Below, piece after piece: positions 1 to 64,000 of a stretch of 64,000 nucleotides of DNA. A program made the translations under genes and the position numbers. The notes beneath the pieces were generated by a model that was not told the DNA's origin, searched no databases, and worked only from the letters and a program-made list of their open reading frames with translations. The DNA is taken from NCBI RefSeq assembly GCF_038443385.1, contig NZ_CP151726.1, forward strand, positions 2,294,001-2,358,000. The letters run 5' to 3'. Source of the DNA: Stieleria varia (GTDB taxonomy: Bacteria; Planctomycetota; Planctomycetia; Pirellulales; Pirellulaceae). Position 1 is the first letter of the stretch. The number at the start of each line of letters is the position of its first letter.

Positions 1-79
1 ATATTGCGCTTCACAACTTGATTCGAATGATGCGGTTTTGGGTGGTCTGCCCTTGGCCTGCATCGCTGGATACCCACTC

Positions 80-676
80 ATGTCACTGGGATTTCAACCG
101 TCCGATCCGTCTGTCACTCGTTGGCTGCAGGAACTGCGTCAGGGCGATGAACGTGCGGCCCGTCTGCTGTGGGATTTTTTCCGTACTCGAATGCTGAATC
201 TTGCGAGGAAGCAGATAGGCCAAGGTGGGGCGGCCGCTTACGACGAAGAAGATGTCGCTTTGAGTGCCTTTGCCGCTCTCTGTGATCGTGTTCGTCAAGG
301 CTCGTACGAGATGCTGGGTGACCGCGTCGAGCTATGGCAGTTGATTTCCGTCATTCTGATGAACAAGGGGCGTAACCGAGCTCGTTCCGAAGCCCGGACT
401 CGTCGAGGCGGTCGTCTGACACGGCAGGAACTGTCCGAAGAACTCTTGGCGAGCATCGGTTGCGACGATTCGGATCCGGCGCTGACATTGTCGATGCAAG
501 ATGAATGTCGTCGCCTACTCACCATGTTGGAGCGACATGAAGTTCAATTGGTTGCGCTTTTGCGAGTCGAAGGATACACGAATGAGGAGATTGCAAAGCA
601 ACTGGGGTGCACGAGACGTTCCGTACAACGCAGGATCAATTTGATTCGCAAGCTCTGGTCTGGGGAAATCGAATGA
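80..676 (+). CDS. ECF-type RNA polymerase sigma factor
   Basis: A 198-residue sigma-70-like factor, presumed to direct RNA polymerase to a small regulon. The N-terminal half (about residues 10-80, with RQGDERAARLLWDFF and DEEDVALSAFAALCD) resembles region 2. The C-terminal half (LERHEVQLVALLRVEGYTN, EEIAKQLGCTRRSVQRRI) is a clear region 4 helix-turn-helix. An ATG at 38 is also in frame, but the ATG at 80 starts the family-like sequence and is preferred. The gene overlaps the next one by 4 bases, so the sigma factor and kinase are probably made together. ECF factors linked to Ser/Thr kinases are typical of Planctomycetes. The linkage suggests, but does not show, control by phosphorylation. Confidence 0.9.
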   Translation: MSLGFQPSDPSVTRWLQELRQGDERAARLLWDFFRTRMLNLARKQIGQGGAAAYDEEDVALSAFAALCDRVRQGSYEMLGDRVELWQLISVILMNKGRNRARSEARTRRGGRLTRQELSEELLASIGCDDSDPALTLSMQDECRRLLTMLERHEVQLVALLRVEGYTNEEIAKQLGCTRRSVQRRINLIRKLWSGEIE

Positions 677-3600
677 GTGATCGTTCGAGTGAAAGGATCA
701 GACGTCAGAGCCTGGAACTGGAGGATCTTTGCAGCGACTTCGAAAATCAGTGGAAGCCCGAGATGCCGTTCGGCTCGCTCGTTGCTGAGTTTTTGGAGCT
801 TGCCGATCCGTCCTTGAGAGACGAGTTGGCCGTCGAGCTTTTTGCTTGCGACATCGAGTTGCGGTCGGCACAGGAGCAAGTCTTCAGTCGCGAGGACTAT
901 CACGAGCGATTTCCGGATCGGGAATTGGCAATCGACAGCGCGTTCCGCTTGCTCGATGCCGAGTGGGATTTGGCAGATTGCGATGCCCAAGCACAACCGC
1001 CGACTCAACTAGGTGACTTTCAAATCATCCGTGAAATCGGCCGAGGCGGCATGGGGATCGTCTACGAAGCCTCGCAGCAATCATTGGGCAGACGCGTCGC
1101 AATCAAGACTTTGTTTGTGCATCCGATGCTCCACTCAGATGCCGTTAAGAGGTTTTCGCGTGAATCTCGCACGATCGCAACGCTGCACCACACCAACATT
1201 GTTGACGTTTTTGGCAGCGGGGTGGATTCCGGCGTGCATTATTTTGCGATGCAGCTTGTCGAAGGCAGCAGCTTGCGAGGGCTGATTCGTCAGCGGCAAC
1301 GGCAACGCGGCGAGCTAGGCTTGCCGTCGCAAGGTGAAAAGAGTCATCACAGGGAGACTGCCAGGATCGGTTGCCAGGTTGCCCGGGCCTTGGCATATGC
1401 TCATGGCCAGGGCGTTCTGCACCGAGACATCAAGCCATCTAATTTGCTGTTGGGTAAGGATGGTGAAGTCAAAGTGACTGATTTTGGATTGGCAAAACTT
1501 GGCCAAGAAGACGACGGCTCGACGAAAGTTGGTGACGTCATCGGGACTCTTCGCTACCTGCCGCCAGAGTCGATCGATGGACAATGGGATCAGCGTGGTG
1601 ACGTCTATGGACTGGGCGTCACTCTGTATGAAATGCTCACGTTGCGGCCGGCATTCAACGAAGGCAATCGAGCGAAGACGCTGGATCAGATCTCAAGCGG
1701 GAACGTGGTTCGTCCGCGAAGTATTGATTCGAGCATCGATCGGGACTTAGAGACCGTCGTGATGAAGGCAATGGCACGCGAACCCGGGGACCGTTACCAA
1801 ACGGCGCAGGCGATGGCGGACGACCTGCAGCGATTTCTCAATCTGGAGACCATCCGTGCTCGACGCGCCGGATATGCCGAACGATTGTGGAAATGGTCTC
1901 GTCGAAGCCCTGCCATGGCGGCTCTGTGGGCGCTTTTGATGTTCGTCGCGGTGATCGGCGTTCCCGTTCTGTCCACCTTGTGGCACCGCGCAACGTTGGC
2001 GAGTGTAGAAGCCGATCAGCGTCGAGCCGAAGCCGAGCAGGCACGAGAGTTGTCCGATGTGAGGGACTATGGCAGCCGGATTCAACTGGCACATAAATTT
2101 GCGGAAGACGGGATCGCTCCGGAAGCGTTGCAAGTGTTGGATGGCGTCGTCGGTGATCCGTCCAGCGACCGGCGGTTACACAGGACGGATCGTCGCGATT
2201 GGGAGTGGCACTTCCTGCATGAGCAACTCGATAGCTCCACCATGACTTTGCAAGGTCATACCGGTCTGATTCATTGTGTGGCAGTTAGCCCTGGTGACAA
2301 GCTCATCGCCACGGTTGGTGGCTCTTCGCGGAAAATGAACCTGGAGCAAACGCCCGGAGAGGTCATCGTATGGGATGCCAGGACGGGTGAACAAAAGCTT
2401 GTCCTGCCCGGAGGCTCGACAGGTGTGACGGGGGCCGCGTTCAGTCCCGATGGAGACCGATTGGCAACCATCAGCTTCAGAGCGATCGAAAACAGTAATG
2501 ATCCGCCCGGTGCAATTAAGATTTGGGATACATCCAACGGCAGATTGTTGCAAACGATCGAACAAACCGGCGAATACCCCGAGCGTTTGCTCTCTGGACT
2601 CTTGGGCAGAAGCGTTCTGCCCGGCATTCGATACAGCAACGACGGAAAGTGGCTCATTTCTTGGCCCGAACCGGTCGAGATTCGTGACGCCCGATCCGGT
2701 GAATTGGTGCGGTCGGTGCCAGGGGCATCGGTCGACTTACTGCCCGACGGTCGGTTGTTGGCCAAGCCGTTGCGTGGGCCGTTGCGCGTCTTCGATGTGG
2801 AGTCCGGCAAAGAACTCTCAAAGCTATCGACAATCTTTCATCCGTTGTACGAAATTGCTGCGGATGCAGATGGGAAAAGTCTGTTCGGCTTGTTTAAGGA
2901 TCACGCGTATGTTTGGGATCTCCCAGCGAGGAAGTTTCGTGCGATTCCAGCAACGGACATCCAATGGGGAACTTTCGTGCCAGGTGGTGAGCAGTTTGTG
3001 TTTGGAGACCGACGCGGATTGCTGCACTTTGTCTCGTTAGATAACGGCCAGCGTCAGCAGTTGCGAATGGGGCATCGCTCCTCTATCTCACATGGCGCGT
3101 TCAGTCATGATGGACGCTGGCTGGTGACCGCAAGCCACGATGGTTCGGCGCGGATTTGGGACTTGCAAAAGAATACACATTCGCGTGTGATTGAGACTCG
3201 CCTCGGTAGTGATGCGATCGGTGACATACAATTTGGTCGTGTCGGTGAACGGGTTTTGTTTGCCGCGAGGCAGAAAATGGATCGGCCCGGCGTGGTCGGC
3301 TGGCACGATCTGGATTCGAGTGACAGCGATTCGGTGGAGCTGCAAACGACCTTCTATTCCAATTGGCCGCGAACCGATTTTGCTTTCAGCGCCGATGGCC
3401 GGTTCCTGGCAGCTCCCGCAGCGGAAAGCCAGCCACCGTCGCCCACTCAAAACATCGGCTTCGCTCAATCCAAGCGAATCCATATTTGGTCGGGAGATTC
3501 ATTGAACTTGCTGGATTCGATCGAAGTCGGTTTGTCCGAAATCGAATGCATCGCTTGGAGTCGGGACGCAAAGAGACTCGCCGTTGCAGGCACAAATGAT

Positions 3601-4203
3601 AAGAAAATGGTCGTTCTGGTTTTCTTGCTTGAACATTCCGCCGATCCGACCGTTTTGCATGTCCAAGCCAAATCTCACAGCGTTCAATCAGACGAAGAGC
3701 AAGCGATGGCGATGGCTTTTCATCCTGACGGGGAACAGTTGGCTGTCGGGACCGATCAAGGAATCCAAATGTATGTCCTCCACCCGGACGGGAAATTAAA
3801 ACCGGGTGTTCGTTTTCCGAAAACTGTCTCGAAAGCCGTTTTTCTCGACTTTTCGCCCCTGGGAGATCGGCTGGCAGCCGCCAGACACGGGCAACATGAC
3901 GTTGCGGTATGCGATGTAAACTCCGGGCAAATTGTTTACGAAGTCCCGTCCTTTCACGATGTGGGCTGTGTCCGATTCAGTCCGAACGGACGGCGACTGG
4001 CCATGGTCGGCTATGAGAGCATCGTTGATTTGCGTGACGCAGAGACAGGCGTCCGATTGATGGCGCTTCGTGGAGCCAGTTTGGGACCCGGACGAATTGG
4101 CTTTACTCCACGCGTAATCTTTAGCCCCGATGGTCGACGTATCGCGACCAATGATTGGCAGGGACGCATCACGGTTTGGGGGATTGACGCATCTCTACCA
4201 TGA
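673..4203 (+). CDS. Membrane Ser/Thr protein kinase with C-terminal WD40 propeller
   Basis: A 1176-residue kinase. The start at 673 gives an ATGA overlap with the sigma gene; an in-frame ATG at 607 would overlap it by 70 bases and is rejected. The kinase domain runs from about residue 115 to 385: glycine loop IGRGGMGIVYEA, ATP lysine K145, HRDIKPSN with catalytic D252, DFG with D270, and GTLRYLPPES. A hydrophobic segment near residues 412-435 is the probable membrane anchor. The remaining ~650 residues hold repeated WD40-type blades (for example FSHDGRWLVTASHDGSARIW). The kinase would be cytoplasmic and the propeller on the other side of the membrane. It probably forms a signalling pair with the upstream sigma factor. 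Confidence 0.93.
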   Translation: MSDRSSERIRRQSLELEDLCSDFENQWKPEMPFGSLVAEFLELADPSLRDELAVELFACDIELRSAQEQVFSREDYHERFPDRELAIDSAFRLLDAEWDLADCDAQAQPPTQLGDFQIIREIGRGGMGIVYEASQQSLGRRVAIKTLFVHPMLHSDAVKRFSRESRTIATLHHTNIVDVFGSGVDSGVHYFAMQLVEGSSLRGLIRQRQRQRGELGLPSQGEKSHHRETARIGCQVARALAYAHGQGVLHRDIKPSNLLLGKDGEVKVTDFGLAKLGQEDDGSTKVGDVIGTLRYLPPESIDGQWDQRGDVYGLGVTLYEMLTLRPAFNEGNRAKTLDQISSGNVVRPRSIDSSIDRDLETVVMKAMAREPGDRYQTAQAMADDLQRFLNLETIRARRAGYAERLWKWSRRSPAMAALWALLMFVAVIGVPVLSTLWHRATLASVEADQRRAEAEQARELSDVRDYGSRIQLAHKFAEDGIAPEALQVLDGVVGDPSSDRRLHRTDRRDWEWHFLHEQLDSSTMTLQGHTGLIHCVAVSPGDKLIATVGGSSRKMNLEQTPGEVIVWDARTGEQKLVLPGGSTGVTGAAFSPDGDRLATISFRAIENSNDPPGAIKIWDTSNGRLLQTIEQTGEYPERLLSGLLGRSVLPGIRYSNDGKWLISWPEPVEIRDARSGELVRSVPGASVDLLPDGRLLAKPLRGPLRVFDVESGKELSKLSTIFHPLYEIAADADGKSLFGLFKDHAYVWDLPARKFRAIPATDIQWGTFVPGGEQFVFGDRRGLLHFVSLDNGQRQQLRMGHRSSISHGAFSHDGRWLVTASHDGSARIWDLQKNTHSRVIETRLGSDAIGDIQFGRVGERVLFAARQKMDRPGVVGWHDLDSSDSDSVELQTTFYSNWPRTDFAFSADGRFLAAPAAESQPPSPTQNIGFAQSKRIHIWSGDSLNLLDSIEVGLSEIECIAWSRDAKRLAVAGTNDKKMVVLVFLLEHSADPTVLHVQAKSHSVQSDEEQAMAMAFHPDGEQLAVGTDQGIQMYVLHPDGKLKPGVRFPKTVSKAVFLDFSPLGDRLAAARHGQHDVAVCDVNSGQIVYEVPSFHDVGCVRFSPNGRRLAMVGYESIVDLRDAETGVRLMALRGASLGPGRIGFTPRVIFSPDGRRIATNDWQGRITVWGIDASLP

Positions 4204-4257
4204 AAGCGGATTTGGGGCACAGGCGTTAGTGACGCAGCCGTTACACATGGATCACTT

Positions 4258-4303
4258 AAAAGCCTGTAGCCCCATCACCGCAAACGGTGAACAGGCTTTT
4301 CAT
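4258..4303 (+). terminator. Terminator-like nested hairpin after the kinase gene
   Basis: A 10-bp perfect outer stem (4258-4267 with 4291-4300) and an inner 6-bp stem (4275-4280 with 4285-4290), ending in a short T run. It lies 54 bases after the kinase stop codon, as expected for an intrinsic terminator. From 4304 to 4785 I recognise nothing beyond G- and A-rich low-complexity sequence near 4648-4680. Confidence 0.65.
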
Positions 4304-4785
4304 TCAGTTTCCTGACATTGGCTCAGTCGCGCCATGTCTGATCGGACTTTCTGGCCCACCACCATTTCCTTCGTGTTTTTACTTTCTGTTCATTCCAATT
4401 CATGCGAGGGCTCGAATGAATGCTCGTGCAGAAGACGAGTCGACCCGCACGTCAAACGCTTCGAGAGTTTCACTTCAATGCCATCCTGGTTAGGTGCCGA
4501 TTCCCTGGTGTGTTGGCGAATGATTCCGCAGGTGTTGCACTGAAGTTCAAAAACGCGACATGAATGTGAATTCCTTTTCCAAACTCATTAGCATGCTGCT
4601 ACACCAGGGGCTCTCCTCCATAGAACACCGAAGCGGCCGGCGAAAGTGACGGGGGGGAGGGGGATTTTTGGAAAAAATTTCAGGGACTCGACTTGGTCTG
4701 CTTTTGCGATTCTTTCGGATCGCCACCACCTCACCCTCAGCTTGCGCCCGGCGGGGTCGCGAGCTGTTCGCGAAAACATACATGG

Positions 4786-4882
4786 GGGACGTGCGAAAAA
4801 TGAGTGTCCTGTCTCGTTGCAACAATCACGCGGAGCGATGATTGCTACGTGGATTTCGCGACACTCGTTTTCCGCACGTCCC
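4786..4882. repeat. 97-bp palindromic repeat, copy 1
   Basis: The ends gggacgtgcg (4786-4795) and cgcacgtccc (4873-4882) are exact inverted repeats, and the symmetry continues inward for about 25 bases with few mismatches. The core aatcacgcggagcgatgatt forms a second small stem. A copy of the same length and very similar sequence lies at 8577-8673. There is no coding capacity. The size and symmetry fit a MITE or REP-like element. It sits just beyond the stop codon of the LRR gene. Confidence 0.85.
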
Positions 4883-4895
4883 GAGCAATCGTCTG

Positions 4896-7202
4896 CTACC
4901 GGCCCGACTGCACCGTTATCTTTTTATCAGGCGTTGCCTCCTGCAATCGATCAATGCCCGTCTGGGTCACACGCGTCGATTCAATGTTGAGATAGTGCAA
5001 ATTCGCGAGCCCATTCAGTTTTGCGAGCCCCTCGTCGCTCACGGCAGTGTCCGCTAGTATAAGTGACTTCAATGCGGGAAGTTTACTGATGGCATCCATC
5101 GCGTCGTCTCCAATCGAGGTTGTCGCTAGCGAGAGCCACTTGAGCTTTTGGAACTTGCTGATCGGCTCAATCATGGCATCGGTGATGCCTGGGCCGAACA
5201 AGCTCAACCGGGTCAAGTTCAAGGCGCTAAGTTGGTCCAGGTAATTTTTGTCGATCACCGAACCCTCGAAGGTAAGCGTCGTCAGGCTGTCAAGCTTTTT
5301 AACTTGCTCGAAGACCTCACTGGTAACACCAGGGTTTTCTCGCAAGGTCAGCATCTGAAGCGATTTCAGGCTGCCTAGCTCTTTCAGCGACGCGTTTGTC
5401 ACACGCGGGCATCCGCTTACGTTAAGCAACGTAATCTTGCCTTTGGTAGCGAGTCCTTCGATCAGCGAACGGATGCCGTCGTCCGTAAACCGCCCGCCGA
5501 TCAATTGGAGATTCGACAAACTCGCAAGTTGCGTCAAGGTTTTGATACATTCATCGCCGACGGACTCCGATTTGATATAGATCGATTCCAGATCCACTCG
5601 CTCGCCAAGAGCGTGGATACCAGCGTCTGTTACCTTGTCCGAATCGATGAAAATCCCTTTTAGCTGCACGCCCTTAAGCATCTTGAGATGTTCGTCCGTG
5701 CTCACATCACGCAATAGAAAAACCGTTGAGAGGTCCGTTTCTTTCTTCAGCTTCTCCACCATCTCGTTGGTGAGCTCCGCCCGTAAATGCGCATTCTTTC
5801 CACCGGAGACGGGATTGTTGGTGAAACCGATCGCCGCAGGTGGAAGGACCGCACCGACAGGACCGACGCCGCCTTTGGACGTAGTGACCCGAGCCAATTG
5901 TGGAAGTGCCTCCTGCAGTCGGGCGGCCCCCTTTTCGGTTACGTCCGTGTCTCGGAGCGTGACGTATCGCAGTTTGTTGAGTCCCTCCAAGTGCCCAAGT
6001 CCCCGATCGGTGATTTGTGCGTCACTGATGTAGAGTCGGGTCAGTTCTCCCAAACTTGCGAGGAACGTCATGCTGGCGTCGTCGATCGATGTTTTGAACA
6101 GAGAGAGATCGACGAGCGGAGCTTGCCCAAGAGCCTTCCAGCCTTCCGCGGTGATGTCTGGCGACAGCGAGATTCTCAAATCTAGCGGTATTTTGATCTC
6201 AGCCAACTCTTGACAGTCATGGTCCTGGATTCTCTTGACAGAAAGATCCAACTCGCTGAGGTGCGAACACTGATTGATCCAACTTGAAAAACCGATCGCT
6301 ATCTCGGGATCATTCAATGTCAACTTGTCAATTTGGCGGATCTCGGACAAGTATTCGAGTGCCTCGCTGCCGTCAAGTTCATACAGCGCAAGTGATCGCA
6401 AGCCGCTGATTTTTGCGAGGTGCCGTACTCCTGCGGCGGTCACTCGCATCTTGTGCACCGTCAAATTGTCGAGCGACGCCATTTCGGTGAGGCTGTGTAG
6501 CCCCTCATTGGTGACAGAACAGTTCATCAGCTGCAGATGAGTAAGCTGTCGTGCATTGACCAGGGACTTCAACCCCGCATCGGTGATTTCGACGCCCGTC
6601 AATGTCGCTGATCGAAGCGACGGCAGGCGACTTAATTTTGCAACCTCACGATCGCGGGCAACGCTCACGGAGAAGATTTCATCTTTGGTGCCCCGATGAA
6701 TTCGTGCGCCTGCCTGAATCAATGCTTCCACGGCACGATCTTCATCCGTCATCGTGAGGTTCTTGAGCTTGCTGGCTGCAAGGTTGGCAATGCGACCGGT
6801 GGGATGGGTCGCCAGACGTCTCAGCGCGGCCAACGCCGCATCCGAGTTGTTTTTTTCTTTGTCTTGGCAGATTTCGGCGAGAGCCTCCAAGCACCGTGAA
6901 CTCGATTCCAAATCCGCTGAATTGGTGCCCTGCTCTAAAGCATCGATCGCGTCTTTTCCGCTGGCGACAAGAGCTCGAAAAGCCGTTTGACGCTGCTGGA
7001 ACTGGTTGCTGCCGAGGTCCGAAATGGCCTGGGCAATTTCCGATCGTGATTGGAGGTCCGAATCGCCTCCGTTTGTCTTCGATGATTCCCGGTCGGTGGT
7101 CTGCGCTGACACGTCGGCGACGTCGCAGATCAACGATCCAATGAAGCTCACGCTGACGACGAGCGTCAACAGTGCCAAACGGTCATACAGTTTTCTGCTC
7201 AT
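4896..7202 (-). CDS. Secreted leucine-rich-repeat protein
   Basis: A 768-residue protein. The ATG at 7202 gives a signal peptide (MSRKLYDRLALLTLVVSV, then a small-residue region ending in SAQ); the longer frame from 7235 adds only an unlikely extension. After a helical segment (residues ~40-150) come about 20 leucine-rich repeats of the planctomycete type, with recurring L..L.L....ITD.GL..L..L patterns such as ITDAGLKSLVNARQLTHLQL and ITDRGLGHLEGLNKLRYVTL. Such domains bind proteins or act as scaffolds. No enzymatic motif is visible, so the ligand is unknown. Export or periplasmic location is inferred from the signal peptide. Confidence 0.85.
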   Translation of the reverse strand: MSRKLYDRLALLTLVVSVSFIGSLICDVADVSAQTTDRESSKTNGGDSDLQSRSEIAQAISDLGSNQFQQRQTAFRALVASGKDAIDALEQGTNSADLESSSRCLEALAEICQDKEKNNSDAALAALRRLATHPTGRIANLAASKLKNLTMTDEDRAVEALIQAGARIHRGTKDEIFSVSVARDREVAKLSRLPSLRSATLTGVEITDAGLKSLVNARQLTHLQLMNCSVTNEGLHSLTEMASLDNLTVHKMRVTAAGVRHLAKISGLRSLALYELDGSEALEYLSEIRQIDKLTLNDPEIAIGFSSWINQCSHLSELDLSVKRIQDHDCQELAEIKIPLDLRISLSPDITAEGWKALGQAPLVDLSLFKTSIDDASMTFLASLGELTRLYISDAQITDRGLGHLEGLNKLRYVTLRDTDVTEKGAARLQEALPQLARVTTSKGGVGPVGAVLPPAAIGFTNNPVSGGKNAHLRAELTNEMVEKLKKETDLSTVFLLRDVSTDEHLKMLKGVQLKGIFIDSDKVTDAGIHALGERVDLESIYIKSESVGDECIKTLTQLASLSNLQLIGGRFTDDGIRSLIEGLATKGKITLLNVSGCPRVTNASLKELGSLKSLQMLTLRENPGVTSEVFEQVKKLDSLTTLTFEGSVIDKNYLDQLSALNLTRLSLFGPGITDAMIEPISKFQKLKWLSLATTSIGDDAMDAISKLPALKSLILADTAVSDEGLAKLNGLANLHYLNIESTRVTQTGIDRLQEATPDKKITVQSGR

Positions 7203-7333
7203 GTTATGTCCGGTATGAAGTTGACGGGAGTTCAATTGATCGCATCAACGTTATCGTACAGCAAACTGACGCGCCCAAGCGAAGGCTTCTCGTGCTTCCC
7301 CCGCGGCTTAGCCGGAATCGTTGGGGCACGAAA

Positions 7334-7353
7334 CCTGGGACTAGCGTCCCAGG
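7334..7353. repeat. Short palindrome just after the XylR-like gene
   Basis: cctgggac (7334-7341) and gtcccagg (7346-7353) form a perfect 8-bp stem with a 4-base loop. It lies 2 bases beyond the stop of the XylR-like gene on its coding strand. It may serve as a terminator, though no long T run follows, or it may be a dispersed repeat unit. The Ala/Glu-rich tail of the regulator is encoded by the adjacent GC-rich triplet run. Confidence 0.6.
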
Positions 7354-7355
7354 CT

Positions 7356-8552
7356 TTACGCCTCCGCCGCCTCCGCGGTTTTCAGCGACGAGCCATGCGT
7401 TCGTTTTCCTTGGCGGTACTCGAGCGGAGTGACTCCGATGTATTGACGGAATGCTTGCGACAGGGAGGCTCCGGATGCTAATCCAGATTCGGTTGCGATT
7501 GACGAAACCGATCGGTCTGTATCGAGCAACAAACGGCAAGCATGCTCGAGTCGGACGCGGCGAATCTCCACCGCAGGGCTGCGCTTCAGTAAAAGGCGAA
7601 AGCGTTGTTCGAGTCGGCGACGCGAGATGGGAAAGGCACGCGTCAAATCGGCGACGTTGATGCCTTCCGTGGCGTGGTCGCGAATGTATCGGAGAATCTC
7701 TGCGATTTCTTCGTCGCCGATGGCAAGGATTTCCGTCGAATGCCGTGATCTCACTCGCAGCGGGGCGATCCATTTGGTGCGTTTCGGCGTGGTCGCTCCA
7801 TCCATCATCCGTGAGAGTATCGTTGCCGCGGTTTCTCCGATCCGATGGCTTGCCAATTCAATGGCGGAGATCTGCGGCGATGCCACGTTGCAAAGCAACT
7901 CGTCATCGTCGCCGGAAAGAATTGCCACGTCGTCTGGAACGCGAATGCCTTCTAACGTGCAGATCTCGATCAACTGCCGAGCCGGATACGGGTCTGCGGC
8001 AAACACTCCGAGTGGTCTTGGAAGCCGAGCCAGCCATCGTTGCACGTTCGCATGATTGGTCAGCCATCCGCTCTGGTCGTCGCTGTCGGTTTGGTACAGC
8101 GCGCACTGAAATCCCTCCCGCGTCACCGTGCGAACAAAGGATTCCGATCTGACGTCGGAGTAGCGGCCAATCGGTGGAGCATAACAGGCAAAATTGGCAA
8201 TTCCATGATTGCGAAGATGGTCAAACGCGAATCGTGCGCGAGCGTTGTCGTCGGTTGCCACGCGAGCAAACCAACTTTGCTTGGGCACCATCGCCGAAAC
8301 GTCTACGACCGGCAGTTTCAGTTGTTTCACATGTCGGGTCAGCGACGTCGTTCGCAGTGATGCGATGATGCCGTCGCCTTTCCAGACCTTGGGCAATCGC
8401 AGTCGCCCCTGCGCGTCCCGGGGAGCAATCAAAACGGTCCAGCCGTTGTTTCTCGCGGCTCGGCAAACCGACTCGACCACATTGCGTCCCCATGAATCGT
8501 CGGTTTCGACAAGGATCCCTACCTGACGAATTCTGTGTCCTGAGGCTGGCAT
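7356..8552 (-). CDS. XylR-like AraC-family transcriptional regulator
   Basis: A 398-residue one-component regulator, close to the length of E. coli XylR. About residues 8-270 form a LacI/periplasmic-binding-protein-like ligand domain (RQVGILVETDDSWGRNVVES, DVAILSGDDDELLCN, SPQISAIELASHRIGE). The C-terminal ~100 residues carry two AraC helix-turn-helix motifs (VADLTRAFPISRRRLEQRF and SIATESGLASGASLSQAFRQ, then GVTPLEYR). The ATG at 8552 is preferred: the longer frame from 8606 begins inside the 97-bp repeat and adds 18 unlike residues. It is divergent from the operon beginning at 8841 and is its best candidate regulator. The ligand is unknown. Confidence 0.88.
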   Translation of the reverse strand: MPASGHRIRQVGILVETDDSWGRNVVESVCRAARNNGWTVLIAPRDAQGRLRLPKVWKGDGIIASLRTTSLTRHVKQLKLPVVDVSAMVPKQSWFARVATDDNARARFAFDHLRNHGIANFACYAPPIGRYSDVRSESFVRTVTREGFQCALYQTDSDDQSGWLTNHANVQRWLARLPRPLGVFAADPYPARQLIEICTLEGIRVPDDVAILSGDDDELLCNVASPQISAIELASHRIGETAATILSRMMDGATTPKRTKWIAPLRVRSRHSTEILAIGDEEIAEILRYIRDHATEGINVADLTRAFPISRRRLEQRFRLLLKRSPAVEIRRVRLEHACRLLLDTDRSVSSIATESGLASGASLSQAFRQYIGVTPLEYRQGKRTHGSSLKTAEAAEA

Positions 8553-8576
8553 TGGATGAACACCTGAGGCTGCGGT

Positions 8577-8673
8577 GGGACGTGCGGAAAACAGTTGTCC
8601 TGTCACTTTGCAAGAATCACGCGGAGCGATGATTGCTAAATGGATTTCGCGACAGTCATTTTTCGCACGTCGC
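8577..8673. repeat. 97-bp palindromic repeat, copy 2
   Basis: Second copy of the element at 4786-4882, with the same length, the same gggacgtgcg start and the same core aatcacgcggagcgatgatt. The last bases differ slightly (cgcacgtcgc). It lies 24 bases upstream of the XylR-like start codon, so it is part of that gene's leader or promoter region. The two copies bracket the LRR and regulator genes. Confidence 0.85.
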
Positions 8674-8689
8674 TACGTAAAAGTTCTTG

Positions 8690-8736
8690 TTGACGGTTGT
8701 GCGCAATAGATTAACAAAACTGCGCAGTTGCGCAGT
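8690..8736. promoter_or_regulatory. Candidate promoter and operator of the D-amino-acid operon
   Basis: actgcgca (8719-8726) and tgcgcagt (8729-8736) form a perfect 8-bp inverted repeat with a 2-base spacer. A third TGCGCA is at 8700-8705, exactly 21 bases before the one at 8721. Direct repeats about 21 bp apart are the usual AraC-family half-site spacing. TTGACG (8690-8695) and TAACAA (8712-8717), 16 bases apart, are a weak promoter candidate overlapping these sites. The region lies between the divergent XylR-like gene and the dgcN-like gene. Regulation is inferred. Confidence 0.5.
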
Positions 8737-8840
8737 GCGGAGCCATCGAGTTGCGGATAAGATGAGCGTCACTAACAGTCGGATCGGCACACGTTCGTGG
8801 TGCCCCTCCACGCAGCATGGATTTCTGAGTGAGAAAGAAC

Positions 8841-9899
8841 ATGAAGTACGAGCCGTCGGCACTGAGCAACTACCGTCGAATCGTTTTGTTGACGGATGGG
8901 TATTCGACGCCGTTTCTTGCGAAGACGGCGATCAATCTGTTGCGATATCGTTGCGACGATATCGCAGCGGTGATTGATCGTGAATTTTCGGGACAGGATG
9001 CGTTCGATGTGTTTGGGACGGGGGCGGGGGTTCCCGTCCTCGATGGCGTGCCCGACGATGCTGACTCCGTGTTCATCGGCATCGCACCTCCCGGAGGAAA
9101 GCTTCCCGAGTCGTGGCGAGACGTCATTTGTGACGCTCTGCGGCGAGGGATCGACGTTGTCTCTGGCCTCCATGATTTCCTTTCGGATAATCCTGAGTTT
9201 GTCTCGCTTTCTGAGGCTCATGGCGGCAAGTTGATAGACGTCCGTCGGAATGTGGAGAAGCAAACGGCAACCGCCGCTGCATTTCGTGACGGATGCCTAC
9301 GGATCCATACGGTCGGTCACGATTGTAGTGTGGGCAAAATGGTGGCCACCTTTGAGGTCGAGCGAGAGCTCAAGCGGCGAGGGCTGGATGCTGTCTTTCT
9401 AGCGACCGGTCAGACAGGGATCATGATTTCCGGCGAAGGTGTCCCGATCGACTGTGTTGTCGCTGATTTTGTCAACGGAGCCGCAGAGTCGCTCGTAAGA
9501 CGCAACGAGCAGCATGACTTCGTTCTCGTTGAGGGGCAAGGCTGCATCTCGCATCCCAGTTTCTCGGCGGTAACGCTTGGCTTATTGCATGGCTGTGCAC
9601 CACACGGCCTGATCTATTGTTATGAGGTGGGACGCGAGCAAGTCAAAGGGCTTGACGGGGTGCCGCTGTTGCCGATGCGACGACTGATCCAAGCCTATGA
9701 GATGGCTGCATCTCTGCGACATCCATGTTCAGTCATTGGCATCGCGATGAACAGCCGTCAATTGAATGAGTCAGAGGCTCAGTCAGAACGCGAGCGTGTC
9801 TCGCAAGAGTTTGGATTGCCGGTGTGCGACGTGTATCGTGATGGTGCCGGCGTGCTGGCTGATGCCGTTGTCCAACTGAGGCAGGAGGTGATCGGGTGA
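8841..9899 (+). CDS. dgcN: DUF1611 P-loop protein, DgcN-like D-glutamate N-acetyltransferase
   Basis: A 352-residue DUF1611 family protein. The N-terminal ~130 residues form a Rossmann-like domain ([20 protein letters not shown]). The C-terminal part is a P-loop domain with a Walker-like [10 protein letters not shown] and [13 protein letters not shown]. Members paired with an enolase-superfamily racemase have been described as DgcN, which acetylates D-glutamate for conversion to N-acetyl-L-glutamate by DgcA; this gene has exactly that neighbour. The ATG at 8841 (after gagtgagaaag) is chosen over an in-frame GTG at 8829. The stop overlaps the next start by 4 bases. The family call is strong; the substrate is inferred from the pairing. 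Confidence 0.82.
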
Positions 9900-10927
9900 A
9901 GCTGCATTTACATCGTCTTGAACTGCCTTTGGAGTTTGAGTTCACGATTGCCCGCGGTTCGATATCGACACAGCCGTCGCTCGTGGTTGAACTGGAACAG
10001 CAAGGGCACCGAGGGTACGGCGAATCGACGGCCAATCCCTACTACGGGCACACATTGGATTCCATGTCCCAGTCACTGCAGTCGTGTCGTGAAACGATTG
10101 AGTCGTACGAGTTTGGGAGACCCGCTGAACTGTGGCAAATCCTGCAGAAACCTTTGGCGGACGATTCTTTCGCGTTATCCGCGTTGGACTTAGCGGCGTA
10201 CGATCTCTTTGGCAAACTCACGTCGCGACGGACGTATGAATTGCTCGATTTGAGTTGGGAGTCTGTGCCGGAATCCAGTTACACCATCGGCATCGACACG
10301 ATCGACAAGATGGTTGCAAAATTGAAGGCGCGTCCCAACTGGCGAATCTACAAGGTCAAGTTAGGAACGGATCGAGACGTCGAGATTGTTCGATCGCTCC
10401 GGCAAGTCACCTCGGCTGTTTTTCGCGTTGACGCAAACTGCGGTTGGACGGCTGAGGAGACGATCGAGAATTCACATCAATTAAAGTCTCTTGGCGTGGA
10501 GTTCATTGAACAGCCGCTTCCCGCGGATGCGTCCACAGAAGATCAACGACTGGTGTACCAGCATTCCGCCTTGCCAATCATCGCGGATGAAAGCTGTCAG
10601 ATTGAATCCGACGTCGGCAAGTGTGCCGGCCGGTTCCATGGGGTCAATGTCAAGTTGTGTAAGTGTGGAGGGCTGACGCCTGCGGTCCGAATGCTTCGCC
10701 AGGCACGGCAGTTAGGGTTGAAAACCATGTTGGGGTGTATGGTGGAAAGCACGGTGGGGATCTCCGGGGCCGCGCAATTGTCGCCATTGTTGGACTATGC
10801 TGACTTGGACGGGGCAGAGTTGTTGTCAGCGGATGCGGCAAGCGGTGTCTCGATCAACCAAGGGCGAATCGAGCTTGGTGATGGGTACGGTAGCGGGGTG
10901 GTGTTCACCGGCAATTCGCCGTATTGA
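9896..10927 (+). CDS. dgcA: Enolase-superfamily epimerase, DgcA-like N-acetyl-D-glutamate racemase
   Basis: A 343-residue member of the muconate-lactonizing/dipeptide-epimerase branch of the enolase superfamily. The capping domain is N-terminal. The barrel holds the KxK acid/base motif (K153, K155 in IYKVKLGT), metal ligands D179 (VDANCGW), E205 (IEQPLP) and D231 (ADESC), and the opposing lysine K253 ([10 protein letters not shown]). Catalytic residues are complete. The start is GTG, with AGGAGG at 9883-9888 giving good spacing; GTGA overlaps the upstream stop. L-Ala-D/L-Glu epimerase of peptidoglycan recycling is the alternative; the DgcN neighbour favours N-acetyl-Glu racemase. Either fits peptidoglycan-derived D-Glu. 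Confidence 0.85.
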
Positions 10928-10965
10928 GTTCTTTTACGCAATCAAGAATCACAAGGTGGCATTTG

Positions 10966-11964
10966 ATGGCAGTACGAACAGCGTTGTTTTTGATCGTTTG
11001 CATACCATGCCTTGTCGGCGGCCTCTGCTTTGGAGCAGAACCGCAGATGCCTTACGCGATCGTGATCCATGCCGGTGCTGGCAGCTCACCCAAGAGCGAA
11101 CAATGGATTGAAGGCAAAACGGCGGTTCTTGAGCAGGCATTGACCGCCGGGCAGGAGATGTTGAAGTCCGGAGCGACAAGTCTTGATACGGTGGAAGCCG
11201 TCGTGCGGATTCTGGAAGATTCTGCTTACTGCAACGCTGGCAAGGGGGCCGTATTCAACGCGGCGGGAACTCACGAGCTGGACGCGACGATCATGGATGG
11301 TCGTGATCGATCCACGGGAGCGGTGGGCGGCGTCACAACCATCAAGAACCCCATCTCGCTTGCTCGACGGGTGATGACTCACACCGAACACGTGCTGCTG
11401 GTCGCCGGTGGGGCAGAACAGTTTGCCGATCAATTCGCGGACGACGTGATGATTGAGCGGGTCCCGAACTCGTACTTCTCCACAGACTTTCGGCGTGCTC
11501 AGTTGGATCGTATTGAGCAGCAGCAACGACAGCAGCAGCGGCAAAGTGAATCCGATTCCATGGGGACTGTCGGTTGTTGTGCGCTGGACACCCATGGCAG
11601 TCTTGCCGCCGCGACTTCAACGGGAGGTCTGACCAACAAGCGGTTTGGTCGACTTGGCGATTCTCCCATCGCAGGGGCCGGCACTTATGCAGACGATCAA
11701 ACCTGCGCGGTGTCCTGCACGGGAATCGGGGAAGACTTCATTCGCAATGGTGTGGCTCGCGACGTCTCCGCGCGAATGTCGTACCTCGGTAATACGGCAG
11801 ACAAAGCCGTTGAGGCGATCCTGTCAAGCAAAGAGCATCCGGTTCGCGGCGGTATCATTGCAGTGAGTCACGATGGTGAGATCGTGATGCGATTCAATAC
11901 GGAATCGATGTCAAGGGCTGCAGCGGATTGGCGAGGCCGGCGCGAAGTTCACGTGACTGATTGA
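10966..11964 (+). CDS. Exported isoaspartyl peptidase / L-asparaginase (Ntn hydrolase)
   Basis: A 332-residue plant-type asparaginase, which cleaves beta-aspartyl dipeptides after self-processing. The nucleophile is T201 in [10 protein letters not shown]. Other family motifs are IHAGAG near the mature N-terminus, GKGAVFN, DATIMDG, and [19 protein letters not shown] after the cleavage site. An N-terminal hydrophobic segment ([16 protein letters not shown]) suggests export. The ATG at 10966 (preceded by aaggtgg) is preferred to a TTG at 10924 that would overlap the upstream stop. A Gln/Arg-rich linker (QQQRQQQRQ) lies before the self-cleavage site. Isoaspartyl bonds occur in some peptidoglycan cross-bridges, which fits the operon theme. 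Confidence 0.88.
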
Positions 11965-11978
11965 TAGTGAGTACTAAG

Positions 11979-14702
11979 ATGATGAATTGTCTCAGCCGGA
12001 TGCTGGCCCTATGGGCGTTGCTTTTTCTCGTCACGGCGTCGTCGGCCGCAGATCAATGGTCGATCGAGCGTCTTGCGGAAGCGAAAGATTATTCCCAGAC
12101 GATCGATACCGCGGCGGTCGTCATTCTGCAGGATGGCAAGCTCGTTGATCAATGGGGAGCGGTCGCAATGCCGCTCAACTGTCACTCCATTCGCAAAAGC
12201 CTGCTGAGTGCTATGTTTGGTCAGCATGTACAGGATGGTATTGTCGATCTCGATGAAACGCTTGGCGATCTGGGCATCGACGATAACGAGCCACCGCTGA
12301 CAGAGATCGAAAAGACGGCTACGGTTCGTGACTTGCTGATGGCCAGGTCGGGAGTCTATCACCCCGCTCTGTACGAAACCGCATCCATGGCTGCGAAACG
12401 GCCGAAGCGTGGAACGCATGCACCCGGAACGTTTTGGTACTACAACAACTGGGATTTCAACACGCTGGGGACCATCTTCCGGCAACAAACGGGACGTGAC
12501 TTGTTCGACGAGTTCAACTCCAGGATCGCCGAGCCGCTCGGAATGCTCGATTTTCGTCCCGGGAGAGACACGGAGTACGTGTCCGGAAAAGATTCGATCC
12601 ACCGTGCCTATCCGTTTCAATTGAGCGCCAGGGATCTGGCAAGATTCGGACAACTGATGCTTCAGAACGGTCGATGGAACGGACAGCAGCTCGTTCCCGA
12701 AACTTGGGTTCGTGAAAGCACGCAGTCCTACTCGGATGCCGGAAAATCCGGTGGATACGGATACATGTGGTGGGTGGCGGTCGATGGTGAGCACCTGCCT
12801 GGCGTGACGTTGCCTGCGGGGAGTTACTCCGGTCGCGGCTATCGCGGCCATTACCTTGTGATCATCCCCGAATGGAACTTGGTGGTTTGCCACCGCGTCA
12901 ACACACACCAATCAGGCACGGTGGTTTCCAGCAGTCAGTTTGGCAAGTTGTTGTCATTGATCCTCGCAGCAAGAACCGGCACGACAGAAATTGCCTCCAA
13001 CGACAGCAAAGAACTTCCCAAGGCCAGTGAATACAGCATTATCATCCGCAATGGTGAAATCATCGACGGTACGGGGCGGAACCGTTTTTCAGCGGATGTA
13101 GGAATCGTGGCAGATCGCATCGCTGAAATCGGAGATCTTTCCGATGCGACTGCGGATCGAATCATCGATGCCACCGGACAGATTGTTTGCCCAGGCTTCA
13201 TTGACTTGCACAGCCACGCCGAGGAAGGCTTGGTTCATCGTGATCCCGCAAGACGCAGTGCTCCCAACTTGATCACGCAAGGGATCACAACGGTCGTGGT
13301 AAACCAGGACGGCGATGGACCGCTCGATATGAAAAGTCAGCGTGAGTCGATGCAGCAATCGGGAATCGGATTGAACGTGGTCCAAGCTCTCGGTCACGGC
13401 ACCCTGCGTCGCAAAGTCCTCGGCGACGACTATCAACGTCCCGCATCGCCCGAGGAAATCGAAACGATGCAGGGATTGCTACGTTCCGCGTTAAAGGAAC
13501 GCGTTTTTGGAATGTCTGCCGGGCTGGAGTATGTGCCCGGCAGATGGAGCACTGCGCGAGAGATGCATTCACTGGCGCAGACGATCAAGGAGTTTGATGG
13601 TGTCTACATCGTTCACGAACGTAGTTCGGGCACCCGACCGATGTGGTTTTTGCCGAGTCGTGATTCACACGAGCAGCCATCGATGGTGGACAACATTCGA
13701 GAGTTGATCGCGGTTGCCGCCGACACGAGGGTGACGACTGTGGCGACGCACATCAAGGCTCGCGGCACAGATTTCTGGGGATCGAGCGAGACCATCAATT
13801 CGATGATCCGAAAGGCGCGCGAAGAAGGGCTTCCGCTATTTGCGGATCAATATCCATACAACACAAGCGGGTCCGACGGTCGTATCGTTTTGATTCCCGA
13901 TTGGGTGTTCGCCAAAGAGGCGGGCGAACGAGACGAACAGCGCGAAGAGTCCGACAACGCCGATTCAAAGCGTGACTTCGCCAAACAGCTTGAGAGTGTT
14001 CTGCAGGACGAGCAGCTGACCTCGCATCTTCGCAAGGATGTCGAATACGAAATCACTCGTCGCGGAGGTGCTGAGAAAATCCTGATCATCCAGTCCAATG
14101 AGGCGGGGATCGCAGGCAAGACACTCGGCGAGTATGCCGAGATGCATCAAGAAGAACCGGTGGATGCAGTTTTTCGACTTCAGCTCATGGGGGATCGCCA
14201 TCGTCGCGGTGGCGCTCAGTTGCGGGCATTCTCGATGGATGAAGCGGACGTCGAAGCATTCGCCGCAACGGCTTGGACGGCTACCTCCAGTGATGCCGGG
14301 ATCGCACTTCCTCATGACGGTCCGGTTCACCCGCGGTTTTACGGAGCGTTTCCACGAAAGATCCGGCATTACGCCATCGATCGGGGTTTGATGTCTGTGG
14401 AGGAAGCGGTGCGAGTTTCCACCTCGCTACCGGCAATGATTCTTGGCCTTATCGACCGAGGCGAATTGAAGACCGGGTTTGTCGCGGATTTGGTCGTGTT
14501 TGATCCGGAAACCGTTCGTGATCGCTCGGATGCCTTTCATCCACATCGATTTGCCGAAGGGATCAGCTACGTATTGATCAACGGTTCGTTGTCCGTCGAT
14601 CATCAGCAGTGGTATGGCAACCTGTCGGGGCAAGTCATTTTGAAAAGCCAACGCGATCCAGTGAAACACCCAAACTCTGACGATGGGAACACACAGCCAT
14701 GA
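11979..14702 (+). CDS. Fusion of class C beta-lactamase-like hydrolase and D-aminoacylase
   Basis: A 907-residue two-domain exported protein. The signal peptide is [17 protein letters not shown], then ASSAA. Residues ~30-330 form a serine beta-lactamase/penicillin-binding fold with S70xxK73 (HSIRKS) and a YYNN motif near residue 154. Residues ~345-890 are an N-acyl-D-amino-acid deacylase-type amidohydrolase: [20 protein letters not shown], metal-binding H411 and H413 in [19 protein letters not shown], and the C-terminal [20 protein letters not shown]. The ATG at 11979 lies 14 bases after the upstream stop; a TTG at 11961 is possible. D-aminoacylases release D-amino acids from N-acyl forms, matching the DgcN/DgcA genes. 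The exact substrate is unknown. Confidence 0.88.
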
Positions 14703-17700
14703 TTTGCTTCAAGCGATATTGTTTAGGAACAATGATCCATTTACTGGCGCACGTGGTTCCATTCGCAACGGCGCACTTGGTAATGGGATTCGCCAGAATT
14801 CCTTTCGGGCAGGATTTCTGGCGAAATCCAATACGCCATCCATTGATAATACGCTGCTTACTTTGCCCATTGGTTTTCACAGCTTTGCTCGGTCTGGCGA
14901 CGGCGGCGGCACAGGATACCGCAGCGAACACAATCATTGCGGCAAAGGAAATTGATCAACAAGACATTGATCAACTCGTACGCAACTACATGGACCGACA
15001 CGGCGTGCCTGGTATGTCAATCGCCGTCGCCTCGCAGAACGAATTGGTTTATGCAAAGGGATTCGGGTTGGCCGATGTTGAGCATTCGGTTGAGGCAACG
15101 GAGACGACGCGTTACCGAACGGCTTCCATCGCCAAACCGATGACAGCCGCCGTGATTTTGTCGCTGTTGGACGAGGGTAAATTGGATTTAGACAAGTCCG
15201 TGACGTCGTATGTTTCTGGTTTTCCAGAGAAGCGATGGCCTGTTACCAGTCGGCAACTGCTGGGACATCTTGGCGGGGTTCGACATTACAAATCTTCTGC
15301 GGAATCCTCGTCGACGGAGCACTTTTTTAACCTCAAGGCCGCCTTGCGAACGTTTGCCGACGATCCGCTGATTCACGAGCCAGGCACACGGTACCGGTAT
15401 TCCTCTTTTGGTTACAACCTGCTCGGAAACGTGGCCGAGAGTGCCGGCGGGAACGACTTCATCAGCTTGCTGCATGAATATGTTCTTGCTCCATCCGGCA
15501 TGACACACACGGTCGCCGACGACACCTTTGCGGTGATTCCCGGTCGAGCACGTGGATACTTGCGGGCAACGCCATCCTATCTCACGACGTTGCCCGATGA
15601 TCACAGTCTGATCGAAGGTGAGTTGTACAACTCAACGCTCCACGATACGAGCATGAAGATTCCGGGGGGCGGATTGTTGTCGACGGCGCCGGATTTGGTT
15701 CGGTTTGCCGTGGCAATGAACCGAGGTGATTTGTTGCAAAAGCCGACGGTTGACGCGATGTGGACGCGGCAGAAGACGAGCGCAGGCGAGGAGACGTCCT
15801 ATGGTCTCGGTTGGAGCGTCGGTCAAAAATCGGGACGACAAGCGGTTTGGCATGGAGGAGCCCAGTCGGGTACATCCACGGTGTTGCTGCTGTACCCAGA
15901 GACCGGGATATGCGTTGCCATCATGAGCAACCTGCAACGCTTGAGTTTGACAAGCTTGGCGGTCGCGATCGCCCAGCGGGTTGAGCCGCCCCAGTACGAT
16001 TACGAACCGGCGATCAAGAAACTGCGGGAGGCAGTGCGGCACGAAGTCGAGCAGAAAGAGCTGCCCGCGTTTTCGATTTCACTGATCGACCGTGATCACG
16101 TGGTCTGGGCAGACGGCTTTGGTTTTCAGGACACAGAGAAGAACATTCCGGCGACTGCGGAAACCGTTTACCGTGTGGGATCGGTTTCGAAGTTGTTCAC
16201 TGATATCGCTGTGCTGCAATTGGTCGAGGAAGGCAAACTGGATCTCGACGCTCCGGTAGAGCAGTATCTGCCCGATTTCAAACCCGAGGATCCCTTCGGC
16301 GTCCCGCTCACGTTGCGTCAAATGATGTCGCACCGTTCGGGCTTGGTGCGAGAGTCACCCGTCGGCAATTACTTTGATCCTGACGAACCGACTTTGGCGG
16401 CGACCGTTGCTAGTCTCAACGACACCAAGCTGGTCTACAAGCCGGAGACGAAGACAAAGTACTCCAATGCCGCGATTGCGGTGGTCGGCGCTGTACTGGA
16501 AAAGCAACTTGAGGTGTCTCATCCGCAACGTGTTCGAGACACGATTCTCCAACCGCTGGGGATGAACCAGAGCAGCTTTGTTGTGACACCTGCTGTCGAA
16601 CCAAAGCTCGCGACTGGCTGGATGCGGACCTATGACGGTCGCCGATTTGAGGCGCCAACGTTTTTGCTGGGTACCGGGCCGGCGGGAAACATGTATTCCA
16701 GCGTGTTGGACCTGTCCAAGTTCGTGTCGTGTCTTTTTGACGAAGGCCGAACCGAAGACGGAATGATCTTGAAGCCGGAGTCGCTGGAGCTGATGGTGAC
16801 ACCTATCAAAGATTCCGTCGGCAAAGCACAGGGATTCGGACTGGGGTTCCATGTTCAGCAACTGGATGGTTACACCAAGATCGGTCATGGCGGGGCGGTC
16901 TATGGTTTTTCAACGCAGTTGGAGGCACTTAGGGAACGTCAGTTGGGAGTCGCTGCAGCGTCATCCCTGGATGGGACCAACGGCGTGGTGCGTCGACTTG
17001 CCGATTATGCTCTGCGATTGATGGTCGCGATTCAGGACGGTGCGCCGTTGCCCGAGTATCGCACAACCGTCCCGATTCCTGGGCAGCGCGCGGCAAAACT
17101 TGTCGGACGATATCGCGAATTGGATGGCGATGGATTCGCACGGATTTGCGAACTCAACAGAGATGTTTTCCTGCAGCACGGTTCGTTTCGAAATGAGCTC
17201 CGTGCTGCAGCGGATGACGGAACCATCATCACGGATGATGAAATCGGTTTTGAAACCAAAGTTGAAATGGGTGACGATGGTCGCTTGGTCGTGGGCGATG
17301 TCACCTTCGCGAGATTGCCTGACGAACCACCGGCGGACGTTCCAGATCGCTGGCGTGGTCTCATCGGCGAGTATGGTTGGGATCACAACACGCTGTATAT
17401 CTTGGAGGAGGACGAGAATCTCTACGCATTGATCGAATGGTTTTACTATTACCCATTGCAGGAAGTCGGCGAGAATCTGTTCGAGTTTCCAGACCATGGC
17501 TTGTATCATGGCGAGGGCTTGCGCTTCACTCGGGATGAGAACGGCAATGCGGTGGCAGTCAACGCGGCAGAAGTCATTTTCAAGCGACGGGAGGTCGGCA
17601 CGAAAGACGGGGAGACCTTTCAGATCAAACCCGTGAAGCCGATTGATGACCTTCGCGCAGGCGCTTTGGCCGCCACACCTCCGGCGGAATCCGGTGACTT

Positions 17701-18265
17701 TCGCGAAACCGATCTGGTGGAATTGTCGACCTTGGATTCTGGAATCAAGTTGGACATTCGCTATGCCACGACGAACAACTTTACGGGGGCAGTGTTTTAC
17801 CAACAGCCGCGGGCTTTCATGCAACGGCCGGCCGCGGAGGCCGTCGTTCGCGCCAACGCAAAGCTAGAGACTCTTGGGCTGGGCCTGTTGATCCACGATG
17901 CCTATCGACCATGGCACGTCACGAAGATGTTTTGGGACGCGACTCCTGGTGAGTTCAAGGACTTTGTTGCGAATCCCGCCGATGGTTCACGCCACAATCG
18001 AGGCTGCGCGGTGGATTTGACGTTGTATGATCGAGCGACAGGCGAGCCGATCCAAATGGTCGCAGGATATGACGAGTTTTCCTTTCGTTCTTTTCCACTC
18101 TATCCTGGCGGAACGTCGCGGCAACGTTGGTATCGCGATCTGCTACGTCGCACGATGGAATCGGAAGGGTTTCGCGTTTTCGAATTCGAGTGGTGGCATT
18201 TCGACTTCGGTGATTGGCGACGCTACCGCATCGGCAACGCCACGTTTGAGGAATTGCAGCCGTGA
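14699..18265 (+). CDS. Tripartite protein: two serine hydrolase domains plus VanX-type D-Ala-D-Ala dipeptidase
   Basis: A 1188-residue protein whose ATGA start overlaps the upstream stop. A long N-terminus ends in a hydrophobic export-type segment (about residues 48-70). Domain 1 (~80-425) is beta-lactamase-like: S143xxK146 (TASIAKP), YSSFGYN, HGGAQSG. Domain 2 (~440-780) is a second copy: S495xxK498 (GSVSKLF), YSNAAIA, HGGAVYG. A spacer with lipocalin-like or DUF3471-like strands follows. Domain 3 (~1005-1188) is a M15D dipeptidase with [10 protein letters not shown] (H1099, D1106) and EWWH (E1164, H1167), the zinc and catalytic residues of VanX. This would cleave D-Ala-D-Ala. Such a three-part fusion is unusual; VanX proteins are usually single-domain (~200 residues). 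Confidence 0.9.
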
Positions 18266-18356
18266 CGTCGGAGCCAGTGTGCGTGGATTTGAAACGAAGT
18301 CGTTCGGTGCGCCCGCCTACGTCTTCGCGGGCTGCTGACTTAGTGAGCCGCAAGGC

Positions 18357-18483
18357 GCTAGCGGGCTGTTGATTTAGTGAGCCGCGACGCGTAAGCGGCC
18401 GGGCCTACCGCATTGCCCGGTGCCTTACGGCCCACGGCTCACCCTTGCGTTCCCAATTTCGATTAAATCAACAGGCCGCTAGC
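18357..18483. repeat. 127-bp palindromic repeat
   Basis: The outer arms gctagcgggctgttgattta (18357-18376) and 18461-18483 are near-perfect inverted repeats. Inside, gtgagccg and cggctcac form a second pair, and gcggccgggc with gcccggtgcc a third. The gtgagccg/gctagc words recur at 25733-25810. It is one of several non-coding repeats filling the gene-free stretch 18266-18898. Confidence 0.75.
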
Positions 18484-18543
18484 TCGGATTGCTCAAAGTT
18501 TGGCGTTGACACTTCTTTTTGAAGCCACCGTTCTATTCCCCGT

Positions 18544-18715
18544 GTCACCTCCACCAAGGAACTTGGGGGAGGTCGAGCAGAGCCGTTTAGGCGAATGCGA
18601 GGGAGGGGGCTCTCGCGCCGCTTGAACACATCAATGCGTATTGCGCAACGTAGGCCCCCTCCCGGATCTTGCTTCGCTCGATCCGACCTCCCCCAGCTGC
18701 GCCGGTGGAGGTGAC
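18544..18715. repeat. 172-bp palindromic repeat, copy 1
   Basis: The element starts gtcacctcca and ends tggaggtgac; read as its reverse complement it matches 46261-46432, which is also 172 bp. It contains two blocks of gaggtcgg/ccgacctc and ggagggggc/gccccctcc symmetry. There is no open frame of note here. It lies 3' to both the DD-dipeptidase gene and the caspase-like gene, which converge on it. The second copy is translated within tadG. Confidence 0.82.
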
Positions 18716-18898
18716 AGCACACCCCGCGCAAACCAATAATGCCACAACCCCAAAATTTGAGCAGTCCGGGCTAGCGCACTCCGGCTGATGCATCACGACA
18801 ACGTCAGCAGTCTCTTTCGGCTACGGGTCAAACGGCAGTGCGTCGCGTACGCTTCGTTATTGGGTTTCGACAACCGACACGCTGCCCCCTGACGTACT

Positions 18899-20959
18899 TC
18901 ACAGCAAGTCTGCATCGACATATCGAATGTGAACAACGCCCAACAGATTTCCAGGCTTGATACCTTTGTAGGTTCTGATGTTGCGGTCGAGCGTTTGTCC
19001 AGCGGCGGTTCCCAAGGCACGCGAGTCGGCTTTCGGCGCGTAAAACGCGACCGTGATCAGTCCGATTTGATCTGAGTAACCGCGTTGGTTAGCGAGAGAT
19101 TCCGCTGCATTGACAACGGTGAACTCTCGGACCTGGCCGCCGACGCCGGATTTTGTCATGAACCCGAGTAAATCCCATTTCGGAATTTTACCGGCCACTT
19201 CTGGACCATTTGGATCGAGCAGTCTTGGGACGGCATCGTTGAGATGAGTGATGGGTTGTCCCCACACGTCGATGTCGTTATCCGATTCAGCGACTTTCAT
19301 GCCGGTGTCCAAGCCATCGACTAGGATTCTCGCAAGCGCGACGGTGCCACTTTTGTTGTGCAAACGGATTGCGTACCGGTCTCCTTTTTTCACACCGACG
19401 AAACAATCGTTGCCGCGAAACACGGGCGGTCGCACCGTTCCATTGACGCGAATTTCCACATCAAAACGACTCTTGAATTCTGGATCCAGTAAAGCATGAG
19501 CGCCCTGGCTTCGACGATCAGCCGCGGTGATCACTTGCTCGGTCTCCGATTCGCTCGACCGATTGATTGAGGTCAAAACACGTTGTCGGTCCTCTGGACG
19601 AATCACGACGCTGTAACCGAGCATCGCCCAGTCATTTTCGCTCAATGCCGCAGTTCCGCCGGTGATTCCGATCACGTCACCGGTGGTCGTTTCTTTGAGT
19701 TCGACCTGTAGTCTCAAGAATGCGCCCTGACGTCCCTTGATCGATCCCATCGCGACCGCGGGCATGTCTCCAACGCTCTTGGACAGACTCCGCAATCTCG
19801 GTGTGGATGAGATCGCCGACACCTCAAACCCGCCGTCTTGCAGGATCGCATGACGGAGTTGGTCACGATTGACGATGCGAAACGAAGCGTCCTGGCTGGC
19901 GGAGATCAACTGTCGTTCCAATTCATCGCCACAAAACTTGCCGACCAAACCGAATTGACCACCCAACACTTCTTGCAAGCGGCTGTCATCGGTGAATTCG
20001 AGCACACCTGCGCGGCGATACTTGTGCTCATCCAATAGGTCCGCAACGTGCTCGGCCATGTTGGCTAAAAGGGGACGCAGCGGCTGTGGCTTGAGACGAA
20101 CCACGTCAGGCACGCCAATCACACGTGGTCCAACAATTCGAACCGGCGTTTGGCGATTGGGAAAACGAACCTTGGCTGTATGGGCAACGCGCCGACTGAC
20201 GTAGCTGTGGAGCTCATCAATATCAACACTGCCGTTGCTGTCTCGATCCGCGTGCCCCTTCAATCCTTCGGTCAACCAGTAGCTGTAGAGTGAACGTCGT
20301 TTGTCTTGCCAAATCACGCTGACTTGATCTTCGCTACAACTGGCCAGCGTGACCACACCATCAACAGCTTTGAAGAGCCGCCCCATTTCGTCCGGGGAGA
20401 GTGAGTCGGTGTTGGGTTCAGAATTCTCGCTGCCGGCGTGGCAGGCATCCAAGATCAGGAGTTTCAAGACGGCTGAGCATCCCGCAATTCGTTCTCGCAA
20501 CCAATCGACACTGATCCCCGTCTCGGAAGGTTTCGTTCGGTCAAAATCCAGCGGCGCCAGGTACATCAGACCGTCATCGTCACGAAAACCATGACCACTG
20601 AAAAAGACCAAGACCATGTCGTCTGCTCCGACTCGCTCCAACCAAGCAGGAATCCGTCGGGTCAAGGTTTCGTGCAGCGGTTGCGAGTCTGGTCCCGGTC
20701 CGAAGTCCGTGATCTCAAGGATGTGATCCGGGGCCACTCCGCCGTAGGCTATGAGCGTTTCGCGGAGGCACTGGGCATCGTCGACGGTGTATTCCAACGG
20801 GCTGACCTGCTGATAATCTTGCACGCCGATCAGCAAAGCCCACGTCTCGCCTGCCGCCAGCGTTCCTGCAGCTAGAGTCACTGTGGCCAACCAAACGCCA
20901 AAAGCAGCTGACGCTTTCGTTGCCAGTCGAGCGCGACCAAACACTCTCTTTTGGTCCAT
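18899..20959 (-). CDS. Secreted caspase-fold (C14) peptidase
   Basis: A 686-residue protein with an N-terminal signal sequence (GVWLATVTLAAGTLAAG). Residues ~40-260 are a caspase/metacaspase p20 domain: ALLIGVQDYQ, catalytic H123 in FFSGHGFRD and C173 in LILDACHAGS, then GVVTLASCSEDQVS. The dyad is intact. The remaining ~400 residues hold no recognised enzyme; a part near 530-600 (EIRVNGTVRPPVFRGNDCFV) resembles the DUF4384 domain often attached to bacterial caspases. It is divergent from a second caspase-fold gene starting at 21199, with a 239-bp shared promoter region. Substrates are unknown; bacterial orthocaspases usually cleave after basic residues. Confidence 0.86.
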   Translation of the reverse strand: MDQKRVFGRARLATKASAAFGVWLATVTLAAGTLAAGETWALLIGVQDYQQVSPLEYTVDDAQCLRETLIAYGGVAPDHILEITDFGPGPDSQPLHETLTRRIPAWLERVGADDMVLVFFSGHGFRDDDGLMYLAPLDFDRTKPSETGISVDWLRERIAGCSAVLKLLILDACHAGSENSEPNTDSLSPDEMGRLFKAVDGVVTLASCSEDQVSVIWQDKRRSLYSYWLTEGLKGHADRDSNGSVDIDELHSYVSRRVAHTAKVRFPNRQTPVRIVGPRVIGVPDVVRLKPQPLRPLLANMAEHVADLLDEHKYRRAGVLEFTDDSRLQEVLGGQFGLVGKFCGDELERQLISASQDASFRIVNRDQLRHAILQDGGFEVSAISSTPRLRSLSKSVGDMPAVAMGSIKGRQGAFLRLQVELKETTTGDVIGITGGTAALSENDWAMLGYSVVIRPEDRQRVLTSINRSSESETEQVITAADRRSQGAHALLDPEFKSRFDVEIRVNGTVRPPVFRGNDCFVGVKKGDRYAIRLHNKSGTVALARILVDGLDTGMKVAESDNDIDVWGQPITHLNDAVPRLLDPNGPEVAGKIPKWDLLGFMTKSGVGGQVREFTVVNAAESLANQRGYSDQIGLITVAFYAPKADSRALGTAAGQTLDRNIRTYKGIKPGNLLGVVHIRYVDADLL

Positions 20960-21198
20960 CCAAATGATCCCAATGGGTTCTTCGGGGCGTGAAATAAGCC
21001 ATCAATGGCGGCTGCGCCAGCCACAACATGGTGATCCGATTCCAAGAACAATACAACGTTCGCACAATGAGACATTGTAAATCGGGCAAGCCCCACGGAA
21101 AGAACGGAGATCTGCTAGAAATCTTCCTAGCTCAGAAAGATTTTTTGGTTTCAATCGTTTCCCAAAGGAAATGTTTCCACCCCTTGAAGTACCGCTCC

Positions 21199-24100
21199 AT
21201 GATTGTTGAAAAGCAATTCCGATCAAACGTCCTCGTTCGGGGCGTTGTTTCCGTTTTCTTGATGTTGCTCTGGTCGTCGGTGGTCTCCGGTCAACAACCG
21301 GCCAGTATCACGATTCAGACCAGCAGTGATGCGAAAATCAGTGTCAACGGAAAGGGCTACGGGACGTCGCGAAAACTGAATTTCAAAGACATGGCCACGG
21401 ACGCGGACTTCGAGTACCGAGTCCGGGCGACGTTTGAGAACGGTCAAGTTCAAGAGCGTCGCCTTTTTCTGGCCGGAGGCCGACACGCGGTGGTTGACTT
21501 TCGCTCGTCCCCGGAACTGGTTCCACAACCGGGCGGCAACTATAACGCGATCGTTAGCCCGAGTGGAAAATACATTCTGTACGAACGCGACAACACGGCA
21601 GTTTTGCGTGACGCTGAATCTGGATTGGTCCTCCGCGAGTATCGGGCTCATTCAAAACGATTGGAGGGCTTCGCCTTCAGCTCCGACGAAAGCAAAGTTT
21701 ACACGGCGGGAATGGACGACCGACTCATTACGTGGGAGTTGCAGACGGGCAAAGTCCTACGCGACCTCGACGTGCCGTCATGCTACGGCTTTTGCCTTGC
21801 CGGTAACCATTCCACGGCTGTTCTGGCTACGAGCGATGATTGTCAGCTGATGGATGTGCATTCAGGACGAGTTATTCGCACCTTTGATCGTTCTGGAATG
21901 AGTTTTTATAATGCGTGGATCAGTCCGAAGGCACAATTCGTCGTAGGGCAAGGTCGGATCAGCAACGGTGCTTATGGCGGTGTGATTTGGGATGCGCGAA
22001 CCGGCGCTGAACTTCACTCGTTGGGGAGCACCGCCTATTACACGCCAGCATTCAACACAGACGAAACGCTCGTTGTTACCATCGCTGACGATGACAGACG
22101 GTTGCAGTGTCGCGAGTCTCGCTCGGGGCAATTGGTTTGGGAAGCAACAGGCAAGAGTTACTCGACCGTCGTCTACGACGCGAACAAAAATCAATTTCTA
22201 GCGGTCGGCTCGAATCGACAAGACGATGCCAAGCCGTATGACCAACGTTCCTATTGGCTTGAGGCATTCAACCTGCGATCATCGACGCCGTTATTGTCGA
22301 GATCTATGCCAGGCCACTGCGAACTCCTTAGCCCCCAGCATGATGTCGCATTGATCAACGGCAAGCGAATGAGCTTGTCGCAACTCGATGCACAATCTCC
22401 GGACGCGTATCCTGAATCGCTTCTGACCTCGACACGGCAGCCGTTCTGGCTCTCAGGAGGACGAGTTGTGCAAGACGACAAAGTCTTCCATCTCGGCACC
22501 GGGCAACTATTGCACGATTTTAATGAAGGCGGAGACAGCCGATTGTTTGTCGAATCCGTGTCAGGGGACGGCAGCCGAATTTTTTGTTTTGACAGCCGAG
22601 AAGTAGATTACAAAACAATCTATGTTTTCAGTTCGGAGACGTATCGGTTGCTGCAACGAATACGTTCTCCGTTTAAATCCCTTCATCTACGGCCCGACCA
22701 CGCAGGCTCCCGATTGGCGGCAGGGTTCACGCAGTGGTACTTCTTCGGCGTCAGCTCAAAATCGGTTTTCAATGGCGGAACGTCTGAAATCGATGATCCG
22801 AATCTTTCGCCAGATGGGAAACGAACGTACCATAGCGATCGACTCGGCGAAGTTATCTATCTCAAGGAGTTCGAAACCAAACGGGGCGTCCAGAAAAATC
22901 TTTCAACCTCTCAGTTAGAATCGCTTATCCGCGGAATCACCCCGTCGTCCGACGGCAAGTATATCGCGGTCTGCGGAACTTACCGCAATCTCGCGCGAAG
23001 AAGCGAAGAAGTCGCGACATTGTGGATCCTTGATCCACTCACACTCGCAATTCAGAAAATCATCAAGGATTCTGAAATTGACGAGTTTGGCGCAGTTGTC
23101 GTCTCCCCTGACTCCCGTCGTATCGCGTGCGTCGAAGGCTATCCGGAGAGAAGAAAGTCTGTCGTTGTCTACGATGCGGCGACGGGACGACGCCTCATGG
23201 AGACGGTCGGCCATTACCCTGGCTATTCCGATCCGCCGGCCTTCAGCCCCGATGGCAAGTTTCTGCTGACGGTTTCCGAAGCAGGGTGGGAATTCTGGGA
23301 CATCGATCGCCAAGAAAAACTCGCCACCTGGCTGAATTTTGAATCACAAGATGAGAGCGACTCAAAGAACCACTGGCTGGTGTTCACTCCCCAAGGTGCC
23401 TTTGATGGAACTTCTGTCGGAAGAAAACAGACGACCTTTCGCGTTGGTGATCGATTGAAAGTCGTTGCTGCCGACCGATTCTTTCAAGACCTCTATCGAC
23501 CAGGATTGCTGCCTCGTTTGCTTGGTGGGGAAAACATTGACGCTCCCACGGACTTTGCCCAGCAGCAAGCTCCCAAAGTCGAAATGTTATCTCCCAGTTC
23601 ACGATCCGTCGTCAATCAAAGTCAGGTGGAGATCAAGGCAAGATTCACCGACTTGGGCGGTGGCATTGCTCGGCCGTGGGTGTTTCACAACGGTTCCCGT
23701 GTTTTGGTCGACGGCAATTGGCCGGCCGACGGAAGAACGCGTGAGTTCACTTTCTCGCTCGCGCTGGTCGAAGGCGACAACTCGATCGAAGTGTTTAGTG
23801 CGAGCGAAGACAAGTCGTGGGAAAGCGACCCGGCGCAGATCGTGATTCGCCACGAGACCCCGATGGCGCAGCCGACGCTGCATTTGGTCGCGGTCGGAGT
23901 GAGTCAGTATGCTCAAGAAACGATGAACCTGAAGTTCGCGGCCATCGACGCGGATTCCATTGCCACGATCTTTGACCAACGCGGTCCTGCACTCTACGGT
24001 CAGGATCGCGTTCGAATCGTTCGCGTCAATGACCAACAGGCGACTCGCCAAGGAATCTTGACAGCGATTGACGAGGTGGCCAAGGCCTCCAATCCGCAAG

Positions 24101-24678
24101 ACACATTTGTGCTTTTCCTGGCCGGGCACGGTTCCATGGTCGGACAACGGTACTACTTTTTGCCGCACGACTTTGAAAAACAGTCCGACAACTTGGAGGA
24201 AGACATTCGCCGACAGGGACTCCCCGGTGACGAACTCAACGATGCATTGGCGTCGGTAGCGGCGCGCCGACGCGTGATGATCTACGACACTTGTCAAAGC
24301 GGCGGAGCGATTCAGTTGGCGCGAACGGCACGCAACGGACTGGCGTTTCGAGGAGCTCTGGAGCGAATGAGCCGAGCAACCGGTTCGTACATCATCGCCG
24401 CTACGTCGGCCAGCGCGGAGGCACACGAGATCGAAGACCTTGGCCACGGTGTGCTCAGCTACACACTACTTGCGGGCGCGGGAGCGGAGCAGCTCAAAGG
24501 CCCCCTGCGCAGCCAGCCGGTCGTTCCCCAGAACTCCAAAACGCTGGACGTCCGGGACTGGTTCAACTATGCCCAGGACAAGGTCCCCGGGCTGACCAAG
24601 CTTTACTTGGGTGAAGAGCAATTCGTCGAAGCCAACGCGAGTGGGAGTAATTTTCCAATCTTGCCGTTGTCGAAATAG
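21199..24678 (+). CDS. Secreted WD40-like propeller protein with C-terminal caspase domain
   Basis: A 1159-residue protein. The ATG at 21199 gives a signal peptide (VRGVVSVFLMLLWSSVVSG); upstream in-frame ATGs from 21028 are unlikely. Residues ~35-100 resemble the TIGR03000/PEGA type (ITIQTSSDAKISVNGKGYGT). Residues ~105-790 contain WD40/YVTN-like blades (FSSDESKVYTAGMDDRLITW, FSPDGKFLLTVSEAGWEFWD). The C-terminal ~270 residues are a caspase fold: H977 in LFLAGHGS and C1032 in MIYDTCQSGG. A propeller joined to a caspase suggests a sensor controlling a protease, by analogy with known WD40-caspase proteins. It shares a promoter region with the other caspase gene, so joint action is possible but not shown. 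Confidence 0.87.
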   Translation: MIVEKQFRSNVLVRGVVSVFLMLLWSSVVSGQQPASITIQTSSDAKISVNGKGYGTSRKLNFKDMATDADFEYRVRATFENGQVQERRLFLAGGRHAVVDFRSSPELVPQPGGNYNAIVSPSGKYILYERDNTAVLRDAESGLVLREYRAHSKRLEGFAFSSDESKVYTAGMDDRLITWELQTGKVLRDLDVPSCYGFCLAGNHSTAVLATSDDCQLMDVHSGRVIRTFDRSGMSFYNAWISPKAQFVVGQGRISNGAYGGVIWDARTGAELHSLGSTAYYTPAFNTDETLVVTIADDDRRLQCRESRSGQLVWEATGKSYSTVVYDANKNQFLAVGSNRQDDAKPYDQRSYWLEAFNLRSSTPLLSRSMPGHCELLSPQHDVALINGKRMSLSQLDAQSPDAYPESLLTSTRQPFWLSGGRVVQDDKVFHLGTGQLLHDFNEGGDSRLFVESVSGDGSRIFCFDSREVDYKTIYVFSSETYRLLQRIRSPFKSLHLRPDHAGSRLAAGFTQWYFFGVSSKSVFNGGTSEIDDPNLSPDGKRTYHSDRLGEVIYLKEFETKRGVQKNLSTSQLESLIRGITPSSDGKYIAVCGTYRNLARRSEEVATLWILDPLTLAIQKIIKDSEIDEFGAVVVSPDSRRIACVEGYPERRKSVVVYDAATGRRLMETVGHYPGYSDPPAFSPDGKFLLTVSEAGWEFWDIDRQEKLATWLNFESQDESDSKNHWLVFTPQGAFDGTSVGRKQTTFRVGDRLKVVAADRFFQDLYRPGLLPRLLGGENIDAPTDFAQQQAPKVEMLSPSSRSVVNQSQVEIKARFTDLGGGIARPWVFHNGSRVLVDGNWPADGRTREFTFSLALVEGDNSIEVFSASEDKSWESDPAQIVIRHETPMAQPTLHLVAVGVSQYAQETMNLKFAAIDADSIATIFDQRGPALYGQDRVRIVRVNDQQATRQGILTAIDEVAKASNPQDTFVLFLAGHGSMVGQRYYFLPHDFEKQSDNLEEDIRRQGLPGDELNDALASVAARRRVMIYDTCQSGGAIQLARTARNGLAFRGALERMSRATGSYIIAATSASAEAHEIEDLGHGVLSYTLLAGAGAEQLKGPLRSQPVVPQNSKTLDVRDWFNYAQDKVPGLTKLYLGEEQFVEANASGSNFPILPLSK

Positions 24679-24868
24679 CTTCGTGTCATTCCCGATCGAT
24701 GATTGTTCGTCATCCTGTAGGGGAGGCCAGGTACGGATGATCAAACCTGCGGCAAAACGACGCCTAGTTCGGCGAGAGATATTGTGCAAACACGCACGAT
24801 GAACCAAACTGACCGACGTGAGGAGCGAGCCACGAATTCGTGTGCTCTTTTAACCATCGTCCGACTCT

Positions 24869-25489
24869 GTGATTTTTCATCAGCGGTACTCTCGACGCGA
24901 TCGACGGCGACGTAGCATTCTGTGGATGCTGGTGGCGGTGTACGCGTTTGCGCTCGTTGGGGCGCCGGTCACGCGGGTCGATGTGGCTGCGAAAACGGGC
25001 CTCAAAGAGCGTTTTCCCTGCGAAAACTGTGCTTGCGGCTGCCCTTCGGCGGCGTTTTGCTGGGACCAGTGTTGCTGCCACAGCGACACGGAAAAACTGA
25101 AATGGGCGGAAGCCAACGGGGTTGTCCCACCGGCATTCTTGCTGGCCCGCGTGGCCCAATCCAATGCGGTGGCTCCCGCCACAGGCTCATGCTGTCACTG
25201 CAAAAAACAATCGACCTGTGAAAGCGAGCCTGACCCCGAATCGTGTGGTTCGGAGAAGGCCCGCGCCGGGGCAGACGAGATCGCCACTGTGTCGGAAACC
25301 AAGATGGTTCTGATGTGGAAATCGGCGCAGTGCCGCGGAATTCAATCGATTTGGAAATCCCTCATGGCGGTGGCCCTGGTCGCCCCGTCTGCTCTTTCTG
25401 GCGACTCACCCTGCTTGCCCGAGCCACTTGGTTTGCTCGATGAGCGGGCTGACTCCGTGAGTCATTCTCCCGATCCGCCGGTGCCGTAG
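24869..25489 (+). CDS. Cys-rich membrane-anchored or secreted protein, function unknown
   Basis: About 206 residues from a GTG at 24869; the start is uncertain and an ATG at 24926 is the alternative. An N-terminal hydrophobic segment (ILWMLVAVYAFALVGAP) suggests export. The mature part is rich in cysteine: CENCACGC, CWDQCCCH, CCHCKKQSTC. A second hydrophobic stretch (WKSLMAVALVAPSAL) follows. Dense CxxC clusters suggest metal binding, and the downstream DUF1559 and PepSY genes support an envelope metal or redox role. I do not recognise a named family. It resembles in style, not clear sequence, the Cys/His-rich proteins at 51214 and 51959. Confidence 0.6.
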   Translation: MIFHQRYSRRDRRRRSILWMLVAVYAFALVGAPVTRVDVAAKTGLKERFPCENCACGCPSAAFCWDQCCCHSDTEKLKWAEANGVVPPAFLLARVAQSNAVAPATGSCCHCKKQSTCESEPDPESCGSEKARAGADEIATVSETKMVLMWKSAQCRGIQSIWKSLMAVALVAPSALSGDSPCLPEPLGLLDERADSVSHSPDPPVP

Positions 25490-25732
25490 CGGAGTGGTCT
25501 GGGTGACCCTGTGTCGCCCAAGGTTTGTTGATCCAAGCAACAGACTGCCAGCCACTGAACCCATCGACGCTGCGCAAGCGTGAGTGTTTGCTTCGAGCCA
25601 ATCGGAGTGAGCCGAGCCTGCGTGTTTCGATATGACACCGCTCCCGCTGAGGCATGCCGAAGGCTTGCTCCTCACAACAGCGTGACTTCGTGTCTTTGGC
25701 GGGAGCGACTTTTAGTGTGTTTCGGAGTCCTT

Positions 25733-25810
25733 GTGAGCCGATGGCGCTAGCAACGGGCTTCGAAGAGGTTGGCTTCATGATAAGGCCCGCGGCTAGCGCC
25801 GTCGGCTCAC
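25733..25810. repeat. 78-bp palindromic repeat
   Basis: gtgagccgatggcgctagc (25733-25751) pairs with gctagcgccgtcggctcac (25792-25810), 17 of 19 positions matching. It shares its gtgagccg and gctagc words with 18357-18483. It lies in the 509-bp gene-free stretch 25490-25998, in which I see nothing else except probable promoter sequence for the DUF1559 gene. Confidence 0.75.
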
Positions 25811-25998
25811 GAAATCAATAGCCAGCTGTCCCAACACTGCATTGCTCGATCACTGAATCTTTCGTCCCTTCATCAATGGCACCCGTCACCCACTCGGACC
25901 AAAGTCTGTTTGCGTGGTGCAGCGCTACCGCTGCGCGCGTTGCGTGAGTTCACAAGTGCCGTCCACCAATCATCCCCCACTGACATTCATTACGAAAC

Positions 25999-27108
25999 AT
26001 GAAAACCTATCACACCCCGAACCGCGAACACGGCGGATTCACGCTCGTCGAGCTATTGGTCGTGATCGCGATCATCGGCATCCTCGTTGGTTTGTTGTTG
26101 CCGGCCGTTCAAGCGGCTCGTGAAGCGGCACGCAGAATGAGTTGCAGCAATAACTTTCGCCAGATCGGTCTCGCGTTGTCGAACTACGAGTCCGCATTCA
26201 AAAAACTGCCACCGGCCGGGATTCGCGATGGCGACTTTGCCGTTCAAGCCCGGATCTTGCCATTCATCGAACAGTCCGGCCTGCACGACGAGTTGCATTT
26301 TGATGTGCCGGCCTTTTCGGGAGGCTGGTCCGGCAAGGTTCCGCATCCGTCCAATGCTGCCGCGTTTGAAAAAGTCATCCCGACATACCTTTGTCCGAGC
26401 GATCCGGCGTCGCCGATCACGCTGGTCAACGTCAGTGGAACCGATTACTCCTATGGCGGCCTCAACTACATGGCCAGCTACGGCAGCAATCGGGGGCAAA
26501 ACTATGACTTTCGCTGGCCCACCGACGGCGTTTTCTTTGAACCCTACGGTGTCCGTTTCAATCATGTGACAGACGGTCTGTCCAACACCGCCGTGATGAG
26601 CGAAGCCGTTCGGAGTGAAGGACCAGACCAGACTCTGCCGCCGGGGACTCTGCCGCCCAGACGCCCATACTTGCTGACACTCAACGGCTCCAGCGGCGTC
26701 GGAACCAATATCGGCAGCGTTCAAGGAATGCCGGGCAGCGGCGTCTGGGCGGCTTTCGTTAATGCCAACGGAATGATCGAAAACCCAGACTTGGAGGTGC
26801 TGCGTCAAAACTTTGACAGTTGGCGGGGCGGCTCAAGTCCGGCGTTGCGTGGCAGGGGCATGAGTTGGGCGTTTACCGGCGCGATCAACTCCATGACCAA
26901 CGGTTATCTTTCGCCGAACAGCTACACGCCCGATATCGTCACTCACTGGACGGGATACTTTGCACCTCGCAGTTATCACACCGGCGGGGCTCAGTTGTTG
27001 TTCGCTGATGGCAGTGTGCATTTCTTGAGCGACAGCACGGACACGGAGCTCCATCGTGACTTGCACAGCGCCAATGGACACGAAGTCATTCAAGGGTTCA
27101 CGCCATGA
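25999..27108 (+). CDS. DUF1559 family pseudopilin-like protein
   Basis: A 369-residue protein of a family greatly expanded in Planctomycetes. The N-terminus carries a type IV pilin/type II pseudopilin prepeptide and helix ([19 protein letters not shown], then LLPAVQAAREAARR), cleavable after the first glycine by a prepilin peptidase. The globular domain has DUF1559 hallmarks: LPPAG, YLCPSDPAS, HVTDGLSNTAVMSE and the C-terminal QLLFADGSVHFLS. Its function is unknown and may be structural at the cell surface. It overlaps the PepSY gene by 4 bases, so the two are co-translated. Confidence 0.93.
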   Translation: MKTYHTPNREHGGFTLVELLVVIAIIGILVGLLLPAVQAAREAARRMSCSNNFRQIGLALSNYESAFKKLPPAGIRDGDFAVQARILPFIEQSGLHDELHFDVPAFSGGWSGKVPHPSNAAAFEKVIPTYLCPSDPASPITLVNVSGTDYSYGGLNYMASYGSNRGQNYDFRWPTDGVFFEPYGVRFNHVTDGLSNTAVMSEAVRSEGPDQTLPPGTLPPRRPYLLTLNGSSGVGTNIGSVQGMPGSGVWAAFVNANGMIENPDLEVLRQNFDSWRGGSSPALRGRGMSWAFTGAINSMTNGYLSPNSYTPDIVTHWTGYFAPRSYHTGGAQLLFADGSVHFLSDSTDTELHRDLHSANGHEVIQGFTP

Positions 27109-28553
27109 GTGGCCAAGCACCAGAGGCAGCGGTCGAACGGGCCGTTTCAACTTCATCAGGTCGCTCTGAATCGGATCGACTCGGGTGGCCGAACTATGCG
27201 ACCGTTTGGCGTTGGCATTTTTACGCTGGGATTTTTTGTATCCCCCTGGTATTGGTGCTTTCGGTCACGGGAACGATCTATTTGTTTCGGCCGCAGATCG
27301 AAGCCTGGCAGGAACGGGATCTGGATCGGCTGCCCCGTGATGGACAAGCAGTCACCCCGGTGACGGAACAAGTCGCGGCGGCGCTGACTCGTATCCCTGA
27401 CAGTCGTTTCGCTGCGTTGGAGATGCCCGCAGCCGATGCCGATGAAACCACGATCGCGGCAACAAGAGTCTTGGTCGATTCACCGCTGGGGAAATCACGT
27501 GTCTACGTGCATCCCGACGATGCGAAGGTGGTCTGCAGTGTCGTTGACGACGAGCGATTCATTCGCGTCGTTCGACGCATTCACGGCGAGTTGCTGTTGG
27601 GTAAGCGTGGTTCGTATTTGGTTGAGCTGGCTGCCAGTTGGACGATCGTCATGGTGATCACCGGAATGGTGTTGTGGATGCCGCGCAAATTTCGTGCAGC
27701 CGGCGTGCTGTATCCGCGTTGGAACGTCCGCCAAGGCAAAGTGCTTTGGCGGGATTTGCACAGCGTGGGTGGATTTTGGGTTTCCGGATTGATCCTGTTC
27801 TTGGTCGTCACCGGGCTGCCTTGGTCGACGTTCTGGGGCGACTACTTCAAGAGCATGCGGCGATGGACCGGGACAGATGTCGCAGCGCAGCATTGGGAGA
27901 GCGGCCACGCTCAGCATACTGGTGCTGGTGAGGGCAAGACGCCGCGAAAGACCGGTGGGGCACCGTCCTGGCGAAAGCCTGCGCCGGACCCGAGTAGCTA
28001 TAGCATCGATGAGCTGCCCGGTGTCGTTGCGTTCGCGCAAACCTTGCCATGGCTCGCGCCGGTGGTGATTTCTCCGCCGTCCGATAGTGACAGTGTGTGG
28101 ACGATCAAATCCGAGACCGCCAATCGGCCGCATCGTCAAACGATCCGCTATGACGCGGCAGCGGGCAGTGTGATCGACCACACGACCTTTTGCGACCAGC
28201 ACTGGGTCGACCAATTGGTCGGTCAAGGAATCGCCTTGCACGAAGGGCAGCGATTCGGTTGGGCCAATCAACTGATCGCCTTGCTCGCAACGGTCGGCTT
28301 GGTCGGTCTGTCCTGCACCGGTATCATCCTGTGGTGGCGTCGGCGCGATGGTCCAGGGTTGTCGCCACCTGGATTGCCAAAGAAGCGACCGGCAGTCTCG
28401 CGTTTTCGAGCTGCATTGCTGCTGGTGACGGTAATGTTGCTGGGTGTCTATCTGCCGCTCTTTGGAGTGTCGCTCATTGCCGTCCTATTGGCAGACATCC
28501 TTTTCGTCTCCCGTGTCCCCAGTCTTGCGACTTGGTTGGGGCGTGCGACGTGA
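27105..28553 (+). CDS. PepSY-associated transmembrane protein (siderophore-reductase-like)
   Basis: A 482-residue inner-membrane protein. Its ATG overlaps the DUF1559 stop (ATGA). The first helix (FYAGIFCIPLVLVLSVTGTI) follows a WRWH motif typical of the PepSY_TM family. Later helices are near WTIVMVITGMVLWM, GGFWVSGLILFLVVTGLPW, LIALLATVGLVGLSCTGIIL and the C-terminal LLLVTVMLLGVYLPLFGVSL. A large periplasmic loop lies between the helices. Family members occur beside TonB receptors and are proposed to reduce imported iron chelates. Here the neighbours are a Cys-rich protein and DUF1559, so the metal is uncertain. Confidence 0.88.
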   Translation: MSGQAPEAAVERAVSTSSGRSESDRLGWPNYATVWRWHFYAGIFCIPLVLVLSVTGTIYLFRPQIEAWQERDLDRLPRDGQAVTPVTEQVAAALTRIPDSRFAALEMPAADADETTIAATRVLVDSPLGKSRVYVHPDDAKVVCSVVDDERFIRVVRRIHGELLLGKRGSYLVELAASWTIVMVITGMVLWMPRKFRAAGVLYPRWNVRQGKVLWRDLHSVGGFWVSGLILFLVVTGLPWSTFWGDYFKSMRRWTGTDVAAQHWESGHAQHTGAGEGKTPRKTGGAPSWRKPAPDPSSYSIDELPGVVAFAQTLPWLAPVVISPPSDSDSVWTIKSETANRPHRQTIRYDAAAGSVIDHTTFCDQHWVDQLVGQGIALHEGQRFGWANQLIALLATVGLVGLSCTGIILWWRRRDGPGLSPPGLPKKRPAVSRFRAALLLVTVMLLGVYLPLFGVSLIAVLLADILFVSRVPSLATWLGRAT

Positions 28554-28559
28554 ATGAGG

Positions 28560-28582
28560 CGTCAAGCGCCAGTCGCTTGACG
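28560..28582 (+). terminator. Hairpin after the PepSY gene
   Basis: cgtcaagcg (28560-28568) and cgcttgacg (28574-28582) form a perfect 9-bp stem with a 5-base loop, 7 bases after the stop codon. No T run follows, so it may instead be a transcript-end stabiliser. Confidence 0.5.
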
Positions 28583-28723
28583 TTCCGGGTTGATGGTGAG
28601 GGCGAAAACGGAGGACTGAACGGGGAGGAATTCGGTCATTCTCGTGCGACAATCAGCAAAGTGCTGTGGCCCCGTGAGTCTCGTTGCGGAAATCAAGTCG
28701 AGGCTGTGAGTAGGATTCAAATT

Positions 28724-28826
28724 CCCCCTCACCCCCAGCCCCTCTCCCCCAAGCTTTTCGCGACCAAGTCTTTGGTAATAGCTGAGCAACTAGCGCGAAA
28801 AGCTTGGGGGAGAGGGGAGCCATGTT
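28724..28826. repeat. Palindromic repeat with polypyrimidine arms, copy 1
   Basis: It begins ccccctcacccccagcccct and ends aagcttgggggagagggg plus agccat. The arms are inverted repeats (ctctcccccaagcttttcgcg against cgcgaaaagcttgggggagag, a perfect pair). The 29129-29233 copy is almost identical, including the inner ~35 bases. It is non-coding and part of the gene-free stretch 28554-29293. Confidence 0.85.
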
Positions 28827-28952
28827 TGGAAGTGCATACGCCAATTCGGTTTGCCTGAGCGCTCAAGCTTCTGGTGATTCGATCGTGGCAATGGCCGAGT
28901 CATTTGCACGAAAACGTTGATGGCGAGAATAGCCATAGTGGGAATGTTCAGC

Positions 28953-29032
28953 ATGGCTCCCCTCTCCCCCGATTCCTGGCGAGCCTCAAGCGAGTCAGGA
29001 ATCGGGGGAGAGGGGCAGGGGGTGAGGGGGAT
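28953..29032. repeat. Palindromic repeat of the same family, inverted, with a different core
   Basis: It starts atggctcccctctccccc and ends gggggagaggggcagggggt plus gaggggg, the reverse orientation of its two neighbours. The core stem is gattcctggc/gtcaggaatc instead of aagcttttcgcg. Shared arms and variable cores suggest that hairpin cores evolve or are exchanged faster than the arms. Confidence 0.75.
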
Positions 29033-29128
29033 TTTAGTACGGTTGATTGAAACTTTCGATTCACCGTTGCCTCAACGTTACGACAAGCTCACTGTGATAC
29101 AGTGACCGCTCTCATTGATCCCTCGTCG

Positions 29129-29233
29129 CCCCCTCACCCCCCAGCCCCTCTCCCCCAAGCTTTTCGCGACCAAGTCTTTGGAAATGGCTGAGCAACTAGC
29201 GCGAAAAGCTTGGGGGAGAGGGGAGCCATGTTT
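29129..29233. repeat. Palindromic repeat with polypyrimidine arms, copy 2
   Basis: Nearly identical to 28724-28826 in the same orientation, differing by an extra C in the opening run and a few core bases (gaaatggctg for gtaatagctg). It lies 60 bases beyond the flavohaemoglobin stop codon and could act as a transcription end point for that gene. Confidence 0.85.
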
Positions 29234-29293
29234 GAGAGTGAATGCTTCCTTTCGGCTTGCGTTCGTGCGGGTACTTGGGGATCGCGGGAGCTG

Positions 29294-30523
29294 TTAGACC
29301 GTGACCAAGGCTTGTTTGGGGCCAAAGAATTCGCAGTGTTGTCGCGACGCGTCAACGCCGAGTTCGTTGAGAATGACCTCGATCGTTGCCATGAACAGCT
29401 TGGGGCCACAGAAGTAGTAGTCCGCCTCAGCGACTGGTGTCTGCTCGGCAATCAAGTCTTTGGTGATCAGTCCGACCTCGTCACATTTGCCGGACGTAAC
29501 ATCACCCTCCAGCGGTTCGTCATAGATCACACGAGTCACGACCGGAGTGATCCCGTCAGCCAAGCCTCTTACTTCCTCTGCCATTGCGTGAACCGAACTG
29601 TTGCGTGCCGCTTGGAGGAAAAAAATCGGCGTCGTCAGGTTTGCTGCGGCTACCGACTTTGCCATCGACAGCAGTGGCGTCACGCCGATTCCGCCAGCGA
29701 TGAACACAAGCGGCTTGCCCGTTTGTTCGGCAGTGTTGATCGTGAACTCGCCACACGGTGGCCCCAGCGCGATCGTGTCACCGACGTTGACGTTGTCGTG
29801 CAAGTGGTTGGAAATCAAACCGTCGGGCGTGCCAGCCATGGCGGCTGTTTCCCGTTTCACACTGATGCGGAAATGATCCAGCCCCGGTCGGTCGGATAAA
29901 CTGTAGTTGCGGGGAGATGTCGGCGTGGTTGGGTGGTCGATGTGGACTGTGATGTATTGACCGGGCAAGAACGTCGGCAACGGGCCTCCGTCGGCTGGTT
30001 TCAAATAGAACGATGTCACGATGTCGCTTTCGCTGACCTTGCGATCGACCACAAAGTCACGCTGTCCGTTCCAGCCACCGGGTTGCGATTCCAGACCATC
30101 ATAGATCTCGCTTTCGCGGCCGATGCACACGTCGGCCAGTACGCCATAGGCTTCTCCGACCGCTTCGATGATTTCATCGGTCGCTGCGTCACCCATCACG
30201 TCTTTGATGGCATCGAGCAAGTGCTTGCCGACGATCGGATAGTGCTCCGCTTTCACACCCAAAGAGCAGTGTTTTTGAGCGATCAACTCCACAGCCGGCC
30301 CGAGCGCGGACAAATTGTCGATGTTGGAAAAGTAAGCACAGACCGCCCCGGCGAGTGCGGCGGGTTGTTGGCCGCTTTGTTGGTGAGCTTGATTGAAAAA
30401 CGCTTTGACTTCCGGATTGCCCGCGAACATGCGTTGGTAAAACTTGCACGTGATCGTATCCGCGTGGGCGGCGACGGCGGGCGTGATTTCCTTGATGATC
30501 TGAATGGTCTTGTCGCTGAGCAT
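29294..30523 (-). CDS. hmp: Flavohaemoglobin, nitric oxide dioxygenase
   Basis: A 409-residue enzyme that oxidises NO to nitrate using O2 and NAD(P)H, cytoplasmic. Residues 1-~140 are the globin domain: FYQRMF with the B10 tyrosine, and the proximal histidine in AQKHCSLG. Then comes a ferredoxin-reductase-type FAD domain ([13 protein letters not shown]) and an NAD domain ([30 protein letters not shown]). The ATG at 30523 gives the family's usual ~400 residues; the frame open to 30661 adds an unrelated extension. It is divergent from a two-component system at 31043, so control by that system or by an NO-responsive factor is plausible. Confidence 0.95.
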
Positions 30524-30661
30524 GGGAATCCTGCGGGCGTAGGAGGCAAAGAAAAAAGCGTTGGGAATGACCAACGAGGCGGGCGATGCAACTGGAACTG
30601 CGTCCACGGACTGCGATTGCCCTGAACGCGATGTCGGACCAGATGCCGAGTCCTGTACCAA

Positions 30662-30690
30662 AGGGTATATGTTTAGAATGTGTATGTCAA
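30662..30690 (-). promoter_or_regulatory. Candidate hmp promoter
   Basis: On the minus strand TTGACA (30685-30690) is followed after 17 bases by TACCCT (30662-30667), or after 15 bases by TATACC. The A+T-rich spacer is unlike the GC-rich surroundings and could hold an operator, but I see no confident NsrR- or FNR-like palindrome. The rest of the 519-bp gap 30524-31042 shows nothing I can name. Confidence 0.4.
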
Positions 30691-31042
30691 TATGCAGATT
30701 TGGGGTGTTTTGCAGATCGACTCGATCGGATGATTTCGCGTGGGTGGCGTAGGACCTGGCGAGTCAATCTTTGGAATGGACTCGATGCTTCGTCGCGTTT
30801 TGCCCAGCCATTGTTTTGCCACCAAGTTTGGGCGTTGATCACGACGAGTGCTTTGGGCTTGTCCCGGACTATACTATTCGATCTCAGTGGAACGAGCAGA
30901 GCTCGACGAGAATTCCGGTGGGGCGTGTGTTGATCACAGGGCGGGCGTGCCAGCGAGACATCAACACGAGTTTCGATACATCAACTCGGAACGTAGAATC
31001 CAAGCCCACTTGATTTCCCTGCATTCTCAAGCTTCTATTCAG

Positions 31043-33016
31043 ATGGCAAACATCCTGCGGCAACGAACGAGTGCTCCATCGGAAGGAAACGCGTATCGTG
31101 GCTCTGTCCTGCAGGCAGGCAGGGTTTCTCGGCGGGTCTGCAATTTTGGAATCTTGATCGTCGCTTTTCTCCTGAGCACATTTGACATTGCAGGAGCCGG
31201 GGAGGCCAAAAGCGTCCTGATCCTTTATTCGAACGAGAGTTTCTTGCCAGCCAACATCTCGCTCGGCAATGCGTTGGTCGATCAGATGCGTGGGGCCACG
31301 CCCACGCGCGTTGAGTTGTTTAGCGAGTTTCTCGATTTGATTCGATTTCCTGGGGATGCTCATCAGTCGCGTACGGCGGACATGCTCCGTCAGAAATACA
31401 GCAACCTGCAGATCGACCTTCTCGTGACGGTAGGGCCTCAGGCATTGAGCTTTTTGGCAGGCCAACGCGACGTTCTGTTTCCTGATGTTCCGGTCGTCTT
31501 TACTGGGGTACGCGAAGACAATGTGACTTGGCGTGAGCTGAAAAGTGCAACGGGGATCCTGATGCGGCTTGATCCGGTGCCGACGTTGGATTTGGCGATG
31601 CAGTTGCAACCGACAACACGACGAGTCGTCGTGGTCACTGGCGCTTCCGGCTTTGATCGATCATGGGACGCGTTGGCGCGAGAACGTTTTGGCAGTTACG
31701 AGGATCGGCTTGAGTTCACTTACTTTTCGGGCTTACCGATGCAAACGCTCTTGGAGAATGTGCGCGGCCTGCAGTCCGACACGGTGGTGATCTTCTTATC
31801 CGGTTTCACCGACGGGGCCGGTGAGTATTTCCTTTCCGCCGATGCGGCGAGTTTAGTCGCCGGCGCGTCGGCCGTCCCTGTCTACGGACCCTACGACACC
31901 TACATCGGAACTGGCATTGTCGGCGGACACATGAGTACATTCGATCAGGTCGGGCGAGAAACCGGACGCTTGGGGCTGCGAATTCTGGCTGGCGAGGCGC
32001 CGAAAAACATTGCCCCCTACTTGCCCGGCAACGGTGTCGCGGTAGTCGATTGTCGCCAACTGACGCGGTGGGGATTGAGTGAAGACCGCCTTCCACCACA
32101 CAGCGATTTGCGATTTCGCCAACCTTCGCCATGGGAAGAGTACCGCAACCTGGTACTCAGCGCTGTTGTCGTCTTGGCACTTCAATCGGTTCTGTTGGTA
32201 GGGCTGTTGATCGAGAGAAGAAATCGTGTCCGTGCGGAGCTAGAGGCCGATGAGACACGCAGAGAGCTGACGCACGCATCACGACTTGCTACCGTTGGTG
32301 AACTTACCGCATCGATCGCCCACGAGATCAATCAACCTCTCGGCGCTATCTTGAACAATGCGGACGCTGCGGAAATGTTGCTTGATTCGTCACCGGATAC
32401 GCTGGATGAGGTGCGACAGATTCTCGAGGATATTCGCCAGGACGATTTGCGGGCCAGTGAAGTCATCGGTCGACTGCGAGCCTTGCTGCGTAACCGCGAG
32501 ATCGAGTTCCAAAAGATCGATCCCCATGACTTGATCGATGACGTCCTGCGATTGATTCAGCGCGAGGCAAGTCGCCGTGAGGTGGCAATCCACACCACTC
32601 TTGCTTCAGGGACGCCCATGGTGACGGGGGACAAGGTGCACTTGCAGCAAGTGCTACTTAACCTGTTGTTGAATGGTATGGAAGCAATGTCAGAATTGGA
32701 ACATGCGAAGAAACTTATCGTCCAGACAAGGATTGTCGGCAGCGAGATGGAAATTGCAGTCCAAGACTCGGGGCCTGGCATCTCCAAGGACATTTGTGCT
32801 CGCCTATTCGATCCCTTCTTTACCACAAAGAAAGAAGGAATGGGGTTGGGGCTTTCCATCGCTCGAACACTTGTGGAAGCTCACGGAGGACGCATCTGGG
32901 CTGAGGGAGAATCGGGCAACGGAGTGACTTTTCGATTCACGGTACCACTTGCGCGGCAGTCTTCCAGCGAAGCGAGTCAGTCCGCAGGGGAGCTTACTCG
33001 GGAGCTGACCTGGTGA
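31043..33016 (+). CDS. Sensor histidine kinase with ABC-type substrate-binding sensor domain
   Basis: A 657-residue membrane kinase. The ATG at 31043 is preferred; upstream in-frame ATGs give unlikely sequence. A hydrophobic export segment (CNFGILIVAFLLSTFDIAGA) precedes an extracytoplasmic domain (~60-365) resembling ABC_sub_bind proteins (SVLILYSNESFLPANISLG, LLVTVGPQALSFL, PVYGPYDTYIGTGIVGG). A transmembrane helix (LVLSAVVVLALQSVLLVGLL) follows. The kinase core has H427 in ASIAHEINQPLGAILNN and ATPase motifs NLLLNGMEAM, DSGPGIS and GMGLGLSIA. It overlaps the FixJ-like gene by 4 bases. The sensed molecule is unknown. Confidence 0.9.
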   Translation: MANILRQRTSAPSEGNAYRGSVLQAGRVSRRVCNFGILIVAFLLSTFDIAGAGEAKSVLILYSNESFLPANISLGNALVDQMRGATPTRVELFSEFLDLIRFPGDAHQSRTADMLRQKYSNLQIDLLVTVGPQALSFLAGQRDVLFPDVPVVFTGVREDNVTWRELKSATGILMRLDPVPTLDLAMQLQPTTRRVVVVTGASGFDRSWDALARERFGSYEDRLEFTYFSGLPMQTLLENVRGLQSDTVVIFLSGFTDGAGEYFLSADAASLVAGASAVPVYGPYDTYIGTGIVGGHMSTFDQVGRETGRLGLRILAGEAPKNIAPYLPGNGVAVVDCRQLTRWGLSEDRLPPHSDLRFRQPSPWEEYRNLVLSAVVVLALQSVLLVGLLIERRNRVRAELEADETRRELTHASRLATVGELTASIAHEINQPLGAILNNADAAEMLLDSSPDTLDEVRQILEDIRQDDLRASEVIGRLRALLRNREIEFQKIDPHDLIDDVLRLIQREASRREVAIHTTLASGTPMVTGDKVHLQQVLLNLLLNGMEAMSELEHAKKLIVQTRIVGSEMEIAVQDSGPGISKDICARLFDPFFTTKKEGMGLGLSIARTLVEAHGGRIWAEGESGNGVTFRFTVPLARQSSSEASQSAGELTRELTW

Positions 33017-33639
33017 CGCTAACGATTCCGATAGTCCATGTTGTCGACGACGACGCTTCTTTTCGAAAATCTCTTGTGCGTCTGCTGCGAGCGGCCAGCT
33101 ACGAAGTCTGTGAGTATGCTTCTGCGGCCGAGTTCTTACTCGCGCGTGTGCGATGCGCACCCGGCTGTGTCGTGCTCGATATTCACATGCCTGGCCTCAG
33201 CGGGTTGGATCTCCAGGAGGGGCTGAGCGATTTCGATGATGCACATCCCATCATCTTTCTCACAGGACATGGCGACATCCCCATGAGTGTCAGGGCCATG
33301 AAAGCAGGGGCGGTGGATTTCTTAACAAAGCCGGTCCAGCGTGATTCACTCTTGGCAGCTGTTCGTTCTGCGATTGCCAGAGACACAGAGAAACGGATGA
33401 CACGTGAAAGCCAGACCCTTTTGCGTGCTCGATTCGAGAAGCTAACAGAAAGAGAACTCGCCGTTTTCACGCTCGTGGTCGCCGGGAAACTCAATAAGAA
33501 CATTGCTTCGGAACTTGGGATTTCCGAACGCACGGTCAAATCGCATCGGGCAAACGTGATGGCAAAACTGCAGGTCACGTCGATCGCAGGGCTCATCGCG
33601 TCGGCCGTGCAGCTCAACTTTCCAATTTCTGAGACCTAA
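33013..33639 (+). CDS. FixJ-like response regulator (receiver plus LuxR-type HTH)
   Basis: A 208-residue regulator. The start is GTG in a GTGA overlap with the kinase stop. The receiver (1-~120) has the acidic pair VVDDDAS, phospho-acceptor D56 in VVLDIHMPG, and the conserved lysine in FLTKPV. The C-terminal HTH (LTERELAVFTLVVAGKLNKN, ISERTVKSHRANVMAKL) is LuxR/FixJ type. Coupling to the preceding kinase makes it the cognate partner. Targets are not visible; the divergent hmp gene and the downstream receiver and sulfatase genes are candidates. Confidence 0.92.
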   Translation: MTLTIPIVHVVDDDASFRKSLVRLLRAASYEVCEYASAAEFLLARVRCAPGCVVLDIHMPGLSGLDLQEGLSDFDDAHPIIFLTGHGDIPMSVRAMKAGAVDFLTKPVQRDSLLAAVRSAIARDTEKRMTRESQTLLRARFEKLTERELAVFTLVVAGKLNKNIASELGISERTVKSHRANVMAKLQVTSIAGLIASAVQLNFPISET

Positions 33640-33777
33640 TCCGACTGGTTCAGCGACTGACATTTTGTTCACCTGCACCAAAGGGCAGTTGAATCTGCCC
33701 GCGGGCACACTTGCAATCATCGTACGCTCGTTAGAATCGAAGCCTGCCCGTTGTGACCGGGCATGATCGAGAGACGA

Positions 33778-34155
33778 ATGATGCAGAGTGACTTACTCAC
33801 AATTGTCGTTGTCGAGGACGATCCTAGTATGCGTCGAGCAATTGAACGAGTACTACGAACGGGTGGCTACAAGCCAATCTTATTTGATTCAGCAGAAGCT
33901 ACCCTTGAATCGGGTGTATTGTTTAGAGCCGACTGTTTGGTCCTGGACGTCAACCTGCCTGGCATGTCGGGTTTCGAATTACTGGAGCATTTGATCCCCA
34001 ATGGAGGCTCATTACCGACGATTTTCATCACCTCACATGACGCGCCCGCATTTCGCGACAGAGCGGCAAGCCTGGGGGCGTGCAGCTATCATCCCAAACC
34101 TTTTTTGGGTCGGGTCTTGCTAAATGCGGTTCAGGAGGCCTTTCAGGCCAAGTAA
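33778..34155 (+). CDS. Single-domain response regulator (receiver only)
   Basis: A 125-residue CheY-like receiver with no output domain: VVVEDDPSM, D57 in LVLDVNLPG, and K in SYHPKPF. It is similar to the receiver at 33013. Of three near-adjacent ATGs (33763, 33778, 33781), 33778 has the best upstream purine run (gagagacg). Within the 138-bp spacer before it are two weak 6-bp hairpins (33683-33700, 33745-33763). It may compete for phosphate from, or tune, the adjacent kinase. That role is inferred from position. Confidence 0.85.
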   Translation: MMQSDLLTIVVVEDDPSMRRAIERVLRTGGYKPILFDSAEATLESGVLFRADCLVLDVNLPGMSGFELLEHLIPNGGSLPTIFITSHDAPAFRDRAASLGACSYHPKPFLGRVLLNAVQEAFQAK

Positions 34156-34271
34156 TCGGTCGGTGTTCACTGCTGTCGAGGTGGCTCAGGCTGTAACGAA
34201 TTTCATCGCTCACGACGACAGGCCACGGTGGATTTGACCCCGGGCCTATCCTTTTCAACTGGAGATTTTCA

Positions 34272-35867
34272 ATGAATCGATTTCGTCTATTAATGATCGG
34301 AGTGCTTGCGTGCAGCGGAGGGATCGCATGTTCGTCGCGTGCCAATGCTCAGCAACCCGATTCCAGCAAGCCCAACATCATCGTCATTTGGGGCGATGAC
34401 ATTGGTACCTGGAATATCAGCCATAACAATCGCGGCATGATGGGCTATAGAACTCCCAACATCGATCGCATTGCCCAGGAAGGTCTGTCATTTACGGACT
34501 ACTATGCACAGCAAAGTTGCACCGCAGGCCGAGCGGCCTTCATTGGCGGTTCTGTGCCGGTCCGTTCAGGAATGACGAAGGTTGGCATGCCTGCTGCGAA
34601 AGAGGGTTGGCAAAAGACCGATGTCACCATGGCAACGGTGCTCAAGAGCCAGGGGTATGCCACTGGGCAATTCGGCAAGAACCACCAGGGCGACAGGGAC
34701 GAGCACCTGCCGACCATGCATGGTTTCGATGAATTCTTTGGCAACCTCTATCACCTGAACGCAGAGGAAGAGCCAGAGAACCGCGACTATCCGGGCGACC
34801 TAAAGCTTGCCAACGGCAAAACGTTCAAGGAAACGTTCGGTCCGCGCGGCGTGCTGAAGTGCAAAGCCGACGGCAAGGGTGGCCAAACCATCGAGGATAC
34901 CGGACCGCTGACGAAGAAACGGATGGAGACAATTGATGACGAGTCCATCGCGGTCGCCAAAGAGTTCATCACTCGCCATGCGAAGTCCGGCAAGCCATTC
35001 TTCTGCTGGTGGAACGGGACTCGCATGCACTTCCGAACCCACGTGAAACCCGAGCACAAGGGCATCAGTGGCAAGAGCGGTGACGAATACCACGACGGCA
35101 TGGTCGAGCATGACATGCACGTTGGTGAACTGCTCAAACTCATCGACGAACTTGGCATCGCTGACAACACGATCGTTCAATACTCAACCGACAACGGCCC
35201 GCACTTCAATACTTGGCCCGACGCCGGAACAACGCCCTTCCACGGCGAAAAGAACTCGAACTGGGAAGGCGCCTTTCGAGTGCCCTGTTTTGTCCGTTGG
35301 CCGGGCAAATTTCCCGCAGGTGAGACGCTCAACGGAATCGTTTCCCATGAAGACTGGCTGCCCACGTTTGCGGCCGCCGCTGGTGCACCAGACATCAAGG
35401 AAAAGCTGAAATCGGGCGTTGAACTCAACGGCCGGAAATACAAGAACTACATCGATGGGTACAACCAGCTCGACTACTTGAGCGGAAAAACGGACGAGTC
35501 GCCCCGCAAGGAATTCATCTATGTGGACGACGGCGGTCACGTTGCTTGCATCCGTGTCGGTGACTGGAAAGCCGTCTATCTTGAGAACCGCGCTGACACC
35601 CTCCAGATCTGGAAAGAGCCCTTCGTTCATCTTCGTACCCCCGATCTCTACAACCTGCGGCGCGACCCGTTTGAGAAAGCCAAGATCGGCTCGAACACCT
35701 ACGAGGATTGGTTCATCGATCGCGCCTACTTGCTCGGCCCCATGCAGGTCGTAGCGAGCAAGTTCCTGATGACGCTCAAGGAGTATCCCCCCAGCCAAGC
35801 TCCGGGCGACTGGAGTCTGGAATCGCTTGAAAAGCAGATCTCCGTCATGACGGTCGGCGGCAACTAA
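34272..35867 (+). CDS. Exported type I sulfatase (arylsulfatase-like)
   Basis: A 531-residue sulfatase. The signal peptide is LLMIGVLACSGGIACSS, then ANAQQ. The active-site motif is C83TAGR in QQSCTAGRAA, where the cysteine is matured to formylglycine. Metal-binding residues occur in IVIWGDDIGTW and, later, YSTDNGPHFNTWPD. The family feature GYRTPNIDRIAQEGLSFTDY is present. Planctomycetes carry many such enzymes for sulfated polysaccharides, but the substrate cannot be told from sequence. A purine run (ctggag) precedes the ATG. No sulfatase-maturing enzyme lies in the window. Confidence 0.93.
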   Translation: MNRFRLLMIGVLACSGGIACSSRANAQQPDSSKPNIIVIWGDDIGTWNISHNNRGMMGYRTPNIDRIAQEGLSFTDYYAQQSCTAGRAAFIGGSVPVRSGMTKVGMPAAKEGWQKTDVTMATVLKSQGYATGQFGKNHQGDRDEHLPTMHGFDEFFGNLYHLNAEEEPENRDYPGDLKLANGKTFKETFGPRGVLKCKADGKGGQTIEDTGPLTKKRMETIDDESIAVAKEFITRHAKSGKPFFCWWNGTRMHFRTHVKPEHKGISGKSGDEYHDGMVEHDMHVGELLKLIDELGIADNTIVQYSTDNGPHFNTWPDAGTTPFHGEKNSNWEGAFRVPCFVRWPGKFPAGETLNGIVSHEDWLPTFAAAAGAPDIKEKLKSGVELNGRKYKNYIDGYNQLDYLSGKTDESPRKEFIYVDDGGHVACIRVGDWKAVYLENRADTLQIWKEPFVHLRTPDLYNLRRDPFEKAKIGSNTYEDWFIDRAYLLGPMQVVASKFLMTLKEYPPSQAPGDWSLESLEKQISVMTVGGN

Positions 35868-35883
35868 AGCGCTAATCGTTTCA

Positions 35884-35909
35884 AGGGTGCCGTCATCTGA
35901 CGGCACCCT
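35884..35909 (+). terminator. Hairpin after the sulfatase gene
   Basis: agggtgccgtca (35884-35895) and tgacggcaccct (35898-35909) form a perfect 12-bp inverted repeat 17 bases after the stop codon. It is terminator-like but lacks a T run. Confidence 0.55.
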
Positions 35910-36052
35910 GGGCTGATCAAAATTCGGGATTGTGGCGCAGCGGCGCTCCGCAAGTTTCTGTCACGTCCCTCGGGCGCAGTTGGGGAGGTAACAGGTGCGC
36001 AGCACGGCACACGGCGTCTGGCTTGTGTTTGGGCGGATGGTGGTGTTCGTTT

Positions 36053-36100
36053 TCGACTTGGAAAGTCGAACGACAATCGTCGCTCGACTTTCCAAGTCGA
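36053..36100. repeat. Perfect 17-bp inverted repeat
   Basis: tcgacttggaaagtcga (36053-36069) and tcgactttccaagtcga (36084-36100) are exact inverted repeats. The 14-base interval holds a further cgac/gtcg pair. Non-coding, in the 593-bp gene-free stretch between the sulfatase and the Tad locus (35868-36460). Confidence 0.8.
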
Positions 36101-36205
36101 TAGCGTGCCCCGTCAAGCGTTTTGCCATTTCCAGTCATTGACTTGCACAGACAAGCCCCCCTCCCTCGCATTCGCCTGAACCGTCAACAGAAGCACATCC
36201 ACCTG

Positions 36206-36248
36206 CCCACCGCCCGCGAATCGCCTTCGGCGATTCGCGGGCGGTGGG
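36206..36248. repeat. Perfect 20-bp hairpin with 3-base loop
   Basis: cccaccgcccgcgaatcgcc (36206-36225) pairs exactly with 36229-36248 across the loop ttc. The free energy would be very high for so short a sequence. It lies about 213 bases from the 3' end of the Tad locus. It may be a bidirectional terminator or a mobile REP-type unit. Confidence 0.85.
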
Positions 36249-36460
36249 GAATTTCTGTTGGTGTGCGACGGTAGCCGTCAGTTGTTTCCTCCGCCGAGAC
36301 AAGCTAGACGGAAGGAGCTTCGCTGAACAAAACACGCAAAACCAAAACCCGTGTCAACGCCAAATTTTGAACAACCCAGCATTCGCCTTGGTCACGATGC
36401 GTCTGCGACCAGGCTTGACGCGCTGACCCGGTACAGTGTGTCTATGAACGGGCCTGTGTC

Positions 36461-37156
36461 TTATCGAGGGGCCTGCGTCTTCTCGATTGCAGAGGCCAAC
36501 CGGATGGTTTCAGACGTCGGGTTATCAACCAGCGACTGCTCAATGGCAGAGCGAGCATTGGCTTCATTTCCCGATTCGATATCCAGTAGCGCGATGTTGT
36601 GATGGGCGACGGACGATCCGTAGATCGCCGTGAATTGCTGGATTGCTCCTTGTCGGTCTCCGGCACGGTAACCCGCGATCGCGCGAGTTGATTGTAGACG
36701 CCGATCTGCGGGGAACTGCTGCAAGGATTCATCGAGAACACGGATCGCTGGAGCCAAACGATCGGATTCCAATAGTGTCCACGCAAGGTTGTTGCGAAGC
36801 TCCACGTCGTTCGGCGTCGATTCGATTGCCCGTTGATACCTCGCAACCGCCTTGTCCGTTTCTCCGGCTTGGGCGTAGATCGGTGCCAGTTCTCGATCCA
36901 GTGGCGGGTGTTTTGGGGCGAGTTTTTCAGCTTGCTCATACAAAGCGATCGCTTCAGTGAAATGACCGTTGGCAGCAATCGTTTTTGCGGTCTGAATGCA
37001 AAGCTCCCTCTCGGACTTGGGTGTCCCGTGTTCGGAAGCGGACGACAAGGAATGGCTGGCAAGAGGCTCGATGAAATCACTTGTCCGTTTAGCTCGCATG
37101 CTTTGGCAGCCCAGTGAGATCAACAGGAGCGACGCAACAGTCAGGTATCGAATCAT
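36461..37156 (-). CDS. TPR lipoprotein, TadD-like
   Basis: A 231-residue protein with a lipoprotein signal (LTVASLLLISLGC, cysteine near residue 17) and several tetratricopeptide repeats (EAIALYEQAEKLAPKHPPLD, KAVARYQRAIESTPNDVELR, NNLAWTLLESDRLAPAIRVL). TPR lipoproteins called TadD help assemble the Tad secretin. It overlaps the upstream lipoprotein gene by 4 bases and is the last gene of the pilus cluster. The TadD assignment rests on domain type and location. Confidence 0.82.
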   Translation of the reverse strand: MIRYLTVASLLLISLGCQSMRAKRTSDFIEPLASHSLSSASEHGTPKSERELCIQTAKTIAANGHFTEAIALYEQAEKLAPKHPPLDRELAPIYAQAGETDKAVARYQRAIESTPNDVELRNNLAWTLLESDRLAPAIRVLDESLQQFPADRRLQSTRAIAGYRAGDRQGAIQQFTAIYGSSVAHHNIALLDIESGNEANARSAIEQSLVDNPTSETIRLASAIEKTQAPR

Positions 37157-37713
37157 CGAAAGCCTCCTGTAAGACCGGTTCCGCCAATTCCTGATGGACG
37201 TGAGATCGGCGCGCCGATGCCCGCGTTTGAATTGCGAGTGTTGCCCAAAGCGCTCGCCGCGCGTTCAGCCTGCGGTCCAGAGAGACCGAGTGCCGCAGGA
37301 AACGCAAGTTGAACGTCAGGTGAGTGGATTCCACGAATTGCCAGTTCGTGTAACACAGAGGCTAGGCGGTTCGTATCCACTGCAGCATCACCGGACGGCT
37401 CAATCGTCCACGACTGCACGGCAGCCAGATCGGTCTGAGCATGTCTGGACAACCGCTGCAAAGCGGCAGGCGAAAGCGTCGCTGAGCGGTCAATGAAATC
37501 GGCTTGGTACAAGACGGTTTGGTCGGCAATCGCGCTGTTGACCTGAGCAGATTGCCACTGGCATACCTTGCTGCCGGCCGGTGCTGGGATTGCGCCGGCT
37601 GGAATATCGGCACAGCAATCGACACCCAGTACGCCGTCGTGGTGCGAGCATCCGAATGAAAGACAGCAAGTGAGTGTCACGATCGTCGCGTGAACGAAAA
37701 TTGGATTATTCAT
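37153..37713 (-). CDS. Tad-locus lipoprotein, OmpA-style C-terminal region possible
   Basis: A 186-residue protein. The ATG at 37713 overlaps the secretin stop by 8 bases; the GTG at 37728 is less likely. The signal is FVHATIVTLTCCLSFGC with a lipobox cysteine. The middle part (DRSATLSPAALQRLSRHAQT, WTIEPSGDAAVDTNRLASVL) is reminiscent of OmpA/CpaD-like folds but I cannot assign it. The C-terminus is Gly/Ser/Pro rich. By position it could be the CpaD/RcpB-type outer-membrane partner of the secretin. That is inference. Confidence 0.65.
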   Translation of the reverse strand: MNNPIFVHATIVTLTCCLSFGCSHHDGVLGVDCCADIPAGAIPAPAGSKVCQWQSAQVNSAIADQTVLYQADFIDRSATLSPAALQRLSRHAQTDLAAVQSWTIEPSGDAAVDTNRLASVLHELAIRGIHSPDVQLAFPAALGLSGPQAERAASALGNTRNSNAGIGAPISRPSGIGGTGLTGGFR

Positions 37714-39673
37714 GGTCAAACAACTCACGCATCGTGTTCATTGGAGCCGGCGGTTGTGAATAGGTGTTCTCAATCGCATCGGACGAGAAAGCAGCGGGAT
37801 CACGCGTGCCGATCATCGTTGGCACGGAGCGATGGGGTACCGAGGTGGGGCGAGGACAACAACGGTCCGTCGGGCCGATTTCACCGATCATGAATTGATC
37901 GACGCAACCGTGTTCCCCATGTTTTTGCCTTGCATAGTCCGTGCGTACAGAGGAACGATAGTCTTGGGAGCGGCGGCTCTCCAAGCGATTGGCAACATAA
38001 AACTCAATGTCGGTCGGTTCGTGCACGTCGCTGCCGGGTAGATTCGGTGACTCGCATGCGTCGACGGGGGCAACCAAGTGCGGTGTGACCAGAATGACCA
38101 GTTCTTGTTCACCACTACTGCTCCGATTGACACCGCCGGTCGACCCGATGATTGGCAAGTCGCCCCAGAAAGGAACTCGGTCCGTGCTAGCGCCGTAGTT
38201 GGTTTGGAGCAATCCGGCGACGGCGATGGTTTGGCCGCTGCGAAGTTGCACGGTGGTGGAAAAGTTTCGACTGTTCAGTCCGGCAACTTGCGATCCGCCA
38301 CCTCCCCCTCCGCCGCCGATATTGGTACCCAGCGATTCGTCGCGTGTGCTGACTTCGGCGTTCATCTGCAACTGGATCACGTCACGATCTTGGATAAACG
38401 GTGTGAACTGCAATTGCACACCGAACGGTACGAACGAAACACCTTGCAAGTTGTTGCCGCCGCCTCCGCCGGCACTGATGATCGGGATGGGAAACTGACC
38501 GCCGGCTTGAAAGTTGGCAGGTTGTCCGTTCATGGCGACGAGATTCGGCTCGGCGAGCGTGCGTGACAAGTTCATCCGGCGGAGTGCCTCGATGGCCATG
38601 CGGACTTGCCCCATATCCAGTGACGCCAGGATGTTGGCACCGCTTTGATTGCCGCCCCCACCGGTTTGTGTCAATCTGCCGGTGAGTGACTGAAAGACTG
38701 TCAAGCCGTCGTCGTTGTCGACGCCGAAATTCAACCCGATGCTGCGGGCCGCCGATCGGTTGACTTCCGCGACGGTAACCTTCAGCATCACCTGTTGTTC
38801 GCCGACGATTTTCATTTGGTTGATGATTCCGGCGTCGGCCAGAGCGCGTGCGTCGATGATGCGATCGGCGAACGCGGCCGCCCGTTCCGACTCTAGCCGT
38901 TCAGCGGTAGTGGTGAAATTCACCGCCGTCAAAGCAGCCTGTGATTCCAAGGCTTGACCACTTTGGTTCCTGACTTGTCTCGCCCCCAACAACACATCTA
39001 GGATCTGCGACATCTCGACTGCATCAGGCGTTTGACCGCGAACGATCAAGCGGTCAGCGAGTTCGTCGAGCTCAATGTAACTGTTCGGGAACTTTGCGTT
39101 CAGGTCCGCTTGCAAGTCCTTAGTCGGTTGAGCGAACAGCGGATCAGCATACACCCGGACTTCGTAAGCGACGGTGCTTTGCCCGCCGGGCGAGTCCCGA
39201 TCGTCGAACCAGAAGATCAACGTCGTTGTCCCAGGTTGCAGTCCCGTCACTGCGATTTCTTTTCCGCTTTGCTCGTCGATGATTTCCGTTCGGATGACGG
39301 TGTCCGCAGGGGTGTAAACCCGCTTGGGCGTTTCGGAAAGTTGTAAGACTTTGGGGCGACCCACGACGAGCTTCAACGACAACTCGGGATCGATCGAGGT
39401 GGGAATGAATCGTGCGGCGTCCCGTTTGGCTCGGTCGCTCGGCGGCGGAAGGATCAGTTCCGTCGGGAAATCACTTTGCAAAGACGAACGAACCGGTTCC
39501 GCTACGGCGGGCGGGAGGTTCGGCACAGAGGCTGGCATTGGTGGCTGAGCGAAGATCGACGGTGCGATCTCGAGCTGCTGCGCCGCAGCTGGAACGGCCA
39601 AAGCGGCAAGCAAGCCAGCAAGCAGCATTGCATGCGACCGCTGTCGATGATGTCGTAGCCATGTCGATCTCAT
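37706..39673 (-). CDS. Tad/type II secretion secretin (RcpA/CpaC)
   Basis: A 655-residue outer-membrane channel. The ATG at 39673 has ggagaa upstream and gives a signal peptide (HAMLLAGLLAALAVPAAAQQ); the open frame to 39868 is an extension. Residues ~90-180 are the pilus-assembly N-terminal domain (LVVGRPKVLQLSETPKRVYT), followed by a BON-like region (ELDELADRLIVRGQTPDAVE). The secretin core includes VMLKVTVAEVNRSAARSIGL, LAEPNLVAMNGQPANFQAGG and QELVILVTPHLVAPVD. A run of glycines (LGTNIGGGGGGGGSQ) lies in a loop. It heads the three-gene 3' sub-operon of the Tad locus. Confidence 0.92.
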   Translation of the reverse strand: MRSTWLRHHRQRSHAMLLAGLLAALAVPAAAQQLEIAPSIFAQPPMPASVPNLPPAVAEPVRSSLQSDFPTELILPPPSDRAKRDAARFIPTSIDPELSLKLVVGRPKVLQLSETPKRVYTPADTVIRTEIIDEQSGKEIAVTGLQPGTTTLIFWFDDRDSPGGQSTVAYEVRVYADPLFAQPTKDLQADLNAKFPNSYIELDELADRLIVRGQTPDAVEMSQILDVLLGARQVRNQSGQALESQAALTAVNFTTTAERLESERAAAFADRIIDARALADAGIINQMKIVGEQQVMLKVTVAEVNRSAARSIGLNFGVDNDDGLTVFQSLTGRLTQTGGGGNQSGANILASLDMGQVRMAIEALRRMNLSRTLAEPNLVAMNGQPANFQAGGQFPIPIISAGGGGGNNLQGVSFVPFGVQLQFTPFIQDRDVIQLQMNAEVSTRDESLGTNIGGGGGGGGSQVAGLNSRNFSTTVQLRSGQTIAVAGLLQTNYGASTDRVPFWGDLPIIGSTGGVNRSSSGEQELVILVTPHLVAPVDACESPNLPGSDVHEPTDIEFYVANRLESRRSQDYRSSVRTDYARQKHGEHGCVDQFMIGEIGPTDRCCPRPTSVPHRSVPTMIGTRDPAAFSSDAIENTYSQPPAPMNTMRELFDHE

Positions 39674-39909
39674 GAGTTCTCCGTCAGTCAGACAAATACA
39701 AATTGCCGCGCAAAGTAATCGCTCCATGACGGAGCGACGCGAGCAGTGAAGTCCGACCAAAGGACAGGAGGTGTATTCGGCATAACCGGTACAGTCGCTT
39801 GAGTCAAAACAGCTCAGTCTATTGCCCCGGGCAAATAAGGTGCTCGTGCTCTGGCCAATCGCTGCCATCGAACCGAGTCTCTCTCCGTTGCGTAGTCAAA
39901 CCCTGTCCT

Positions 39910-39918
39910 GGTCGGACC
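39910..39918. promoter_or_regulatory. GGTCGGACC motif upstream of the thioredoxin gene
   Basis: A 9-bp palindrome (GGTC-S-GACC) 29 bases before the ATG at 39948. The same word occurs at 51096, 51704, 51865 and 59233 upstream of other exported-protein genes. A near match (gtccgacc, 39752-39759) lies 80 bases upstream of the divergent secretin gene. Confidence 0.4.
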
Positions 39919-39947
39919 TCAAAACGCTCATACTCAGGAAGTATCTC

Positions 39948-40418
39948 ATGTGGTCCCACCCTCTCTGTGCCTTGGTCGTGGCTGTTTTATTGGCGTTTCA
40001 ACTGGGATGTTCGCCGTCAGCAGACTCAGTCGCTCTATCACAGCATGAAGGTCCATCGCTGCCTGTCGTCCGCGGATCCGATCTGAAATCCTATGTCGCT
40101 CAGAGCGAGCGGCCTGTGCTGGTCGAGTTCGGTGTTGACTACAACTGCCCTCGCTGCCAGCAGGTCAGATCAGACGTGGTGCAATTGGGCGATCGCTTGG
40201 CTGATCGGGTCGACGTGGTTCGGATTGACTACAATACGAATGCAACCTTGGTGTCCCAGCTTGGAGGCACCCTATGCCCCACGTATGTCCTGTTCCACGA
40301 TGGCAGCCCAGTACTGACGCGAAGCTTTCCCGTCTCAATTGACCTACTCGAAGGGGAGATCGAACGGATCGTGGAGCAGCGAGCCTCAGTTATGCCAAAT
40401 GGACTTGATCGTTCGTGA
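39948..40418 (+). CDS. Thioredoxin-fold lipoprotein
   Basis: A 156-residue protein. The ATG at 39948 follows aggaag and begins a lipoprotein signal (LVVAVLLAFQLGC). The thioredoxin fold has the CxxC active site in DYNCPRCQQVR and a cis-proline region (GGTLCPTYVLFHDG). It would act as an extracytoplasmic disulfide/thiol protein. It faces away from the secretin gene and its 3' end overlaps the convergent DUF192 gene by 29 bases. It may help fold pilus proteins, but that is only suggested by location. Confidence 0.85.
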   Translation: MWSHPLCALVVAVLLAFQLGCSPSADSVALSQHEGPSLPVVRGSDLKSYVAQSERPVLVEFGVDYNCPRCQQVRSDVVQLGDRLADRVDVVRIDYNTNATLVSQLGGTLCPTYVLFHDGSPVLTRSFPVSIDLLEGEIERIVEQRASVMPNGLDRS

Positions 40419-40731
40419 CCAACGCGACCGCTGCTGGCATTGTTTCAATCACACTGCAGGTTCCACGCGGGCAAAAGTGAAGACGCCATGGGCGGACGTT
40501 ACGTGCAACGCTGAGCACTCGGGAGTCGGAATCAAGGTGAATGACGTCGATCGAGAATCGCATGAAGCACGTGTGTAGGGAAGAACACGGTGTCAGCCAG
40601 ATGCCGGCATCTCGGGGCATCGACCGTCGGAACTGCAGCCCCTTGAAACGTTTCCAGAAGGAATCAGCTAGTTCAACGTCGTGCAACAGCGTTTCGCCTG
40701 TTTGTGTTTGAATCAACTTTGCCATCGTCAC
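40390..40731 (-). CDS. DUF192 family protein
   Basis: A 113-residue protein. The start is GTG directly after the tadC stop (TGAGTG), with GGAGG 7 bases before it; an ATG at 40725 is the alternative. Family motifs are visible: RFKGLQFRRSMP, LTPCSSLHTCFMRFSIDVIH and VLSVARNVRPWRL. DUF192 members are small beta-barrel proteins of unknown activity, and they are often found near Tad genes. Unlike many relatives there is no signal peptide. Confidence 0.82.
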   Translation of the reverse strand: MTMAKLIQTQTGETLLHDVELADSFWKRFKGLQFRRSMPRDAGIWLTPCSSLHTCFMRFSIDVIHLDSDSRVLSVARNVRPWRLHFCPRGTCSVIETMPAAVALVTNDQVHLA

Positions 40732-41655
40732 TCAGAATCCTCCGCCCCGCGTGAAGGTTTCCGTGAGTTTGAAGAGCTGCACAAACGCTGGGCCAAGTGT
40801 CCAGACGAATAGACCGGGAAGAAAGCAAATCACGAGCGGAAACAATCGCTTGACCGGCAGTGAGTTGGCAAACGCGATCGCACGTTCACGGCGTCGGGCG
40901 CGAATGTCGTCGGCTTGACTGCGTAAGACCTTGGCGATGCCCATCCCCATTTGTTCGGCTTGGACGAGCGCTGAAACCAAGATCGAGATCGAGCCGATTC
41001 GGATTCGCCCACTGAGTCGTCGTAAGGACTGGATCCTTGGACGACCGGCGAGTAGATCGGCGTGGTAGAGATTCAATTCACTCGCCAGTGGCCGGCCAGC
41101 AAGGCGGGTTTTCAGAATCCGCAACAGCGCCGAATCGAAACTCAAACCGGCTTCACTGAGTGTCGCCATCAGTTCCATCGCTAGTGGTAAGTCCTGTTCG
41201 ATCATCGCGACTCGTCTACGTCGCGCCGAACGTACCGTGGTGATTGGCAAACAAACCAGCAGGATGCCGATGATCCACGGGGCGACCCAGACGACGGGCA
41301 AGAAGGTCTCGCCGACACCGCCGGGAACCAGCACGACTGTGCGTTCCATCACACCCTGCAATCCCGAAAGCAAGAACAAGGCTGCCGCTCCGAATCCGAC
41401 AACGGTGCAACCCATCATGGCGGCGATAAACATCCAGGGGGCGGAGGCGCTGCGATATCCAGCCAAGAACAGCCAGGCCGACAGCCATCCTCGTGGCGAA
41501 GAGGAATCGAGGGCAGCGGAAACATCTCCGTCGGAGTGCCAGCGGGAAAGCGTACGTTCGCGAGCAAACAGATATCGCATCGCAAGGCTTGCGATGATAA
41601 TGATCGCGATCAGGAAGGACACAGCGAGTGAAATTCGAATCATTTCATTACCCAT
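40732..41655 (-). CDS. tadC: Tad pilus inner-membrane platform protein TadC
   Basis: A 307-residue T2SF-domain protein. The ATG at 41655 overlaps the tadB stop by 1 base (TGATG). The N-terminal helix (IRISLAVSFLIAIIIIASLA) and mid helices precede the T2SF cytoplasmic domain (DLPLAMELMATLSEAGLSFD, LVQAEQMGMGIAKVLRSQAD), with C-terminal helices near PLVICFLPGLFVWTLGPAF. With TadB it forms the membrane platform driven by the CpaF ATPase. Confidence 0.92.
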   Translation of the reverse strand: MGNEMIRISLAVSFLIAIIIIASLAMRYLFARERTLSRWHSDGDVSAALDSSSPRGWLSAWLFLAGYRSASAPWMFIAAMMGCTVVGFGAAALFLLSGLQGVMERTVVLVPGGVGETFLPVVWVAPWIIGILLVCLPITTVRSARRRRVAMIEQDLPLAMELMATLSEAGLSFDSALLRILKTRLAGRPLASELNLYHADLLAGRPRIQSLRRLSGRIRIGSISILVSALVQAEQMGMGIAKVLRSQADDIRARRRERAIAFANSLPVKRLFPLVICFLPGLFVWTLGPAFVQLFKLTETFTRGGGF

Positions 41656-42548
41656 CAAAACTTCGGCTTTGATATGAAATTCATCCATGCGATCCCAACG
41701 GCTTGCATGATGATCGAACCGGCGATGAACCAACTACCAACGGTCGAGGTCACAAACTGGACCATCGGCTCGGGTCCGTTCCGCCATACGATGACAGCAA
41801 TCAGATAGATCAATCCGAGAATCGCGAAGGTGCTGAATTGAGATTGCGCGATGTTGGATTGAATACGCCGTGTGATCTCGATGCGATCACGGATCGTTCG
41901 TCCAACCGTTGCCAAAGTGGGCGCCAGTCGCCCGCCGACTTCAAAGTGAACGGCCAGCGAAGATGAGAACAGCAAGAACGTCTCCAGGGGAACACGATCG
42001 GCAAGCGAGCGGAATACCGATGCGGGATCATCGCCAAATCGAATCCGTCCCGAGATTTCTTGGAGATACGGTTTCAATGGACGGTCGGTTTCCAGCGTTG
42101 CCGCGTCCATTGCCGGCCCAAGCGCGGATCCGGCACTGACGGCCCCGACCATGATGTCGATCGCATCGGCGAGCTGCCGTTCTAACTTGGCGATATGTCG
42201 CGTATGCAGGAAACTCTCGAATTGATTCAGCAATAACGAAATCACCGCACCGATCGCCAAAACATACTGCAGCGGCCAGCGAAGAACGATCGCAACCACC
42301 AACGCGATGATCGCTCCGATCGCCCATGGCAGCCAAATCCAACGGCGGGTCAGCCGGCGAGCCGATGAGTCTGGGCCGAGCATTTGGTCGGCAGGCCGAT
42401 CGCCCGCAGTTGTATCTGAGGTCGACCATTCTTGGGTTGCGGCTGCAAAACGTTCAAGCGTGCGTTGGCGACGGGTGTAAATCTGATACCCGCCGACGCC
42501 GACCAATCCGATGAACGCCCATAACGCGACGACACCGACGACTACCAT
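41655..42548 (-). CDS. tadB: Tad pilus inner-membrane platform protein TadB
   Basis: A 297-residue T2SF-domain protein. Helix 1 is [20 protein letters not shown], and two more follow (WAIGAIIALVVAIVLRWPL). The T2SF motif region is QLADAIDIMVGAVSAGSALG with VPLETFLLFSSSLAVHFEVG. The start overlaps the end of cpaF by 7 bases. Paralogous to and partnered with TadC. Confidence 0.92.
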   Translation of the reverse strand: MVVVGVVALWAFIGLVGVGGYQIYTRRQRTLERFAAATQEWSTSDTTAGDRPADQMLGPDSSARRLTRRWIWLPWAIGAIIALVVAIVLRWPLQYVLAIGAVISLLLNQFESFLHTRHIAKLERQLADAIDIMVGAVSAGSALGPAMDAATLETDRPLKPYLQEISGRIRFGDDPASVFRSLADRVPLETFLLFSSSLAVHFEVGGRLAPTLATVGRTIRDRIEITRRIQSNIAQSQFSTFAILGLIYLIAVIVWRNGPEPMVQFVTSTVGSWFIAGSIIMQAVGIAWMNFISKPKF

Positions 42549-44032
42549 GATCGCCGCCGATCGGAGTGGTCAAGATCATCGGCAGGGTCGGAGCCGGCGC
42601 TCGACGAATCATTGGATGGCTGGAACAAATGCATGGGAACGGCAACGTGATTTTCACGCAAACGTTCAGCCACCCGTGGGACGACTCCCGTCGCGACAAA
42701 ATCACCTGTGATGCGACGGTTGGCTTTGCCCGTCGAAACAAAACGAAAGATTTCTTGCAACTGCGCCGTATCGCCTTCCATGCCCACCAACTCAGAAATC
42801 GACTGCACTCGCCGAACACCGTCTTCATATCGTTTGACTTGGACGATGATGTCGATCGCCGAGACGGCTTGTTCGCGAATGGCGCGAGCGGGCAAATCGA
42901 TGCCTGCCATCAAGACCATGGTTTCTAAACGGGAGATTGCATCACGAGATGAATTGGCGTGGATCGTCGTCAATGAACCGTCGTGCCCCGTATTCATCGC
43001 CTGCATCATGTCCAGTGCTTCGCCGCTACGAACTTCCCCGACGATGATTCGATCCGGACGCATACGGAGGGCGTTGACAACCAAATCGCGGGCCACGATG
43101 CGGCCTTGTCCCTCGATATTCGGTGGCCGAGTCTCCATTCGGACGACGTGGCGTTGATCAAGTTGCAGTTCCGCCGCATCTTCGATCGTGATGATTCGTT
43201 CGTTTTCAGGAATGGCTTCGGCCAACGCGCCCAGGAACGTCGACTTACCTGAACCGGTGCCGCCGGACACGATCATGTTGATGCGACCGCGAATCGCCAG
43301 ACGCAAGAATTCCAACATCGCCGGCGAAAACATCCCCAGACGCATCAGGTCATCACTTCGCAACCGCCGCCTGCCGAAACGCCGAATCGACAATGTCGGG
43401 CCATCGATCGTTACCGGTGGCAGCGTCGCGTTGACGCGACTGCCGTCGGGCAAACGGGCATCGACCATGGGCGAGCTTTCATCGATTCGTCGTCCCACGC
43501 GGGCAGCAATGCGGCCGATGATCCGAGTCAAGTGTTCATCATCTCGAAAGCGAACATCGGTCGCTTCGAGTTGTCCAAAGCGTTCGACAAAAACAGTGTA
43601 CGGGCCATTGACCAGAATGTCGGTCACGGCGGGATCGGCCAACAGCGGGGCGAGCGGCCCGACGCCGATCGTTTCTTCGATCAGGTCATCGACCAATTGT
43701 CGACGTTCCGAATCATTCAGCGGCCAATCTTGAGTCGCCAGTGCATCGGCGACATATTCCTTGACCAAATCTGTCAACTCATCTTCGCTCGCCGTGATCC
43801 GATCGCGGCGGTCCAGGTCCTCCAGCAGTTGTGTGTGCATCGCGGCTTTGACGGAAGCGAACGATGCGTTGCCGCCTGCTTGGGACCCCGGCGAGGCACT
43901 TGCAAAACTCCTGCTCGATTGACGCGAGGACTCGGCGCGGATTCGCTCACCAGGCAGACGTAGACTCGTTCGTGTGAACAGTTCTCGCGCCGACGGCTTC
44001 TCGTCTGGCGGTGTGGATTGATTGAAACTCAT
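42542..44032 (-). CDS. cpaF: Tad pilus assembly ATPase CpaF/TadA
   Basis: A 496-residue type II/IV secretion ATPase that powers pilin polymerisation. Walker A is [20 protein letters not shown]; the Asp box region is [13 protein letters not shown]; Walker B/His box are [20 protein letters not shown] and [14 protein letters not shown]. The N-terminal ~100 residues are variable and Ser/Arg rich, as usual. The ATG overlaps the upstream cpaE stop by 4 bases. Confidence 0.95.
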
Positions 44033-45297
44033 CGCTCGAACTCTCCCAGGGAAGATGACAGCGGCGTTTCCTCGGCAATCGGATCCGGTGTGACGAGCGG
44101 TTGTTCGTTCAAGGCAACACGCGACTGTGTTGAATCAAGATGTCCCGCCACGTCACTGGCCAGGTCTTCCAGGGCGCGACTGAAACCGCTGAATCGGATC
44201 GTTGCCATCGCCACGGGGACTCCGCAATTGGCCGCCGCCATCACCCGCTTGTCAAAGGGCAGCACATGGTCAATGTCTCGCTGTAACCGATCAGCCACGT
44301 CATCGACCGACAAGCTGCCCGTGACCCTTTGTTGTCGATTCAAGATCACCGACTGCCGCTCCGCCGGGTACCCGATCCGCTCCAGGACGTTGAGCAATTT
44401 CACGCCACCCAATAGCGTCGGCAACACGTTTTCCAAAACCACGTAAACGCGATCACTTAAATCCAACGCCGCGATCACGACTTGATCGAACATCGGGAAC
44501 GTGTCGACGATCACGATGTCGTAGGTTTGGCGAGCCAGCGTGATGATACGGGCGATCAGCAGATCGTCTATCTCCATCGCTTCGACGGCATCGGCAGGTG
44601 CGGCCAACAAGTGCAGGCCGCTGGAGTGGACCGCCGCCGTTTGGCGAATCATGGTCGGATCGAGTCGGTCGGACTCGCGTGCTAGGTCGGTCAGCGTTGC
44701 CGTCGGTTGTAGATCCAGCAGGGCTGCTGCGACGCCCATTTGAATCGAACCGTCGATCAACAAAACGCTCTGCTTGCCGCGACGAGCAATCGCCACGGCC
44801 GCATTGGTCGAGAGCGTCGATTTTCCGACACCGCCTTTATTGCTGATGAATGAAACGACGCGGCCGAGCGGCTTGGACGTCGTTGATGAGCCAGTTGGGT
44901 TCGAACGCGGCGTTTGAGACATTAACCGCGACAAATCAGCCGTCGAAAGTGGCCGCCTGAGGAAATCGCACACACCGCAGCGCATCGCCTCGATCAATAC
45001 GGCAGACTCATTGACGCTTTCGGGAAAGCCTTCGGGACGCAAGATTGCTGCGACGCGTGTTTGAGTCGAGGCGGAGCGAATCTGGCCAACGACGTTTGTC
45101 AGTTCTTTCGGGTTTTCGGTGAACTCGATCAGTACCAGCGAAATCGACTGAGTTCTCAGTGCCTCGAACAAATGACTGGATTGCTTGACTAACCGAAACC
45201 GAGGCGTGTCTTCGCCCAATCCATCGAACGCGAGCTTGGCCTCTGAGACAATCTTGTCGTCGGTGCTAAGGATCAAAACAGATGCGGTGATCGACAT
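44029..45297 (-). CDS. cpaE: CpaE/TadZ-like pilus localisation ATPase
   Basis: A 422-residue protein. The N-terminal ~130 residues form a receiver-like domain without obvious phosphorylation motifs. A ParA/MinD-type ATPase follows: deviant Walker A SNKGGVGKSTLSTNAA, IVDTFPMFDQVVIAAL, and VILNRQQRVTGSLS. In other Tad systems this protein places the apparatus in the cell. It starts 3 bases after the tadG stop. Confidence 0.9.
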   Translation of the reverse strand: MSITASVLILSTDDKIVSEAKLAFDGLGEDTPRFRLVKQSSHLFEALRTQSISLVLIEFTENPKELTNVVGQIRSASTQTRVAAILRPEGFPESVNESAVLIEAMRCGVCDFLRRPLSTADLSRLMSQTPRSNPTGSSTTSKPLGRVVSFISNKGGVGKSTLSTNAAVAIARRGKQSVLLIDGSIQMGVAAALLDLQPTATLTDLARESDRLDPTMIRQTAAVHSSGLHLLAAPADAVEAMEIDDLLIARIITLARQTYDIVIVDTFPMFDQVVIAALDLSDRVYVVLENVLPTLLGGVKLLNVLERIGYPAERQSVILNRQQRVTGSLSVDDVADRLQRDIDHVLPFDKRVMAAANCGVPVAMATIRFSGFSRALEDLASDVAGHLDSTQSRVALNEQPLVTPDPIAEETPLSSSLGEFER

Positions 45298-45300
45298 GAA

Positions 45301-46452
45301 TCAGTTCCTCACCAAGACGGGAGCGTTCAAGGCATGCGTCAATGACGAATTGGTGTTCAAGACCGCGTTTCGCCGGGTGGCGTCGAGCAATGCCAAAGTA
45401 TCGCGGGCCGCTGGCAGACTGGCGGTTGCGTTCCTGCTCGCGACGACACCTTCGACCGGGGCGGGCTGTCCGAGCAAACCGAAACCGACGACGAGCGATG
45501 TGACCGGTTCGTAGATGACGCAATATCCGTCCGGTGGTGGAGCCACCATGCCGCCAACCGAGATGGCTTGACCAATAGACAAGCCCTGAGAAATGTCTGA
45601 CGTGATCGTCACGGGGTTGCTCGGTGAGGCTCCCCAATCGGCGAGGGCAAAAGCAACTGGAACAACTCCAGGCAGCGTTGAAACCGGTGGACCAACACGC
45701 ACGGCAGGTCTTGGTTCGGCTCTCGCAACACCACCTGTCGCAATTCCATTGCCGACTCTTCCTCGATCCATGAGCGAACCTCTTGCAAAGAGATAAGGTA
45801 CCGAAGCTCCGTGAGCGAGCAGTTCAAAATCGCCATCGACGACTCCCCCACGTTGGACCGCGACCGAAAATCGATTGTTTGCGATTGGACTGGAGCTCCG
45901 TTGCACATCTGTAGAATGATTGGCATCGACCGCCATCAACTGACTTGCATTCAACCCCGGATCGCCGGCACCACCGGAGAAGCTAGCAGCGTTTCCAAAA
46001 TCCACCGAACTTGGATTGCCGATTGGCAAGTTGAGGTCATCGGCAAACGTCCACGCAATGAAGGGTTCGGCTGCGACTTGGCGATCTTCGAAGTCGACAA
46101 TCCCTTCACCGCGTAAGCCTTCGAGCGCGGCCGCGTCGGCCGCAGATTGCATTTGTCGCTGGGCGAGGCGTGCAAAGCCCAAGTCGATTACGAGTGCCGC
46201 CATCGCGAAGAGTCCGAACAGCATCATCGCAACAAGTACCATGACATAGCCGCCACGTCCGTCACCTCCCCGGGCGAAGCGGGGGGAGGCCGGAACGAGC
46301 GAAGTAAGTTCCGGGAGGGGGCCGAGTGCCAAGGTGCGTGCTGATTGCGCAGAGGTGCATCGCATGCCCCCTCCCTCGCGGACTCCTGCACGTCGTCGCT
46401 CGACCTCCCCCAACTGCGTTGGGGGAGGTGACAATTCGATGGACAAACTCAC
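45301..46452 (-). CDS. tadG: TadG-like minor pilin/assembly protein with a repeat-encoded N-terminus
   Basis: A 383-residue protein. GTG at 46452 overlaps the cpaB stop (GTGA). Residues ~7-64 are translated from the 172-bp palindromic repeat at 46261-46432. The normal TadG sequence then begins with GRGGYVMVLVAMMLFGLFAM and the Tad-domain motif FARLAQRQMQSAADAAALEG. The remaining ~290 residues are an extracytoplasmic domain of unknown fold. It is possible that translation really starts inside, for example at the ATG in RGGYVMVL, leaving the repeat as leader. The frame is open throughout, so both are allowed. Confidence 0.8.
   Translation of the reverse strand: MSLSIELSPPPTQLGEVERRRAGVREGGGMRCTSAQSARTLALGPLPELTSLVPASPRFARGGDGRGGYVMVLVAMMLFGLFAMAALVIDLGFARLAQRQMQSAADAAALEGLRGEGIVDFEDRQVAAEPFIAWTFADDLNLPIGNPSSVDFGNAASFSGGAGDPGLNASQLMAVDANHSTDVQRSSSPIANNRFSVAVQRGGVVDGDFELLAHGASVPYLFARGSLMDRGRVGNGIATGGVARAEPRPAVRVGPPVSTLPGVVPVAFALADWGASPSNPVTITSDISQGLSIGQAISVGGMVAPPPDGYCVIYEPVTSLVVGFGLLGQPAPVEGVVASRNATASLPAARDTLALLDATRRNAVLNTNSSLTHALNAPVLVRN
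46261..46432. repeat. 172-bp palindromic repeat, copy 2, inside tadG
   Basis: Runs from gtcacctccc to ggaggtgac, with the same internal order as the reverse complement of 18544-18715 (gggggaggycgga, gagcgaagyaag, ccgggagggggc, gccccctccctcgc, ctcgacctccccca). It lies wholly inside the open frame of tadG near its 5' end, with the frame kept open for 57 codons. Confidence 0.85.
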
Positions 46453-48989
46453 AACCCGCCTCCCCCATAAACTTCGACCGATCGCTGGCCACCGATGATG
46501 ACTTCCGTTGTCTTGACGTTTGCAAACGGGTCGAAGGAGGGGATTTCACCGTTTCCAGCAACGATCGAATCTTCATTTCGTCGCTCAATACCAACGGCGA
46601 CCAGATGCGAGCGGTTTTTGAGTTCATCACGAGCAGTCAATGATCGGGCAATGGCGGCTTGCAACCGCGTCAGATCTTCGTTTCGAACTTCCAATACCGT
46701 TTGTCCGGCGACACTGCCGCGAGCAATACGCACCATCGGCGCGACGACGGCTGAGGTCGCCACGCCGCCCTCTGCGGTGATCTTTCGTGTTGCCAACGAC
46801 TTGACGACGCCACGTATAAGGATTGAAACGTGATCGCCTGATTCGAATGAATCCAAGCCCTCGATTTCAGCGTTGGCGATCGGCAAGAGAGTGAACCCGA
46901 CTCGCGCCGTCGCGGCGATCCCGCTGGCCGTTCCCTCAGGTAAGAAATCATCGGCGGTAAAGAAGTCGCCGCGAGCCTTGTCGCGTTTGAGCACGCGACC
47001 GTAGAGAGCTTGCAACTCTGGCAACGCTAACGCTTGGGCAAACTGAGGGTCGGATGTTGAAACGCTGCGCGTCGTGATGTCACGGCGATTGCCTTTCCAA
47101 GCCGTTTCGCTTAGCTCGGAATAGGCGGCGATGGTTTCCGGTGCGATGGCAATGGTCTTTCGTCGTGGTGATGTCGACTGAGATTCGGCGGCGTGGAACG
47201 CGACGGTGAACAAGGCGTCGCGCGAGGCCATCGCCGTGGCGAAAGGTTCAACGTCTTGATCGGCGACGGCGATGATGACCGACGGTCCCGTGAACCCATT
47301 GTCGTTGTTTGGCTGCGCGGCAGGCGACTGGATCGCCCGCAGAGCTGCGGCGGGGGCAGGGAATCCGACGGGAGCGACAACGATGGCATCGGACGCGACG
47401 AACCAGGGCTCGGCGCGATTACCGAAGGTTTCTTCCCAACTGCGCTGGGTCGTTCGCGGCGTCAACGATTCAGACTTGCGAACGATCACGGTGCCGTCGG
47501 GCCGTGTTTCGGTTTCCTCTTCGTCACGCAGTCGCTCCAGCGAATAACTCGCCAACAAATCGATCGTGTCGCCGATTTGTAAGTGTTCGGCACCAAAGAT
47601 TCGATTCAACGGAATCGAGAACGCGGTTCGTCCAGGCGGAATGAACGTCGTGATTGCCGGGCGATCGCCAACAGCGGTAGCCGACGGAGCCGTCTCGGCT
47701 GCCTCGGTTTGAAGCATCGAAACGAATCGTTTGCCATCGGCAGAGAAACTCGTCCGGTGGTTGACGGCTTCCAGGGACACTTCGTCGTCGTCCTGTTTCT
47801 TCGGTGGGCCTTTCAGCAAATCTTCGTGGCGAAGATAGCGACCGGCAGGAATGTCTTGCCGCGTGATCGCACCGAGTGCATCGCCGATCGAACTGATAAC
47901 GTTCATTCGGTCGGCTTCCAGCTTGGAGATCGTGACCGTTTTGATCGAGCGTGTTGCGGGACTGACGAAGGCTTCCCGAGAGACGACTTGATACGCCAGA
48001 ATCGGTCGTACCGTCACAGGAACACGAATTTCATCGGAGGAACTAGCAACCAAATTCGTTTCGTCATCGCTGATGGGTTTCATCGAATGAGCGACACAGG
48101 TGATCGGCAGTTCTTGATTGAGTGCGTTTTGTAGTGGTATCACATCATCGGCGGCGACAGCGATCGCGACTTCGTATTTCGGAGTGTTTTGCATCGTCTT
48201 TCCGTTCATCAGCGACGCCGAAGACGAGACCTCATTGCGAACGTAAACCGGACGCAGCACCTTGGCGTTTTGTGCAAGCAGTTCCACTTCGCTGACCGCA
48301 GCAGACGATTGATCGCCGTCGCCCGATACTGGAATGCTGGCGAGCAAGTCGATCAGATCGCCCGCACCGAGTGAATGAACGCCAGTCAAGCGAGTCGCGT
48401 CCAGCGTGATCGCTCTCATGCCTTGCGGCGTTGCACCGGCGAGTCCTTCGGGTGTGCCTGGCGGGAAGAATGTGCTTTCCTGAAAACCTAAACCAGCTCG
48501 CTTATCGGCTTTGACAACGCGACCGATGATCGCATTGATGTTCATGATCGCACCGCCCAACGAGAACGTTTGCCCCTGACGCACTTCGGCTCCATCAGTG
48601 ACTACAAACACCACCTCATCGTTATCGTTCTTAATCGACTCGACACGACTTTCGACGTGCGAACCGTTTTGATCGACACCGACGATCGCCATGCCGACAG
48701 CGGCCCCAGGCGGCAGCTTCTGATACATCAACCCGCCGCTGGTTGGGTTCATCAATTGCTTACGATCGACGCGAGTGTATGCGGGTATCGGCTGCGAGTT
48801 GATCGGAATGCGAACCATGAACGGATTTTCAACCGGTTTGCGAACAGCAAACGGGTTCAGTGGCACACCGGCCAGCCACAGGGTGCCGACGATGCCGACG
48901 GACATCAACGCGAACAAGCCGAGTCCGCCCAAAATGAGCGTGGGTGTTCGCGAGCGTCGAGATGAGTTGCGGTAGTTTCGTGGTGGCAT
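46449..48989 (-). CDS. cpaB: Very long CpaB/RcpC-like pilus protein with three SAF-type modules
   Basis: An 846-residue protein; CpaB is usually ~250-350 residues. One N-terminal membrane helix (PTLILGGLGLFALMSVGIVG). I see three modules of the SAF/RcpC type: residues ~55-300 (VRIPINSQPIPAYTRVDRKQ, then ITLDATRLTGVHSLGAGDLIDLL); ~325-610 (RVPVTVRPILAYQVVSREAF, then FSIPLNRIFGAEHLQIGDTI); and ~650-820 (KTIAIAPETIAAYSELSETA, then FTLLPIANAEIEGLDSFESGD). It probably links the apparatus to the cell wall or channel. The stop overlaps the tadG start. Confidence 0.87.
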   Translation of the reverse strand: MPPRNYRNSSRRSRTPTLILGGLGLFALMSVGIVGTLWLAGVPLNPFAVRKPVENPFMVRIPINSQPIPAYTRVDRKQLMNPTSGGLMYQKLPPGAAVGMAIVGVDQNGSHVESRVESIKNDNDEVVFVVTDGAEVRQGQTFSLGGAIMNINAIIGRVVKADKRAGLGFQESTFFPPGTPEGLAGATPQGMRAITLDATRLTGVHSLGAGDLIDLLASIPVSGDGDQSSAAVSEVELLAQNAKVLRPVYVRNEVSSSASLMNGKTMQNTPKYEVAIAVAADDVIPLQNALNQELPITCVAHSMKPISDDETNLVASSSDEIRVPVTVRPILAYQVVSREAFVSPATRSIKTVTISKLEADRMNVISSIGDALGAITRQDIPAGRYLRHEDLLKGPPKKQDDDEVSLEAVNHRTSFSADGKRFVSMLQTEAAETAPSATAVGDRPAITTFIPPGRTAFSIPLNRIFGAEHLQIGDTIDLLASYSLERLRDEEETETRPDGTVIVRKSESLTPRTTQRSWEETFGNRAEPWFVASDAIVVAPVGFPAPAAALRAIQSPAAQPNNDNGFTGPSVIIAVADQDVEPFATAMASRDALFTVAFHAAESQSTSPRRKTIAIAPETIAAYSELSETAWKGNRRDITTRSVSTSDPQFAQALALPELQALYGRVLKRDKARGDFFTADDFLPEGTASGIAATARVGFTLLPIANAEIEGLDSFESGDHVSILIRGVVKSLATRKITAEGGVATSAVVAPMVRIARGSVAGQTVLEVRNEDLTRLQAAIARSLTARDELKNRSHLVAVGIERRNEDSIVAGNGEIPSFDPFANVKTTEVIIGGQRSVEVYGGGGL

Positions 48990-49065
48990 GTTCTTGAATC
49001 GTTATTGTTGATTGATGCCTCCGTGTCTCGTGTTTGAATCACATCCCTGCAACCCTTTGTTTGAG

Positions 49066-49953
49066 TCAGTTTGCAAATACTTCGCGTCGATAAATGGCCT
49101 GCGCGGAGATGACCCGGCGAAATGGACGGACGGTTTGACCAAACGCCCCTTGCGCACCCAAACCGTACTGCCCGCCGTATGTTCCCGCAAAATTTTCTCC
49201 AGCGAGAAGCGGTTGTCCAATCAAGCCACCGGGACGATCACCCGCGTTGGTTTCGTTCACGCTGTCGTCGCTGGCCACATTGCGAGTACCGACCGTCGGT
49301 TCAAATGGCCCTGCAACGTTGGGTTGAAAGCTACTCATCGACGCGGACTGAAACGGGTAGTTGATTCGCAGTGCGACGATGCCTTGTTGTGGGGAGTCGA
49401 CGCTGAAGGGATCCTGGTTCGCGTCGTTCTCGATTTCTTCGACAACAGGCACCCAACGGATCGTTTCCGTTCCCGTTGCGTCGCGTCCCGTCACGAGTGG
49501 AATGCCAACGGTGAAACCCGTCGGCGTCGAAGGATCACTCAGTAGCGCACCCGGATACCGAATCAAATTGGCATCGGGCGTTCCATCGCCATCGAAGTCG
49601 GGTCGGTCGACAATCATCACCGCTGCCAATTGTTGGTTCACCGGAGGCCAGTCGGGAACGATGTCTTCAAAGAACGATTGCCCACCGAGTGTGTCGAGAT
49701 CAAAAACCAGCAAATCGTTTTGGTACACGTCGTCAAGGGATCCGTCGTTCAGCACTGCCTCAAACGTGGTCACTGCGGGAAGCGGTGTTCGCGAAATCTC
49801 CCGCGCCGCCAAATCCACCGCTCCTTGCAAACCTTGCGCAACGTACAACGCGTGACCGAACGTCAAGATCGCGGCGAGCAACATGTACAGGACAAGTGCC
49901 ACGACGGCAAACTCGACGAGCGATTGACCACGGCGAATTGCAGGTTTGTTCAT
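49066..49953 (-). CDS. tadE: TadE-like minor pilin
   Basis: A 295-residue protein. The ATG at 49953 overlaps the cpaA stop (ATGA); the open frame to 50289 lies inside cpaA and is rejected. The N-terminus RRGQSLVEFAVVALVLYMLL is a TadE signature with a G/QSLVEF prepilin-like cleavage site. The exported domain (~260 residues) has repeated Asp-rich and Pro-rich stretches (PDFDGDGTPDAN) and ends RAIYRREVF-like. It is longer than most TadE proteins (~150-200). Confidence 0.87.
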   Translation of the reverse strand: MNKPAIRRGQSLVEFAVVALVLYMLLAAILTFGHALYVAQGLQGAVDLAAREISRTPLPAVTTFEAVLNDGSLDDVYQNDLLVFDLDTLGGQSFFEDIVPDWPPVNQQLAAVMIVDRPDFDGDGTPDANLIRYPGALLSDPSTPTGFTVGIPLVTGRDATGTETIRWVPVVEEIENDANQDPFSVDSPQQGIVALRINYPFQSASMSSFQPNVAGPFEPTVGTRNVASDDSVNETNAGDRPGGLIGQPLLAGENFAGTYGGQYGLGAQGAFGQTVRPFRRVISAQAIYRREVFAN

Positions 49954-50372
49954 ATCTGAGACACCAAACCAAGGTAGCCGACAAACCCGGCCAAAATCGC
50001 CGGGCCGTAGGCGAGATCCTTTTGCCCGCGAACCATCGCGATCACGGACAGCACGCCACCGGCGATGGCCATCCCGAACAGCACGATCAGCAGTCCGACC
50101 GGACCGACGAGCAGACCCAGCGAGATGATCAGTTTTGCATCTCCACCTCCGAGGTGTGCGAAGCGAAACAGACCCAAACCGACGAGCAATCCCAGCAATC
50201 CACCGACGATCACCCACAGTATTTCTAAATCCCACCACCCCATCAGCGACACGACCACTGCGATGACGCCAATCGCAACGGAAATCCAATCAGGAATCTC
50301 GCGAGTGCGAAGGTCGCAAACGGTCGCCGTGGCGAGCAGCAGCAATACGATCGATGCGATGACTGGGAGCAT
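49950..50372 (-). CDS. cpaA: Prepilin peptidase CpaA/TadV (A24 family)
   Basis: A 140-residue membrane aspartic protease that trims Flp pilin. The catalytic aspartates are in CDLRTREIPDW and LGGGDAKLI. About five hydrophobic helices fill the rest. The ATG at 50372 is preferred over TTG at 50411, which would begin beside the U tract of the upstream hairpin. Both DUF1559 proteins could also be its substrates, though that is speculative. Confidence 0.9.
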   Translation of the reverse strand: MLPVIASIVLLLLATATVCDLRTREIPDWISVAIGVIAVVVSLMGWWDLEILWVIVGGLLGLLVGLGLFRFAHLGGGDAKLIISLGLLVGPVGLLIVLFGMAIAGGVLSVIAMVRGQKDLAYGPAILAGFVGYLGLVSQI

Positions 50373-50409
50373 GACGAGTTTGAGAGATTGGTCGCAAAAG
50401 AACAGATAC

Positions 50410-50446
50410 AAAAACCACCCATGGCGGGTGGAGTCGCCATGGGTGG
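50410..50446 (-). terminator. Intrinsic terminator-like hairpin between pilin and cpaA
   Basis: ccacccatggcg (50415-50426) and cgccatgggtgg (50435-50446) form a perfect 12-bp stem with an 8-base loop. On the minus strand it is followed by five T residues (complement of 50410-50414). It lies 29 bases after the pilin stop. Leaky termination here would give much more pilin than assembly protein. Confidence 0.8.
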
Positions 50447-50475
50447 TCGATACTTCCGTGCGTTTCTAATCAAGC

Positions 50476-50820
50476 TTACGGTTCGAGGATCAAACCGCCG
50501 AAGCCGTCTTGCGCCGTACCGTCCGCACCCAAGACGTTTGCATCCAAACGACCGGTGTCAGAATTGGTAAAGATCGTTGCGGCGTCCAAAGCGATCGCCC
50601 CAGTGTCGGCACCAGTGGTTTCGATCAGCTTGCCGCTGGTGATCGGACCGTTGTCATCGGCGTGGGCACCTGGCAGGATGGTTGCTACGGCTGAGATCAA
50701 ATCGCTGGTCTTGTGACCGAATACCGAAACGGCTGCGGCACAGATCAATGCCACACCGGCGATGATCAAACCGTATTCAACCAGACCTTGACCCTTCTTG
50801 TTACGAAGCATCTTACGCAT
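50476..50820 (-). CDS. flp: Flp/Fap-type major pilin
   Basis: A 114-residue prepilin. The ATG at 50820 has aaaggaaaac upstream; the open frame to 51081 reads through a palindromic repeat and is rejected. The Flp signature KKGQGLVEYGLIIAGVALIC gives cleavage after the glycine with Glu at position 5 and Tyr at 6. The conserved part ends near DLISAVATIL. A ~60-residue Asp/Thr/Gly-rich tail then follows, longer than standard Flp pilins of ~50-70 residues in total. First gene of the Tad cluster. Confidence 0.92.
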   Translation of the reverse strand: MRKMLRNKKGQGLVEYGLIIAGVALICAAAVSVFGHKTSDLISAVATILPGAHADDNGPITSGKLIETTGADTGAIALDAATIFTNSDTGRLDANVLGADGTAQDGFGGLILEP

Positions 50821-50943
50821 GTTTGTTTTCCTTTCGAGAAAACGAGTTACAGGGAAATGTGTTGCCGCCTGACCAAAGGTTCCGCATGACCAATGCAGGC
50901 GCGTGCGGCGGCGACGAACAGTCCGCACGCGTTGTTTTTTTCT

Positions 50944-51044
50944 GTAGTGGACGAGGTGACGAGTCCCGTCAGAACGAGCCCTACGTTGTGGGACTCGTGA
51001 CCTCGTCCTCGGAACGCAATGGGACTCGTGACCTCGTCCACTAC
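50944..51044. repeat. Palindromic repeat upstream of the pilin gene
   Basis: 50944-50967 and 51021-51044 are 24-bp inverted repeats with one mismatch (starting gtagtggacgaggt). In addition gggactcgtgacctcgtcc occurs twice in direct orientation, at 50990 and 51021. It lies 124-224 bases upstream of the pilin start, in the 393-bp gene-free stretch 50821-51213, and would affect or delimit its promoter. A GGTCGGACC word is at 51096-51104. Confidence 0.75.
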
Positions 51045-51213
51045 GTGCTGTTCTTTTAAAGGTGCCCCACCGCGCCGGCACAGCCGATCGGGTTTGGTCG
51101 GACCGTTGACCAACTGCACCGCACGCGGCGGGACGTGTTGGTTTGCAAAGTCCAGGCAGCGATCGTTGCGCACCCGTTCAGGTACGCATCAATCACATCA
51201 AGGCGGGGAGACA

Positions 51214-51666
51214 CTACGCCAGTGGCGTAGGCGGACCTCGGGGCTGTGGAATCGAAAGAGATGTCGATTCAGGAGCAAGAACACCAGAAATGCCGATCCG
51301 CTCAACGCTGTCGTGATGGATCGTAGGCGAATCCAGTTGCCAAGCAATGCCGTTGGGCATGCCGAGCGACTGACAGATCATACAGGAGCCGGAATCATGG
51401 CCGTCGTGTGAATGGCCAGAATGCTCACTGGTCGAGTTTCTGGGACCGCTGTCCGCTACGTCTTCCGCAGCGTCTTCCACTGCGGACGCGGCGTGATGGC
51501 AGCAGTGATGCTGACAAGAAACCGATGTGGTGGGAACAGATTCGGATGCAACCTGTGAATGGCTCTCGTGGTCGCAACCGGCGACATGCAACCACGCTGG
51601 AGCATGGCCGAAAACGGCCATCCCGCAGAGCAGGCTGATGACAAATGGTCGGACGAACGAAGTCAT
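51214..51666 (-). CDS. Cys/His-rich exported protein, DUF2946-like
   Basis: A 150-residue protein. The ATG at 51666 begins a signal peptide (VRPFVISLLCGMAVFGHAPA). The mature part has HVAGCDHESH, SCQHHCCHHAA, HSGHSHDGHDSG and the motif CMICQSLG, ending PRGPPTPLA. The paralogue at 51959 shares the order: HxGC, Cys/His cluster, CxICQS, RGPP end. Cys/His composition suggests binding of copper or zinc in the envelope. The family name is tentative. Confidence 0.72.
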   Translation of the reverse strand: MTSFVRPFVISLLCGMAVFGHAPAWLHVAGCDHESHSQVASESVPTTSVSCQHHCCHHAASAVEDAAEDVADSGPRNSTSEHSGHSHDGHDSGSCMICQSLGMPNGIAWQLDSPTIHHDSVERIGISGVLAPESTSLSIPQPRGPPTPLA

Positions 51667-51703
51667 TGAAGACTTTCGGGGCGAGAGAACAGAGGTTAAA
51701 AAT

Positions 51704-51873
51704 GGTCCGACCAAGGACTTGATGCTCGATATACGATGGACAGGTGACATCGGTTCGTCAAGTGCAGAAAATCTTTTGCGGTTAAGTTTCCGTGATTGCT
51801 TTCAAGCGGTGAACCGTCGCTATTGACCGCCCGTAAAAGGACAACGACAATCAAAACGTTCCTTGGTCGGACC
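51704..51873. promoter_or_regulatory. Divergent promoter region with two GGTCSGACC motifs
   Basis: ggtccgacc (51704-51712) is 37 bases upstream of the minus-strand DUF2946-like gene and ggtcggacc (51865-51873) is 85 bases upstream of the plus-strand one. Read toward each gene, both continue the same upstream word: TCCTTGGTCGGACC. This supports a shared control element for the two paralogues. No regulator gene is adjacent. Confidence 0.5.
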
Positions 51874-51958
51874 GAAATATTCAGCAACGCAACCCATTGC
51901 CGCAATCATTCTTGATTGCATCCACGTGACTCTTGGAAATCTGCGAACGGTCTAGACC

Positions 51959-52438
51959 TTGTACGTTTCTCGCCATCTCTGTGCTTACCTGAGCATCGCA
52001 GCGTTGCTGATCGGCAACGTCGCCGGTTGGATGCATGTTGGTTGTGTGGCGACGTCCAATTCGTGTTGTGTGCAATCTGCTGCACTGGAGTCCGCGGCTG
52101 CAAAATGCACGGCATCAGAGAGTCGCCATCATTCTACGTGCGATCACTCGCACGGGCATTCGGGATCGCACCGGCATTGCTCGGAATCGCATGGGCATGA
52201 TCTGGCCAATGAAGAATGTCCGGATCGCTGTCCAGATCCCTGTCCGGGCGATCACGATTCCGATCGCTGCAGTATCTGCCAAAGTTTCTTTATTTCGCGA
52301 AGTTCGGCGTTGTGTATTCCGACGTCCAACGTCAGTGCCGACGAACCGCCGACGCGGGTGGTTGATGTTTTCGGTCGCGTGTGTCTGCAGGATTCCATCT
52401 GGCAGGGCATCTCGGTGAGGGGACCGCCACGAGTCTGA
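51959..52438 (+). CDS. Cys/His-rich exported protein, DUF2946-like, paralogue
   Basis: A 159-residue protein from a TTG at 51959; an in-frame stop at 51953 leaves no upstream ATG. Signal-like segment LCAYLSIAALLIGNVAG, then HVGCVATSNSCC, a His/Cys-rich region (HSTCDHSHGHSGSHRHCSES), CPDRCPDPCPGDHDSDRC, the motif CSICQSFF, and the end RGPPRV. It matches the layout of the divergent gene at 51214. It probably binds soft or borderline metal ions outside the cytoplasm. It ends 56 bases before the DUF58 gene. Confidence 0.68.
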   Translation: MYVSRHLCAYLSIAALLIGNVAGWMHVGCVATSNSCCVQSAALESAAAKCTASESRHHSTCDHSHGHSGSHRHCSESHGHDLANEECPDRCPDPCPGDHDSDRCSICQSFFISRSSALCIPTSNVSADEPPTRVVDVFGRVCLQDSIWQGISVRGPPRV

Positions 52439-52494
52439 TCGGCTCGTCGCTATATCCCCCTACTCATGAGATTCCGTACCGGAGGTGCGTCATC

Positions 52495-53709
52495 ATGGCA
52501 ATTGTCCATGACGCGTCCACGGGCACGAACTTGGCAGCGCGGTTGCTGACCACAGATTTTTGCCCTTGGGCTAATCGTTTTGTTTATTGGCTAAAGGAAC
52601 CCATCGGCTGGTTCTTTCTCGCAACGATCATCAACGTGGTGGTTGGGCTCTATCTGGCGCCCATCGGTTGGACGCTGGCCGCCTCCCTGACCGCGGTGAT
52701 GGCCGTTGGGGTTGCGTGGCCAGCCATCGCTGTTCGAGCAGTGAGTTGTTCGTTGAGTTCCGACAAGCCACAGGTACACGAAGGGGATCCTTGTGAGCTG
52801 CGACTGACCACAAGCAATCGGCTGCCCATCCCCGTTTGGGGCTTGGCCATCGAAGGTTTCTTGGATCGCAAGAGCGAGGCCGATGGGGCAAACGTCCCGA
52901 CGGTTGCGTTAGCGTTCGTAAAAGGTTTTTCGACCGCAACCTTTCGATTTACAGTCCGGCCTGAGTTGCGAGGTCGCTATCCCGATGGTGATGCCGTGAT
53001 CACGTGTTCGTTTCCGTTCGGCATTTGGACTGCCAGACGGAAGCTCAAGGATGTTTCGCGTGTCACGGTTTGGCCGAAGGTGTTTCCGATTGCCGGGCAG
53101 ACGGCGATGGTCGGACGGCGTGCTGCGGAGGCGGGAGAAGGCAACCGCGTTGGTCGAGCCGGTGAATTCCTCGGCGTGCGCGAGTACCGCCAGGGTGACT
53201 GCATGCGTCAGGTGAACTGGGTGGCGACCGCGAAAACCGGCGATCTGGTGGTTACCCAGAGAAGCGGACCTCAGTGCCCCGATGTGGATGTCTTGGTCGA
53301 CGTCGGTTGGACGTCTCATCAGGATCAACTCTCGGATCGGATTCGAGTTGCCGCCAGCGTGCTGGCGAACCTGCATCAATCGACCGTGCCACTGCGAGTG
53401 CACATTGGCAAACGATGCTTGCATGTGCGTCGAGGCTGGGATGGTTTGACGCAGATGCTGGACGCATTGGCTGAGATCCCGGCAAATGGGATTGCTGATA
53501 GTGAGCTTTCCCATCCGTCGCGGCTGCGTGCCGCAATCACTATCTCGTCCAATCATCGGGGCGACATCACTGCTTGCATTTCCGATCCGTCTGAGAATCT
53601 ACGGTCGGACAGTTTGCATACACACCGAGTGCTACGTCGCGACCAAGACTTGGCAAGTCAACTCCTTTCGTTTTGGACGGAGGTGCGAGATGCCAACTTG
53701 GTCGCGTAG
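52495..53709 (+). CDS. DUF58 membrane protein
   Basis: A 404-residue protein. The ATG at 52495 has ggagg upstream; the frame open from 52381 overlaps the preceding gene. Two helices near the N-terminus (WFFLATIINVVVGLYLAPIG, AASLTAVMAVGVAWPAIAV). The DUF58 motif is LGVREYRQGDCMRQVNWVAT. DUF58 proteins work with MoxR ATPases and transglutaminase-like proteins in a poorly known envelope complex; all three are here. It overlaps the next gene by 20 bases. Confidence 0.88.
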   Translation: MAIVHDASTGTNLAARLLTTDFCPWANRFVYWLKEPIGWFFLATIINVVVGLYLAPIGWTLAASLTAVMAVGVAWPAIAVRAVSCSLSSDKPQVHEGDPCELRLTTSNRLPIPVWGLAIEGFLDRKSEADGANVPTVALAFVKGFSTATFRFTVRPELRGRYPDGDAVITCSFPFGIWTARRKLKDVSRVTVWPKVFPIAGQTAMVGRRAAEAGEGNRVGRAGEFLGVREYRQGDCMRQVNWVATAKTGDLVVTQRSGPQCPDVDVLVDVGWTSHQDQLSDRIRVAASVLANLHQSTVPLRVHIGKRCLHVRRGWDGLTQMLDALAEIPANGIADSELSHPSRLRAAITISSNHRGDITACISDPSENLRSDSLHTHRVLRRDQDLASQLLSFWTEVRDANLVA

Positions 53710-56053
53710 AAGAACAGAAGTCATTCTGCTGTCGCTGGTGGCAATTGCCTCAGTGATTCCACTTCGCTTTCATGTGGAATCGCGGAGTTGGTTTCTTGGT
53801 GAAATGGTCACCCTGTGCGTTGCCTTGATCGCTGCAGAAACCGCCAGAGTGTTCGGGGATCGATCCGGCCGCGCCAAACGGGTGGCCAATCTGGCGACAT
53901 TGCTGCTGAGCCTGACGCCAGTGTTGTTCGCATTCCTTGCGCGGAGGCATGGCTCTCCGATTGCGTTTGAAATGTCGGCACTGACGACATTCGGTGCCGT
54001 CTCGCTTGCCGTGGCGGTTTCGGCAACAAGCCATCGCACGCGATCGCTGTCCCTGATCATCAGCGGATTCCTGGTGCTCTTTAGCGCTTCGATCTCAGAC
54101 AGTCCGAACGCCGCGTTGTTGCCGATCATTTGGATGCTCGGCTGTGTTTGGCACTTGATCGCCAACCACTGGGAGCGTCTCGACTTGGCAATGCCTGCTT
54201 CTGTCGAACGCACGTGGTCGCTGAGACCAGGTCTTCTGATCGTCACGTTAGTGGTCTTGCTTGCTGGAGGCTATGCGGTGAAGGATCACGTCGGCGCATC
54301 CAGGCGATTGGCCGGTTTGATGCCGACCAGTGGCGGCAGTGCATGGTCGGACCCGGCAGCACGCAGTGGAGTCGGGACTGGCAATTTCGCGATCGCCGCC
54401 AAGGATCATGCCGAGTCATTCGGCGCCGTGGATTCAGATATTTTTCTGGAATCAACTGAGTCGACGTTGTTCGACATGGTCAACGACGCGATCGGCGACG
54501 CCATCAAAAAGAACAAGTGGGAGCGGCGGCAAGCCATGGGGAATGAAAACGTCATTCCTATGCACGAGCAAGCGGCGAAGAGCGAACAAGGCGGTGGAAC
54601 GTTCTCGACCGAGCGGATGCCTCCTCCAAAGCATCACCATTTTGCGGATGCGAAAGATGCCAGTATTGTTCAGTGGGATGGCCCCACGGGCATCCGGTTG
54701 GCCATGCAACGTTATGACACGTTCGATGGGCGAGACTGGAGCCAGTCCGCAGATTTGAAACAAGACAAGCTCGTTCGCGTCGACGTGAGCGGCAACCACT
54801 GGTTCTTTGAACCATTCATGCGTGGTGTCCTGGATCGCAGTCCGGATGCCGCGACGGTCGGTCTGTTAAAGGTCATCAGGCTTCAATCGCAACGACTGCC
54901 AGTCCCGATGCTGACGGCGGGTATTCACATCAAGGCGGTCGACCGACAAGACTTCTTTGGCATCGAGAAAGACGGCAGCTTTTTCATGCCCGGACGCGAA
55001 AAGGTGCCGCCCTTGACCGTGATCCACGTGGCCGGTGTTGGTTTGAAAGAGGATGACATACGTGACAATCTCGTTGTGAAACCAGCGAAAGGTGCCTCAC
55101 TTGCGTCATGCGAGTTTCTTGACGAATCCACACGGAACGTGATTTCAGAACTGGTTCGCACCGCGATCGCGGGCCACCGTGTACCCGCCGACCAACTGAC
55201 TGCTTGTGTCGAAAAATTACGCCACGAATTCACGTTCGATCGCAATGGCGAGAGTATCGCGACTTCGCTGCCCGAGTTCCTCCAATCGCGGCGTGGCGGC
55301 GATCATCTTTTCGCGACGACGGCGGCATTGATGGCTCGCGAAATCGGCTTGCCGTCACGTTTGGCAACGGGTTTCTATGTTCGCGACGATGCGTTCAATA
55401 TCGCCGCAGGTCATTCATCGGTGTTGGCAGAAGACGTTCACGTCTGGGCGGAAGTGCAACTGGACGACGGGCGTTGGTTTGAAATCGAACCGACGCCTGG
55501 TTACGAGCAACCACATTACCAACCGTCATGGGGATTGACCGCTCGACGCTTTGCCGCCGCGCATTGGCCCTCATTCGCTGGTGGGATGTTGGTCGTCGCA
55601 GCGGGCTACGTGACGCGACAGGTGTGGATGGACTGGTTGCTGACTGCGATGTGGTCATTGGCAGGTTGGCTGCGCCCACGACATCGAATCCGTTTAGCAA
55701 TTCGAATCATCGAAACGCGAGCACGCATGGCTGGCCACCGCCGCCCGCCAGGAAAAACGCAGCGAGCTTGGCTGCAGCAACTCACCGCCACGGACGCCAG
55801 GCTTGCCAGTGCCGCTGAGCGATTCACGGACGTCGCAGACGCTTTGGTTTTTGGCCACGGCAATGCGGTGTCCTTTCAGGGAGCGACCGAGTTGGTCGAT
55901 CTGCTTCGTCTACGAACCATCACCGCATTGACCAAGGAACGTGCGAGAAAAAAGTGTCTGACCCCTTTTGTGCAAAGCACCCGAGGGGCCGGTTCCCGGC
56001 AAAAGGGGGCAGACACTTATTTTCCGCTCAGTCCTAATGAGGCGACGTCATGA
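53690..56053 (+). CDS. TgpA-like membrane transglutaminase-fold protein with altered triad
   Basis: A 787-residue protein. The ATG at 53690 has ggagg 8 bases upstream. About five N-terminal helices (VILLSLVAIASVIPL, VANLATLLLSLTPVLFAFLA) precede an extracytoplasmic part. The transglutaminase-like core lies near residues 500-610. By alignment to the usual GxCxxFA pattern, the catalytic cysteine position is D538 (GGDHLFATTAALM). H584 (DVHVWAEV) is kept, and the usual Asp is E600 (FEIEPTPG). A later helix is near residue 625. The last ~35 residues are translated from a repeat (55946-56024). Possibly a binding rather than catalytic protein. Confidence 0.85.
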   Translation: MPTWSRRRTEVILLSLVAIASVIPLRFHVESRSWFLGEMVTLCVALIAAETARVFGDRSGRAKRVANLATLLLSLTPVLFAFLARRHGSPIAFEMSALTTFGAVSLAVAVSATSHRTRSLSLIISGFLVLFSASISDSPNAALLPIIWMLGCVWHLIANHWERLDLAMPASVERTWSLRPGLLIVTLVVLLAGGYAVKDHVGASRRLAGLMPTSGGSAWSDPAARSGVGTGNFAIAAKDHAESFGAVDSDIFLESTESTLFDMVNDAIGDAIKKNKWERRQAMGNENVIPMHEQAAKSEQGGGTFSTERMPPPKHHHFADAKDASIVQWDGPTGIRLAMQRYDTFDGRDWSQSADLKQDKLVRVDVSGNHWFFEPFMRGVLDRSPDAATVGLLKVIRLQSQRLPVPMLTAGIHIKAVDRQDFFGIEKDGSFFMPGREKVPPLTVIHVAGVGLKEDDIRDNLVVKPAKGASLASCEFLDESTRNVISELVRTAIAGHRVPADQLTACVEKLRHEFTFDRNGESIATSLPEFLQSRRGGDHLFATTAALMAREIGLPSRLATGFYVRDDAFNIAAGHSSVLAEDVHVWAEVQLDDGRWFEIEPTPGYEQPHYQPSWGLTARRFAAAHWPSFAGGMLVVAAGYVTRQVWMDWLLTAMWSLAGWLRPRHRIRLAIRIIETRARMAGHRRPPGKTQRAWLQQLTATDARLASAAERFTDVADALVFGHGNAVSFQGATELVDLLRLRTITALTKERARKKCLTPFVQSTRGAGSRQKGADTYFPLSPNEATS
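55946..56024. repeat. Palindromic repeat forming the 3' end of the transglutaminase gene
   Basis: gtgtctgacccctttt (55953-55968) and aaaagggggcagacac (56001-56016) form inverted arms with one mismatch, extended by A- and T-rich ends. It encodes most of the C-terminal tail (KKCLTPFVQS ... KGADTYF). The ctgacccctttt word also occurs in the repeat inside the permease gene (57931-58016). Confidence 0.75.
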
Positions 56054-57018
56054 ACTTGATCACCGAGAATGAATTCACCGCTTCCGCCTCGCCACCCGAC
56101 GTTTCCTCGCTTCGGGAATATTTGCGCGGCGTGCTGCTGGGCAAAGAGCAGCAAATCGATTTAGTCATCGCGTGTCTGTTGTCTCGCGGTCATTTGTTGT
56201 TGGATGATTTGCCGGGGACGGGAAAGACAACGCTGGCCAAGGCGATCGCCGATGGGATTCACGGGCGGCTGGCGCGCGTGCAGTGCACGCCCGATCTGAT
56301 GCCCGCAGACATCACGGGCTTCAGCATGTTCAATCAGAAGACTCGCGAGTTTGAGTTTCATCCGGGCCCGGTGTTCGCCGATGTGCTATTGGCTGACGAG
56401 TTGAATCGCACGACACCAAGAACTCAAAGCGCTTTGTTGGAGGCCATGGCGGAGCGACAAGTCACGATCGACGGTGAAGCTCAATCGCTGTCGCCGACAT
56501 TCTTTGTGATTGCGACTCAGAACCCGATCGATTCGCATGGTGCCTACCCGTTGCCTGAAGCCCAGCTTGATCGATTCGCGATCAAGCTGCGGATCGGCTA
56601 TCCCGATCGCGAGGCCCAGCGACGAATCCTGCAACGCGAGGTTCGCGACTGGACCGTTGCCAGCGACGAGCGTGCCATCACACAATCACCGCTTTCCCTC
56701 GCCGACCTGCAGCAGCTACAGCGGACCGCTCAGTCTGTGCACGTTCATCCTCGCGTGGCGGATTATCTGATCGATCTGGTGGAGGCCGGTCGCGCGGACG
56801 AAGCCGTCGAACTCGGCGTCAGCCCTCGCGGAATGATGAGTTGGCAAGCGATCGCGCAGGCGTGGGCGATGCTCAAGGGGCGAGATTTCGTTACGCCGAC
56901 CGATGTGGCCGATGTGGCACATCCCGTTCTCTCTGTTCGCTTGCTGACTCGAGGTGAATCCGTGGATAACGTGATCAACCGGATCATGAGTACCGTTGCT
57001 GCACCGGAGTACAAATGA
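56050..57018 (+). CDS. MoxR-family AAA+ ATPase
   Basis: A 322-residue ATPase. ATG overlaps the upstream stop (ATGA). Walker A is DLPGTGKTTLAKAIADGI, Walker B LLADELNRTTPRTQSALLEA, sensor 1 FFVIATQNPIDSHGAYPLPE, and the C-terminal lid has VSPRGMMSWQAIAQAWAML. MoxR proteins act as chaperones or remodelers for neighbouring membrane proteins, frequently DUF58 and VWA proteins. Here there is no VWA gene; the downstream lipoprotein and permease may be the clients. Confidence 0.93.
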   Translation: MNLITENEFTASASPPDVSSLREYLRGVLLGKEQQIDLVIACLLSRGHLLLDDLPGTGKTTLAKAIADGIHGRLARVQCTPDLMPADITGFSMFNQKTREFEFHPGPVFADVLLADELNRTTPRTQSALLEAMAERQVTIDGEAQSLSPTFFVIATQNPIDSHGAYPLPEAQLDRFAIKLRIGYPDREAQRRILQREVRDWTVASDERAITQSPLSLADLQQLQRTAQSVHVHPRVADYLIDLVEAGRADEAVELGVSPRGMMSWQAIAQAWAMLKGRDFVTPTDVADVAHPVLSVRLLTRGESVDNVINRIMSTVAAPEYK

Positions 57019-57488
57019 TGAAAAGAGTCATTATCGGATTCTTCGTCTTGCTTCTCGCCGGTTGTGGTTCGTCGGATTCCGCGCCCAAGGCATCGCATTT
57101 CGAAGACGACCACGAGATTGCGGCGCATTGGCCGGACGACTTGGCAGATGCCGCTACCAAAATCCGTGAGCGTCTCGACTGGTTGCAGAATGGACTCCCA
57201 GACCAGGAGCATGGAAATCATGGGCACGAAGATCACGAGCAGGATCCTGCGGCTGAAATCGCTGACATCGTTAGTTGGGTGCCGGAAGTCGCCGCGGACA
57301 CGAATCTCCCGGAAGCCGATTGGTTGCCTCTCTACAAAGCCGCTAAGTCATTGTCATCGAAATTGGCGGTCTCGAAAGGAAAGCTCAGTAACGACGACCG
57401 CGAGCAGTTGGAGTCCCTTTGCACGTCCATTGATGCTGCTGTCACAAAGATCCCGGAACATCTTCCAAACCTGGTGAGAGGCAAGTGA
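57015..57488 (+). CDS. Small His-rich lipoprotein
   Basis: A 157-residue protein; two adjacent ATGs (57015, 57018) are possible, both overlapping the moxR stop. Lipoprotein signal KRVIIGFFVLLLAGC. The mature part has a short Asp/Glu/His-rich loop (LPDQEHGNHGHEDHEQD) that could bind metal, within helical sequence (ADWLPLYKAAKSLSSKLAVS). The family is not recognised. Its stop overlaps the permease start by 1 base, so it may be an accessory of the permease. Confidence 0.7.
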   Translation: MMKRVIIGFFVLLLAGCGSSDSAPKASHFEDDHEIAAHWPDDLADAATKIRERLDWLQNGLPDQEHGNHGHEDHEQDPAAEIADIVSWVPEVAADTNLPEADWLPLYKAAKSLSSKLAVSKGKLSNDDREQLESLCTSIDAAVTKIPEHLPNLVRGK

Positions 57489-59182
57489 TGAGTCAGTCCA
57501 TTTCGGTGATTCTGCTTGGCGGACTGATTCGCGTCGTACAAGGATTTTGCCAAGCCGCGCCGACGTTGCTGGTCGGGCTGCTGATCGCATCGATCATACG
57601 TTACTACCTTGGGCACCGAGGGACGAGGCGATTGTTTGGCGGTGATTCGCTGCGTTCATTGCCGCAGTCTTGGTTGATCGGCATGCTACTGCCCGTCTGT
57701 TCGATCGGAGTGTTGCCGATTCTATTTGAGATGCGGCGAGCCAAGGTAAAACCTGGTGCGATGTCGGCATTCGCATTGTCGGCGCCGCTGTTCAATCCAT
57801 TGTCCTTGTTGTACGGGCTGACACTCAGTCGACCACTGGTGATCATGCTGTTCGCGTTGGGATCGTTAATCGTGGTGACGGCATTGGGTCTTTTCTGGGA
57901 TGCTTTTGCCAAACGTGTTGAGTCGGTCGTGTTGAAAAAGGGGTCTGACCCTTTGGAGACCTCGCTGAATCGTGAGGAAGTCGAGAAGTCGGAGAGGGTC
58001 AGACCCCTTTTTCAACAGCGTCATGAGTCGGTCGATTCCGCCGAGCGTTCCGACGATGAAGCATCGGACCAATTGATCGGCATGAGACGTGTGTATGCCA
58101 TGCTTGTTCATTTCACTCGCGAGTCCACTGGCAAAGTATTGCTCATTGCGATGGTCGCGTTGTCCGGCTTGGCAGTTCTCGCTGCCGTGTTGCCGTTTGG
58201 TGCGATGCAACACGAGGTGGAACGGGACGACTGGTGGGCACCGCTGAAGATGCTGCTGGTAGCGGTGCCGGTCTATGCGACGCCGATGTTGGCGATGAGT
58301 CAAATGGGAATGATGTTTCAACATGCCAACTCACCCGGCGCGTCGTTCACGCTCCTGATCTTGGGGGCAGGAATGAACCTCGCCACGCCGATCTATTTCG
58401 GGCGCTATTACGGATGGAAAGCCGCGTCGATGTGGTTCGTGTCACTCATTGTGATTGTTCTGGGGTTGTCCTATGCGATCAACAAGCCTTTGGTGCCGCC
58501 GGGCGTGGAACCGGCCGGGCACACGCATGCGTTTGACATCTACGCAAACCCATTGTCGGCTTATCATTCGCTCAGTCTGGGAACCGTCATTGAGACAGTT
58601 GGCAAGGACTTGGATGTCAGCGTTATCGTCTCGCTCATTGCCCTGGCGTTCGTTGCTGCCGTCGGTTTGTGGTTTCGATTTCGGGGGATTGATGAGGCAT
58701 GGTTGGTCAAGACCGCGACCGCGAGTTCGTTTGCCTCTTCACTGAGTGCCGAAGATGCTCCGCCGCGCAAGGGCCTTGATATCGTGGTCCCTCCGAATGT
58801 GATCGGTGCCACGATGCTGTTGGGGTTGGTCGTGCTGAGCGTTGTTGCTTGTTTTGCCTATTACCCGCATCCGAGTGAGTGTTTGGAGGAAATCCGCCTT
58901 GCTCGGGCAGAGTGTCTCTCCGCGGCCAACAGCGGGCAGATCGATCATGCTTTGTTTTGGTTACCGGTCTGGGAGGACTGGAGCCGTCGACTGGAGGTCG
59001 GCACCTTCATTCGTACCGGCCAAGTTCGCCCGTACCAACGCATGCAGGGCTACCTGATCCGCAAAAAACTGGAATTGTTGGAGCATGAGCTGGAGCACGA
59101 TCCCTTTGAACCTGACGAGGTCAAGAAGGTGGTTCAGGGCATCATCGCGACCAATTCGCGGTGGGTACGAAGTTTCCGATAG
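57488..59182 (+). CDS. ArsP/YraQ-like permease (DUF318) with in-frame repeat insertion
   Basis: A 564-residue multi-pass membrane protein. TGATG joins it to the lipoprotein gene; a GTG at 57485 is the alternative. Helices include ISVILLGGLIRVVQGFCQA, WLIGMLLPVCSIGVLPILF with the conserved CSIGVLP motif, and AFALSAPLFNPLSLLYGLTL. The second half repeats this type (YATPMLAMSQMGMMF, SFTLLILGAGMNLATPIYF). Residues ~148-177 come from a palindromic repeat in a loop. Family members export organoarsenicals or have unknown cargo. The C-terminal ~90 residues are a soluble helical tail. Confidence 0.83.
   Translation: MSQSISVILLGGLIRVVQGFCQAAPTLLVGLLIASIIRYYLGHRGTRRLFGGDSLRSLPQSWLIGMLLPVCSIGVLPILFEMRRAKVKPGAMSAFALSAPLFNPLSLLYGLTLSRPLVIMLFALGSLIVVTALGLFWDAFAKRVESVVLKKGSDPLETSLNREEVEKSERVRPLFQQRHESVDSAERSDDEASDQLIGMRRVYAMLVHFTRESTGKVLLIAMVALSGLAVLAAVLPFGAMQHEVERDDWWAPLKMLLVAVPVYATPMLAMSQMGMMFQHANSPGASFTLLILGAGMNLATPIYFGRYYGWKAASMWFVSLIVIVLGLSYAINKPLVPPGVEPAGHTHAFDIYANPLSAYHSLSLGTVIETVGKDLDVSVIVSLIALAFVAAVGLWFRFRGIDEAWLVKTATASSFASSLSAEDAPPRKGLDIVVPPNVIGATMLLGLVVLSVVACFAYYPHPSECLEEIRLARAECLSAANSGQIDHALFWLPVWEDWSRRLEVGTFIRTGQVRPYQRMQGYLIRKKLELLEHELEHDPFEPDEVKKVVQGIIATNSRWVRSFR
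57931..58016. repeat. 86-bp palindromic repeat inside the permease gene
   Basis: 57931-57952 and 57995-58016 are perfect 22-bp inverted repeats (each containing ggggtctgaccct or its complement), separated by 42 bases. It is read in frame as VLKKGSDPLETSLNREEVEK plus SERVRPLFQQ. It shares the tctgacccctttt word family with 55946-56024. Confidence 0.88.
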
Positions 59183-59232
59183 GACGACTCGGCATTCGAC
59201 ACAGCGTGGGTCCGTGAAGTATACTGGCCCGC

Positions 59233-59241
59233 GGTCGGACC
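59233..59241. promoter_or_regulatory. GGTCGGACC motif upstream of the second DUF1559 gene
   Basis: The 9-bp palindrome lies 36 bases before the ATG at 59278, inside the 95-bp spacer after the permease gene. It is the same word as at 39910, 51096, 51704 and 51865. Confidence 0.4.
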
Positions 59242-59277
59242 GGAATTCTTCAGACCAAGAAGCTCTGGACCAAAAAA

Positions 59278-60297
59278 ATGAAATCGTCAGTGAGAAGGCT
59301 CGGTTTTACTCTCATCGAGCTGCTTGTGGTCATCGCTATCATTGGAATCTTGGTTGCGTTGCTGCTGCCGGGGGTTCAAGCTGCGCGGGAAGCTGTCAGA
59401 CGGACTGATTGCTCGAATCGAGTCCGCCAGTTGGCGTTGGCGACGCAGATGCATCATGATGCGTTCAATTATTTTCCGCCAGCGCGTTATGAATCGCGGC
59501 CCGACGCGGCTCCTGCGGACAAGTGCGGATTGGAAACGCCGACTTGGCTGGCGCGGGTGATGCCCTACATCGAACAAGTCTCGTTGGGCGATCAGTGGGA
59601 GTTTTCCAAGCCCTGGCATGAGCATCCCGCCGAGGTGCGAATGGTCGTACCCGACATCTTTTTGTGTCCCTCGCGACGCAGCGGAACAAGTCCGGTCGGC
59701 TCTCGCAATTTGCGAACCACGGTGATGGGCGGCGGCGGACGTTTGCCCTGTGGTTGCCCCATTCCGCCTCGCCCGGTCGATGTTTCCCTCGATGTTTTCG
59801 GTGCTCTTTGCGACTACGCCGGAAACCATGGCGATTTAACACCCGGAGCCACGGGAGACCCGACAGACTTCTATTTTGGAGGCAACGGAACGGGTGTCAT
59901 CATCAGTGTTCGGCCGAACTGCAAGAATGGAGAAGCCATCAGTCCATCGGATCGGATTCGCATGGCGTCTGTCAGCGACGGAACATCGAACACGTTTCTG
60001 TTCGGAGAAAAGTTCGTTCCTACGGCCCAACTCGAAAAGTTTCCTTTCGACTCGCCTGCCTACGACGGAGACCACTTGCCCGCGTCTTGCCGACTAGCAG
60101 GTCCGGGGTTGCGTCTGGCCAATGGTCCGAGTGATTTGCTGGCCGACATGTTTTCCTTTGGAAGCTGGCATCCAGGTGGAGTTCATTTTGCTCATGTCGA
60201 TGGGAGCGTTCGATTCTATAGCCCTGACATCGATACGACAGTACTCGGAGCGTTGGCGAACCGACACGATGCCCGCGTCGTCGAGCTGGTGCCGTGA
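59278..60297 (+). CDS. DUF1559 family pseudopilin-like protein
   Basis: A 339-residue paralogue of the protein at 25999. Prepilin-type N-terminus [20 protein letters not shown], then [14 protein letters not shown]. The globular domain has [37 protein letters not shown] and the C-terminal [15 protein letters not shown]. It contains more cysteines than usual ([25 protein letters not shown]), which may matter for a metal or disulfide role. GTGA overlaps the next start. Confidence 0.93.
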
Positions 60298-60728
60298 GTG
60301 ATCTCAACGCGACACCGGCCTTAGCCCTGGCCGTTGCGATCGTTCTCTTGACTGTCGTTGGTTGTGGCGGCGTTGTGGGGCCGACGGAGGGATTGGTGAG
60401 GTTTGCAGACGGAACCCCGGTGACCTCTGGAAGCATTGAATTCCGCAGCTTAAGCGACAAGCAACGTTATGCCAGCCGGATCGCAATCGATGGCAGCTTT
60501 CATCCAGCCAATCAGGATGAGGAGATCGGCTTGCCCGCCGGGTCCTACGAGATCGTCGTCGTGCAAATCGTGATGACCGAAGACTTGGCCAAAGAAGCCC
60601 ATTCGCATGGCAATACGGTGCCGCGTCGGTACGCGGATTATTACACCAGCGGCCTAGAAATCGAGATTCCTCAGGATCAAACCAAGCCGATCGAGATTGT
60701 GATTGCCCAGGATTCAGACGGACAGTGA
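60294..60728 (+). CDS. Small lipoprotein, carboxypeptidase-regulatory-like
   Basis: A 144-residue protein with GTG start overlapping the DUF1559 stop. Lipoprotein signal [15 protein letters not shown]. The mature domain resembles a small Ig-like or carboxypeptidase-regulatory fold common in planctomycete lipoproteins next to DUF1559 genes ([38 protein letters not shown]). Its stop codon lies in the first unit of a 16-bp tandem repeat, so the exact C-terminus may vary between strains. Confidence 0.8.
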
Positions 60729-60774
60729 TTCAGACGGACGGTGATTCAGACGGACGGTGATTCAGACGGACGGT
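60711..60774 (+). repeat. Four tandem copies of a 16-bp unit
   Basis: gattcagacggacagt (60711-60726) is followed by three copies of gattcagacggacggt (60727-60774). The first unit holds the end of the lipoprotein gene. Sixteen is not a multiple of three, so copy-number changes alter the frame after the first unit; the present stop is at 60726-60728. Confidence 0.9.
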
Positions 60775-60893
60775 GACAGATATTGAGGCGACCGGTCTGA
60801 TTTGCTTGAGACCGAAATTCAACGCAACACGGCAGGCACGTCGGGCTCGAACCAACGGTGCGTTTTCACTTGCCGCTCGTGTTGCTAGGGAGA

Positions 60894-63800
60894 TTAATGA
60901 ACAAACTGAGTCTTATCGTAAGCTTCCGGCTCGATCTGTTTGGGTTCAAACCATCGGTAAATGGTCGGCAATACCAGCAGCGTGAGGGCCGTCGATGTGA
61001 TCAAGCCCCCGATGACCACCGTAGCGAGCGGTCGCTGGACTTCGGCACCGGAGCTGGAGGAAAGTGCCATCGGTATGAACCCCAACGCACCACACATCGC
61101 CGTCATCAGAACGGGTCGCAAACGATCAATTGCTCCGTTAACGACCGCATCGCGTTGCGAGTCACCGGCATGACGCAAATGCCGCACGTGCTCGATCAAA
61201 ACAACGCCGTTCATGACTGCGATACCGAACAATGCGATGAAGCCGACGCCTGCGGAGATCGAAAATGGTAGATCGCGTGCCCACAGGGCAAGCACACCGC
61301 CGGTGGCAGCAATGGGGACGTTCAAATAGATCAGCATCGCCAGTTTGACCGAACTGAAAGTCATGTAGAGCAAGGCAAAAATCAGCGTCAACGCGACCGG
61401 TACGGCGATGGCTAAACGCCGAGTCGCTTGCTGCAAATTCTCAAACTGTCCACCCCAACGGAGCATGTAGCCGGGTGGCAAATCGACTTGCTGGTCAACA
61501 ACCTTCTGAGCCTCGGCGACAAATCCTGCCAAGTCACGGCCGCGTACATTGCACTGAACGAGCAATCGACGACGGACAGCGTCACGACTGATTTCAACCG
61601 GTCCATCTTCGGTGATGATGTCTGCGAGCTGAGAGATCGGGATGGGCCGACCTTCGGAGTCATCCACTTTCAACGCGAGGAGTTGCTCGGTGTTTTGGCG
61701 AGACTCAGGACGCAATCGAACTTGTAGTGGAAAGCGTCGTTGCCCCTCGAACACTTGTCCGACCGGGATACCGCCAACCGAGCTAACGGCATCGAGCACT
61801 TCGCGAGTGTTGATGCCGTAGCGAGCCAGGTCCTGTCGTCGGACTTTGACACGCAGGTAGGATAGTCCGGCGATCTGCTGGGCCGCCACATCGGCCGCCC
61901 CGTCGACTTGATTGAGGGCGCGAACGAGTTCATCACCTTTGGCCTTGAGCACGTCGAGATCATCTCCGTAAAGGCTCAGTCCAATATCGCTTCGCACTCC
62001 CGCAACCAGCTCTTGGACTCGCAATTCGATCGGTTGCGTAAAGCTAAACGCATTACCGGGAACTTCTTTGATCAACGCGGCTTGCATTTCCTCGATCAAA
62101 TCGGCTTTGGAGCGACCTTCACCGTAGTCGGCATTCGGGTCGAGTCTGACAAAGATGTCCGTTTGATAAACACCCATGGGGTCGTTGGCAATCTCTGGAC
62201 GGCCGGTTTTAGAAACGACCGTCTCGACTTGAGGAAACTTCAGCAATGTGCGTTCCATCGCTTTGGTCATGTCGATGGACGTTTCGAGTGAGACGCTGGG
62301 CAGTCGTGTTGCTTGGATGGCAATGTCACCCTCGTCCAGCTTGGGTACAAACTCCACACCGAATCCACTGGCCAGGATAACACTGCCCACAAACAATACG
62401 ACCGAACTGCCGAACATCAAGAGCGGCTTTTTCATGGCGAACATCAGCATCGGTCGATAGGTTGATTTCAACTGGCGAACCACAAAAGTCTCACGCTGTT
62501 TCACGCGTCGAGCGAGAAACAATGACGCCAACACGGGCATCACGGTCACCGACAGGATCAATGCCGACGAGAGTGCCGTCATGAAAGTGAAAGCCATCGG
62601 CCGAAACATCTTGCCTTCCATTCCTTGCAAACTCAGGATCGGAAGGAAAACGATGATCACGATCAGTCCTGCAAAGAGTATGGGCTTACCGACCTCCTTT
62701 GCCGATTCACGGAAAACGCCTTCGGGAACATGATCGCCGTCGTGTTCTTTTTGATATTGCATGGCCCGTCGAACACAGTTCTCGACCATCACGACTGCCC
62801 CGTCGACGATCACGCCAAAGTCGACCGCGCCGAGGCTCATCAGGTTGGCTGAAACACCGGCATAACGCATCGCGATCAACGCACACATCGCAGACAACGG
62901 AATTGCTGCCGCCACAATCAACCCGGCTCGCACGTCACCCAACAGCACAAACAGGGTCACAATCACAAGAATCACGCCCAATCCGATATTCTCGCCGACC
63001 GTGTGAATCGTTTTGGCGACCAGTTCCGTTCGATCGTAGAACGTGTCGATCACGATGCCTGTGGGTAGCGTTTTCTGGATTTCTGAGATCTTGGCTTTTA
63101 CATCGCCGACGACCTGACGCGAATTGCCCCCCATCAGCATCATCACCATGCCGACGACTGCCTCGCGGTTCCCATCGCGAGTCACTGCTCCTTGGCGAAG
63201 CATCGGGGCAAATTCGACGTTGGCGATGTCGGCGATGCGAATCGGAGTTCCTTCGCGACTCTCCAAGACGATCATTCGAATGTCGTCGAGCGATCCAACC
63301 AAGCCTTCGCCTCGAATCAACCGTTGCTCGGCATTGTGCGCGATGTATCCGCCGCCGGCATTCCCATTGTTCTGCTGCAGCGCATCCATGACTTGGGTCA
63401 ACGAAATGTCATAGTTTTGCAACTTGGCAGGGTCAATCTGCACCTCGTACGTCTTTAACGATCCGCCGAACGTGTTGACTTCGATCACGCCAGGAACGCT
63501 GCGAAGTTGAAACGCGATTTGCCAATCCAACACGGTACGAAGATCGGTTAGCGAATGGTCGTATCCTGGTTCGGCGCGAACTTCGAACTGATAGATCTCG
63601 CTCATCCCCGTGGCAATCGGCCCGAGTTCCGGCGTGCCCATTCCTGGCGGGATATCTTCGCGAGCTTTCAGCAGTCTCTCGCTGATCAAGTTTCTCGCCC
63701 AATAGATGTCGGTCCCCTCTTCGAATGCGACCGTGACGGCCGAGAGTCCGAAGCGACTGATCGACCGGATCTCATCGACCTTGGGGATCCCGCTCATCGC

Positions 63801-64000
63801 GTTTTCAATCGGGAACGTAATGAACTGTTCGACTTCGACCGGGCCGAGAGCGGGCGAGTTGGTAAGCACTTGCACTTGCACGTTTGTCAGGTCGGGAACC
63901 GCGTCAAGCGGGATCGTTGCGGCGGCGAAAAATCCCATCCCAAGAATCGCCAGTGACGACAGGATGACAATGAATCGGTTGTTGAGAGAAAAATCGATGA
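60894..64000 (-). CDS. RND heavy-metal efflux pump, CusA/CzcA family (partial at the window edge)
   Basis: About 1035 residues are visible; the 5' end lies beyond 64000 and sequence upstream of the ATG at 63938 continues the family (FSLNNRFIVILSSLAILGMG). Heavy-metal RND features: AAATIPLDAVPDLTNVQVQV, RSISRFGLSAVTVAFEEGTD, LRSVPGVIEVNTFGGSLKTY, VDFGVIVDGAVVMVENCVRR in helix 4 with the proton-relay acidic residues, and GVGFIALFGIAVMNGVVLIE. It would export Cu(I)/Ag(I) or divalent metals from the periplasm with an adaptor and outer-membrane partner not in the window. It converges with the DUF1559-lipoprotein pair. Confidence 0.94.
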   Translation of the reverse strand, partial: IDFSLNNRFIVILSSLAILGMGFFAAATIPLDAVPDLTNVQVQVLTNSPALGPVEVEQFITFPIENAMSGIPKVDEIRSISRFGLSAVTVAFEEGTDIYWARNLISERLLKAREDIPPGMGTPELGPIATGMSEIYQFEVRAEPGYDHSLTDLRTVLDWQIAFQLRSVPGVIEVNTFGGSLKTYEVQIDPAKLQNYDISLTQVMDALQQNNGNAGGGYIAHNAEQRLIRGEGLVGSLDDIRMIVLESREGTPIRIADIANVEFAPMLRQGAVTRDGNREAVVGMVMMLMGGNSRQVVGDVKAKISEIQKTLPTGIVIDTFYDRTELVAKTIHTVGENIGLGVILVIVTLFVLLGDVRAGLIVAAAIPLSAMCALIAMRYAGVSANLMSLGAVDFGVIVDGAVVMVENCVRRAMQYQKEHDGDHVPEGVFRESAKEVGKPILFAGLIVIIVFLPILSLQGMEGKMFRPMAFTFMTALSSALILSVTVMPVLASLFLARRVKQRETFVVRQLKSTYRPMLMFAMKKPLLMFGSSVVLFVGSVILASGFGVEFVPKLDEGDIAIQATRLPSVSLETSIDMTKAMERTLLKFPQVETVVSKTGRPEIANDPMGVYQTDIFVRLDPNADYGEGRSKADLIEEMQAALIKEVPGNAFSFTQPIELRVQELVAGVRSDIGLSLYGDDLDVLKAKGDELVRALNQVDGAADVAAQQIAGLSYLRVKVRRQDLARYGINTREVLDAVSSVGGIPVGQVFEGQRRFPLQVRLRPESRQNTEQLLALKVDDSEGRPIPISQLADIITEDGPVEISRDAVRRRLLVQCNVRGRDLAGFVAEAQKVVDQQVDLPPGYMLRWGGQFENLQQATRRLAIAVPVALTLIFALLYMTFSSVKLAMLIYLNVPIAATGGVLALWARDLPFSISAGVGFIALFGIAVMNGVVLIEHVRHLRHAGDSQRDAVVNGAIDRLRPVLMTAMCGALGFIPMALSSSSGAEVQRPLATVVIGGLITSTALTLLVLPTIYRWFEPKQIEPEAYDKTQFVH

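Follow-up and report, generated by a model that had tools for sequence, protein, structure and literature searches.

A 64,000-nucleotide window of the Stieleria varia genome (GCF_038443385.1, contig NZ_CP151726.1, 2,294,001 to 2,358,000 of the forward strand) carries a regulated operon that, judged from its sequence, probably serves the use of D-amino-acid peptides, above all the cell-wall stem peptides of other bacteria. What we observed in favor of this reading is the gene content, the fusions, the kept catalytic motifs and the recurrent co-localization of the genes. An earlier note had proposed that the five genes work together on D-amino-acid peptides as a single route; variants in other planctomycetes and similar sets in other phyla support such a unit.

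Gene content of the operon

The ORF list and a Pfam search placed five plus-strand ORFs at 8841..18265 of the window (Table 1). The description of the earlier note, plus-strand genes joined by 4-base overlaps or gaps of at most 38 bases, was borne out, with the exact junctions varying with the start chosen. Genes 1 and 2 overlap by 4 bases. Genes 2 and 3 are separated by 38 bases with ATG 10966, which AAGGTGG precedes, or overlap by 4 bases with TTG 10924; genes 3 and 4 overlap by 4 bases with TTG 11961, or lie 14 bases apart with ATG 11979; and genes 4 and 5 overlap by 4 bases solely with ATG 14699. The five families named in that note were all recovered by Pfam, and what it had missed were three beta-lactamase-fold domains, two small beta-domains preceding the VanX-type domain, and a XylR-like regulator. 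The XylR N-terminal domain of the latter scored 24.8 bits, under the cut-off of 27, and a divergent homologue of the regulator lies 5′ of DUF1611 in 12 of the 78 mapped loci of the host's family. The five-gene operon contains no transporter gene, and none of the displayed NCBIfam matches of its proteins reaches its own cut-off.

Table 1. Features of the operon and its surroundings (window positions).
Feature	Position	Strand	Evidence
XylR-like regulator, divergent	7356..8606	-	periplasmic-binding-type domain PF13377 108 bits; AraC-type HTH PF12833 69.5 bits
Gene 1, DUF1611, DgcN-like, cytoplasmic	8841..9899	+	PF07755 231 bits; signal peptide not seen by eye
Gene 2, enolase-superfamily racemase/epimerase, DgcA / L-Ala-D/L-Glu epimerase branch	9896..10927	+	MR_MLE enolase 102 bits
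Gene 3, probably exported isoaspartyl peptidase / type-2 asparaginase	10966..11964 (alternative TTG 10924)	+	PF01112 Asparaginase_2 342 bits (cut-off 27)
Gene 4, probably exported fusion	11961..14702 (ATG 11979 possible)	+	PF00144 90 bits; PF07969 (Amidohydro_3) 80 bits
Gene 4 domain 1, beta-lactamase-fold hydrolase	about 12066-12905	+	4GB7 57 bits
Gene 4 domain 2, D-aminoacylase / N-acyl-D-Glu deacylase-like amidohydrolase	about 13005-14639	+	1RJP 192 bits; 3GIP 173 bits
Gene 5, probably exported fusion	14699..18265 (start uncertain: 14699, 14783 or 14843)	+	PF00144 448 bits over two stretches; PF01427 118 bits (cut-off 27)
Gene 5 beta-lactamase-fold domain 1, SIAK motif	14966..15940	+	PF00144; LACTB 7V21 131 bits
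Gene 5 beta-lactamase-fold domain 2, SVSK, YSN, HGG	15986..16978	+	Pab87 2QMI 148 bits
Gene 5 two small beta-domains	17039..17600	+	model pLDDT 90
Gene 5 VanX/DdpX-type D-Ala-D-Ala dipeptidase domain	17705..18214	+	PF01427
Dispersed hairpin repeat, gene 4/gene 5 junction	about 14770-14848 (~80 bases)	+	at least 39 other genome copies, 82-96% identity

Gene 1 is the sole PF07755 match of the host genome. Its closest solved chain is 7XRJ (212 bits), titled putative epimerase/dehydratase family protein, which we take to be DgcN; the P-loop GxDCSxGKM and the ATGQTG and EGQG motifs match this chain in the alignment. Against the DgcN model NF041892 the protein scored 273.9 bits, under the curated equivalog cut-off of 480. 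In DUF1611 orthologue segments, counted without deduplication, ATGQTGI is kept in 88/90 and xEGQG in 90/90.

Gene 2 carries the motifs of its branch (YKVKLG, DAN, EQPLP, ADES, VKLCK, DLDG and IARG), presumably corresponding to the KxK, the D-E-D metal site, the Lys, the DxD and the Arg near the N-terminus; no fewer than 67 of the 72 enolase orthologue segments retain the Arg of IARG. Identities and motif columns were used for comparison with reference enzymes, and an enolase tree, which had long branches joined, was not used for placement. The best NCBIfam match is the DgcA model NF042940 (231.8 bits, cut-off 400), against 169 bits for the L-Ala-D/L-Glu epimerase model PRK15129 (cut-off 343), both scores being under the cut-offs. 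This, and the DUF1611 partner, which is the DgcN-DgcA arrangement, argue for a DgcA-like role. Less probably, the enolase is an L-Ala-D/L-Glu epimerase; L-Ala-D-Glu would then be imported, the DUF1611 protein would do another step, and the exported part of the route would be unchanged. The closest solved chains point in this direction, namely 3IJI (234 bits; titled muconate cycloisomerase and, we assume, a Bacteroides dipeptide epimerase) followed by E. coli L-Ala-D/L-Glu epimerase 1JPD (148 bits). So do the 36% identity to E. coli YcjG versus 30-34% to a set of five DgcA-type enzymes (all annotated as such except the Tritonibacter one), and the KCGG and GCMxE motifs, which agree with the dipeptide epimerases 3JVA and 3RIT. 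The DxD and Arg motifs are common to N-acetyl-D-Glu racemase and dipeptide epimerase and do not discriminate between them.

Gene 3 has a hydrophobic N-terminus and matches the solved chain 2ZAK with 219 bits. It scored 246 bits against the isoaspartyl peptidase model PRK10226 (NF007589), under the cut-off of 567, and its GTVGC is kept in 3/3 orthologue segments, two of which come from one locus.

The assignment of gene 4 as a D-aminoacylase held for the C-terminal part and not for the protein as a whole, which also has a beta-lactamase-fold hydrolase domain (PF00144). The references for the C-terminal part were D-aminoacylase (1RJP) and N-acyl-D-glutamate deacylase (3GIP). DLHSH and SSD align to 1RJP and supply the HxH and the metal Asp; where 1RJP has the bridging Cys, the alignment places an Asp. 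We take HxH, the metal Asp and the bridging Cys to be the metal ligands of D-aminoacylases.

Similarly, the VanX-type label fits only the C-terminal domain of gene 5, since Pfam and the structural model place two beta-lactamase-fold and two small beta-domains before it. The closest solved relative of domain 2 is Pab87 (2QMI), and the domain 2 motifs are kept throughout the orthologue segments, which were not deduplicated (SxSK 72/72, YSN 73/73, HGG 72/72). In Foldseek, a model containing the small beta-domains matches D-aminopeptidase 1EI5 with E 3e-7 and prob 1.00, over an aligned range that the output does not state. The only solved chain matched in sequence by the VanX domain is 1R44 (VanX; 73.5 bits), and Foldseek also aligns its structure to 1R44 (E 1e-12, TM-score over target 0.75). 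HxxxxxxD and ExxH, presumably the zinc motifs of the M15 family, and DxYRP are present, and vary in a few orthologue segments. Scores of 85 bits against VanX NF033115 (cut-off 320) and 139 bits against DdpX PRK10178 (cut-off 176) are both under the cut-offs. The start of gene 5 is uncertain because a dispersed hairpin repeat (z -3.68 as DNA) lies at the junction: ATG 14699 would put translated repeat before the signal peptide, and TTG 14843 and ATG 14783 are the alternatives. The repeat count, 40 scored among 246 candidates, comprises 39 copies and 5 short matches.

Recurrence of the gene set

Neighborhood content was taken from domain mapping, as ORF clustering had missed DUF1611 in some regions. 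DUF1611 and enolase are adjacent in 57 of the 78 mapped loci of the host's family, and homologues of the window hydrolases lie downstream of only 8 of these 57 pairs; a ninth pair has a 25% beta-lactamase-fold gene upstream. The gene-5-type fusion was followed in 54 other planctomycete loci, which are distinct and have at least 2.5 kb upstream each, with 6 kb looked at. DUF1611 and/or enolase sequence was found upstream in 18 of them (in L218 with the pair in opposite orientation, in L156 as remnants only), and neither was found within 6 kb upstream in 36, among which L164 has a 29% enolase downstream. The count omits L254-L258 and L252 of 42 loci, L252 having no second beta-lactamase-fold domain in view; the fusion genomes are 41 in the host's family, with fragments G017, G082 and G139 outside the count. 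By a rough estimate, not a computed control, any two specified genes of a ~7.5 Mb genome would be no more than 6 kb apart in about 1/1000 of cases, so that 18/54 points to co-location beyond chance. The fusion tree, a quick search with support below 80 on 20/58 inner branches and without a shuffled-label control, has at least 9 changes of DUF1611/enolase linkage, with same-strand association at several separate places. At the level of whole genomes, the fusion and DUF1611 are only weakly associated (37/41 vs 77/108 genomes, p 0.017, by hand counts that score fragments and remote DUF1611 homologues as present).

Co-occurrence of the five families in relatives had been named in the earlier note as a check, and it was found in part, as variants of the set. 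L221 is one other locus with all five families, again as a five-gene run, in which the last two genes are swapped and the domain order of the aminoacylase gene is reversed. L227, L249 and L253 have the order DUF1611-enolase-BL-aminoacylase-BL-BL (BL, beta-lactamase-fold), with VanX in view in L227 and L249. The cultured relative Rhodopirellula baltica (L243) has DUF1611, enolase and the fusion in one arrangement. The exact five-gene set is not common, and no more than 2 other distinct loci among those mapped have a linked gene 3 homologue. In another planctomycete family a D-aminoacylase homologue (34%) lies directly 5′ of DUF1611-enolase in 3/25 loci (L293, L299 and L300), and in the wider phylum 7/8 larger regions with aminoacylase homologues have no visible DUF1611 or enolase.

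Related clusters were found in other lineages. Croceicoccus has BL-epimerase-peptide MFS-TonB receptor-DUF1611-hypothetical gene-BL-aminoacylase homologue, and Sphingobium a related cluster, in which enzymes of these kinds accompany the pair. Pseudoalteromonas has aminoacylase homologue-M14-NhaC-dgcR-dgcN-dgcA, and public annotation of Pantoea gives dgcN-dgcA-peptide ABC-P1-M55. In the salt-loving archaeon Halorussus, NlpC/P60-DUF1611-epimerase occurs with dacB and dipeptide ABC genes. An acidobacterial protein of 1395 residues is a VanX-PBP4-aminoacylase fusion and adjoins a permease, an enolase and two BL genes. The NlpC/P60 gene beside the pair in Halorussus and the peptide MFS in Croceicoccus favor dipeptide import and an epimerase role for the enolase. 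The listed genes of two Vibrio dgcN-dgcA pairs include no adjoining peptidase, and no such peptidase-type genes were seen at a Sinorhizobium DUF1611 locus.

It is unlikely that unrelated secreted hydrolases are loosely clustered behind a conserved two-gene DUF1611-enolase operon. The 49/57 pairs of the host's family lacking hydrolase homologues downstream, and the 36/54 fusion loci lacking the pair upstream, would fit such an arrangement; the same-strand association at separate places of the tree and the same enzyme kinds near the pair in other phyla argue against it.

Proposed route and source of the peptides

For the use of D-amino-acid peptides we infer export, all substrates, the order of the steps, uptake and the N-acetyl route. 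Serine peptidase domains of the S12 / D-aminopeptidase type, exported as parts of the gene 4 and gene 5 products, would trim D-Ala and other D-residues, the fused VanX domain would cleave D-Ala-D-Ala and similar dipeptides, and the isoaspartyl peptidase would open beta-linked, and perhaps other isopeptide, bonds. The fused D-aminoacylase could then release D-amino acids, D-Glu likely included, from N-acyl forms. D-Glu or a D-Glu dipeptide would be imported via a transporter encoded outside the operon, and the DUF1611 protein and enolase, acting as DgcN and DgcA, would convert D-Glu via N-acetyl-D-Glu to N-acetyl-L-Glu. Points that weigh against this route are the lack of a transporter gene in the operon, the NCBIfam scores under cut-off, the Asp in place of the bridging Cys, the rare linkage of gene 3, and the many loci that have the pair without the hydrolases or the fusion without the pair.

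Recycling of the host's own wall, which the earlier note had offered beside scavenging, was not supported and is improbable. MurI and MurD models were each above cut-off in 0/149 genomes of the host's family (with weak matches in 22 and 107 genomes, respectively), with no match in the host genome, and foreign peptides are therefore the likelier substrate. The host genome has two Mur_ligase_M matches, and divergent MurI/MurD enzymes could escape the models. Peptidoglycan components are reported for Rhodopirellula baltica in two articles (PMC4432640; PMC5147048), which would favor recycling.

A very doubtful extension, for planctomycetes in which no match to the standard glutamate racemase (MurI) model exceeds its cut-off, is that the DUF1611-enolase pair has more than a catabolic role: together with a D-aminoacylase it might operate from N-acetyl-L-Glu to D-Glu, as the missing source of wall D-glutamate, with the fused exported enzymes harvesting D-Glu from the walls of other bacteria. 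A role of the VanX and beta-lactamase-like domains in defence against D-amino-acid peptide antibiotics, or in their detoxification, is most improbable: VanX and class-C-like models match, all under cut-off, and the location is predicted to be exported, but Pfam finds no VanH/VanA-like partner in the regulator or in any of the five genes, the partners being instead the catabolic DUF1611, enolase and D-aminoacylase, and the drug-resistance reading was set aside for these reasons. The operon is also a hint that a VanX or beta-lactamase label in a genome of this kind may signal nutrition rather than drug resistance.

Comparison with known systems

Within marine organic matter, the D-amino-acid peptides of bacterial walls make up a large pool that is used slowly, and the operon would offer planctomycetes a concrete, testable route to it. 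It joins DUF1611, D-aminoacylase, VanX-type and S12 peptidases as one kind of locus that recurs across several phyla. The DgcN-DgcA D-glutamate pathway, reportedly described by Yu et al. (2023, ISME J), pairs a DUF1611 protein with an enolase-superfamily enzyme encoded after it. The window has the same order, and its DUF1611 motifs are those of the closest solved chains. It differs in that both proteins are under the NCBIfam cut-offs, enolase identity is 30-34%, the enolase letters diverge at three motif places (DANCGW, VKLCK and GCMVE), the regulator is XylR-like and not LysR, and fused hydrolases lie within the operon. E. coli ycjG-mpaA-mppA has a homologous L-Ala-D/L-Glu epimerase near murein-peptide genes, but lacks DUF1611, D-aminoacylase and VanX among the 11 features shown.

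Pab87 of Pyrococcus abyssi is active on D-peptides and muropeptides (Delfosse et al. 2009, PMC2651629), and that article proposes a Pyrococcus set of D-peptidase, D-aminoacylase and dipeptide transporter for bacterial debris. As in the window, an S12 D-peptidase lies near a D-aminoacylase and use of cell debris containing D-amino acids is proposed; unlike the window, that neighborhood has a dipeptide ABC transporter, and DUF1611/enolase, VanX and fusions are not named in the text accessible (PMC2651629). The earlier note, which knew of no description of the five activities in one operon, overstated the novelty, given the Pyrococcus set (PMC2651629) and the annotated Pantoea dgcN-dgcA operon with peptide transporter, P1 and M55. 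Literature searches, in which subscription literature was sparsely covered, found no account of the planctomycete five-gene operon. The Pantoea / Klebsiella plasmid operon differs from the window in its transporter and other peptidase families, with P1 and M55 genes in Pantoea only and not Klebsiella in the annotations viewed, and none of its listed genes encodes a fusion enzyme; it resembles the window in combining a DgcN-DgcA pair with peptide-handling genes.

Gene content and boundaries of the operon

ORF and domain checks of all five genes in the window (2294001-2358000 of the single-contig, 9.72 Mb genome) bore out the gene coordinates and family guesses of the earlier note. Gene 1 belongs to the DUF1611 family, gene 2 to the MR_MLE enolases and gene 3 to Asparaginase_2; gene 4 joins Beta-lactamase and Amidohydro_3 domains, and gene 5 two Beta-lactamase domains and Peptidase_M15. 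Overlooked in that note were the nature of genes 4 and 5 as multi-enzyme fusions, with three beta-lactamase-fold (BL) domains together, and a divergent XylR-like regulator. As judged by eye from the translations, the N-termini of genes 3, 4 and 5 appear hydrophobic and typical of signal peptides, and those of genes 1 and 2 do not.

The claim of short junctions holds in part: the gap between genes 2 and 3 stands with the probable start of gene 3, but an overlap of 4 bases between genes 4 and 5 is doubtful, because a dispersed repeat of ~80 bases lies in frame at the gene 5 beginning and a start inside or past it would yield an ordinary signal peptide. The repeat has 39 other copies with 82-96% identity (40 scored among 246 candidates), and its DNA has a strong predicted hairpin (z -3.68); 28 short matches to the N-terminus of gene 5 lie at other places in the genome, and 10 of these are interrupted by stops. 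Just downstream of the operon lies a divergent ORF pair that looks caspase-like by eye from the translations, one member with WD40-type repeats.

Coordinates of the features discussed
Feature	Sequence	Position	Strand	Remark
XylR-like gene	window	from 8606		divergently transcribed
Gene 3, probable start	window	10966	+	ATG, 38 bases past gene 2; AAGGTGG upstream
Gene 5, open frame	window	14699	+	from ATG
Dispersed repeat	window	14770-14848		
Gene 5, alternative start	window	14783	+	inside repeat
Gene 5, alternative start	window	14843	+	past repeat
Caspase-like ORF pair	window	18899-20959	-	
Caspase-like ORF pair	window	21028-24678	+	
Second aminoacylase-type gene	own genome	G000:C1:44388-47234 (L172 8491-11322)		fused to BL, reversed order
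Interrupted gene 4 homologue	L302 (G452)	5330-7584		
DUF1611 and enolase remnants	L156 (G055)	6585-7606		
VanX-PBP4-aminoacylase fusion	L254 (acidobacterium)	9887-14074		1395 residues

Recurrence of the operon among planctomycetes

The earlier note had proposed a search for co-occurrence of the five families. The gene set does recur as variants, but all five families were found together, besides the window, in only one mapped locus. In this locus (L221), five consecutive ORFs (357, 354, 341, 801 and 946 residues) encode DUF1611, enolase, isoaspartyl peptidase, a BL-VanX fusion and an aminoacylase-BL fusion; relative to the window, the order of its last two genes is inverted, and so is that of the domains in the aminoacylase gene. 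That reversed domain order also adjoins the DUF1611-enolase pair in L050, L055 and L056, and is seen in a second aminoacylase-type gene elsewhere in the own genome. Two loci (L227 and L249) carry DUF1611, enolase, BL-aminoacylase and BL-BL-VanX in the window order but lack the isoaspartyl peptidase; L253 shares this arrangement as far as the contig end, which precedes VanX. In L225 and L232 the BL-aminoacylase-BL-BL-VanX part is present, the sequence ending before the DUF1611 position. Outside the window and L221, linkage of the isoaspartyl peptidase was found among the mapped loci in L068 (= L231, Roseiconus) only.

The gene-5-type fusion, defined as second BL, beta-domains and VanX, was present in 41 of the 149 family genomes (E below 1e-90; a hand count with fragments among them), and named genomes, when scanned, yielded 42 loci, almost all from Planctomycetota. 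Deduplication left 62 distinct loci besides the window, counted without L254-L258 and L252 (no second BL in view) and G017, G082 and G139 (fragments). At least 2.5 kb of upstream sequence was available for 54 loci, and in 18 of these the 6 kb upstream contained DUF1611 and/or enolase sequence. L218, one of the 18, has the pair in the opposite orientation; L156, another, retains only a short fragment of DUF1611 and a broken enolase. These remnants precede a two-BL-VanX fusion in a genome with another DUF1611 gene elsewhere. On a quick tree of 61 fusion proteins (52 labelled), pair adjacency changes at least 9 times, a pattern that would fit repeated gain or repeated loss alike; adjacency is not limited to one clade.

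DUF1611 matched in 114 of the 149 family genomes (E at most 1e-20), a few of which have only a remote homologue (~31-34% identity). Larger regions covered 80 DUF1611 places from 75 genomes, mostly best matches among the 114-genome table. Enolase lay directly downstream in 57 of 78 loci with room, and a XylR-like gene was divergent from DUF1611 in 12 of the 78. Homologues of gene 3-5 domains followed 8 of the 57 pairs, and one more locus (L083) has a 25% BL gene upstream of the pair; the hydrolases are usually unattached to the pair in the family.

Gene 4 had matches in 21 of 392 genomes phylum-wide, the own included (E at most 1e-80). In eight larger regions around its homologues, DUF1611 was seen in L302 alone, with no enolase beside it, and neither gene in the other seven. 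The first domain of the homologue in L302 is broken by ~1.3 kb. In another planctomycete family, three of 25 short loci (L293, L299 and L300) have a 34% aminoacylase homologue immediately before DUF1611-enolase, and a divergent XylR-like gene is visible in two of the three.

Predicted activities and the source of D-glutamate

The nearest solved relative of the second BL domain of gene 5 is Pab87 (148 bits), which, as reported by Delfosse et al. 2009 (PMC2651629), acts on D-amino-acid peptides and cleaves D-Ala off muropeptides. A model of the beta-domains and VanX (pLDDT 90, 33 sequences) matched VanX 1R44 (E 1e-12) and the D-aminopeptidase 1EI5 (E 3e-7) in Foldseek, and from the fold the latter match would fall in the two beta-domains. 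In overlapping orthologue segment sets, not deduplicated, SxxK was kept in 72/72 segments of the second and 21/21 of the first BL domain of gene 5, the VanX motif DxYRP in 74/74 and the aminoacylase HxH in 5/5. For the aminoacylase part of gene 4, D-aminoacylase gives the best score (192 bits), ahead of N-acyl-D-glutamate deacylase (173 bits). Both the Arg and the DxD of the D-Glu-handling branch are conserved in the enolase. At three further motif places the enolase is unlike the aligned DgcA enzymes and YcjG. Its substrate may be either N-acetyl-D-Glu or L-Ala-D-Glu, and the DUF1611 partner favours the former.

Bacterial debris and the cell's own wall had both been suggested as sources. Neither the MurI nor the MurD model matched the own genome, and neither exceeded its cut-off in any of the 149 family genomes (weak matches in 22 and 107, respectively); among 14 control genomes, MurI matched 10 (8 over cut-off) and MurD 12 (10 over cut-off). 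These results favour scavenging of debris over recycling of the own wall. The own genome has two Mur_ligase_M matches, and peptidoglycan is reported for Rhodopirellula baltica (PMC4432640), so that divergent enzymes may build the wall in that species. The absence of MurI and MurD matches over cut-off in a family with such a member raises the question from which source these bacteria draw the D-Glu of their wall.

Related gene sets in other lineages and known systems

DUF1611 matched 102 plasmid records, of which 13, hand-picked among 40 listed, were examined; plasmid gene tables are incomplete, and for two regions the annotation was of no use. In 8 annotated regions DUF1611 was accompanied by a gene of the DgcA/dipeptide-epimerase type, and 6 of these had peptide-handling genes close by. 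The pair stands with peptide ABC, P1 and M55 genes in Pantoea, and with the same peptide ABC genes, where the view ends, in Klebsiella. Pseudoalteromonas has an aminoacylase homologue (33%), M14, NhaC and dgcR. Two serine hydrolases and a TonB receptor occur in both Sphingobium, with a dipeptidase, and Croceicoccus, with a peptide MFS and an aminoacylase homologue (30%), the epimerase lying a few kb from DUF1611 in each. The archaeon Halorussus has NlpC/P60, with dacB and dipeptide ABC genes on the opposite strand; since haloarchaea are not known to have peptidoglycan of their own, this cluster suggests the use of wall peptides from other organisms. In two Vibrio regions no peptidase adjoined the pair (one has a serine hydrolase ~6 kb upstream), and no peptide-handling genes were seen in a Sinorhizobium region with DUF1611. 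Tritonibacter, one of the two regions without useful annotation, has an enolase homologue after DUF1611, and no homologue of the window's hydrolases was found there. Vibrio lentus and Ruegeria (L274 and L275) show another kind of DUF1611-racemase pair, in which a PLP alanine/ornithine racemase-type gene comes after a remote DUF1611.

In an acidobacterium, VanX, PBP4 (S13) and aminoacylase domains form one protein, next to a TonB-receptor-like protein, two BL genes, an amino-acid permease and an enolase-superfamily gene. Since the cross-links of peptidoglycan are the target of PBP4, the fusion connects VanX and D-aminoacylase with wall peptides. In L258, aminoacylase-type and VanX-type genes overlap by 4 bases.

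We conclude that the operon is real, conserved as variants and coherent, its enzyme activities being predicted. No earlier description of the planctomycete fusion operon was found in the literature searched, but a related set of D-peptidase, D-aminoacylase and dipeptide transporter had been proposed for bacterial debris by Delfosse et al. 2009 (PMC2651629). Papers in mSystems 2025 and Microbiol Spectr 2024 discuss dgcN and DgcN-DgcA, respectively. The planctomycete fusion operon thus appears to be a new form of a kind of system already known from the D-peptidase/D-aminoacylase set and DgcN-DgcA.
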